Part shown: positions 1-39,057 of the stretch, piece after piece
How positions within the stretch are numbered: position 1 is the first letter of the stretch
Layout of the letters: each line of letters starts with the position of its first letter
DNA from: a virus
DNA length: 39,057 nucleotides
IMG/VR virus record: IMGVR_UViG_3300017697_000034
Span: 1-39,057 of that record
Direction: 5' to 3' (one strand)
Position numbers and translations under genes: made by a program
The notes under the pieces: model-generated
Database searches by the model: none
What the model saw: the letters and a program-made list of their open reading frames with translations, nothing else
What the model was told of the DNA's origin: nothing

Positions 1-62
1 AGGTGACCTTTAACTAACCAAAAAAGTCTGTTGGCTTCTTTTCTTACAAACGGTGAACACAT
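1..62 (-). CDS. Start of an unidentified CDS, cut by the left edge
   Basis: An ATG at 62-60 on the minus strand opens a frame that stays open for 20 codons to the window edge (MCSPFVRKEANRLFWLVKGH). The start is well placed: a strong purine-rich ribosome site (GGGAGAG, 73-67) sits just upstream and a late-promoter-like box (TGTAAATA, 92-85) lies before that. The fragment is too short to recognise; it is basic and contains one W and several aliphatic residues. It would be the next gene downstream of the 324-aa structural gene on the same strand. Without the rest of the gene, chance openness cannot be excluded. Confidence 0.4.
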   Translation of the reverse strand, partial: MCSPFVRKEANRLFWLVKGH

Positions 63-84
63 CGGACTCTCCCTACTGTAATTG

Positions 85-92
85 TATTTACA
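85..92 (-). promoter_or_regulatory. Late-promoter-like box before the left-edge gene
   Basis: TGTAAATA matches the T4-type late box TATAAATA at 7 of 8 positions. It is followed by a GGGAGAG ribosome site and an ATG at 62. The spacing suits a transcript start near 78 and a short leader. Single-site matches in AT-rich DNA are weak evidence; the arrangement with the ribosome site adds support. Confidence 0.35.
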
Positions 93-134
93 TTGGTAGT
101 AGAATGTTAGCGTAAACTTTGGTGTTTTTAAGTC

Positions 135-172
135 ATTGAAATCATTGTATTATTTTCTTCAATGATTTCAAT
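135..172. terminator. 13-bp perfect inverted repeat, possible terminator
   Basis: The arms ATTGAAATCATTG (135-147) and CAATGATTTCAAT (160-172) are exact reverse complements around a 12-base loop. The repeat starts three bases after the stop codon of the 324-aa gene, where a transcript-end hairpin would sit. There is no clear U-run after the stem on either strand, so it may act in processing or stability rather than as a classic intrinsic terminator. Confidence 0.5.
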
Positions 173-175
173 AAG

Positions 176-1150
176 TTAGCCAATTGAAAAACTATAACCT
201 GTGCCGCCGGCCATGGCCATTGCTACTTCATTTTCAAGTTTTTCTATTTCTTGTTGTGCTTCAGATTTCAAACTAGACCCATTCAAACTTGTGCCGCCTT
301 GTGGGCCTGCAATAGTAGCAAATTTTTCTCTTGCTTCGCCTAGCATGTATTTGCAAGTTGCAAGAGTATAATCTTTAATCCATTGTTCTGACATATAATC
401 ACTTAACAATTGCTCATCTGGACGATAATTATATGCCATCAGCATAATTGTTTCATCTGATCTTGGTCGTTGCAACAATGTAAGTTTTTTTGTACTAGCA
501 TTCCAAGTGAACTCAATGAATCCGCCAAACATTCTGCCAACAAGTTCTTGGTATTGCGAGAACATATCATATGTTGCTAGTCCTCCCATATTGCTACTCG
601 AAAGTAAATATGCATTTGTATATGCTAAACTAAACGGATCAAACAAACTGCCGCCACCGTTTTCGCCACTAGTATAAAGACTAACATCAACTATGTCATT
701 TAAATTTAGGGGAGTGGAAAATATAATACTTCGTGTGCCGTTGTCTGTAGTATATGCAGTTGTTGTAACGTTGTTTACCTTTACTATAATTGTATTAACT
801 GCACTAATGTTATAGTTTATATTAAACATTGTTTGTGATGCAGCAGCAGTAAATGTTTGAGTAAATATCGGGCCGCCTGATGCTGATGTACTCGGGCGTG
901 ATCCAATACTTCTACGAAAGATCTGGCGAACTTCTATAACTTCATTTCCTAAAATATATTCATTTTGATCTGGAACTGTCTTTAAGAACAGATAACTTTC
1001 TTCAACTGAGTTATCACTCCGTTGTCTAAATCTAGAAAGTGCTTTCTTTAATGCAGTTTCGTAATGAATAGGATCGAGTTCAACGTCAACCATACCCCCG
1101 CCTAGCAGCGTGTTTACATAATCATATACTTCTTGTTTTGTAGTTGCCAT
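176..1150 (-). CDS. Neck-type virion structural protein of marine T4-like phages
   Basis: This 324-aa protein has an N-terminal helical region typical of a family found beside neck genes in marine T4-like phages: MATTKQEVYDYVNTLLGGG, then a segment with HYETALKKALSRFRQRS and a VIEVRQIFRRSIGS stretch at about residues 68-82. A later block with AYTNAYLLSSSNMGGLATY and a C-terminal LGEAREKFATIAGPQGG motif also fit that family as I remember it. The early 'ALxRFRQRS' helix resembles gp13-like connector proteins, but I would not equate it with gp13. The start ATG follows a GGAG ribosome site and a GATAAATA late box. It is transcribed away from gp14. Residues about 85-155 look like an inserted beta-rich segment; whether relatives share it is unknown. 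Confidence 0.8.
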   Translation of the reverse strand: MATTKQEVYDYVNTLLGGGMVDVELDPIHYETALKKALSRFRQRSDNSVEESYLFLKTVPDQNEYILGNEVIEVRQIFRRSIGSRPSTSASGGPIFTQTFTAAASQTMFNINYNISAVNTIIVKVNNVTTTAYTTDNGTRSIIFSTPLNLNDIVDVSLYTSGENGGGSLFDPFSLAYTNAYLLSSSNMGGLATYDMFSQYQELVGRMFGGFIEFTWNASTKKLTLLQRPRSDETIMLMAYNYRPDEQLLSDYMSEQWIKDYTLATCKYMLGEAREKFATIAGPQGGTSLNGSSLKSEAQQEIEKLENEVAMAMAGGTGYSFSIG

Positions 1151-1169
1151 TATAAAGTGTCTCCAATAG

Positions 1170-1177
1170 TATTTATC
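1170..1177 (-). promoter_or_regulatory. T4-like late promoter box (GATAAATA)
   Basis: GATAAATA lies in the divergent gap between the 324-aa gene and gp14, directed at the 324-aa gene. It fits the NATAAATA form of the T4 late box used by gp55-type sigma factors. The ribosome site GGAG (1164-1161) and ATG (1150) follow so closely that the leader would be only about 13 bases, which is tight. Confidence 0.5.
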
Positions 1178-1206
1178 GTTACTGAGATATTACGCTAAAT
1201 ATGTGT

Positions 1207-2343
1207 ATGCCAAGATTAAGCTTATATAAACCTCAAAAAGGTAACGACTACAACTTCATAGACAAGCAGATACTTGAAATGTTTACTGTGGGCGGAACCG
1301 ATCTTCATTTGCACAAATACTTAGGTGCTGAAAATCCTAGTGAAGACGATGCTACAGCCGATCAACCAAGATATGATGCTGTTAAAGAAACTAATATACA
1401 AGATATGTTATTCCTTGAAAACAGAGATCGAAAGTATGATCCAGATGTATACACAATGCGTGGTATCTATAACGTATCAGACATTGACTTTAATTTAAGC
1501 CAATTTGGATTATTTTTATCTAATGATACACTGATGCTTACTGTACATATAAACAGTAGTGTTAAGACTGTTGGACGAAAAATTATATCAGGTGATGTAA
1601 TTGAATTACCTCATTTAAAAGACGAGTATGCACTAAATGATTATAGCGTAGCACTTAAAAGATTTTATGTTGTAGAAGAAGTAAACCGTGCAAGCGAAGG
1701 TTTTAGTCAAACTTGGTATCCGCACTTATACCGTTTAAAGTTAAAACAAATTGTCGATAGTCAAGAGTTTAAAGAAATCCTAGACTTGCCTGCAGAAGAA
1801 GATGCTCCAGGTGGTAATACCTTGCGTGATTTGCTATCTACATATGATAAAGAAATGCAAATTAATAATGCAATTGTTAACCAGGCTGAAGCTGATGCAT
1901 CACAAGCTGGGTATGATACAAGTCATTACTTTACTTTAGCACTTGACGCAAATGGAAATACTGCACTTGTTGACACTGATGCAGACGGCATTCCGGATAC
2001 TATGGTTCAGCCAGAACGAGAAGGATACAACGGATATTTACTCGGAGACGGTATTCCTACTAATGGGTCGGCATTTGGACATGGTATTAGTTTTCCTAGT
2101 GATCCGCAAAATGATGATTTCTTTTTACGAACAGACTTTTCACCTAATAGACTATTTAGGTATGATAATACACGCTGGGTTAAGCAAGAAGACGATGTGC
2201 GGATGACATTAACAAATACAAATGATCGTACTACACAAAAAGGTACTTTTATTAACAATACAACTTCTACTACTATTGCTGGGGAAGCAGTAGTCGAACG
2301 ACAGAGTTTAAGTAAAGCCCTCCGACCAAAGGCAGATGAATAA
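1207..2343 (+). CDS. 14: Neck protein gp14
   Basis: T4 gp14 family, part of the neck complex that closes the packaged head and joins it to the tail. The N-terminus MPRLSLYKPQKGNDYNFIDK is the family start, so I place the start at 1207 rather than the in-frame ATG at 1201; no convincing ribosome site separates the two. Family signatures include QILEMFTVGGTDLHLHKY, QDMLFLENRDRKYD, a DIDFNLSQFGLFL stretch, GDVIELPHL and EGFSQTWYPHLYRLK. At 378 aa it is longer than T4 gp14 (about 256 aa). The added C-terminal half holds a 'DANGNTALVDTDADGIPDT' stretch that resembles a calcium-binding D-rich loop. Its stop overlaps the next start (TAATG), so the downstream gene is probably translationally coupled. 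Confidence 0.88.
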   Translation: MPRLSLYKPQKGNDYNFIDKQILEMFTVGGTDLHLHKYLGAENPSEDDATADQPRYDAVKETNIQDMLFLENRDRKYDPDVYTMRGIYNVSDIDFNLSQFGLFLSNDTLMLTVHINSSVKTVGRKIISGDVIELPHLKDEYALNDYSVALKRFYVVEEVNRASEGFSQTWYPHLYRLKLKQIVDSQEFKEILDLPAEEDAPGGNTLRDLLSTYDKEMQINNAIVNQAEADASQAGYDTSHYFTLALDANGNTALVDTDADGIPDTMVQPEREGYNGYLLGDGIPTNGSAFGHGISFPSDPQNDDFFLRTDFSPNRLFRYDNTRWVKQEDDVRMTLTNTNDRTTQKGTFINNTTSTTIAGEAVVERQSLSKALRPKADE

Positions 2344-3374
2344 TGAAATATAAAGATATAAAAATATGCGAAGTTGCAGATGGAGAAATGCGTGCCATAG
2401 CACAGCCTCTAATTAAATATTTTAGAAGAAACTGTAATGACGAAAAACGGATTAATCAGCAATTAACTAATCTCCGTAAAAATTTAGAAACATATCCAGA
2501 AAAAAGACCAGGTGTAATACGACATCTTCCAGGAGTTCTTGCTAACTTAGTTAGCAATACTGTGTATCCGATAAGACTGGCAGGAGCCGAAGTAAGCCAA
2601 ATTGGACTAGATGGATTTTCACTTCCTCTTTATAAAAGAGAAATGTGTGGCACTGGTGGCGGCAATCCAGCTGCTCCCCGCGATGGTACTGCTACTGGTA
2701 ATACCGACACTATCGGTAATAACGACGATGGCGAAAATGGCAGTAATAGTACTAACGGCGATGGTGAAAATGGAAACGGTGAAAATGGCGATAGTAATAC
2801 TACTGGCCAAAATGGCGATGGTAGTCCAGCAAGTGTAGCAGATACATTTTCTAACGAAATGGGAACGTTTGAAGGATTAATTGATCGGGGTGATTGGGAC
2901 GGTGCGATTGCGTTTTTAGATGCAAATCCAGATTTTGAAGGAGCAATTGGATCAACATTTAGATCTGATATTCAAGGAAAAATAGATGCTGATGCCGCAG
3001 TAGAAAGAAATAGAATAGCTCAAGAAGAAGCAGAAGAAGCAGAGGAAGCTGCTGCAACTGCTGCTGCTGAAAAACAAGCTCAAGAAGAAGCAGAAGCAGC
3101 TGAACTAGCAGCGAGTATAGCAGCTGAAGAAGCACAAGCAAGAATAGATGCTATAGAGTTAGAACGCGAAGCCGAAGAAGCAAGAATAGCTCAAGAAGAA
3201 GCAGAAGCAGACAGACTAGAAGCTGAAGCTGCTGCTACGCGAGAAGCTGCTGAAAAACTTGAACGGGAACGTATAGAAGCTGAAGAAGCCGAAGAAGCTA
3301 AAGAAGAACCTGCACCTAGTGCAGATACTGGTGAATCTGAAATAGAAGAGTTTGATTGGGAGGATTTGCAATGA
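2343..3374 (+). CDS. Unidentified acidic coiled-coil protein between gp14 and gp15
   Basis: 343 aa, not recognised. Three parts are visible. Residues 1-105 are an ordinary folded-looking region (MKYKDIKICEVADGEMRAIA at the start, many charged helices). Residues about 106-163 are low complexity, made of G, N, D, T, S and E. Residues about 164-220 are a short globular stretch (DRGDWDGAIAFLDANPDFEG). Residues about 217-325 are an Ala/Glu-rich helix, very likely a long coiled coil, and the end is acidic. There is no signal peptide or membrane segment. Coupling to gp14 and overlap with the next gene suggest a neck or tail-assembly role, for instance as a scaffold or ruler, but that is inference from position only. 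The repeated GAAGAAGCA-type codons make this region prone to length change. Confidence 0.75.
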   Translation: MKYKDIKICEVADGEMRAIAQPLIKYFRRNCNDEKRINQQLTNLRKNLETYPEKRPGVIRHLPGVLANLVSNTVYPIRLAGAEVSQIGLDGFSLPLYKREMCGTGGGNPAAPRDGTATGNTDTIGNNDDGENGSNSTNGDGENGNGENGDSNTTGQNGDGSPASVADTFSNEMGTFEGLIDRGDWDGAIAFLDANPDFEGAIGSTFRSDIQGKIDADAAVERNRIAQEEAEEAEEAAATAAAEKQAQEEAEAAELAASIAAEEAQARIDAIELEREAEEARIAQEEAEADRLEAEAAATREAAEKLERERIEAEEAEEAKEEPAPSADTGESEIEEFDWEDLQ

Positions 3375-4072
3375 GATGGAATGATCTAAAAACAGTAATA
3401 GTAGAGGCTGGTGAAAAAGTTCGCATTACTATTACTTTTGAGAGCGGGGTAAGAATTAATATAAACAACGTGCCTAAGACAGTGACAACTATGCCTAATT
3501 TTGAGGAGACAGTACAAGCTGCTGCTCAAAAAGCTAAACCTAATGAAACTTATAGTTCATGGAGTATTAGTAGCGGAGATGTTGAAGGACCAAGTGATAC
3601 GTTTGAGCCAACCGAAGCTGAAGAAGAAGCTATGAAAAATGTTTTGGACCTCCGCAGATTGATTATGACTACTTGGGATAATAGTGTTCGCAGAGGTTTG
3701 ACCTATAATGACGAAGGGTACCCCGAACCAAGGGATGTTGACCCAGAGTTTGCAGACGGAGTATCTTTTGAATACAGTCGTGATGGAAGAACGTATACAA
3801 TCAATGATATTAAAGAAGAGTTTAACATAACTGCGAAAATAAACACCAAGAATCCAGGTGAAGACGAGTATGGTGTCAACTATACCGAAGGTTGGCCGAA
3901 GACTGTGGGTGATTTTGGTGACCTAAAAGAGATGGTTATAGATGCAGTAGATGCTAAAGAACATATTACAACAGTTGGTCCTGCACAGGATGATAGTGAT
4001 AGTACAATAACAGTAGCTCCGAAATCATTTTACTATAAACGAGCAATAGTATACAACACAGGTGACAATTAA
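3371..4072 (+). CDS. Unidentified protein between gp14 and gp15
   Basis: 233 aa from the ATG at 3371, not recognised. I chose 3371 over the upstream in-frame ATG at 3356 because 3371 gives the typical ATGA overlap with the preceding stop, has GGGAGGAT about seven bases upstream, and yields MRWNDLKTVIVEAGEKVRIT. The protein is acidic and mixed alpha/beta, with a short helix near residues 84-105 (EEEAMKNVLDLRRLIMTTW) and no membrane segment. Its stop overlaps the gp15 start (TAATG). The tight coupling from gp14 to gp15 points to a part in neck or tail-terminus assembly, without direct evidence. Confidence 0.75.
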   Translation: MRWNDLKTVIVEAGEKVRITITFESGVRININNVPKTVTTMPNFEETVQAAAQKAKPNETYSSWSISSGDVEGPSDTFEPTEAEEEAMKNVLDLRRLIMTTWDNSVRRGLTYNDEGYPEPRDVDPEFADGVSFEYSRDGRTYTINDIKEEFNITAKINTKNPGEDEYGVNYTEGWPKTVGDFGDLKEMVIDAVDAKEHITTVGPAQDDSDSTITVAPKSFYYKRAIVYNTGDN

Positions 4073-5565
4073 TGCAACATTTTTATGACGGACAAATAAG
4101 ACGATACATAACACAGATTGTACGCCTTATGAGTAATTTTTCTGTTAAGGATGGCAAAGGTGCTCTTACACAAATACCAGTAATGTACGGTGATTTAACT
4201 CGTCAGGTTGCTAACATTATTAGAGAGAACAGTGAGAATAAGATTCCAAGTGCTCCACGAATGGCAGTATATATTACTGGTTTAGAACAAGACATTAATC
4301 GCATGTCTGATAGTAGCTATGTTAACAAAGTTAATATTAGAGAACGGGCATACGATGCAACTGGGAAAGAATATTTAAATACTGAAGGTAAGAACTATAC
4401 TGTTGAACGATTAATGCCAACTCCTTACACATTAACTGTAAATGTAGATATTTGGAGTTCAAATACTGATCAAAAATTACAAATACTAGAACAAATATTA
4501 ATGTTGTTTAATCCTAGTTTAGAAATACAAACAACTGATAACTACGTTGACTGGACAAGTCTAAGTGTAGTAAATCTAACAAATACTGTGTTTAGTAGTA
4601 GAAGTATTCCTACAGGTACAGAGAGTGATATTGATATTGCCACTCTAACATTTAGTACTCCTATATACATTAGTCCTCCTGCTAAAGTTAAGAGACTAGG
4701 AGTTATCACTTCTGTTATACAAAGTATTTTTAATGAATCTGCAGGCACAATTGAGTTAGATTTATCTAGAACAGCCCTTAATACAACTGAACCCCAAGCT
4801 GATATTAGAACCCGTATTGCTGTTGCTAACACTGGCGAAATACAAGAACAAATTACTTCTACGGGTACATTCATTGACGATGTTGATTTTATAGTTTCTA
4901 CAGCACATGACAATTATGGTCTGCTAGTTATGGGATCTACTGCTAAACTAGTTAGAAAAGGTGTTGTCGGTGCAGAAACTTGGACCGGTTATATCAAAGC
5001 GATGCCATTTAATTTTGATGCAGGTGTTACTGAATTGCGATTAACTAGAAAAGACCTTAGTAACGAAATTATAGGAACTGTAGTTGTTAATCCACTAGAC
5101 GAATATGAGCTATCAATATCTTGGGACACAGACTCTATTCCCGCAGATACTATTATAAGTGGGCCAAATGGTGATCGCAATAAGATTGATTATATCATTA
5201 ATCCTTACAAAACTAATCCTGAAAGTCTAAAGTCAGGTAATCCCCGTATACTAATACTTGCTGATATTAATGACAGTGAAAATGTTGGACAAGATGCAGG
5301 TTACGATACACCTGACAACTATGCATACGATGGTCCTGATGCATGGAAAAACACAGACGGTACTGACTTTGTAGCAGAAGCAAACGATATTATTGAATGG
5401 GACGGCACATCGTGGTCTATTGTGTTTGATGCAAGTGCGCAAGACGACACAGTTATATACACGTCTAATCTTAATACCGGCAAACAATATAAATTTGATA
5501 ATGATGAATGGATACTAGCATTTGACGGTGAATATCCAAACGGTACATGGAGACTAGCATACTAA
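4072..5565 (+). CDS. 15: Tail sheath stabilizer / tail completion protein gp15
   Basis: T4 gp15 family: the hexameric tail-terminator that caps the tail tube and sheath and docks to the gp13/gp14 neck. The N-terminal FYDGQIRRYITQIVRLMSNF corresponds to T4 gp15's FYN..FRRYATLMGDLFSN; further matches are the IPVMYGDLTRQ strand, an 'IPSAPRMAVYITGLEQD' strand, NYTVERLMPTPYTLTVNVDI and the QILEQILMLFNPSLEIQTTD region. At 497 aa it is nearly twice the T4 protein (about 272 aa). The additional C-terminal half ends in a W-rich segment with IIEWDGTSWSIVFD and the terminal PNGTWRLAY, a pattern I associate with marine T4-like gp15. The start overlaps the preceding stop. Confidence 0.88.
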   Translation: MQHFYDGQIRRYITQIVRLMSNFSVKDGKGALTQIPVMYGDLTRQVANIIRENSENKIPSAPRMAVYITGLEQDINRMSDSSYVNKVNIRERAYDATGKEYLNTEGKNYTVERLMPTPYTLTVNVDIWSSNTDQKLQILEQILMLFNPSLEIQTTDNYVDWTSLSVVNLTNTVFSSRSIPTGTESDIDIATLTFSTPIYISPPAKVKRLGVITSVIQSIFNESAGTIELDLSRTALNTTEPQADIRTRIAVANTGEIQEQITSTGTFIDDVDFIVSTAHDNYGLLVMGSTAKLVRKGVVGAETWTGYIKAMPFNFDAGVTELRLTRKDLSNEIIGTVVVNPLDEYELSISWDTDSIPADTIISGPNGDRNKIDYIINPYKTNPESLKSGNPRILILADINDSENVGQDAGYDTPDNYAYDGPDAWKNTDGTDFVAEANDIIEWDGTSWSIVFDASAQDDTVIYTSNLNTGKQYKFDNDEWILAFDGEYPNGTWRLAY

Positions 5566-5578
5566 AATAAGTATTAGT

Positions 5579-6025
5579 ATGAAAACAACTAAAATTAATT
5601 GCAGTGGTGCAATTGTATATGCCCTTAATACTAAAAGATTTTTATTCTTACATAGAGCAAGAGGCCGGTCTGGAAATTTATGGGGCCTGGTAGGTGGCAC
5701 TAACGAAGATTTTGAAACTCCATGGGAAGGTTTAACTCGAGAAATTTTTGAGGAGATTGGAGAAATTTCTATTAAGAAAACAATGCCGTTAGAAACATTT
5801 GTTAGTAATGATAGTCGGTTTCACTTTCATACATATTTGTGTGTTATTAATGAAGAATTTATTCCAGTTCTTAATGATGAACATAACGGGTATGCGTGGG
5901 TAGAGTTTGGCAATTGGCCAAAACCATTACACCACGGATTAAAAAATACATTACAAAATAAAATAAACTTAAATAAATTAGAAACAGTATTTAAAGTTAT
6001 AGATTTACTTGACAATTTTAAATAA
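5579..6025 (+). CDS. Nudix hydrolase
   Basis: 148 aa with a near-complete Nudix box: G40-x5-E46-x7-R54-E55-I-F-E58-E59-I-G61. The last hydrophobic position is replaced by E62, with I63 next. The family uses this helix to bind Mg and hydrolyse nucleoside diphosphates linked to another group; T4 has a Nudix enzyme (NudE) of this general class. The preceding strand GNLWGLVGG and the later WVEFGNW fit the fold. Substrate cannot be read from sequence. It starts 13 bases after gp15 with no clear ribosome site, so it may depend on translation from gp15. A Nudix enzyme is out of place among virion genes and is more likely an infection-metabolism gene. Confidence 0.85.
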   Translation: MKTTKINCSGAIVYALNTKRFLFLHRARGRSGNLWGLVGGTNEDFETPWEGLTREIFEEIGEISIKKTMPLETFVSNDSRFHFHTYLCVINEEFIPVLNDEHNGYAWVEFGNWPKPLHHGLKNTLQNKINLNKLETVFKVIDLLDNFK

Positions 6026-6037
6026 TTCAAGTATAAT
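6009..6037 (+). promoter_or_regulatory. Consensus sigma70 promoter before the cupin gene
   Basis: TTGACA (6009-6014) and TATAAT (6032-6037) are both perfect host sigma70 boxes separated by exactly 17 bases. Initiation would fall near 6044, giving a leader of about 22 bases with an AAGG ribosome site at 6055-6058 and the ATG at 6066. The -35 box lies inside the last codons of the Nudix gene. This is a host-type, probably early promoter inside a block otherwise expected to be late. Confidence 0.8.
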
Positions 6038-6065
6038 AATTTTAATTCTTATAAAAGGTTAACTA

Positions 6066-6410
6066 ATGGAAAAAACAGAAGGCGTTATTCAAACAGACTA
6101 TGGATACGAACTAGTATGGTCTACAAATGAGTTGTATTGTGGTAAAATTTTGGTATTTGATAAACTTGAAGCAGACCTCCCTATGCAATTTCACAAAGAA
6201 AAAGACAAAACGTGGTTTATTAATAATGGTCAATTTATTTTAACATGGATTGACACTGCTACCGGAACTACGCATACACAAGATCTTGCAGAAGGATCAA
6301 CTTGGCGTGTTAAACCGTTAGTACCTCATCAATTAAAATCTGTAGTTATAGGTGGTAGTATTACTGAAGTTAGCACTTCTAACTTACAAAATGATGTACA
6401 TTATATTTAA
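6066..6410 (+). CDS. Small cupin (mannose-6-phosphate isomerase-like) protein
   Basis: 114 aa, a single-domain cupin. The pattern GYELVWSTNELYCGKILVF followed by MQFHKEKDKTWFINNGQF (H43, E45) resembles the cupin half of mannose-6-phosphate isomerase / GDP-mannose pyrophosphorylase, a small version of which occurs in marine T4-like phages. H88 in the second motif (PLVPHQL) could complete a metal site, but the first motif lacks the usual second histidine, so activity is uncertain. It may modify or bind sugars or be purely regulatory. It has its own sigma70 promoter and an AAGG ribosome site, and is the last plus-strand gene before the strands converge. Confidence 0.78.
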   Translation: MEKTEGVIQTDYGYELVWSTNELYCGKILVFDKLEADLPMQFHKEKDKTWFINNGQFILTWIDTATGTTHTQDLAEGSTWRVKPLVPHQLKSVVIGGSITEVSTSNLQNDVHYI

Positions 6411-6425
6411 ATTATTAAAATCTTA

Positions 6426-6914
6426 TTACCATTTACCTACCGGGCAAACTGCATCTACAAGTCTAGTTTTTAAAGGCATTATACAATGACATTCTTTACA
6501 AGTTTTTAATACAGATAGAAAATCACATGCTTTACAAATATCATATCTAGACTCTCGAACTGCTGCATCTGCAAAAATGCCAGGTGCATTTTGGGGATGT
6601 CCACATATTGGATCATTGCTAGTTTCTCGGTAGTTAACAATTTCGTTAATTTCTTCCTCATTTAATTTTCTAACTTGCCAAGTTTGGTACCATTCGCCGT
6701 TATCAAATACAGGAGTTCCTTCTTCTGCTACTTCATCTTCCTCACAATAAGGTTGTGCTTCTGTTATTAGAGGATACACATCATAATTTAATAACAACTT
6801 TTCATTTGGCATTGATGAATTTGTATAAATCGTTGCATCTGGATGATCTATAAATAGTTGTTCAGTTGTATAGTGTATTGGTTGATTGTCTATTATTTTA
6901 ATATATCTTAACAT
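6426..6914 (-). CDS. Tail-fibre accessory protein with C-terminal zinc ribbon (copy 1)
   Basis: 162 aa, one of three paralogues here. Residues 1-90 carry the shared pattern RYIK...YTTEQLFIDHPDATIY, then YPLITEAQP and EEGTPVFDNGEWYQTWQVRK, which resembles the N-terminal part of phage tail-fibre assembly proteins. Residues 120-162 hold six cysteines (C127, C130, C139, C142, C144, C157) ending in CPVGKW, a zinc-ribbon-like tail common in marine phage proteins. It shares a 38-base exact match and a closely similar C-terminal region with the copy at 9608-10093. GAGG before the ATG is the ribosome site. The gene follows a fragment of a lost fibre gene, so it is an accessory without its partner. A chaperone or adaptor role is inferred from pairing with adhesin genes. 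Confidence 0.75.
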   Translation of the reverse strand: MLRYIKIIDNQPIHYTTEQLFIDHPDATIYTNSSMPNEKLLLNYDVYPLITEAQPYCEEDEVAEEGTPVFDNGEWYQTWQVRKLNEEEINEIVNYRETSNDPICGHPQNAPGIFADAAVRESRYDICKACDFLSVLKTCKECHCIMPLKTRLVDAVCPVGKW

Positions 6915-6925
6915 TTTAACCTCAT

Positions 6926-6989
6926 TTATGAAAGAGTAATTGTGATTTGGTCATCACCGGACTTTAAACCGCGTGTATTACTTACATAT
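6926..6989 (-). pseudogene. Remnant C-terminus of a deleted fibre or adhesin gene
   Basis: Read on the minus strand in one frame, this gap encodes YVSNTRGLKSGDDQITITLS followed by a stop (TAA, 6928-6926). The end matches the final strand of the glycine-rich adhesins here (GQIQITLL, GQVTITVQ, GQVTITAI). The frame continues upstream into the last codons of the accessory gene at 6990-7439 in a different reading frame and has no start of its own. The simplest reading is a deletion that removed most of an adhesin gene and fused its tail to the end of the neighbouring cassette. The TRGLKSGDDQ segment is not shared with the other three, so the lost gene may have been a different fibre type. Confidence 0.6.
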
Positions 6990-7439
6990 TTACCATTTAT
7001 TAAATGGACAATAGACTTCTTTGATAGTTGTTTTTATCTTCATAAAACACCCACATTCTTTACATGTAGAAGTTAATTTAATATATCTGTCGCAGGTCTT
7101 GCATATCTCAAGTCTAGAGCTAGCAGTATCTGAATCTACAAACCATTTCTTTCTTTCTTCCTCAATTTCGAGTTTTTCTTCTTGTGTTAACTTTCTAACA
7201 TTCCAAGTTTGATGCCATTCATTATTTTCAAATACTGGAGTTCCTTCTTCAACAGTTTCATCTTCTTCATAGTGAGGTTGAGGTTCTGTTATTAAAGGAA
7301 ATACATTATAGATCGCCAGTAGTGTTTCATTTGGCAGTTGTGTTCTGTGATAAATTACAGCATTAGGATAATCTATTAATAGTTGTTCAATAGAATAATC
7401 TATTATTTCGTTATTTTCTATTTTAATATATCTCGACAT
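6990..7439 (-). CDS. Tail-fibre accessory protein with C-terminal zinc ribbon (copy 2)
   Basis: 149 aa paralogue of the proteins at 6426 and 9608. The N-terminal half keeps the family pattern (YSIEQLLIDYPNAVIY, FPLITEPQP, EEGTPVFENNEWHQTWNVRK). The C-terminal ribbon has C113, C116, C126, C129, C131 and C144, ending CPFNKW. It is the most divergent of the three in its last 60 residues (RYIKLTSTCKECGCFMKIKT), which suggests that the tail was exchanged independently of the N-terminal half. It lies 11 bases downstream of the 344-aa adhesin, with a weak ribosome site, so its translation probably depends on that gene. Confidence 0.75.
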   Translation of the reverse strand: MSRYIKIENNEIIDYSIEQLLIDYPNAVIYHRTQLPNETLLAIYNVFPLITEPQPHYEEDETVEEGTPVFENNEWHQTWNVRKLTQEEKLEIEEERKKWFVDSDTASSRLEICKTCDRYIKLTSTCKECGCFMKIKTTIKEVYCPFNKW

Positions 7440-7450
7440 GCTAACTTTAC

Positions 7451-8485
7451 TTATAAAAGAGTAATTTGTATTTGGCCGGTAGTTGAGTTTACACCGGAGC
7501 TGTTACTTTGATTTGTTCCATTATTAAGGGACCCACCACCGCCTCCGAACCCGGAATATGACCAACCACCTGAGCCGCCTCCACTCCAGCCACCGCCGCC
7601 GCCGCCTCCGCCCCAGCTGCCGCCGCCACCGCCGAAGCCGCCGCCAACGGAACCGGTTGCAACATGCCCTCGAGAATTATTATATAATGTTGGCCAGGTA
7701 AAGTTTCCGCCACAGTGATACGATCCGCCACCGTTCCATCCTTGACCGCCGCCACCTCCACACTGACCACTAGATGCGCTGCAATTGCCATTTGTGCCAC
7801 CCGCGCCGCCACCATTTGATCCTGTGCCGCCAGTTGCACCGGTTCGGCCGTCTTGTTGGCCGTTACTGCTTTGACCACTGCTGCCGCCTCCGCCGGCTGC
7901 AATAAGCGGTTGTGACAAAGAGTTAGGATCCCAGACGAAACTTCCGCCTCCGCCTCCGCCTCCGCCCCAGCCGTTGGTCTGTCGTTCACCCTGTTGGCCA
8001 ACTACTAAACGAAGTGTTTGGCCTGAGGTAAGATTAAAATCACCACGCATTCTTGCTCCCAATCCTCCATTTGTGCCTTGGCGAGTGCATGGGCCGCCGC
8101 CTTGGCCTCCCCAGCATTCAATTCTATATGTGCCATCTTTAGGCACTACCCATATCATTTGACCACTCGAAGTATTAAAATACGCAGTGTCGTTTTTAAA
8201 GGAATCTCCTCCAGTAATTCCGTTTCGTGCTTGTGTCAAACTTGGTCCATCTTCGAAGTTTGCGCCACCGGGTGTAAATGTAGCAGTAGTAAAATCGTAC
8301 AATCCTGCTCCGCCGCTACCTGCGAGCGCTACCCAATCTTCGCCGTTGTATACTTCTACATAAACTTCTTCAGTATTGTATCTCATCATACCTGTTTGTG
8401 GAGATCCAGGTCGTTGCGCTGTCGTACCAGACGGTAATCTAAGCGATGATGTAGCGTTTATTGTTGTGTTTTTTAAGGTAGCCAT
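7451..8485 (-). CDS. Glycine-rich adhesin, ALK/LTK-like (copy 1)
   Basis: 344 aa. Residues 17-55 are a common fibre module (LPSGTTAQRPGSP, RYNTEE, EVYNGEDWVALAG). Residues about 62-125 form a beta-rich TNF-like segment (TATFTPGG, GPSLTQARNGITGG, IWVVPKDGTYRIECWG). Residues 126-344 are glycine-rich: VVGQQGE at 161-167, an eight-glycine run at 174-181, PLIAAGGGGSSG, four Cys in the variable middle (C133, C235, C242, C258), FGGGGG-type blocks, and a final GQIQITLL strand. This order matches the TNF-like plus glycine-rich domain of ALK/LTK (Pfam PF12810) and also recalls the polyglycine adhesin gp38 of T-even phages. A receptor-binding tip is the likely role. It is preceded by a 14-codon ORF whose stop is one base from this ATG. 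Confidence 0.82.
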   Translation of the reverse strand: MATLKNTTINATSSLRLPSGTTAQRPGSPQTGMMRYNTEEVYVEVYNGEDWVALAGSGGAGLYDFTTATFTPGGANFEDGPSLTQARNGITGGDSFKNDTAYFNTSSGQMIWVVPKDGTYRIECWGGQGGGPCTRQGTNGGLGARMRGDFNLTSGQTLRLVVGQQGERQTNGWGGGGGGGGSFVWDPNSLSQPLIAAGGGGSSGQSSNGQQDGRTGATGGTGSNGGGAGGTNGNCSASSGQCGGGGGQGWNGGGSYHCGGNFTWPTLYNNSRGHVATGSVGGGFGGGGGSWGGGGGGGGWSGGGSGGWSYSGFGGGGGSLNNGTNQSNSSGVNSTTGQIQITLL

Positions 8486-8486
8486 A

Positions 8487-8531
8487 TTATAAGGGTGTCC
8501 ATTCTTTAGTTTTATCTGTTATTATGGCCAT
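8487..8531 (-). CDS. 14-codon leader ORF before adhesin copy 1
   Basis: The ORF MAIITDKTKEWTPL begins with ATG at 8531 and stops at 8489-8487. It is preceded by AAAGGATTTAATATT, the same ribosome-site stretch that precedes adhesin copy 2. Its stop and the adhesin ATG form TAATATG, the junction also seen between the 679-aa fibre and adhesin copy 3. The adhesin has no good ribosome site of its own, so the mini-ORF may recruit ribosomes for it. It could equally be the stump of a deleted gene whose start signals were kept. Confidence 0.5.
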   Translation of the reverse strand: MAIITDKTKEWTPL

Positions 8532-8556
8532 AATATTAAATCCTTTAGTATATATA

Positions 8557-8564
8557 TATTTATT
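8557..8564 (-). promoter_or_regulatory. T4-like late promoter box (AATAAATA)
   Basis: AATAAATA lies in the 84-base gap after adhesin copy 2. Initiation would fall near 8550, shortly before the AAAGGA ribosome site (8546-8541) and the 14-codon ORF. It would give adhesin copy 1 and its accessory their own late transcript. Confidence 0.5.
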
Positions 8565-8569
8565 CTTTC

Positions 8570-9580
8570 TTATTGTACAGTTATAGTAACTTGGCCATCA
8601 TTCTGTCTAGTTGATCCGGTGTTACTTTGATTTGATCCACCATTGTAAGATCCGCCTCCGCCACCTGAACAGCCACCACCTGAGTAGCCGCCGCCGCCTC
8701 CACCGCCATTACAGCCGCCGCCGCCTCCACCACCGAATCCTGCAAAGCCACCGCTACAAACAAATTGATTGCCGCCTAGGGCGCCATTTCTAGGCGCATA
8801 GGCAATGCCGCCATAACTGCCGCCGCTTTGGCCGTTACTCAACCAACCTGCGCCTGCACCGCCCCATCCGCTGTTTGTTGCTGTGCTTCCGCCGTTGCCG
8901 CCGCTGCCTGAAGCATAAGATCCGCCGTATGATGTACCGCCACTTGTTCCAGTTTGACCGCCGGTGGTATTGTAGCTTCCACTGCTACCTGCACCGCCGC
9001 CACCGCCTGCTACAATAAGTGGCTGACTATCTGTTGCATTCCTAAATACATATGTGCCGCCGCCGGCACCATTACGACTCATGTTAGCTCTTTGACCAAC
9101 TATTATTCTTATAGTTTCGCCTTCTGTCAAATTAAAATCACCACGCATTCTTGCGCCTCGTCCTCCACGACCGGAGTTTCCTTCATCGCCACCTTGTGCG
9201 CCCCAAGCTTCGATTGTATATGTGCCGTCTGTAGGCACTGTCCATAACATAATTCCACTTGAAGTATTAAAATACGAAGTGTCGTTTTTAAAGGAATCTC
9301 CTCCAGTAATTCCGTTGCGAGCCTGCGTGAGACTCGGACCATCATGACCTGTCTTGCCTCCTGGTGTAAATGTAGCAGTAGTAAAATCGTACAATCCTGC
9401 TCCACCTCCACCTGCGCCCAACCATTCGCCTACACTACTATCATACACTTCGAGTATTTCTTCTTCGGTATTATAACGAAAATCACCTGTTACAGGACTT
9501 CCTGGACGCTGCGCATTATTTCCTGTAGCAATTTTTAAAAATCCCGTATCATTAATTGTTGTGTTTTTTAAAGTAGCCAT
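8570..9580 (-). CDS. Glycine-rich adhesin, ALK/LTK-like (copy 2)
   Basis: 336 aa paralogue of the genes at 7451 and 10106. Module order is the same: NNAQRPGSP module (21-57), TNF-like segment (64-126, ending LWTVPTDGTYTIEAWG), then the glycine-rich domain (127-336). This copy shows the closest resemblance to ALK: IIVGQ at 159-163, GGGTYVF, PLIVAGGGGGAG, then FGGGGGGGCNGGGGGGGYSG at about 282-301 and a closing DGQVTITV strand. Cysteines are C275, C290 and C304. Its first half is nearly identical in DNA to copy 1, including 41 exact bases. The ATG follows AAAGGATTTAATATT. Unlike the other two, it has no zinc-ribbon accessory gene directly after it. Confidence 0.82.
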   Translation of the reverse strand: MATLKNTTINDTGFLKIATGNNAQRPGSPVTGDFRYNTEEEILEVYDSSVGEWLGAGGGGAGLYDFTTATFTPGGKTGHDGPSLTQARNGITGGDSFKNDTSYFNTSSGIMLWTVPTDGTYTIEAWGAQGGDEGNSGRGGRGARMRGDFNLTEGETIRIIVGQRANMSRNGAGGGTYVFRNATDSQPLIVAGGGGGAGSSGSYNTTGGQTGTSGGTSYGGSYASGSGGNGGSTATNSGWGGAGAGWLSNGQSGGSYGGIAYAPRNGALGGNQFVCSGGFAGFGGGGGGGCNGGGGGGGYSGGGCSGGGGGSYNGGSNQSNTGSTRQNDGQVTITVQ

Positions 9581-9599
9581 AATATTAAATCCTTTAGCA

Positions 9600-9607
9600 T
9601 ATTTAGT
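9600..9607 (-). promoter_or_regulatory. Weak late-box variant (ACTAAATA) before adhesin copy 2
   Basis: ACTAAATA matches the late box at only 6 of 8 positions, but it sits at nearly the same distance from the same AAAGGATTTAATATT ribosome-site block as the AATAAATA box before the leader ORF. The parallel layout suggests that a duplicated promoter has drifted. Confidence 0.3.
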
Positions 9608-10093
9608 TTACCATTTACCTACCGGACAAACTGCATCTGTAAGTCTAGTTTTTATAGGCATTATACAATGGCATTCATCGCAAGTTTTTAATACAGACAG
9701 TGAATCACATGCTTTACAAATATCATACCTAGATTTCTGCACTGCTGCATCGGCAACAAACGATGGAAACCCTACATCTGTATCTAATACTATAGTTGTT
9801 TCTATTAAACGATTATCTATAATTGCTGTTATTTCTTCCTCATTTAATTTTCTAACTTGCCAAGTTTGTTTCCATTGGCCGTGTTCAAATACAGGAGTTC
9901 CTTCTTCTGCAGTTTCATCATCAAGTAGATCCGGTAATTCAACTGTTATTAAAGGATACACGTTGAATTGTCTTAATAATGCCTCGTCTGGCATTTTTGA
10001 CTTTTTGTAGATCATTGCGCTTGGAAAATCTATTAATAACTGTTCTATAGTATAATTTTCCGGAATTCCATTAGTTAACTTTATATATGTCAT
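9608..10093 (-). CDS. Tail-fibre accessory protein with C-terminal zinc ribbon (copy 3)
   Basis: 161 aa paralogue of the genes at 6426 and 6990. N-terminal pattern: YTIEQLLIDFPSAMIY, YPLITVELP, EEGTPVFEHGQWKQTWQVRK. Ribbon cysteines: C126, C129, C138, C141, C143 and C156, ending CPVGKW. The C-terminal 45 residues are almost the same as in copy 1 (SRYDICKACD, LSVLKTC, CHCIMP, KTRL). It lies 12 bases after adhesin copy 3, with an AAAAAGG ribosome site, the same adhesin-then-accessory order as at 7451/6990. Likely function, by context only: folding, trimerising or attaching the adjacent adhesin. Confidence 0.76.
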   Translation of the reverse strand: MTYIKLTNGIPENYTIEQLLIDFPSAMIYKKSKMPDEALLRQFNVYPLITVELPDLLDDETAEEGTPVFEHGQWKQTWQVRKLNEEEITAIIDNRLIETTIVLDTDVGFPSFVADAAVQKSRYDICKACDSLSVLKTCDECHCIMPIKTRLTDAVCPVGKW

Positions 10094-10105
10094 TTTTATA
10101 CCTTT

Positions 10106-11122
10106 TTAAATTGCAGTTATAGTAACTTGGCCATGATCTGCTCGTTGGGCTCCACTAGTATTTCCATTAGAATTACTTTGATTTGATCCAGAGTTGTAAG
10201 AGCCGCCTCCGCCACCATACTGACTACTACTACTTGTGCCGCCTCCGCCACTATAGCCGCCTCCGGCTCCACTTGCTCCATAACAACATCCATCAGTTGC
10301 TGAGCCTCCACCAAATCCACCAATTGCATTACAGCTTTGACCGCCTTGACCACCATTAGTAAATGATTGTGGTCGACTAGCACTACAACTGTCGCTTCCT
10401 GGAGCGTTTCCACTAAATCCTGCGCCGCCGTATACACCACGGAGACTATTGCCGCCAGCTCCACCACTACCACCGGCATATCCCGAACCTGATTGTCCAG
10501 TTGTAGATGTAGTTGCATGACTTCGCGTGCCGTTCCACGGAGAATTTGTATTACCACCACCGGAACAAATTAAAGCAGTATTACTATTAGTAGAAACATG
10601 TGTGCCTCCGCCGCCTCCGCCATAACTTGGACCACCCATTTGGCCAACTAAGATTTTTATAGTTTCGCCTCCAGTGAGAGTAAAATCCCCACGCATTCTT
10701 GAGCCGTATGCGCCATTACCACTGTATCCGCCACCCATAGCACCCCATGTTTCGATTCTATATGTGCCATCAGCTGGCACAACCCATAGTTGGATGCCAT
10801 TTGAAGTGTTAAAATACGAAGTGTTGTTTTTCCAGGCGTCGACACCTGTACCAGTAAGTCCATTTCGTGCTTGAGTGAGACTCGGGCCACTAACTCCTGT
10901 TGATCCACCTGAAGTAAATGTTGCATTAGTGAAATCATATAAACTTGCGCCGCCTGTAATTGCAGCCCAATCTTCGCCGTTCCACATTTCTGCATATTCT
11001 TCAGTTGTATTCCATCGAATCGAGCCTACTTGCGGAGAACCCGGTCGTTGGCCTGTAGTACCAACTGGTAGTCGAATAAATCCAGTGTCGTTTATAATAG
11101 TTTGATTAGCAAATGTAGCCAT
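10106..11122 (-). CDS. Glycine-rich adhesin, ALK/LTK-like (copy 3)
   Basis: 338 aa and the most divergent of the three adhesins. Residues 18-58 are the GTTGQRPGSP module with EMWNGEDWAAITGG. Residues 61-126 are the TNF-like segment (TNATFTSGG, GPSLTQARNGLTG, LWVVPADGTYRIETWG). The glycine-rich domain has ILVGQMGG at 157-164, a GGGGGGTHV stretch, cysteines C186, C246, C264, C279 and C280, a FGGGSATDGCCYG block, GGGGGSYN and a closing HGQVTITAI. It starts one base after the stop of the 679-aa fibre (TAATATG), so it is probably translated by coupling to that fibre, which would link the fibre shaft with an adhesin tip in one assembly. Confidence 0.82.
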   Translation of the reverse strand: MATFANQTIINDTGFIRLPVGTTGQRPGSPQVGSIRWNTTEEYAEMWNGEDWAAITGGASLYDFTNATFTSGGSTGVSGPSLTQARNGLTGTGVDAWKNNTSYFNTSNGIQLWVVPADGTYRIETWGAMGGGYSGNGAYGSRMRGDFTLTGGETIKILVGQMGGPSYGGGGGGTHVSTNSNTALICSGGGNTNSPWNGTRSHATTSTTGQSGSGYAGGSGGAGGNSLRGVYGGAGFSGNAPGSDSCSASRPQSFTNGGQGGQSCNAIGGFGGGSATDGCCYGASGAGGGYSGGGGTSSSSQYGGGGGSYNSGSNQSNSNGNTSGAQRADHGQVTITAI

Positions 11123-11123
11123 A

Positions 11124-13163
11124 TTATTTCGTACCTTTTAAAAACTCGATTTCTTCTTTTAATGTTTTTACTGCTTCAATTAAATACGCTGTTAATTTAG
11201 TATACGCAATACCTTCTGGATTACCGTCAACGTCTTTCTTAACTAGATTTGGCAGTACTTCGTTTACTTGTTCAGCAATTAATCCTGCTTCACTTATTGA
11301 CGAACCATCTTTTCTATCATATATTACGCCAGCTAGTTGCATAATAGAATCAAGTGCATTTTGAATTGGATTTATATTTTCTTTTAATGTAATACTTGAA
11401 GTTTCTGTAATAGTACCTGCAGTAACAGCGCCAAAATGTCCAGTTCCATTAACGCCCATACCGCCGTCTACTTGTAGTGCGCCTGTGTTAACATTAGTTG
11501 CTGCTGTAGTATTTGTAATATTAGTTATGCCGTTTGCTTGTAATGTTGTAAACTGTCCTGTATTTCTTGTGACATTGCCAATTCGTCCAATAAAACCACC
11601 GCCTGAGTATACACGCTTGGCTGCACTAATGCCGCCTTCGGTGCGCAATGCACCTGTATCTCCTGTAGTATTAGTTGCTTCTGTACTATTAGTTACATCT
11701 ATTATACCACTTGATGTATATGTACTATTAGTGTTTAATGATGTAAATTGCGCTGTGCCTCTAGTAGTAGCACCAATACTCATATTGTTTATCGAGCCGC
11801 CACCTGCTGGTGACATTGTAACTGTACCCGAGCCACTCGGGCTAAGTGTTACGTTTGCTCCAGGACTTAGGTTAACTGTTGAACTAGCATTTAGTGTTGT
11901 AAACTGCCCTGTGCCGCCTGAAATATTACCAATAAAGCCTCCACCGGAGTAAACTTTTTTAGCAATACTTGCGCCGCCTTCTACTCTTAAAATACCAGTA
12001 TCACCTGTAGCATTTGATGCGTCTGTTGTACCAGTAATATCTACAGTTGAATTTGCATTTATTGTTGTAAATGCTCCAGAACTTGCAGAAGTATTACCAA
12101 TTGGAGTGTTTTGAATACTTCCAGCGTAAATTGCTCCGCTAATACCTACGCCACCTGTTACACGCAGTGTACCAGTTGTAGTATTAGTTGCTGCTGAATT
12201 TTGCGTAAACGATGTTGTACTATTTGAACTAAGTGTAGTGAATGTACCTGCTGCTGCTGTGCCGCCGCCGATTGCTCCATTTATACTTCCAGCGTAAATT
12301 GCTCCGCCGACGCCTAATCCGCCAGTTACGATTAATGCACCTGAACTTGTACTAGTAGACGCACCTGAACTTGTAGCAGTAATTGTAGGAGAAGTAAGTG
12401 ATGTAAATGCACCAGTACTTGGATTTGACGCACCGATACTCATGTTAGTAATTCCGCCAACTGTATCTGAACTTATTGTTAGTGTGCCGCCTGCGCCGAT
12501 AATAGTATTGCCACCCGGATCAATAGTTACCGATCCAGTTCCGGTTGGTGACATATTAATAGTTTGATTAAGTGATGTAAATACTAAGTTGCCAGGAAAT
12601 GCTGTTGGTTTACCTGCTTCGCCTAGTGTAATTGTTCCTGACGCCGATGCTAGTACTAAATCACCAGTTGGACGAACAGTTGCCGTTGCGCCTGGTTGAA
12701 TACTAACAGAACTTTGTGGACTAATGTCAACTAGTCCTGTTCCTGTTGGTTTAATTTCTACATTTTCATCTAACGGATTAAGTTCTACTTTACCATCTGC
12801 GTTTAGTAAGTCTTTTGTAGTTAACGGTAATTCAAACACTGTAGTACCAGCTAACGCACTTGTTAGTACATAGTTTGCGCCATCTGATGTTAATTGGTAT
12901 GACGAGTTTGTTGGAATCATTACTGAAGATCCAATTGCAATACCGTTACCTATAATTTGTCCTGCTGCTGTAGTTAGTGTAACCATTCCATCAGTAGCAT
13001 TATAAAATGTTTGTCTGCTGCCGGGGAAGAAAACAGGACTTACCATTGTTACTTCATAACCAGTTGTACCAGTTAAACTAATAATACCTCCAGTAAATGC
13101 GTAAGTAAAAGTTTGCTCTCCGGTAACAACTAATGTCTGGGGTGCTGTATTATAACGTGCCAT
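11124..13163 (-). CDS. Tail fibre with C-terminal S74-type self-cleaving chaperone
   Basis: 679 aa. Residues 1-115 form a beta-rich head (MARYNTAPQTLVVTGEQTFT at the start). Residues about 120-580 are a repetitive shaft with units such as TGALxVxGGxGVxGxIYAGxI, STGAFTSL and PTGTGSVTI, expected to form a trimeric beta structure. The last about 91 residues match the intramolecular chaperone (peptidase S74) family: S589-S590-I-T-L-K594-E-N-I, then GLIAEQVNEVLPNLV and a terminal helix with AYLIEAVKTLKEEIEFL. In the family a Ser and a Lys five residues later cut the chaperone off after trimer folding; here S589 and K594 keep that spacing. AAGGGAAG is the ribosome site. The gene sits between a small virion protein and adhesin copy 3. 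Confidence 0.87.
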   Translation of the reverse strand: MARYNTAPQTLVVTGEQTFTYAFTGGIISLTGTTGYEVTMVSPVFFPGSRQTFYNATDGMVTLTTAAGQIIGNGIAIGSSVMIPTNSSYQLTSDGANYVLTSALAGTTVFELPLTTKDLLNADGKVELNPLDENVEIKPTGTGLVDISPQSSVSIQPGATATVRPTGDLVLASASGTITLGEAGKPTAFPGNLVFTSLNQTINMSPTGTGSVTIDPGGNTIIGAGGTLTISSDTVGGITNMSIGASNPSTGAFTSLTSPTITATSSGASTSTSSGALIVTGGLGVGGAIYAGSINGAIGGGTAAAGTFTTLSSNSTTSFTQNSAATNTTTGTLRVTGGVGISGAIYAGSIQNTPIGNTSASSGAFTTINANSTVDITGTTDASNATGDTGILRVEGGASIAKKVYSGGGFIGNISGGTGQFTTLNASSTVNLSPGANVTLSPSGSGTVTMSPAGGGSINNMSIGATTRGTAQFTSLNTNSTYTSSGIIDVTNSTEATNTTGDTGALRTEGGISAAKRVYSGGGFIGRIGNVTRNTGQFTTLQANGITNITNTTAATNVNTGALQVDGGMGVNGTGHFGAVTAGTITETSSITLKENINPIQNALDSIMQLAGVIYDRKDGSSISEAGLIAEQVNEVLPNLVKKDVDGNPEGIAYTKLTAYLIEAVKTLKEEIEFLKGTK

Positions 13164-13183
13164 ATTTTATCTTCCCTTAATTG

Positions 13184-13504
13184 TTATGTAGTCGATGTTT
13201 CAATGCCGTAAACTGTACAGCCTACATTAGCTTGTGTTGAATATACTACTATATTTAGTCCACCTTGTAACACTAAGCCAGTGCGTTCAAAAACTCCATT
13301 TGGAATAAGAACTGTGTCATATTCAATCCATTCCGAATTCGCCGGAGTAGCTGTTGTTGCCATTGCTACACGCAAGCTAATAGAAGTTGCATTTCGGTTT
13401 GTTAATGAGATATTTGCAACAGCATATGTGCCTACCGGTACTGTGTACGCTGTTGTATTTGTTGTTGCAGGTATATCTACGTTACCTAATCTTCCTGTTG
13501 CCAT
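13184..13504 (-). CDS. Small beta-rich virion protein
   Basis: 106 aa: starts MATGRLGNVDIPATTNTTAY, continues with YAVANISLTNRNATSISLRV and ends in a VYSTQANVGCTVYGIE strand. The small, beta-only, Thr-rich composition resembles head-fibre or fibre-decoration proteins common among marine T4-like phages, including the 109-aa protein at 36314. I do not know a specific function. A GGAG ribosome site precedes it, in the 15 bases after the giant fibre stop. Its place between two fibre genes suggests that it is part of a fibre or its attachment. Confidence 0.7.
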   Translation of the reverse strand: MATGRLGNVDIPATTNTTAYTVPVGTYAVANISLTNRNATSISLRVAMATTATPANSEWIEYDTVLIPNGVFERTGLVLQGGLNIVVYSTQANVGCTVYGIETSTT

Positions 13505-13519
13505 TTCTTTTCTCCGTTG

Positions 13520-16500
13520 TTATCTTGCTAGGAAGAATCCAAGTGCTACTGGTGCACCGTCAATTCCGCCTGTAAAGTTCATCTTTGCTGTAATATTTAG
13601 CTGACCGCCGCTGGTTGTTGTAATTTCATTGTTTGCAATGAATACTGTACCTGCTGTTATTGTGTTAACATTCAAACTGGACTGTCCGCCACCGATCTGT
13701 GCAGTAATATACGATTTAATTGCACGCTGTGTTGGAACAACACTATCACTGTTAGCTGTAAAGAACGGGTCTGTACTAAACTGTGTAATAATAGCTGAAC
13801 CAATACCAAGACCAATACCATTAAGTTGTAATGATTGTAATCCTGCTAAGTTAAATGCGTCAGCATCCAATGTCGCAGTACCTGTACTTTGTTGTACTCC
13901 AAACAATCCACCAACGTTAAAGTTACCGTCTTGGTCTGTACTTGTAAAGAACACACGACCACCGTTACTTGCTAGTTGCTGGCTTTCTTGTAGTGCTGTC
14001 GTAATATCCACAAACGGATAATTTGTATCAGCTTGGTTGCCAGTGCCAATGTACAAGAAGTCGTGTCCTGTTAGTCGTACTTGCGAGTACTTGTTAGTTG
14101 CAGTAATTAATGTTCCATCTAATGGAGCAACTAATGTTGTTAATCCCGGACTTAATTGGAATGTTGCATTATAGTCGCCTTTATCACCTAGTATGTTACT
14201 AATAGCAACTAGCTTATAGAACACACCTGGTCTATTAATAAATTCAATATTTGACCCTGGTTCTGGTAAATCAAACAATTTTTTAACAGCAATAAAGGTA
14301 CTTGCTTGGAATAAGTCAGCTGCACCATCACCGCTAAGTTCGGTTGTAGCAGTCTGATATCCTGTGCCTCTATTAATAAAGCTTGGATTACCTAATACAC
14401 CGTCGCCTTGTCTTGCGTCTGTAGGAGCAACAATAGTTGCGTTAGGATCAGCAACAGTTACAATTGGTCCTGTTTTAAACTCAGCTCCACTAAATGTTGC
14501 AGATTCAACCACTACTGGTGTTCCGCTATTTGCAATTAAACTAACTGTTAATGTTGTACTATTCGGTACTGTATTAATATAATATATTGTATTGTCAAAC
14601 AATCCTGAAGTTGCAACTCCAGTAAATTTAATTTGTTGTCCAACAATCATATTATCAGTTGAATCAACTGTAATTGTATTAGTAGCAGTTGAACTTACAG
14701 CACTACCTTTCGGATAACCTGATCCTGGTTCAATCATTCTAGTTTTATTAGCCGAACCATCTGCTTCAGATATTCTACCAATTGCCTTGGCACCTGTTTT
14801 AATTCTTGCTGCTACAGTACTTGCAGTATCAGTTAATGTGATCCAAGTTGGAACATTTCCAGGATTACCAAATGCTAGTGCATGATAATCGCCACTTGCA
14901 GGTAGTGTTTGTTTGGTCCAAGTTAATCCGTCTGGACTAATTGCACATTCATCTGAGCCTTCAGCTACTGCTACAAATAGGCCCTGGCCATATTTAACAG
15001 TGGACCAAGTTTGTGAACTTGGCAATCCTGCTGGAGATTCTATCCAAGTACTTCCTTTATTGTAACTTATTGCTACTTCTCTAGTTCCAGAAGCAATTGC
15101 AACAAAGCGGCCGTTACCGTATGCAATACTTGACCATAATGTGCTTGCAGACAAGTTACCACCAGCTGCCCAAATAATACCGTTAGTACTTGTAAACGCT
15201 TCGTTGCCGCCGCTATTAACTGCAACATATACTCCTGCACCGTATGCAACTCCACTTAAAGTTCCTGCACCTAATACTGGTGTAGTACGAGATACCCACG
15301 AACTGCCATCTGTTGAAGTTGCTGCACTTCCTGAGCCCCCTGCGCCACCTACAGCAACAAATACTCCGTTACCGTATGTTACTGCATTAAAATTGCTGTT
15401 TGGCAGAGCAGTGCCTGCGTTCCAAGGATCATCAACTGCATCGGTTAATAATAGATTTGCGTTTGCCGTTGATCCATTTGCAATTGCTACAAACTTAGCT
15501 GATGCATCAGTAATTGTTATTGTAGGAGTACTTGTGTATCCTACACCAACAATTGGATCATCGTCAATGTCTACACTAAATTGTAATGATTGAACTCCTT
15601 GATTGTCTACTGTAGCAACTGCTTGTGCCGGTGTACTTGCGCCGCCTCCGGATATTGTAACAGTAGGAACACTAGTATATCCGTTACCAAATGTTTGTAC
15701 AGTAAGTTTAGTAAGTTTATCAGTTTCTGCTGTCACTGTCGGAACACCGCCATAACCTGCACCAGTTGTAGTAAGAATAACTTCTTGTATTATACCATTT
15801 AATACTGTAGCAACCGCAGTCGCTGCGCCTCCGCCTGAAGTAGGCGTAATAGTAATAGTTGGAGCACTTGAGTACCCTTGTCCACCGTTTATGACATTAA
15901 TACGAGCAACCTGTGCTGGTCCTGGTAGACCGATACTATTAAGTTCGCCAAGTTCAGCTGTTAGTACTGCGCCCGAGCCGCCTAAGCCGCCTACAGTTGC
16001 AGTTGCAGTTGCTCCTTGTCCACCGCCAAAAGCAGTATCAATCCAATTAGCACTTGCAACTGTGCCGCCTGCTGTCCAAGTTGTACCATCTGTTGAGTAT
16101 GTTGTAGATGTGCCGCCGTTCTGTAGTGCAACAAATCTGCCAGATGCATATGTTGCTGTTGCGTATGCAGTTGCACTATCTGTTGTAGTAGCTGTAGCTG
16201 CAAAGCCTGGCGCACTATAAGTAATGCTAGGTTCTACAGTATAACCTGTTGTTAAGTCTAACGCTGCTGCAATAGGTGTTCCAGGAACAACATGATCCCA
16301 ACCTGCTGCATACAATGTAACATTTTTAGTTTCATTTGTTAATGTTGCAGTTGCGCCGCCGTCAGTTGCACTCACTGTAAATGTTGTTGAGTTTGGAATA
16401 GTAGTTACATAATATTCAGTAGTAGCTGATAGGCCTCCAATTGTACTACCTAAGTAAATTGGCATATTAACATACAACGAATACGTATCTGCTACTGTTA

Positions 16501-19500
16501 GTATGTTACCTGTTGCGCTTGATGCAGTTACAGTTAAATTATCAAAGCTACCTTTGTAAACTCTAGCAACTTTAGTACCGTTGCTAAATTGTAGTATCTT
16601 AGCATATTGCCCAACACCTGTACCTGTTGTAAGCTGTATGTGCATTCCGACATATGCATTAGCTAACGCAGTGTCAGTTGCTGCAAGTTGGCCTGTAATT
16701 AAGTCGCCGCCCTGTGCAACGTTTTTAGCAGTTACATAATTCTCGCCGCCAATACCGTTACCGTCGTCTAAATCAATTAGTCGTGTTTCAAATATACCGG
16801 AATCACGGAACTCATCTGCAATTACTGTTGCATTAAATCCGTCACCGCTAATTGCATATTGTGCGTTAGTGTAACCTACACCTGCGTTATCAAACTCAAG
16901 GCTTAGTACTTCTTGACCAGTTGAAAGAACACTTGTTGAAAACGCATCATTTGATAAGTTATCAACATTGCAGAACAATGGAACTTCGCCAGTATCAGTG
17001 CCTTCAGCAATAACGCCGTATGTACCATAAGACGAGTTACCATTTGTAGCACGAATTCTTGCACCAAAGTCTGCAATGTATCCTGCATAGTTATAGTATG
17101 CAAATACAGATACAAGCTCTGTTAATGAGTTGTTACCACTACACCATACGCCAATTCCGTCGCTTAATACTTGCGTAAAGTCGTTACTAACCATTGAACG
17201 GTTACCGCCTGCGTGTAATCCGCCATCAATTTTATTACCAACACATCCAACGCCAAATGTTGTTACATTTTGAATATATGGTGATTTATTAGTGATCCAT
17301 GCTTCGGTATCATTTGGACCAAACCCTGGATCAAGTGCAACATATGCACCTGCTGTTGGGCGTCTTGTTCCAAACTCATTAAGCTCAGTTAGGTTGCCGC
17401 GCAGGCCGTTTAGTGTTTGATTACGGACACCAGTTGAGTTACGGACACGATACATGTCTGAGCGCTCTGAACCATTTACTGCATTTAAATAAAGTTCAGC
17501 TGCTCGTAATGCTTTAAAGTTTCCTGGGTATTGTAAATCATATGTAATTGCATCAATATAACGATCCATATCTCTGCGACATGCTACTGGCTCAAACCTA
17601 TATGTAACACTACTACTACTTAGATTTACAATAGTTTTATCTACTGTAAATGAAGTTGTATTAGGTACTGTTGCAATAATGTACTTAGTATTGTCGCCAT
17701 CTAGCGATACTGGATCGCCAACACCGAACATATGCGGAGTAGTTGTAGTGATAGTAGTACCTGTAATGCTAGCAATAGTGTTAGTAAATTCAGAACTTAT
17801 CCAAGCTGTTGCTTCGTTAGCTAAGAAGGATTTATTAGCTGTAAGTATATCAACACCGTTAATTGTTTGAATATCATTAAAGTATGTAACAGTGCCGTTA
17901 ATTTCTGGACTGTCGTTTTCGCCTTTATCAAGCATGTTAATAACAATATCCATTAGTGCATTGACACGCTTTTTAGCATTAGTTATTACTAAGCCGTTAA
18001 CAATATCGACCCCAGAAACATATGATGCTATAACATTTTTAAGTTCTCTATACGACTGTACTGTTGCAGTTTTTTGTGCACCTAATACTAAATCTGCTTG
18101 TGCGCCTCTGTAGTATGATAGAGCTGCTATAATTGTGCGATAGTTACTATCAGTCATCATATCCCAGAAAATTGCTTCTGTAATATATCCAACATCGCGT
18201 TCGCATTTAGCTGAATCATAAGTTAGTGTTGGATAATTTGCTGCAATATATTCAGTAACACTAGTTTTTATAGCACTAACCGAACCTGATATGTTAGCTG
18301 CTTGTTGTTTCAATGCAGCCGTTACTCCGCTTGTATCAGGATTAATTTTAATAAGCATTGATTGATTAGCAGCATTGTCATCTGTAAGTACAACTGTAGT
18401 ACCGTTAAAGAATTCTGCTACGGTAAACTCAGTAGTACTTGGTGTGGAATTTACATAATAATCTTGATTCCCATCAAGATTAGCAAAGCCAAACAATACT
18501 TCAGGACCGAGGTTTATTACATCGCCTATCTTAAGACCGTGTGCTGTAGTTGATGTTAATACATTTGATGTAACATCATTAATTGTTATTGTTGGAAGTG
18601 CTGTTAAGTTAGTATCAATAATATCTTTTACTTGTTCAATTAAAGTGTTAACGCGAGCTGCTGAATTTGCATCTCCTACAATTTGTATATCTTCATCTCT
18701 AAACTTAGGTGTTATATTACTTTGTAGTGCAAATGGACTTCCGAGAGTGTTAACAGCTAAGTCGCTTGCTAAAAACTTAACATAATCATATGCAGCAATA
18801 GTTGCTGCTTTATCATTTGCGTCAACTTGTAATTGCGTAGCCAAGTAATAAGACAGTCCAAATTGTTCCGAAGCTACTGTACTGCTATATGTTAAATCAT
18901 AACGCAATGCGTCTACTAACATTCCGACATCTCGCGAACATTTGTCTTGACTGAACACAATACTTGGATATTCTATTGATAAAAATTCAGAAACTTCTGC
19001 CTGTATAAAGCTTTTATTCTCCCAAATTATTGTACCTGCTGCTACATCATTATCGTCGGCACTACTTAGTGGCTTCCACTTAGTTGACGGACGGGCGCCT
19101 CCATTAATTGTAGCAATAATATCATCAATAATAATTTCTGCGTGTGCTGATGCTGTGTTAGAAACTGTATGCTTAACTTTATGCTTTAAGAAATTAATAG
19201 AACCTATAGTTGCTTTTAGTTCGTTATTAATTACTTCTGCTGTCGAAGTCAATGTTCTATAATAGGACATACCTGCTTTAATTGAAGCAAAGTTTGAACC
19301 AGTTACTGTATCGCGTGCAATAGCATCTACCATCAAGCCAGCATCTCTGCGGCAAGTTGCTACATTGTATTTTAAATCCTGATTAAATTTCTCTACCCAA
19401 GATACAACATCTTCTGCAATTTCTGCTCTCTTAGATAGCAATGTATTGTATGCATATCTAACATCAGCATCTGCCCATTCTGTTGCAATGTTGATTGTTG

Positions 19501-22500
19501 CATTGGGCAATCCGTTATTAATCCAATCAAGGATGTCATCAACTCTATCTCCAGCAAAATTTCCAGATATTATACTGCCTGGGGTGCCAGTTACATCTTG
19601 TGTTAGGTTGTTGCCTGTTGATTTTGTTACTGTAGTTTCTGTTATTACTTCTGTTATTACTGTTTTTAATCTGCCATATGCTGCTAGTGTTGCTGGCAAT
19701 TCGTTTTCACTAATTGTTAATACAAAGTTTGAATAATATGCACTACCTGCAATTAACGATTGTGTATTGCCGCCATATGTTAGATCATATCGAACTGCGT
19801 CAACAATATAACCTACATCGCGAATACAACGATCTTGTCCATCTGATGAAATACTTCCCCAAACAGCATCATAACCATTGCCAGAATCTTCTAACCATTT
19901 ACGAATTTCTAATTGGATAAATGCATGGTTAGCAGCTAACTGATTAGCGCCGTCTACATAGCCAGCAAATGTCCCAGTAGCATTTGAAGTTGTTACATAA
20001 GCAAGATCATCTACTGTGTTAATGGGCGTTGGTAACATAATGCCCGGTAATGATCCTAAACCATTTTGTATAATATTCTTAATGTCGTCTGTGCGAGCTG
20101 CTGCAAAATTAGCAGCATCTGTTGTTCCAACTTCACTTTGAACACCTGTTGTAATCTTGGTTAATTCTTCTTCAATAAAGTTAATAGTGCTTATTGTAGC
20201 ATCTAGCTGATCAGCTAATACAATGCCTGCTGAAGCAATACCACTTAGATATGAAGCACCAGCTTTTGCACTTCTAAAATCACTTCCAAATATTACATCA
20301 TACAAAATTGCATCAATAATATAACCTACATCACGCGAACATAATGCTGTATCATATGTTAAATCAGGATATAGGAAGTTAATGTAATTAATTACACCTG
20401 CTTGTATTATTGGTTTTCTGCTATCTACTACTGCTTTAAAGTCTTGTAATGCAGTGTCGACCCAAGCAATTGATGGATTAATTATAGTAGGTAAACTGCC
20501 GGTATCGATAGTTTCTTTGATTTCATTAATTCTATCTACAGCAAATACCGCAGCGCCTGCACTACCAGCTGTTCCGCTAGTGTCTTGTGATGTCACATTT
20601 CCTGTAGTTGGTGTAATTGTAACACCTGTAGCAATGTCATCAATAATTGCTGCTAAACGAGTTTGTACAGCTAATAATGGAGTTTTTTGGTCTGCTGGCG
20701 GAACAAACGAACCTTCTGTATAGTAACTTCTAGCTACTACAACAGTTTCTAGGTTACCTCTATAAGTAAAGTCATAAATTAATGCATCAATAGTAGATTG
20801 TACTCTATCTAAGAATACAGTTTTATCCCCTGCACTTAATGCTGTCCAAACTGCGTTGTAGGAATCAACCATAAATGCTTCTACTTCATCAATTAAGAAT
20901 TGAGTGTTAGCTGTAACTAATCTTCGAGTATTAAAGAACCCAGTGTCGTAAAGTGTTGGATCGGCATATGTAAACGAAGTTTGCTTTGTGCCTAAAATCA
21001 TAATATCTCTTATTAATTCAGCGTTTGCTTTAACTGCATTTGTGCCGGAAGTTATTTCTTTAATCTCGTCTCTCACATGTGAAATTGTTGCTGTAGTTGC
21101 TAACAATTGATTGTCAATAACTACTTCTGCTGAACTAATAGCTCTTCGATAGCTCATTCCTGATTTTAATGAACGGAAAGTACTGTTAAACATAATATCA
21201 AACCGCAGTCCGTCAATTATAAATCCAACATCTCTTGAACACTTAGCATGGTCATAAACGAATTCACTATAAGTGTTTGTAATGTACTGTAGCACTCCTG
21301 GTACTACTGTTGTATCTGCAATTACATCGTCAGCATCTGAATCAATAGCTGCTGCTGCCCATGAATAGTCTGGGAATGTTTTAGCAGGCATTGCACTCAT
21401 ACTACCTGCATCGAGTGCATCAATAAGTATATCTAATAGTGTTGCTAATTCTGTTTCTTTACCTGCGTCAGTTACATATCCATTAATAATTGTTTTAAGT
21501 TGAATCATTGAAGCAACTTCAATTTGACGCTGGTCTACTGGTAAATTAACTGCCCAACCTGTAAAGTATGCTTTAGTAGCTTCAGTAATTGCACTGTTAC
21601 CACCATATTGTATATCATAGCTAAGTGCATCAACAATGTAACCTGTATCTCTTTCGCATACACTTTGATCATATGCAAAACTCGGATAGGTAGTATTAAT
21701 CCAACTAGTAATGTCTGAGATAATAGTAGCTTTGTTGGTTTGGAGTTCTGATCGTGTAGCAAGTGCAACACTATTACCAGTATCAGTAAATACTAATGCA
21801 TTAGCGTTTGCTGCACCGTTTTGAATAATATCAATTACTTCATTCCAATATGCTGTATTTCTAGCAATTGCTGTACTGTCAGATAGTAGTGCTCCAACTA
21901 GATCACGGCCTTGAGTAATTGCACCAACAGTTTCAGTTAATTGATTTTCAATAACTTCTTTGCTCATACTTCTTCTATATGCTAATCCATCTCTTACAGC
22001 ATTAAAGTTAGAACCTGTAGCTACATCATATGCAGCGCCAATTTTTAGTAGTTCTAAATCTCTACGGCATTTTGCACTACTGTATTTAAATGATCCAAAA
22101 TTACTGTTAACATAGTCAATTACTGAGTCTTGTATATCTGCTGTTGCATTTGTAATATTTGTGTTAGCAGTTTGTAGCGTTGAAGGAACCCAAGTAATAT
22201 CTGGCGCAATTGCCGCAGCAAGTGTTCCGTCTGTATCAATTGTGTCGTAAATTTCTTGTATACGTGCATCTGCAAAAGTTTCTGCGGCCGCACTGCCTGC
22301 TGTTCCTAAAGTATTTTGTAGTACAGTGTTACCTGATGTTGGTGTAATTGCTGTTTCTGTAATTACATCGCCAATGATTGATTTTAAGTGTGCGTAGGTT
22401 GCAAGAGTTTCATCTTTCTTACCTGTGCCATATACCGGATTGCCATTTACAAAATAACTTCTTGCCGCAACAGTAGTTTCTAAGTTGCCTCCATAAGTTA

Positions 22501-25486
22501 AATCATAGCGTAGTGCGTCGAGAATAAACCGTGTGTCTCTTTCACAATTTGCTGTGTTAAATGTAAAGTCTGCTGCAAATGGAGCAATTTCTCCGTCAAC
22601 TTGTGCTTGAATCCAGGCAGTTTGTTCTGCAACAATAAAGGCAACGTTTGCTTCAAGTTGTGCAACAGCATTAGCGTGTCCGGCATCACTTGCGTTGTTT
22701 GCTCCACTTGTAGGTGTACTACCTACTGCTGGTAAACTTGGAACTTCATCTAAACCTTTATTTAAGATATCTGTGATTAATTGTGTGCTAGTGTTTACTC
22801 TATCAGTAGCATCTGTTGTTCCGCCGTAACCATTAATAAATTGTTGTTTTGCAGTATTTCCGCTAGTTGGCACAACCTCAATATTTTGCATTAGACTAGG
22901 AATAATATCTTTAATTCTATTTAATGCGCTTGTAGTTTTGTCGTTGTCGTTAGCTAGTAAAGGATTTGCAGGCGCAGGCTGCACAACAGAAGTACGGAGT
23001 TCGTCGCCGTTAATTGCTGTAAATTCTGGAACAATAATCGGCAGTACTTCATTATAAGTACCTGTTTTTAAGAATACAGTAGTGTTTGGATTTGTTACTG
23101 TAGGAATTGCTGTTGCGGATCCTGCAGTAATACCAGTTATAATAATGTCTAGTAAGTCGCCAGCTTTTTGTATGCCAGTAGCTTCTGCTTCTAATGACAA
23201 GTCAATAATTTGTCCTGCTCTTTGATCAAATTGGACAACATTTAATGATTGATAATTTATCGGTTGTTGATTATTTAGAACTTCATTTAAAATATTCTTT
23301 AATTGTGTATATGCTGCAACTGTTTGTGCGCCTTGTGCTCCAAATGTTCCATTAATATACTCATTACCTGCTTGCGTATAATAAGACTTGGCAGCAGTAA
23401 TAGTTTTCCAAGTGCCGCCTCTTGAAATATCATATGCTAGTGCATCAACAATATATCCTGTATCGCGCTCACATTTAACAGTATCGTATGCAAGATTGCC
23501 TTCCATGTTACCAGAAGTAGTAGTTAATACTAATGGAATTCCGCTATTTTGTACAGTACTAATTCTAAATGTAGTTGACGAAGTTATTGTATCAACATAG
23601 TAAATTGTTCCTGCTGTTACGCCACCTAGTGTACCATCAAACACAATTGGCATGCCTGCTGATAAGTTACTAGTATTAGCAGTTGTAAATACTTCAGTTC
23701 CAGTTGTTGACGCAGTAATAATGACGTTATATGTATAACTAATCCAATTAGTTATTTCTTTCATTAAAAATTCTTTGTTGTTCTTAATAATATTTTTTGC
23801 TTGTGGGTTTAAATAACCATCACGCACTTGCTCCATTGCATAGCGCACGCTTGCCCAAGGTTTATCAACTGTTAATCCAGATGCTGGTGCTGGTTCGTTA
23901 ATTCCCAATGGTCCAACGTAAACAACGTTATCAATTAGACCATAGTTTGCCCAAGAAGGTTCGCCGTCAGTAACACGAAGAATCTGACCATCAACACCAA
24001 CCGGCAATCTAGTAGGTCCTTGTTCACTGTAATAAACTAAGTCGCCGTCTGTTGTTAAGGATAGTGATTCAGCACCTAGTGTTAACAAATTCCAATAAAC
24101 TGCTGTTAGATCATTGTCGGGACGATTTGCAGTTTCTGCTGTGTGTTTAGTAACACAAATAAAGCTACTAGCGCCAAAAAATACAACATTGCCCTTTTCA
24201 TAAACGGCTGTTGCTTTCCAGGACGACGAGTTGCCGCTCTGCGTAATTGCAGTAACAGCGCCGGCTGAAGCACCTGTAACAGTTATCAAAACATTGTTCG
24301 CAGGAGTTGTGCCGCCGACATTTGCGCCTGGAATAAGAATAATGTCATTTATTGAATAGCCAGTGCCAGCAAACCCAGTAGATATAGTTGCAGTATATAC
24401 TGTACTAGATTTTATAATATCAAATCTTGCACCCGACCCTGAACCAACGGTGTTATTACCCTGAACTTGTAAAAAAGTTTCTGTACTTGCTGTAAAATTA
24501 ATACCACTATTAAGTTTACTCCAGTTAGCATCAAGTGCAACATCAGCTGATCCTAGACTGTCAGCAAGAGCAACATATGTTGTTCCTCCAATACGGACAA
24601 CATCACCTACTCTATAATTAGTTAATGCGCTCCAGTCGCCTTGGAATTTAAATCCTGTTGTAAAAACATCCCAGTCGGCTAAATTAGTACTCGGTGTACT
24701 ATTTGTATTATTTGTTTTAGCAACATAAACATAGCCACCGTATGTTACAGTGTCGCCTGTTTGGTAATTAGATGCAGTGTTCCATGAATCTTCAAATTGG
24801 AAGCCTTCAATAAATGATTCCCAGTTTGCTTCATCTACTTCAAAGTCATCCGAAGTATGCGGAGTTGTAGCAATCCAAATATTGCCACCATACTTAACTA
24901 AATCATTAACACGGTATCTAATGTTTGTTGCCCAAGTGCCTGTGTATACTAATCCGTCACTAAACAATGTCCATTTAGATTGATCATTTTCTAAGCCTAA
25001 TGTTGCTGTAGCAGACGACACGTGAGCTGTATTACATACATACACATATCCGCCGTAGCGTACTAAGTCATTAAGTTTGTATCTTGTAGCAGTCGACCAT
25101 GAACTTTTAAAATCAAAAGAAGTTGCAAAGGGCGTCCATTTTTCTAAGTCGGCTTCTAAACCTAAGAATGTTGGACTTTCAAATGTAGCCGAAGTGTGTC
25201 CAGTTTCAGCAATGTAAACGTTTGCACCGTATTTAATAACGTCACCAGGTGCATATTCAATTTCGGGTCCCCAATCAGCTTTCCAACTAGTTCCGTCTGA
25301 CACAATATTCCATTTTGGAACTGGGTCATTTAAGTCCGAGTTGAATTCAACCGATGCTGTGTGGTTCTTAATACATATGTATGATTTTCCACCAAAACTT
25401 ACAACGTCATCTGCAACGTATGTTGACGCTGAGGTCCAGGTGCCTTGCCAAACAAAGCGTATTCTACCTAGTTTAAATTCTGCCAT
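13520..25486 (-). CDS. Giant modular tail-fibre protein (3988 aa)
   Basis: An uninterrupted 11,967-base frame. From the N-terminus: about seven W-x-Y-x-GD-V-x-YGG-x-Y modules (residues 1-460) resembling CBM5/12-type chitin-binding folds; a GSGSGARFDI/GYSINDIILIPG beta module; twelve Cys-Arg-Asp helical repeats (about 670-2660); a right-handed beta-helix-like segment (about 2690-2830) with ALDPGFGPNDTEAWI and SDGIGVWCSG; small 'GLxxGTxYYV' beta modules; YGNGxFVAV...S.DGxxW propeller blades (about 3365-3540); and a C-terminal part with VRLTGHDFLYIGTGNQ, TDQDGNF and VPTQRAIKSYI. Such multi-thousand-residue structural proteins are known in marine T4-like phages. Late box GATAAATA and a GGAG site precede it. 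The paralogue at 25526 shares most parts but has only one helical repeat. Confidence 0.85.
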   Translation of the reverse strand: MAEFKLGRIRFVWQGTWTSASTYVADDVVSFGGKSYICIKNHTASVEFNSDLNDPVPKWNIVSDGTSWKADWGPEIEYAPGDVIKYGANVYIAETGHTSATFESPTFLGLEADLEKWTPFATSFDFKSSWSTATRYKLNDLVRYGGYVYVCNTAHVSSATATLGLENDQSKWTLFSDGLVYTGTWATNIRYRVNDLVKYGGNIWIATTPHTSDDFEVDEANWESFIEGFQFEDSWNTASNYQTGDTVTYGGYVYVAKTNNTNSTPSTNLADWDVFTTGFKFQGDWSALTNYRVGDVVRIGGTTYVALADSLGSADVALDANWSKLNSGINFTASTETFLQVQGNNTVGSGSGARFDIIKSSTVYTATISTGFAGTGYSINDIILIPGANVGGTTPANNVLITVTGASAGAVTAITQSGNSSSWKATAVYEKGNVVFFGASSFICVTKHTAETANRPDNDLTAVYWNLLTLGAESLSLTTDGDLVYYSEQGPTRLPVGVDGQILRVTDGEPSWANYGLIDNVVYVGPLGINEPAPASGLTVDKPWASVRYAMEQVRDGYLNPQAKNIIKNNKEFLMKEITNWISYTYNVIITASTTGTEVFTTANTSNLSAGMPIVFDGTLGGVTAGTIYYVDTITSSTTFRISTVQNSGIPLVLTTTSGNMEGNLAYDTVKCERDTGYIVDALAYDISRGGTWKTITAAKSYYTQAGNEYINGTFGAQGAQTVAAYTQLKNILNEVLNNQQPINYQSLNVVQFDQRAGQIIDLSLEAEATGIQKAGDLLDIIITGITAGSATAIPTVTNPNTTVFLKTGTYNEVLPIIVPEFTAINGDELRTSVVQPAPANPLLANDNDKTTSALNRIKDIIPSLMQNIEVVPTSGNTAKQQFINGYGGTTDATDRVNTSTQLITDILNKGLDEVPSLPAVGSTPTSGANNASDAGHANAVAQLEANVAFIVAEQTAWIQAQVDGEIAPFAADFTFNTANCERDTRFILDALRYDLTYGGNLETTVAARSYFVNGNPVYGTGKKDETLATYAHLKSIIGDVITETAITPTSGNTVLQNTLGTAGSAAAETFADARIQEIYDTIDTDGTLAAAIAPDITWVPSTLQTANTNITNATADIQDSVIDYVNSNFGSFKYSSAKCRRDLELLKIGAAYDVATGSNFNAVRDGLAYRRSMSKEVIENQLTETVGAITQGRDLVGALLSDSTAIARNTAYWNEVIDIIQNGAANANALVFTDTGNSVALATRSELQTNKATIISDITSWINTTYPSFAYDQSVCERDTGYIVDALSYDIQYGGNSAITEATKAYFTGWAVNLPVDQRQIEVASMIQLKTIINGYVTDAGKETELATLLDILIDALDAGSMSAMPAKTFPDYSWAAAAIDSDADDVIADTTVVPGVLQYITNTYSEFVYDHAKCSRDVGFIIDGLRFDIMFNSTFRSLKSGMSYRRAISSAEVVIDNQLLATTATISHVRDEIKEITSGTNAVKANAELIRDIMILGTKQTSFTYADPTLYDTGFFNTRRLVTANTQFLIDEVEAFMVDSYNAVWTALSAGDKTVFLDRVQSTIDALIYDFTYRGNLETVVVARSYYTEGSFVPPADQKTPLLAVQTRLAAIIDDIATGVTITPTTGNVTSQDTSGTAGSAGAAVFAVDRINEIKETIDTGSLPTIINPSIAWVDTALQDFKAVVDSRKPIIQAGVINYINFLYPDLTYDTALCSRDVGYIIDAILYDVIFGSDFRSAKAGASYLSGIASAGIVLADQLDATISTINFIEEELTKITTGVQSEVGTTDAANFAAARTDDIKNIIQNGLGSLPGIMLPTPINTVDDLAYVTTSNATGTFAGYVDGANQLAANHAFIQLEIRKWLEDSGNGYDAVWGSISSDGQDRCIRDVGYIVDAVRYDLTYGGNTQSLIAGSAYYSNFVLTISENELPATLAAYGRLKTVITEVITETTVTKSTGNNLTQDVTGTPGSIISGNFAGDRVDDILDWINNGLPNATINIATEWADADVRYAYNTLLSKRAEIAEDVVSWVEKFNQDLKYNVATCRRDAGLMVDAIARDTVTGSNFASIKAGMSYYRTLTSTAEVINNELKATIGSINFLKHKVKHTVSNTASAHAEIIIDDIIATINGGARPSTKWKPLSSADDNDVAAGTIIWENKSFIQAEVSEFLSIEYPSIVFSQDKCSRDVGMLVDALRYDLTYSSTVASEQFGLSYYLATQLQVDANDKAATIAAYDYVKFLASDLAVNTLGSPFALQSNITPKFRDEDIQIVGDANSAARVNTLIEQVKDIIDTNLTALPTITINDVTSNVLTSTTAHGLKIGDVINLGPEVLFGFANLDGNQDYYVNSTPSTTEFTVAEFFNGTTVVLTDDNAANQSMLIKINPDTSGVTAALKQQAANISGSVSAIKTSVTEYIAANYPTLTYDSAKCERDVGYITEAIFWDMMTDSNYRTIIAALSYYRGAQADLVLGAQKTATVQSYRELKNVIASYVSGVDIVNGLVITNAKKRVNALMDIVINMLDKGENDSPEINGTVTYFNDIQTINGVDILTANKSFLANEATAWISSEFTNTIASITGTTITTTTPHMFGVGDPVSLDGDNTKYIIATVPNTTSFTVDKTIVNLSSSSVTYRFEPVACRRDMDRYIDAITYDLQYPGNFKALRAAELYLNAVNGSERSDMYRVRNSTGVRNQTLNGLRGNLTELNEFGTRRPTAGAYVALDPGFGPNDTEAWITNKSPYIQNVTTFGVGCVGNKIDGGLHAGGNRSMVSNDFTQVLSDGIGVWCSGNNSLTELVSVFAYYNYAGYIADFGARIRATNGNSSYGTYGVIAEGTDTGEVPLFCNVDNLSNDAFSTSVLSTGQEVLSLEFDNAGVGYTNAQYAISGDGFNATVIADEFRDSGIFETRLIDLDDGNGIGGENYVTAKNVAQGGDLITGQLAATDTALANAYVGMHIQLTTGTGVGQYAKILQFSNGTKVARVYKGSFDNLTVTASSATGNILTVADTYSLYVNMPIYLGSTIGGLSATTEYYVTTIPNSTTFTVSATDGGATATLTNETKNVTLYAAGWDHVVPGTPIAAALDLTTGYTVEPSITYSAPGFAATATTTDSATAYATATYASGRFVALQNGGTSTTYSTDGTTWTAGGTVASANWIDTAFGGGQGATATATVGGLGGSGAVLTAELGELNSIGLPGPAQVARINVINGGQGYSSAPTITITPTSGGGAATAVATVLNGIIQEVILTTTGAGYGGVPTVTAETDKLTKLTVQTFGNGYTSVPTVTISGGGASTPAQAVATVDNQGVQSLQFSVDIDDDPIVGVGYTSTPTITITDASAKFVAIANGSTANANLLLTDAVDDPWNAGTALPNSNFNAVTYGNGVFVAVGGAGGSGSAATSTDGSSWVSRTTPVLGAGTLSGVAYGAGVYVAVNSGGNEAFTSTNGIIWAAGGNLSASTLWSSIAYGNGRFVAIASGTREVAISYNKGSTWIESPAGLPSSQTWSTVKYGQGLFVAVAEGSDECAISPDGLTWTKQTLPASGDYHALAFGNPGNVPTWITLTDTASTVAARIKTGAKAIGRISEADGSANKTRMIEPGSGYPKGSAVSSTATNTITVDSTDNMIVGQQIKFTGVATSGLFDNTIYYINTVPNSTTLTVSLIANSGTPVVVESATFSGAEFKTGPIVTVADPNATIVAPTDARQGDGVLGNPSFINRGTGYQTATTELSGDGAADLFQASTFIAVKKLFDLPEPGSNIEFINRPGVFYKLVAISNILGDKGDYNATFQLSPGLTTLVAPLDGTLITATNKYSQVRLTGHDFLYIGTGNQADTNYPFVDITTALQESQQLASNGGRVFFTSTDQDGNFNVGGLFGVQQSTGTATLDADAFNLAGLQSLQLNGIGLGIGSAIITQFSTDPFFTANSDSVVPTQRAIKSYITAQIGGGQSSLNVNTITAGTVFIANNEITTTSGGQLNITAKMNFTGGIDGAPVALGFFLAR
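17515..23480 (-). repeat. Twelve tandem Cys-Arg-Asp helical repeats in the giant fibre
   Basis: Twelve copies of a unit centred on C-x-RD-x-GYI-x-DA-x-x-YD lie about 400-735 bases apart. Two versions mostly alternate: type A with YGGN (for example CERDTGYIVDALSYDIQYGG) and type B with GSNFRS-K-G-SYxR (for example CSRDVGYIIDAILYDVIFGS). Copy 6 lacks the Cys-Arg-Asp. The longer gaps before copies 11 and 12 contain inserted small beta modules. Confidence 0.85.
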
Positions 25487-25514
25487 TTTTGCTCCATAAA
25501 TTCTTTGCTACTGT

Positions 25515-25522
25515 TATTTATC
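25515..25522 (-). promoter_or_regulatory. T4-like late promoter box (GATAAATA) for the giant fibre
   Basis: GATAAATA sits in the 39-base gap before the 3988-aa gene. Initiation would fall near 25508, giving a leader of about 22 bases with a GGAG ribosome site and ATG at 25486. It is the best-placed late box in the window. Confidence 0.65.
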
Positions 25523-25525
25523 TTA

Positions 25526-28500
25526 TTATTGACTTGACCGTGTCGAGTCGAATATTGTCTTGAAAAAGTATGCCATTGCTACTCCGTCGCCTGCCCAACC
25601 ACTGTTTCCAAATGGTCCGTCAAACATTGTCTTTGCTGGCATTTCGATTATCCAGTCTTCGCCGCCCTCTTCTACCGTAGATGTAATAATATCTGGGCCG
25701 CCGACTTTAATAGTACCAGCTTGTAACAACCCTGTAAATGTATCTGATCCACCTTGCGACAATCTACTTGTTAAGTATGTCTTAATTGCTCTTTGTGTAG
25801 GTACTAGGTTGTTTGAGTTAGCAACAAATGTGCCATCTGTTGAGAACGCTGTAACAACAACAGGTGATCCACCTAGTGCAACGCCGCCGATTGATAGTTG
25901 AGTTAATCCTTCAAGTCCAAATTCGTCAGCACTTAAAGTAACAATACCTGTTGCTTGTTCTACAGCAAACAAGTCACCAACTCTAAAGTTGCCGTCTTGG
26001 TCAGTTGAGCTATAAAACACTCGTCCGTTGTTTGTTTCTTGAATTTCATTCTGTGGTTCTAAGTTTGTGTTCTCTGGTAAGAATGGATAATTTGACTGAA
26101 GTTGATTTCCAAAACCAATATTCAAGAAGTCATGATTTGTTAGTCGTACTTGACTAAATCTACTGCGTATAGAAAGTGTAGTACCATGAATCGGAGAAAG
26201 ATCTTGTATCATTCGAGGCGATATTTGAACTTCGCACTCTAAGTTTGGAACTACTGTTCCTCTTAAAATTGTTGCTTTAGCAACCCGATATGTTTCATCA
26301 ATTCCTGCAAATTCCATGTTATCTCCAGGTTGAGGTAATCTTGTTAAGTCTTTAAGAACAATTCTTAGTCCAGTCTGGAAGGTATCAGAAAAACCACTAC
26401 CTCTAATACTAATTGATGTAGAATTTGTATTATATCCTAATCCGTAATTTATAAACGTCGGAGCACCTAATACTCCGTTGCCTGTACGAACTTGTGTTGT
26501 TACTTCTTTTGAGTTGCTCGGATCGATAATAGTAACAGTAGGTGCAGCTAAATATCCCGAACCAGTATTTTGCATTCCAAAATCAGTAATCCTAGTACTG
26601 TTTATACTTGCTCTCGAAAACGCTCTTGAACCTGTTGAAATTCTAGTAGTAGTGCCGCTATCATCAATAGTTAAGAAATAACCATTTTTAGAAGAATCAT
26701 CAAATGTAAATCCTAATGCAATATAATTTTCAATTGCGCCACCAACTCGGCGCCAATTAACTCCATCTGCTGATTGACAGCATATTCCATCTTCGACATT
26801 CAATATTAAGAATACTCCATTGCCATATTCAAGTAATGCTCCTTTAACAAACAACGATGATTCATACCAAGTTATTCCATCAAAACTATAAACTGTTGAT
26901 CGTTCGTCACTTGAAATTGCAACAAATCTTCCGTTGCCATATTTTACTTGAGTCCAATTATTAATTGTAGAGTCTACAGAAGTATCAAGAGTTCCTGCTG
27001 TCCAAGTTGCTCCATTATCTTTGCTATATTTAATAGCGTGAGATGAACCAGAAATAGTAACAAACGTATTGTTGCCATATTCTACATCTACCCAATCATC
27101 GATATCAATTGATATATCAACCTCTGTCCAAGATCCGCCGTTATTTACTGAATACGCTGATATGCTTGAACCTCTAGCTACTGCAACAAATACTCCGTTT
27201 CCGTATGTAATTGAAGACCATTCTTCTCCTGCACCCAATGTAGGTAATGTTGAACTTAACCATGTAACACCTTCAGAGACTGAATATAAACAATTGCCTG
27301 CTTTTGATATTAATATCCAAGTACCATTACCGTAGCATGCATCTGCCCACTGCGGATTAACAAGGTCGTTTAACGGCAACGTAATATTAACATCCCAAAT
27401 GTTTCCAGAACTTGTACTAAGTGCATTTGAACCTGTTGCTGGAAATAAAATTGGAGTAAACCCATTTGATGCAAGTATTTTATGATTCGATCCTATTAGA
27501 TTAAGATCGAATGCCGTTTGTGTAAACTCTGGTGTAGAATATACAATTCTTGGTTCAACGGTATACACCGTAGTTGAATCAAATCCTGTTTCAATTGGCT
27601 GTCCAGGATTAATATGATCCCATCCAACTGCACCAATTTGCATTGAACCGGTATCAGTAGTTATTGCTACTGGAGTTCCACTGCCTTCTACTGTTTCTAT
27701 AGTAAATTCTTTAATAATTGTAGATCCGTCTGTAGGGAAACCTATAGTAGTTATATTTTGTGCTACGCCCGGCGACGTTTCTTCAGTATTTATTGAAAAT
27801 GTTTGTCCTGCTTGCGGACCAGTGAGAGGTGCCCAGGGGCCGTCTGCCGTGATCGTTAGGGTTCCGAGGACAGTATCAGTTAGTATTATAGTTGAGCCAT
27901 CAGTGACTGCTATTAATGCATCTATAAATTCCGAGCTAGCTGATCCTAGGGCTTCGACAGTAAATAAATTATTGTTAAACTGTGTTGCAGGCGACCCCCA
28001 GTTAGTTGCAGCAGCATAATCAGTTGTATCAAGTTTTTCAAATTTTTCTAATACATAATAAGCATTTGTATTAACGCCACCAAATAGTTCAGTAAAGAAC
28101 GAAGCTTCCATTGTTGCGCCGCCATCTGAAGTTACTACTTCTTTTTCTCCAGGCGTTACACCTTCCATAGAACCAACACTGTCAGATAGTGACACAGTAT
28201 CAGCTGTTGTTCTAACAATAATATCACCTGCTCCGGTTAGCAACGGAACTGCGGCGCCTGCTGTTGTCTCACTTATTGTAAATGATGTGGCATTGTTTAC
28301 CACCTGGATATAATAAACTTTGTCGTTCTCAAGGCCGCCAAATGTTGATCCTGTAAATATAATTGGATTGCCGGCAACAAACCCAGTAGTGCTATCAACT
28401 GTAATTAGATTAGATACTGCTGCTGAAGCCGTTGCTCTATTAGTAATTATCGAACTTGATATTGTAAAATCAGTTCCGTCAAGAATATTGTTTACCCAAT

Positions 28501-31500
28501 ATTTTACATTTTCTACTATGCCGCCGATAACATTACGATCAAACACTACTGGGTTTAAGGGTATTAACGAAGATGTATCAGAAACAGTAATTGCACTAAG
28601 TGCGGCGTCAGTTGCGGTTGCAGCAAGATCAATTTTATTGGCTGATATCGAAAACTGGTTTGAATCATATATTTCGTGAATATAATAAGTACTGCCGAGT
28701 ACAATATCACCTAAACTTATTCCAGTAAATTGTATTGATTGTGCAATTTCCATATCTCCAGTACTAGTACCAAACAAATAACTAGTATTAGACGGAAAGT
28801 TTAACGTGAACGAACTTACTTCGCCAGTTAACACAATCGGCGAAGCTAGTGGATCTTCAATATTTATGTTATTTAGAGGCCACACGCCTCCGCCGAGTGT
28901 TGTTGATATTTGTATGGAAGTATCGCTTATAATATTTAAAATGTAATAACTAACATCATTAACAACTCCGCCAAATGGTGTTCCTGTAAAATTAATTTTT
29001 TGGTTAACTTTTAACTTAGCAGTACTTGATACATACATATAATTATTTAGGTCGCCAAATGTACCTAATACTTGTATAGTGTCTTGCGCAGTTGAATCAA
29101 CAGTAATATCATAAAAAGTTGGAATAAATTGTATTTGTTGTCCGGTATACACTGTATGAAAATCTGCTGTATTGCTCAATCGTAATCTATCAGTTACTGA
29201 ATTAGCACTGACAACTTCTAAGGTATCAAACGACTCTTTAAGGATTTGTGCTTCTTTAGTTACAGTATCATATCGAGATATTCTGCCATACTGCCCTGCA
29301 CCCTTGCCACTTGTTAATAACAAGCGCATACTTTCGTATTCTGTTGGTGTAGAAACTTCTGATTGTGCAAGTATTAAGTATTCGCCATTTCCTCCTTGGG
29401 CGTTATTTGATTTGAAATTATATCCAAGGCCGCCTTCTGATAAGTCAGCGCCTTCGAGTATTCTTGTTTTGAAAACTGCACCACTGCGTAATTCGTCAGC
29501 TATAACTTCAGCACCTAAACCTGCTCCGCTAATATTTAAATTTGCGTAGCTAGTTATAATGTCTTCTTGTGTTTCTAAGAAGAATGTAAGAGAACCTATT
29601 TGTAATTGTCCTCCATAAAAATTTGTAGTTCCTGCAAGTCCGTCGATTCCTCGAGGATAAATTTTAAATCTTAATGATGTATTTTGAGCAGTTTCGTCCC
29701 AGAAGGTAAACGAAATTCTCCACCATCCATTTTCGACAAAATCTTTTGCAAATGTTGTTGGTACAATGCCGCCATCAATACCTGTTGCCATTGTTAATTC
29801 TTCAGTGTCAAAATTAAATCTTGCTCTTGATGTTTTAGTGTCGTATCCAGAAAATATAGCATCAAAATCAAAATATGAAGAAGTTTGTTTTTTGACATAA
29901 ATGCTAGCAGTATAAGGCAATGCACTGCCTTGTGGTACTATACCTATATGAGAAATAGTTAAAATAGAGGTAATAGACAGTGTTTCAACTGTAACTGTAA
30001 TATTATTAATAAGAGCAGCACCAAATACTTCTGCAGATATACTAATTTCGTTTCCAACAACATACCCGCTTCCGCTATTATTTACAGCTACAACATAACG
30101 GTCACTAAACACTGTTATATCAAAAGTTGCATCAATACCCGAACCGTCAATATTAGTTCCTGGAATATTAGTATATGTTCTACCCTGAGGAGAAACAACA
30201 ATATCTTGATAGAAATAACTCGAGTCAGATAAGCTAGTAATGCCTTCGATTCTCCAAGCTGGTTCGTTTTCAAAAGGAGTAGTTGGCGATTTTGTAATAT
30301 TAAGATTTCCGTCTGTAATCCAAGTACCTGTGTTTATAAGACTATTACTATATTTTAATAAGTTAGTTGTAGTATCGTAATATTGTTCGCCTGCATCACT
30401 AAATTGTATTTTTAGAATTTCTGCGTTAGTACCTAACGCTCCAACGGCGCTTGCTTTTGCTTGAGTTGATCTGTTATTAACAGAACCAGTAGCAGGAGTT
30501 TCGGCATCATCAAACCCTTCTGCGATACAACCAAATGTACCATATGAACTATTACCGTTAGTTGCACGCACTCGTCCACCGTCTTCAGCAAAGTATCCTG
30601 CATAGTTATAATAAGAGAACACAGATACTGCTTCTACTAATGCGTTGCCGCCAGTGCACCACACGCCGATACCATCGGATATAATTTGTGTAAAGTCGTT
30701 ACAAACTATAGATCTATTACCACCATTGTGTAATGTACTATCAATTTTTAGCCCAGTACAACCGTTACCAAATGTAGTTACATTTTGAATATATGGGGAT
30801 CTGAGTGTAATCCAAGCAGTTGTATCACTCGGACCTGTTCCCGGATCTAAACTTACAAATGTGCCGCCTGTTGGGCGTCTTGTTTCGTATACATTTTGCG
30901 GTGTCAGTGTTCCTAATAATCCAGTTACTGTCATATTACGAATGCCAGTTGCATTCTGTACATAGAACATATCATTTAGTGCGTTGCCGCCATATACATA
31001 CATAGTTCCAATACTAGTTTCTAGCTCTACTACCGGACCGTCTTTAGTTGCACTAACTTGGAAAGATGTATTAGTAATGCTAGTACCGATAACATAATAT
31101 GTATTTCCTTGAATAATATTTGGTCCGCCGATAACTGTACTAATTTCATCAATTGGATTTAATGACACAAATTGTACTGGAGTATTATGAGATATATTTT
31201 CAGTGCTACCAACTTCAAATTGGTTAATAAATCCAACCGATCTAGTACATAATGTGCTTACTGGATCTAAAGGTTTAACTGTAGCTCCGCGTAACTCGTC
31301 CCCGCTCAACGCACATTTTGAAGGAATTACAATTGGTAATATCTCTTCGTATGTGCCTGATTTAAGATTAATAGTTGTATATGCTCCTTGGTTAGCAGGA
31401 GGAATGGCAGATGGTGATCCGGCTTCAATTGGTTCTCTAATAATGCGTTCTAAACTATTTACTATAGAAATAGTATCACTTTCAATAATTAAATTACCAT

Positions 31501-33841
31501 TAACGTACTGTGCAACAGGAGATTCGGCACCATCTAAAACTTGATAATTTTGTGCAGGAGGAGTATTAGTTAATGCAAGTTCTATATTGTTGAACAACTG
31601 TCCTATAACTGCTGTATAATAAACAGCTTGTTCTTCAACTGATTCGTTTGCAAATTGGTTTGTACTTTCTAAATCAAAATATGTTAACGCATTTGTAACA
31701 GTTCTTGCGTTTTGACCTCTTGACAAGTCAGTTACTACGCCATCAAATATATATTGTGCATCACGCTTAGTTTTTTCTTCGTCTAACGCATAAGAAGTAT
31801 CAAACGGTGCAATGACATCAGCAATTTGTCTTGATGTCCAAGCCCAAGTTTCTTCAATTACCCATGCTTTGTTTAACTCTAGTAAAGTCTTTTCAGTTTG
31901 TTTTTGCGTACCTTCAGCAACACGCTCGCATGCATACTTAATTGTTTTCCAAGCTGTATCAGCTGTTGTTCCTCTGACTGCAGAGTCAATACCGTTAGTT
32001 GCAACATAATATACATTTGGAGTAAAGTCAGTTTCTCTCCAGGCCGGTAAGTCGCCTACAACTTTTAAAACATTTGTCTGTGCGCCAATATCTAATGCTG
32101 ACTTAGCACCACCTGATGTAATAATTAACTGGCCTATCTGTGTAAGAGAGTTAGTTGGATCATGTGGTAAGTATACAACCCAATATAAATTTTGCAAGTC
32201 TAAGTCTGGGCGATTAACTAGCGCAGACGTATGTTCTCTAATACATTGATAAGTTGCGTTACCATAAAATGCAATATCGCCTTGATTATAAAGGCTTGAA
32301 TCTGACCATCTGCCTTTCCAACTAACCCCTGGTATCATTAATTCCCAGTATACATAATTAGTACCAAAGAATGTTAATACAGCACCGTCTGTAATTACTC
32401 CGTTCGGCGCAGCACTTAAAGTAACTGTTGAACTTCCGCCTGTTGTAGCAATTGACTGAACTGTTTGTCCTTGAGAAAATCCTTCGCCAATAACAGTCAT
32501 TCCAACTGTAATAGCTAAAGGATTTGTAGAATCTTGTGTATCTAACTTAAGAGTTGTTCCTGATGATCCGGTTGCTTCGTATACTGCAGAAACTTCAAAC
32601 TTTCCTGGAATTTTATTTGTACTATCAGAAAGTGCAACATATAAGCTACCACCGTAGTTTACAACGCTACCTATTTTATATTCATCTACACTGTTCCACA
32701 CACCGGACATATCAAACGCTTCGACTACGAGTTCCCAAGCATCTGTAGAGTCATCTGAGTTAAACGAAGGCTTGTTATTAATATTATTAATAGTCAAACT
32801 TTGATATAAGTAGCCGCCGTATAAAACAATATCACCTGGTTGATAAATGGTATTAGCACTATATACGCCGTCAAAATCTAATCCCGGAACCCATAGTTCC
32901 CAATACGAGCTATCAAATGTATCTTGTAGTATTCCTTCAGCTATATCGATTTCTACTATATACCCTGATACGCCTGCTAGTGCTGGATCGTCTTGTGCTG
33001 GAGTGTTACCGTCAGCAAATATACTTCGAATAGTTGCTAGAGACGGTTTACTAATAGCCGGAGCAATGTATGAATTATATAATGCATATCCTAATGGAAG
33101 ATTTGCTTGTATGCCTGCTGGGGTTTTAACTATGTCTGTCCATTCAGGAGCAAGACTTTCACCTTCCCATAATTCTGAATAATCAAACATACAGAAGTTT
33201 AACAAATATAAATATTCTTTTGCTGCTACTTCAAATGCATCGCCGTCTGTTTTAAAGTTATCGCCGCCGTACCCTGCTGGATCCCAAAAACCGCCGTCAT
33301 ATGCTTCTACCATTGCATTGTACAAAGGACCAGTTGCCCAGTCTGCACTAAGATATTGATACATTTTTAATGACACAGCATCAAGTCCATGCATATGTAA
33401 TGTGTGGAATACATGCTCAAGAACTTCTTGTGCATCAGTGTCACCGTCGCCGTAGCCGTCGCCAGTTGAATTCAAATACCATACCATGTCGTTAGAAACA
33501 GTAGCATCAAAGAAGTCATTTAGTTCCCAAAATGTAATACCGTCGTCAGTTAAGAAGTTTGGCGTATAATCAGCGCCTGCGCCTCTTGCTACCCGTTGTA
33601 CAGTCGGTAAGCCTGCATGAAATGTACCAACTGCTCCGGCAAGTGTATTAATTGTTGCAATCTGTGCAACACTAGAAATATTTGGGTCATCTTTGTTTAA
33701 TAACAGTTTAAATGTTTGTGCTACTTTTTCTATAAAAGCATCTGGAACTGCTGCTTGGCCGCCTACATCGCCTGCGGCTACAATTCTAACTCCGTATACT
33801 GTTAATTCCTTTTTAAAGAAATTGCTTCCTGATATTGCCAT
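25526..33841 (-). CDS. Large modular tail-fibre protein (2771 aa)
   Basis: Paralogue of the 3988-aa protein. Residues 1-300 form a unique N-terminal domain with a histidine cluster (H143, H146, H149, H151) after an Asp/Gly-rich stretch. Three W/Y/GD/YGG modules follow (about 330-580), then one degenerate helical repeat (KRDAQYIFDGVVTDL), a beta-helix segment (about 960-1105) with SLDPGTGPSDTTAWI and SDGIGVWCTG, a jelly-roll-like domain (KYSNSLINTGTWI ... ASIYVKKQTSSYFDF ... WWRISFTFWD) with another module inserted inside it, about five tandem small beta modules, YGNG-type propeller blades, and the C-terminal part with VRLTNHDFLNIGFGNQ, STDQDGNF and VPTQRAIKTYL. The ribosome site is AAGGAA. 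It starts ten bases after the 678-aa gene, so the two are probably cotranscribed. Confidence 0.84.
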   Translation of the reverse strand: MAISGSNFFKKELTVYGVRIVAAGDVGGQAAVPDAFIEKVAQTFKLLLNKDDPNISSVAQIATINTLAGAVGTFHAGLPTVQRVARGAGADYTPNFLTDDGITFWELNDFFDATVSNDMVWYLNSTGDGYGDGDTDAQEVLEHVFHTLHMHGLDAVSLKMYQYLSADWATGPLYNAMVEAYDGGFWDPAGYGGDNFKTDGDAFEVAAKEYLYLLNFCMFDYSELWEGESLAPEWTDIVKTPAGIQANLPLGYALYNSYIAPAISKPSLATIRSIFADGNTPAQDDPALAGVSGYIVEIDIAEGILQDTFDSSYWELWVPGLDFDGVYSANTIYQPGDIVLYGGYLYQSLTINNINNKPSFNSDDSTDAWELVVEAFDMSGVWNSVDEYKIGSVVNYGGSLYVALSDSTNKIPGKFEVSAVYEATGSSGTTLKLDTQDSTNPLAITVGMTVIGEGFSQGQTVQSIATTGGSSTVTLSAAPNGVITDGAVLTFFGTNYVYWELMIPGVSWKGRWSDSSLYNQGDIAFYGNATYQCIREHTSALVNRPDLDLQNLYWVVYLPHDPTNSLTQIGQLIITSGGAKSALDIGAQTNVLKVVGDLPAWRETDFTPNVYYVATNGIDSAVRGTTADTAWKTIKYACERVAEGTQKQTEKTLLELNKAWVIEETWAWTSRQIADVIAPFDTSYALDEEKTKRDAQYIFDGVVTDLSRGQNARTVTNALTYFDLESTNQFANESVEEQAVYYTAVIGQLFNNIELALTNTPPAQNYQVLDGAESPVAQYVNGNLIIESDTISIVNSLERIIREPIEAGSPSAIPPANQGAYTTINLKSGTYEEILPIVIPSKCALSGDELRGATVKPLDPVSTLCTRSVGFINQFEVGSTENISHNTPVQFVSLNPIDEISTVIGGPNIIQGNTYYVIGTSITNTSFQVSATKDGPVVELETSIGTMYVYGGNALNDMFYVQNATGIRNMTVTGLLGTLTPQNVYETRRPTGGTFVSLDPGTGPSDTTAWITLRSPYIQNVTTFGNGCTGLKIDSTLHNGGNRSIVCNDFTQIISDGIGVWCTGGNALVEAVSVFSYYNYAGYFAEDGGRVRATNGNSSYGTFGCIAEGFDDAETPATGSVNNRSTQAKASAVGALGTNAEILKIQFSDAGEQYYDTTTNLLKYSNSLINTGTWITDGNLNITKSPTTPFENEPAWRIEGITSLSDSSYFYQDIVVSPQGRTYTNIPGTNIDGSGIDATFDITVFSDRYVVAVNNSGSGYVVGNEISISAEVFGAALINNITVTVETLSITSILTISHIGIVPQGSALPYTASIYVKKQTSSYFDFDAIFSGYDTKTSRARFNFDTEELTMATGIDGGIVPTTFAKDFVENGWWRISFTFWDETAQNTSLRFKIYPRGIDGLAGTTNFYGGQLQIGSLTFFLETQEDIITSYANLNISGAGLGAEVIADELRSGAVFKTRILEGADLSEGGLGYNFKSNNAQGGNGEYLILAQSEVSTPTEYESMRLLLTSGKGAGQYGRISRYDTVTKEAQILKESFDTLEVVSANSVTDRLRLSNTADFHTVYTGQQIQFIPTFYDITVDSTAQDTIQVLGTFGDLNNYMYVSSTAKLKVNQKINFTGTPFGGVVNDVSYYILNIISDTSIQISTTLGGGVWPLNNINIEDPLASPIVLTGEVSSFTLNFPSNTSYLFGTSTGDMEIAQSIQFTGISLGDIVLGSTYYIHEIYDSNQFSISANKIDLAATATDAALSAITVSDTSSLIPLNPVVFDRNVIGGIVENVKYWVNNILDGTDFTISSSIITNRATASAAVSNLITVDSTTGFVAGNPIIFTGSTFGGLENDKVYYIQVVNNATSFTISETTAGAAVPLLTGAGDIIVRTTADTVSLSDSVGSMEGVTPGEKEVVTSDGGATMEASFFTELFGGVNTNAYYVLEKFEKLDTTDYAAATNWGSPATQFNNNLFTVEALGSASSEFIDALIAVTDGSTIILTDTVLGTLTITADGPWAPLTGPQAGQTFSINTEETSPGVAQNITTIGFPTDGSTIIKEFTIETVEGSGTPVAITTDTGSMQIGAVGWDHINPGQPIETGFDSTTVYTVEPRIVYSTPEFTQTAFDLNLIGSNHKILASNGFTPILFPATGSNALSTSSGNIWDVNITLPLNDLVNPQWADACYGNGTWILISKAGNCLYSVSEGVTWLSSTLPTLGAGEEWSSITYGNGVFVAVARGSSISAYSVNNGGSWTEVDISIDIDDWVDVEYGNNTFVTISGSSHAIKYSKDNGATWTAGTLDTSVDSTINNWTQVKYGNGRFVAISSDERSTVYSFDGITWYESSLFVKGALLEYGNGVFLILNVEDGICCQSADGVNWRRVGGAIENYIALGFTFDDSSKNGYFLTIDDSGTTTRISTGSRAFSRASINSTRITDFGMQNTGSGYLAAPTVTIIDPSNSKEVTTQVRTGNGVLGAPTFINYGLGYNTNSTSISIRGSGFSDTFQTGLRIVLKDLTRLPQPGDNMEFAGIDETYRVAKATILRGTVVPNLECEVQISPRMIQDLSPIHGTTLSIRSRFSQVRLTNHDFLNIGFGNQLQSNYPFLPENTNLEPQNEIQETNNGRVFYSSTDQDGNFRVGDLFAVEQATGIVTLSADEFGLEGLTQLSIGGVALGGSPVVVTAFSTDGTFVANSNNLVPTQRAIKTYLTSRLSQGGSDTFTGLLQAGTIKVGGPDIITSTVEEGGEDWIIEMPAKTMFDGPFGNSGWAGDGVAMAYFFKTIFDSTRSSQ

Positions 33842-33851
33842 CTTCGTTTCC

Positions 33852-35888
33852 TTATGATACTGTTATTGCTGCGTTCATCACATCGTGTACGCTACACTGA
33901 TAGTAGAATGTTCCGGTACTTCCTATGGTCCATTGAGTAGTTCCAAATGTTGCGCCGTTATTAAGTACTCCAGGAGCAACACTACCAGTTCCTGTAACTT
34001 GTGCTGTTTTGATGTAGAATGGATGTCCAAGTGCATTAATTACAAAGTCTACAATGTCTCCGTTGTTAAATGCTAGGGCCGGATTATCCCCACTTACTGC
34101 ACCATTTCTGTCAGTGCCACTTAATGTATAAGCACTTACACCGTTATTTGTAACATTAATTGTAAAATCTGCTGTTATTACAGGAGTTAAGCTTGTGTCA
34201 TTAATTGTAATAGCATCTGATGTATCTACAACTGTGCCACTTACACTACCTGTTCTAATCTGAACTTGGAATGTTTCAGCACCTTCAGTTGTTGCATCAG
34301 CAGTTGGTGTTACTGTAAAAGATCCTGCATTACTTGTGATTACAAAACTACCTGTTGATGTACTAAAGTCACTTGCGTTAGTAACACTCCAATACAATGT
34401 AGTTGCGTCTGCTACGTTAGCTGTTGCTACATTAATTGTTAGCGCACTGCCTTCGTCAATATTATTAGCTGCCGGTGTCGCGGCGTATGTTAGTATAACT
34501 GGCGGAGTTAAGCTTGTGTCGTTGATTGTAATAGCATCTGATGTATCTACAATTGTACCGCTTATACTATCTGTTCTAATCTGAACTTGGAATGTTTCAG
34601 CACCTTCAGTTGTTGCATCAGCAGTTGGTGTTAATGTAAAGTTTCCTGTATTGCCGGAGATTACAAAACTACCTGTTGATGTGCCAAAATCAGTCGAGTT
34701 AGTAACACTCCAATAAAGTGTAGTTGCATTTGCTACATTAGTTGTTGCAACGTTAATTGTAATAGGTCCACCTTCGTTAACATTATCCACTCCTGCTGTT
34801 ACAGTGTATGATGATATAACTGGCGGAATTGCTGTTCCACCCATGCCGCTATGATTAATACAATAGTAGTACAATGCTGGGGCATCATCTGCTACAGTAA
34901 TCTGTGTATATGCTCCATCTGTTCCCGGTGTTCCTACTTTAACTACACCTATTGTGTATTCTACACCAGGTGCGTTCCAAGAACCATTTGGTGTTGCAGA
35001 AAATAACAGTTGATGTGTAGCATTACTAAGATCTGACTGATCAAATCTATATGTTAATCCTCTAGTTAGTGACAATGCAGGACTTGCTCCAACTTCGCCT
35101 TCAATGTAAAACTTATTACCTGTGCCATATTGGTTAGTGCCGCTTGCAACAGATACATTATAAGTTACTACTCCTCCAAAAGGTGTAATTGCTGTACTTG
35201 TATAAACTCCGTAATTTTCTGGTGAAGATAGTTCCGGAGCGTGGCCTTCAATGCATTTGTAAACACTAGGACCGTACTTAACTAAGTCACTTAATTTATA
35301 TTTTATTTGTGTACTATCATCTGACGATATAGCATATTCGCCGCGCCATTGTACGCCATCCTTAGTAAGTTTCCATTTAACTAAAGTACTATCAAGTTGA
35401 TCATTGTAGTCTTCTTCTAGTCCTTTTAAATCTGTATCTGCAGAAATATGAGAAATAATACATTCATATGTTGAGCCGCCGTATTGTACAATGTCGCCGA
35501 TACCATATGTAGTACTCGAAGTCCATTCACTTTGCCATGTTGTAGATTCAGCATACACATCCCATTTATCAGAATCAGTATCAAGCACTGCGCCTGCTAA
35601 GTGTTGTGTATTACATTTATAAACAATACCACCAAAAATAACAATATTATCTAAACTATAAAAAGTAAACTGTTGCCACGGGCCTTTCCAAGTTTGTCCA
35701 GTCATCATTAAGGACCATTTAGGTATGATGCCATCTAAGTCTGTGTAGAATCCGTTAGAAGTATGCGGTATTAGACATACATAGGCTTTACCTTCATATT
35801 GTACTATTTGATCCTTTTTGTAAACAGTCTGATCGTTCCAATCTCCTACCCAGGAAAATCTTAATCTACTGATCTTAAATTCTGACAT
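33852..35888 (-). CDS. Fibre protein with two cupredoxin-like and two Calx-beta domains
   Basis: 678 aa. Residues 1-215 hold four W/Y/GD/YGG modules shared with the two giant fibres. Residues about 240-355 form a cupredoxin-like domain with H292 and the C-terminal cluster C343-x2-H346-x2-M349 (YYYCINHSGMGG). Residues about 360-460 and 463-566 are two near-identical Calx-beta repeats (NEGGPITINVATTNVA, TTEGAETFQVQIRT, AITINDTS). Residues about 570-678 are a second cupredoxin-like domain with H622 and C665-x2-H668-x2-M671. The His...Cys-x2-His-x2-Met order is what type-1 copper proteins use, although classic plastocyanin spaces the Met further. Whether copper is bound is unknown. The CATAAATA box and AAGGA ribosome site precede it. 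Confidence 0.82.
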   Translation of the reverse strand: MSEFKISRLRFSWVGDWNDQTVYKKDQIVQYEGKAYVCLIPHTSNGFYTDLDGIIPKWSLMMTGQTWKGPWQQFTFYSLDNIVIFGGIVYKCNTQHLAGAVLDTDSDKWDVYAESTTWQSEWTSSTTYGIGDIVQYGGSTYECIISHISADTDLKGLEEDYNDQLDSTLVKWKLTKDGVQWRGEYAISSDDSTQIKYKLSDLVKYGPSVYKCIEGHAPELSSPENYGVYTSTAITPFGGVVTYNVSVASGTNQYGTGNKFYIEGEVGASPALSLTRGLTYRFDQSDLSNATHQLLFSATPNGSWNAPGVEYTIGVVKVGTPGTDGAYTQITVADDAPALYYYCINHSGMGGTAIPPVISSYTVTAGVDNVNEGGPITINVATTNVANATTLYWSVTNSTDFGTSTGSFVISGNTGNFTLTPTADATTEGAETFQVQIRTDSISGTIVDTSDAITINDTSLTPPVILTYAATPAANNIDEGSALTINVATANVADATTLYWSVTNASDFSTSTGSFVITSNAGSFTVTPTADATTEGAETFQVQIRTGSVSGTVVDTSDAITINDTSLTPVITADFTINVTNNGVSAYTLSGTDRNGAVSGDNPALAFNNGDIVDFVINALGHPFYIKTAQVTGTGSVAPGVLNNGATFGTTQWTIGSTGTFYYQCSVHDVMNAAITVS
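34191..34832 (-). repeat. 321-bp direct repeat encoding Calx-beta domains
   Basis: Two copies of a 107-residue unit in the 678-aa fibre, offset by exactly 321 bases. The second halves (34191-34330 and 34512-34650) are nearly identical in DNA, with most differences at third positions. This is a recent tandem duplication or one kept similar by gene conversion. Confidence 0.8.
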
Positions 35889-35918
35889 CGTTCGGTTCCT
35901 TGATTATAGTTATTCGTA

Positions 35919-35926
35919 TATTTATG
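35919..35926 (-). promoter_or_regulatory. T4-like late promoter box (CATAAATA)
   Basis: CATAAATA overlaps the stop codon of the 126-aa gene and is followed by a leader of about 24 bases with an AAGGA ribosome site and the ATG at 35888. It would drive the 678-aa and 2771-aa fibre genes. Confidence 0.6.
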
Positions 35927-36302
35927 TGACTATCTGAGTAGGGTCATATGTATAGGACTGATTAATTCGTACAACTAACTCTCCTTGCTCATTTACATAA
36001 TAATATGCATTTTTATTATCCCAACGATATTGATCCCATTCTAAATTATCATATGGACGACTATGATCACTTTCAAGTCTTCCATCAAAAAAGTCTACAC
36101 CATATTCAAATTCAGTAAAGTCATCTACAGATGCTCCTGGGTTGTTAATTGTAATTGTGTCTACATCTTTAAGCTGGTCAATTTTTGCAAAAGACAAAGT
36201 ACCAGTTTCTGTTCTTTTTAAAGCATAAAAATATCTAGGCTGTCCTTCGCCTAATAGTTCTGAAATGCCTGGTGTTTGACCTACATAGTGTGTTGATGCC
36301 AT
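35922..36302 (-). CDS. Small virion-associated protein
   Basis: 126 aa beginning MASTHYVGQTPGISELLGEG, with DFTEFEYGVDFFDGRLESDH in the middle and a W/Y-rich C-terminal half (YDNLEWDQYRWDNKNAYYYV). I recognise the general type as a small structural protein of marine T4-like phages but know no specific function. A strong ribosome site (AAGGAG) lies 11 bases before the ATG. It sits with the 109-aa gene between two fibre genes; one possibility is a fibre connector or collar. No signal peptide or membrane segment. Confidence 0.72.
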   Translation of the reverse strand: MASTHYVGQTPGISELLGEGQPRYFYALKRTETGTLSFAKIDQLKDVDTITINNPGASVDDFTEFEYGVDFFDGRLESDHSRPYDNLEWDQYRWDNKNAYYYVNEQGELVVRINQSYTYDPTQIVT

Positions 36303-36313
36303 TTCATATCTCC

Positions 36314-36643
36314 TTAAATAATTTCTACTGTACTTAAGATACAGTCGATGCTATCTGCAACATTTGATCTTACATACAAGTTATTGTTTGGTGTTAAAAT
36401 TAGTTTCTCACCGCCGTTTAGTACACGTAAACTAGTATTTGGGGGGAGGATTAATTCTTTTGCATAATATCCTTCTGTACTATCAACATCTCGTAACGAT
36501 ACATCTACTAGTACAACTCCGTCAGTTAAGTTTGCTAAACTAAATCCAACAACTGTAATCCGTTTGTTATCGTCAGATGCAAGAACTTCTATTTTTTCTA
36601 TACCTATTTGTGATACTACTTTATTTTTAAATGTTGTTGCCAT
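36314..36643 (-). CDS. Small beta-rich virion protein
   Basis: 109 aa starting MATTFKNKVVSQIGIEKIEV, with VVLVDVSLRDVDSTEGYYAK and LPPNTSLRVLNGGEKLIL. The pattern of alternating strands and the 'PPNTSLRVL..GEKLIL' turn resembles small phage head-tail or fibre decoration proteins and is similar in style to the 106-aa protein at 13184 (VLIPNGVFERTGLVLQGG). Function is not known. AGGA upstream of the ATG overlaps the end of the repetitive fibre gene, only four bases away, so expression probably follows that gene. Confidence 0.7.
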   Translation of the reverse strand: MATTFKNKVVSQIGIEKIEVLASDDNKRITVVGFSLANLTDGVVLVDVSLRDVDSTEGYYAKELILPPNTSLRVLNGGEKLILTPNNNLYVRSNVADSIDCILSTVEII

Positions 36644-36647
36644 ATCT

Positions 36648-39057
36648 TTATCCTAATACTAACACTGTTCCAAGTGCAATTTCTTCTGCATCATTTCGTG
36701 TAATACCCGATGACGCACCTGCAACTGATACCCAATTGGTTCCGTCCCAAACTTCAACACGTTGATCATCAGTATTAAATCTTACTTGACCTAATTCCGT
36801 AAATTCAAACGGAGGTCGTTCACTACTTTCTCCAACAGGTATTACAACTCCGTATGTTCCGCCAAATTTATAATAACCATTTCCGGTACTTGTAAAATTA
36901 GTAATACTGTCTTGCTCACTATTTGTAATAGAGTTTTCTTTGAATGCAAAGTTATCAAAACGTACACTTCCTGTGCCATTTGCAGTTAATACTAAATTGG
37001 TATCGGCTGTAGTTGTTGTAATTAGATTTCCGTCAATCTGTATACTACCTACATCTATTTTTGGTACTGATAATCGTGTATTGTCAATATCTGCAACTAC
37101 TGTTCCGTTAGTGTAGAATCTAATTTTATTATCATTAGATCCTTCTGTTAATTCAGCGGTAACTTTTGTGTTGCCGTCTAAATCTTCAACACCTTTTAAG
37201 TTAACCCAATTAGTGCCGTTATAACCTTCGTAGCGATTTAAATCTGTGTTAAATCGCATATACCCTGCTTCATCTGCTGGTCGTTGTGCTGTTGTGCCTA
37301 CAGGCAATTTTATGCCGCTGGTAGCATTAATATTTATTATTTCGCTGCCCGGAGTAATATTAAAGTCGCCAGTTGTTGAAATAGTAGAACTGTTAATACT
37401 AAATGTATCTATAATAATACTACCTGTGCCAGCAGCTCTTAATTCTAAATTACTATTTGAAATAGTAGTAGTAATAAAATTATCATCAATTAAAATATCA
37501 CCTGTACTAAAAGTGTTAGCATTAATTGCACTATTACTTGTTATATTATCTACAGCAATTGTTCCGTTAACTGTTAAGTTATTTGTAATAATTACATTAT
37601 TACTAGGAATAAGTATTTCGCCAGTTCCGTTAGCTCGCAGTTCTAAGTCTGCATTTGAGTCTGTTGTAGTAATTGCATTGCCAGATAATTCAATTTCTTC
37701 AAATTGAATAACACTTGCACTAATAATAACTTCGCCAGTAACATCTAAATTGCCAGTTAGATTAAAATCACCAATTTGGTTTACATTTCCTACATGTGTA
37801 ACTGTTCCATTGATTGTAGTATCAGTTAAACTAGTGTCATTATTAACTGTTAAGTTTTGGGTAATAGTTACATTATTACTCGGAACAAGTATTTCACCAG
37901 TTCCGTTAGCACGCAATTCTAAGTCACTATTAGAAGCAGTAGTTGTGATAAAGTTGTCGTCAATTAATATATCACCTGTGCTAAATCTATTAGCAGTAAT
38001 AGTGCCTGCACTATTGATATCTCCAACACTAATGGTACCAGTAACATATAAATCATTGCTAATAACAACATCATTGCTTGGAATCACAATATCGCCATAT
38101 TCAGTAGCTCGTAGTTCTAAATCTGAATTGCTGTCAGTAGTAATAATAAAGTTATCTTCAATTTTGATGTTTTCAAACTGCGCAGTACTTGATACAGAAA
38201 TATTACCAGTAATGCCAAGATCACCGGTTAAATCTATATTTCCAGTTAAATCTGTATTTCCAGTTTGTGTAATATTTCCTTGTATATTAACGTCTTGTAA
38301 ATTTGTTGACCCTATAACCGTTAAATTCTCATCAATAACAACATTATTGGTTGGTATATAAATATTACCTGTTCCATTAGCACGAAGTTCTAAATCACTG
38401 TTTGATAAGGTAGTTTTAACAACATTGCCACTAATTAATATATCACCTGTATTAAAAGAGCTTGCAGTAAGTATTCCTGTACTATTAATATTATCTACAG
38501 TAATTGTTCCGTTAACTTCTAAGTCATTTGTAATAAGTAAATTATTGTTTGGTATAACAACTTTACCTGTTCCATTAGCACGAAGTTCTAAATCTGCATT
38601 TGATGTAGTTGTTGTAATAAAGTTGTCGTCAACTAATATTTCTTCAAACTGAGCAGCGCCGCTGACATCTAAATCTTGTGTAACAGTTACATTGCCTGTT
38701 ATAACTGTATCACCAGTTTGAGTAGTATCACCAATGTGTGTAATTGTACCAGTAACATTTGTATCTTGTAGGTCTGTATCACCACTTACTGTTAATGCTT
38801 GACTAAATGTAACATCATTATTTGGAACATTAATAGTGCCGCCGGCATTTGCCCGTAATTCTAAATCACTGTTTGATAAAGTAGTTTCAATAACATTACC
38901 GTCAATTTGTATGTTGCCATTTGTAAATTGGCCAGTAAGTGTATAATTACCAGTTTGAGTAGTATTGCCAATATGTGTAATTGTACCAGTAACATCTGTA
39001 TCTTGTAGGTCTGTGTCACCACTTACTGTTAAATTATTATTAATCTGTAGATTATTA
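36648..39057 (-). CDS. Repetitive tail-fibre protein, N-terminus beyond the right edge
   Basis: At least 802 aa. The frame is open from the stop (36650-36648) to the window edge, so a GTG at 38087 is internal and not the start; I read the upstream codons and found no stop. The visible part is mainly shaft: eight copies of (L-x-L)RANGTG-x-I-x-(I/V)P-x-N-N-x-x-I, mixed with NTGDILIDDNFITTT and GNVTVTQDLDVSG units. Two copies of the fibre module also used by the adhesins follow: LPVGTTAQRP with RFNTDLNRYEGYNGTNWV, and ESSERPPFEF with RFNTDDQRVEVWDGTNWV. It ends with AEEIALGTVLVLG. The expected structure is a trimeric beta shaft. It is the first gene of the minus-strand block within this window. 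Confidence 0.83.
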   Translation of the reverse strand, partial: NNLQINNNLTVSGDTDLQDTDVTGTITHIGNTTQTGNYTLTGQFTNGNIQIDGNVIETTLSNSDLELRANAGGTINVPNNDVTFSQALTVSGDTDLQDTNVTGTITHIGDTTQTGDTVITGNVTVTQDLDVSGAAQFEEILVDDNFITTTTSNADLELRANGTGKVVIPNNNLLITNDLEVNGTITVDNINSTGILTASSFNTGDILISGNVVKTTLSNSDLELRANGTGNIYIPTNNVVIDENLTVIGSTNLQDVNIQGNITQTGNTDLTGNIDLTGDLGITGNISVSSTAQFENIKIEDNFIITTDSNSDLELRATEYGDIVIPSNDVVISNDLYVTGTISVGDINSAGTITANRFSTGDILIDDNFITTTASNSDLELRANGTGEILVPSNNVTITQNLTVNNDTSLTDTTINGTVTHVGNVNQIGDFNLTGNLDVTGEVIISASVIQFEEIELSGNAITTTDSNADLELRANGTGEILIPSNNVIITNNLTVNGTIAVDNITSNSAINANTFSTGDILIDDNFITTTISNSNLELRAAGTGSIIIDTFSINSSTISTTGDFNITPGSEIININATSGIKLPVGTTAQRPADEAGYMRFNTDLNRYEGYNGTNWVNLKGVEDLDGNTKVTAELTEGSNDNKIRFYTNGTVVADIDNTRLSVPKIDVGSIQIDGNLITTTTADTNLVLTANGTGSVRFDNFAFKENSITNSEQDSITNFTSTGNGYYKFGGTYGVVIPVGESSERPPFEFTELGQVRFNTDDQRVEVWDGTNWVSVAGASSGITRNDAEEIALGTVLVLG
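37430..38865 (-). repeat. Alternating two-part shaft repeat, about 470 bp
   Basis: The LELRA-type motif recurs near 38852, 38582, 38382, 38110, 37911, 37635 and 37438. The steps alternate between about 270-276 and 197-200 bases, so the true repeat is a two-part unit of about 470 bases. The longer step includes the NGT/THVG...QFEE segment and the shorter includes the NTGDIL segment. Confidence 0.75.

Follow-up and report, generated by a model that had tools for sequence, protein, structure and literature searches.

The window analysed here is the whole of a 39-kb virus fragment (39,057 nucleotides), which comes from the part of a large myovirus genome that encodes structural proteins. Two of its products, the sheath-stabiliser and a structural protein beside it, share ~32 to 39% identity with their counterparts in Agrobacterium phage Atu_ph07 and Pseudomonas PA5oct-like phages. 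A MutT/NUDIX hydrolase gene (5579-6025) adjoins the sheath-stabiliser gene, and several PA5oct-like phages have NUDIX genes annotated at the equivalent place.

Within 7451-11122 we found three intact open reading frames (ORFs), termed tip proteins 1 to 3 (Table 1). Each has the same layout, with an attachment module of ~57 amino acids (aa) followed by a TNF-like plus glycine-rich (TG) domain of ~275 aa. For tip protein 1, the module covers residues ~1 to 57 and the TG domain residues ~62 to 344, and this protein shares 60% and 51% identity with the other two tips. A fourth, unrelated gene lies in the same interval, between the second and third tip; the original prediction, which concerned the three adhesin-like proteins, was silent on it. 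Directly upstream of tip protein 3 is an S74 tail-fibre gene, and further tail-fibre-like ORFs and the sheath-stabiliser homologue make up the rest of the tail context. Still further upstream, past the tail-fibre gene, the minus strand carries two giant ORFs, 13520-25486 (3988 aa) and 25526-33841 (2771 aa).

Table 1. Features of the tip locus, in window coordinates
Feature	Position	Strand	Basis
Second partner copy, 162 aa, after 6990-7439	6426..6914	-	PF19668 E 8e-6, just below cut-off; conserved gene order
Partner gene of tip protein 1, 149 aa	6990..7439	-	PF19668 E 1.3e-8, above cut-off; conserved gene order
TG-domain tip protein 1	7451..8485	-	Intact ORF, 344 aa
TG-domain tip protein 2	8570..9580	-	Intact ORF, 336 aa; used for the structure model
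TG domain of tip protein 2	8573..9391	-	Residues 64-336; model and ALK alignment
Partner gene of tip protein 3, 161 aa	9608..10093	-	PF19668 E 5e-4, below Pfam cut-off; conserved gene order
TG-domain tip protein 3	10106..11122	-	Intact ORF, 338 aa
Tail-fibre protein, 679 aa	11124..13163	-	C-terminal S74 (endosialidase-type) chaperone, PF13884 E 3e-11; PHROG tail-fibre matches

Attachment module and partner genes

The N-terminal ~57 residues of the tips are most simply read as an attachment module. Across the fetched loci, 229 ORFs contain the module, and a TG domain is present in only 20 of these ORFs; since many of these loci were chosen for the module, the count describes the variety of what it is joined to rather than a frequency. 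Two stretches of a 479-aa window protein (36648-38087) match several PHROG families that contain the tips' attachment module, and the same protein also has virion-protein matches.

The fourth gene in the interval starts 12 nucleotides (nt) past the stop of tip protein 3, and we refer to it and its relatives as partner genes. The window's partner proteins (149 to 162 aa) consist of an ~85-aa N-domain and a Cys-rich, DUF6171-like zinc-knuckle tail, while some partners elsewhere carry just one of the two. In viral loci selected by their TG domains, every one of the 28 N-domain ORFs begins at most 112 nt downstream of a TG gene with the same orientation; several of these contigs are near-identical, so the independent cases are fewer than 28. 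Partner and TG genes sometimes alternate in these loci. Of 78 tail loci picked by their attachment module, none was found to contain the N-domain. A Salmonella phage has a relative of the N-domain immediately 3' of a tail-fibre gene. In the window, two successive partner copies (6426-7439) follow tip protein 1 and none directly follows tip protein 2, as if a tip gene had been inserted or a partner displaced.

The N-domain was modelled with confidence (pLDDT ~90). Structure searches with the partner model returned no match to a solved fold, including the Pam3 fibre chaperone gp25 and any Tfa protein. At the sequence level there was no match in the PDB and no Pfam Tfa match, and neither the partner profile nor its members matched a tail-assembly family. 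Neither fold nor family linked the partner to a known chaperone in these searches; its gene position fits a Tfa/gp25-type chaperone. The partner is probably a dedicated assembly factor for the tip; because fold, profile and members match no tail-assembly family, it is the position of the gene that points to this role.

Relationship of the TG domain to ALK and LTK

The original prediction described one ordered set of motifs in all three proteins. A motif scan bore out the order: TFT-x-GG, GPSLTQARNG, (L/I)W-x-VP-x-DGTY-x-IE-x-WG and VGQ follow one another in this order in 3/3 tips. Some later motifs deviate from the description, with GGWSGG in place of GGYSGG and TGQIQI in place of (D/H)GQVTI in tip protein 1, and ALICSGGG in place of PLI-x-AGGGG and FGGGS in place of FGGGGG in tip protein 3. 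In an alignment of 71 sequences, the conserved glycine motifs are separated by variable, insertion-rich blocks.

A single Pfam family, PF12810 (ALK_LTK_GRD), covers both the phage and the ALK/LTK domains. The profile match that had been proposed as a check was obtained above the curated cut-off of 24.5 bits for tip protein 2 (36.9 bits, E 5.1e-9) and tip protein 3 (35.4 bits, E 1.5e-8), and just under it for tip protein 1 (22.4 bits, E 1.4e-4). In the PF12810 search of the record, tip protein 1 is listed over the cut-off, at 28.6 bits with in-frame neighbours. When single sequences were compared with all PDB chains using phmmer, tip protein 2 matched LTK (1.8e-11), ALK (4.5e-11) and nematode scd-2 (0.001), and ALK was matched by tip protein 1 (2.6e-7) and tip protein 3 (2.3e-7). 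A profile of 12 phage domains found ALK at 3e-15, LTK at 1e-13 and scd-2 at 3e-9, with no further significant PDB entry (the next was at 0.08).

We modelled tip protein 2 as a monomer with template-free AlphaFold2 from 71 sequences. The model has a mean pLDDT of 85.4 and a pTM of 0.81, with values >90 across most of the jelly roll; residues 1 to 60 are poor, and the model is least certain in the N-terminal module and in some of the glycine-rich turns. The AlphaFold2 weights are older than the ALK structures of 2021, which makes it unlikely that the model simply reproduces them. In this model, of one of the three tips, TNF-like strands (residues ~68 to 160 and 316 to 335) form a jelly roll that holds a glycine-rich insert (~168 to 311) as in ALK/LTK, and residues 64 to 336 align with ALK 678-984. 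All 21 significant PDB matches from Foldseek were ALK, LTK or scd-2. With VIA-align, the model superposed on LTK with a Z of 32.6 (2.1 Å, 236 residues, 36% identity), on ALK with Z of 30 to 32 and on scd-2 with Z of 23. A large drop followed, to Pam3 fibre gp24 (8.5), Bxb1 tail-tip protein 9d93_Qa (8.2) and TNF ligands (near 5). Profiles and predicted monomer thus agree with the proposal that the tips share the ALK/LTK fold, including a predicted TNF-like jelly roll.

The resemblance might instead reflect convergence from glycine-rich composition. Glycine makes up 27 to 32% of the TG domain, and the glycine part of tip protein 2 alone adds mostly biased score in phmmer. However, the specific score comes mostly from the TNF-like half: residues 70 to 165 of tip protein 2, which lie outside the glycine runs, gave 36 bits to ALK with a bias of 0.2. 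The exactly reversed protein sequence gave zero matches. Since the TNF-like half scores with so little bias and the reversed sequence matches nothing, chance and glycine bias are excluded, and glycine composition is ruled out as the cause of the match. The order of jelly roll and then insert is also kept across the 236 aligned residues. We give convergence almost no credence. The TG domain of the tips is homologous to the ligand-binding domain of ALK/LTK, most clearly in its TNF-like half. The original prediction had left the choice between common ancestry and convergence open; the low-bias TNF-like signal, the reversed control and the aligned fold settle it in favour of common ancestry.

It had further credited the tips with the full ALK/LTK architecture. 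This holds for the TG domain and does not extend to the EGF-like, MAM and kinase domains, which are absent: the tips have no Pfam match to kinase, EGF or MAM, and the 336- to 344-aa ORFs end at the TG domain.

Spread of the TG domain and the origin of the ALK ectodomain

When collections were scanned with the full-length alignment, the matches in viral contigs were mostly to the N-terminal module and there were none in genomes, so the TG domain alone was used as the query. Related TG domains were found in at least 80 viral-contig loci and in 59 genome-assembly loci, the latter mostly from Bacteroidota and also from Myxococcota, Actinomycetota and others. Many of the related TG ORFs are 500 to 3800 aa long. 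Named phage relatives are Synechococcus phages S-SZBM1 and S-CREM1 and Actinomycetia phage DSL-LC01, the last with a 2853-aa protein (L083:7542-16103) that has one TG domain and is annotated "ALK tyrosine kinase receptor." Several of the phage proteins matched by Foldseek in BFVD/UniProt are likewise named "receptor protein-tyrosine kinase" or "glycine-rich domain-containing protein." These names are apparently automatic, and phage tail proteins named as receptor tyrosine kinases expose a naming problem.

A viral source for the receptor ectodomain had also been raised. The TNF-like segments of ALK and LTK, searched against the fetched loci, had their best matches among genome-derived proteins (65 and 62 bits), compared with 37 and 31 bits for the window proteins; the glycine part of ALK alone found no matches in these loci. 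Among the best TNF-like matches are proteins from an uncultured bacterium (L208:5356-7419) and from a metagenome-assembled genome labelled Klebsiella pneumoniae (L189:1461-5531), a label that may be unreliable. In the free tree, ALK/LTK group with 54 genome-derived rows (100/99). A tree constrained to join ALK/LTK to the window phage clade had a higher likelihood than the free tree and was not rejected (p-AU 0.586), so we draw no claim on the origin of ALK from these trees.

In our view, it is improbable that a phage tail adhesin of the window kind was the source of the ALK/LTK TG domain. The homology is real, and the AU test tolerates a joint clade with the window proteins. However, the bacterial sequences match ALK better, and the free tree places ALK/LTK with bacterial rows, though the free search missed a better tree and the alignment has 109 columns with ALK and LTK beside no other metazoan or protist sequences. 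Because bacterial sequences match ALK best and the trees cannot place it, a viral source is unsupported. A broader origin, in which an early animal ancestor acquired the ligand-binding domain from a prokaryotic surface or phage-tail adhesin, is a possibility that we hold only tentatively and consider rather doubtful. If it were true, the sensor of an oncogenic receptor would have begun as a microbial adhesion module. Phage tails and large bacterial proteins are two further settings for the TG domain, in neither of which it is joined to a kinase, and the origin of the ALK ectodomain is therefore testable.

Proposed role of the tips and comparison with known systems

Our preferred reading, to which we assign a probability of roughly 75%, is that the three ORFs are receptor-binding tail tips in which the module docks, the TG domain contacts the host and the partner assists assembly. 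The short N-terminal module would dock each tip to the tail or a fibre of the large myovirus. From the jelly roll of the C-terminal TG domain a polyglycine-helix lattice would project, and the variable turns between its helices may touch the host surface. With Pam3 gp24 as a guide, the jelly roll probably assembles as a trimer, and the small gene that comes immediately after a tip gene would supply its dedicated assembly factor, as gp25 does for gp24. Three diverged tips could give the phage more than one binding specificity. Receptor binding can reasonably be inferred from the tail context and from Pam3 gp24. Homology, gene order, modularity and the predicted fold are features of the locus as analysed; from there we infer the presence of the tips in the virion, the trimer, the geometry of the polyglycine helices, the contact with a receptor and the part played by the partner.

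Alternatively, the TG proteins could be decoration or structural parts of the virion, such as fibre collars, that do not themselves bind a receptor. The N-terminal module is common to many other ORFs, including the 479-aa window protein with virion-protein matches; a related fold is seen in Bxb1 tail-tip protein 9d93_Qa (Z 8.2), and glycine-rich bundles occur in the tail-wing-brush and tail-spike domains of Bxb1 (PMC13243192). However, the tips adjoin a tail fibre with a terminal chaperone, the paralogues have diverged from one another, and Pam3 gp24 is a precedent as a fibre tip. We consider a purely structural role unlikely and favour receptor-binding tips.

The parallel between phage proteins and ALK is already known (PMC9608196; PF12810), and the window phage offers a far closer instance of it, though not the first. 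What is added is a phage group with three copies that is far closer to ALK/LTK and recognisable from single sequences, whose attachment module is different and whose linked partner gene is of no recognised kind. With 36% identity to human ALK/LTK in an end-to-end structural alignment, common ancestry is visible from single sequences, whereas the published phage example was recognised by structure. The linked partner gene may be a chaperone for polyglycine folds.

Three known systems can be set beside the tips. In S16 gp38 (6F45), a polyglycine-helix lattice has variable turns proposed for host recognition (PMC6851490), and gp38 and ALK have been treated together as glycine-rich helical bundles (PMC13243192). 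The gp38 lattice is built on a beta-helix, whereas that of the tips is predicted to sit on a TNF-like jelly roll. S16 gp38 was absent among the matches listed by either structure search, an absence that does not exclude likeness.

The cyanophage Pam3 fibre paper published the TNF-like/glycine-rich/ALK parallel and described gp24 (7ypx/7yfw) as a trimeric TNF-like plus glycine-rich fibre with a dedicated chaperone, gp25; gp24 superposed on the ALK ectodomain 7LIR at 2.6 Å over 125 Cα (PMC9608196). As is predicted for the tips, gp24 is a phage tail protein with a TNF-like jelly roll and a distal glycine-rich lattice, and tip protein 2 aligns with it (7ypx) over 126 residues at 21% identity. The two differ in docking: gp24 uses an N-terminal helical bundle and the tips would use the different ~57-aa module. 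The alpha-helical trimerisation bundle is not in the tip protein 2 model, where residues 1 to 60 are strands and coil of low confidence. The partner gene in the window likewise differs from gp25 in matching no known tail chaperone searched.

Human ALK/LTK and nematode scd-2 (7nx0, 7n00, 7lir) differ from the tips in having EGF-like, MAM or kinase domains; the tips have a phage tail context and no known cytokine ligand. In the TG domain itself, tip protein 2 resembles ALK/LTK (236 residues, 36% identity) far more than it resembles gp24, and the two homologous domains have their elements ordered alike from end to end.
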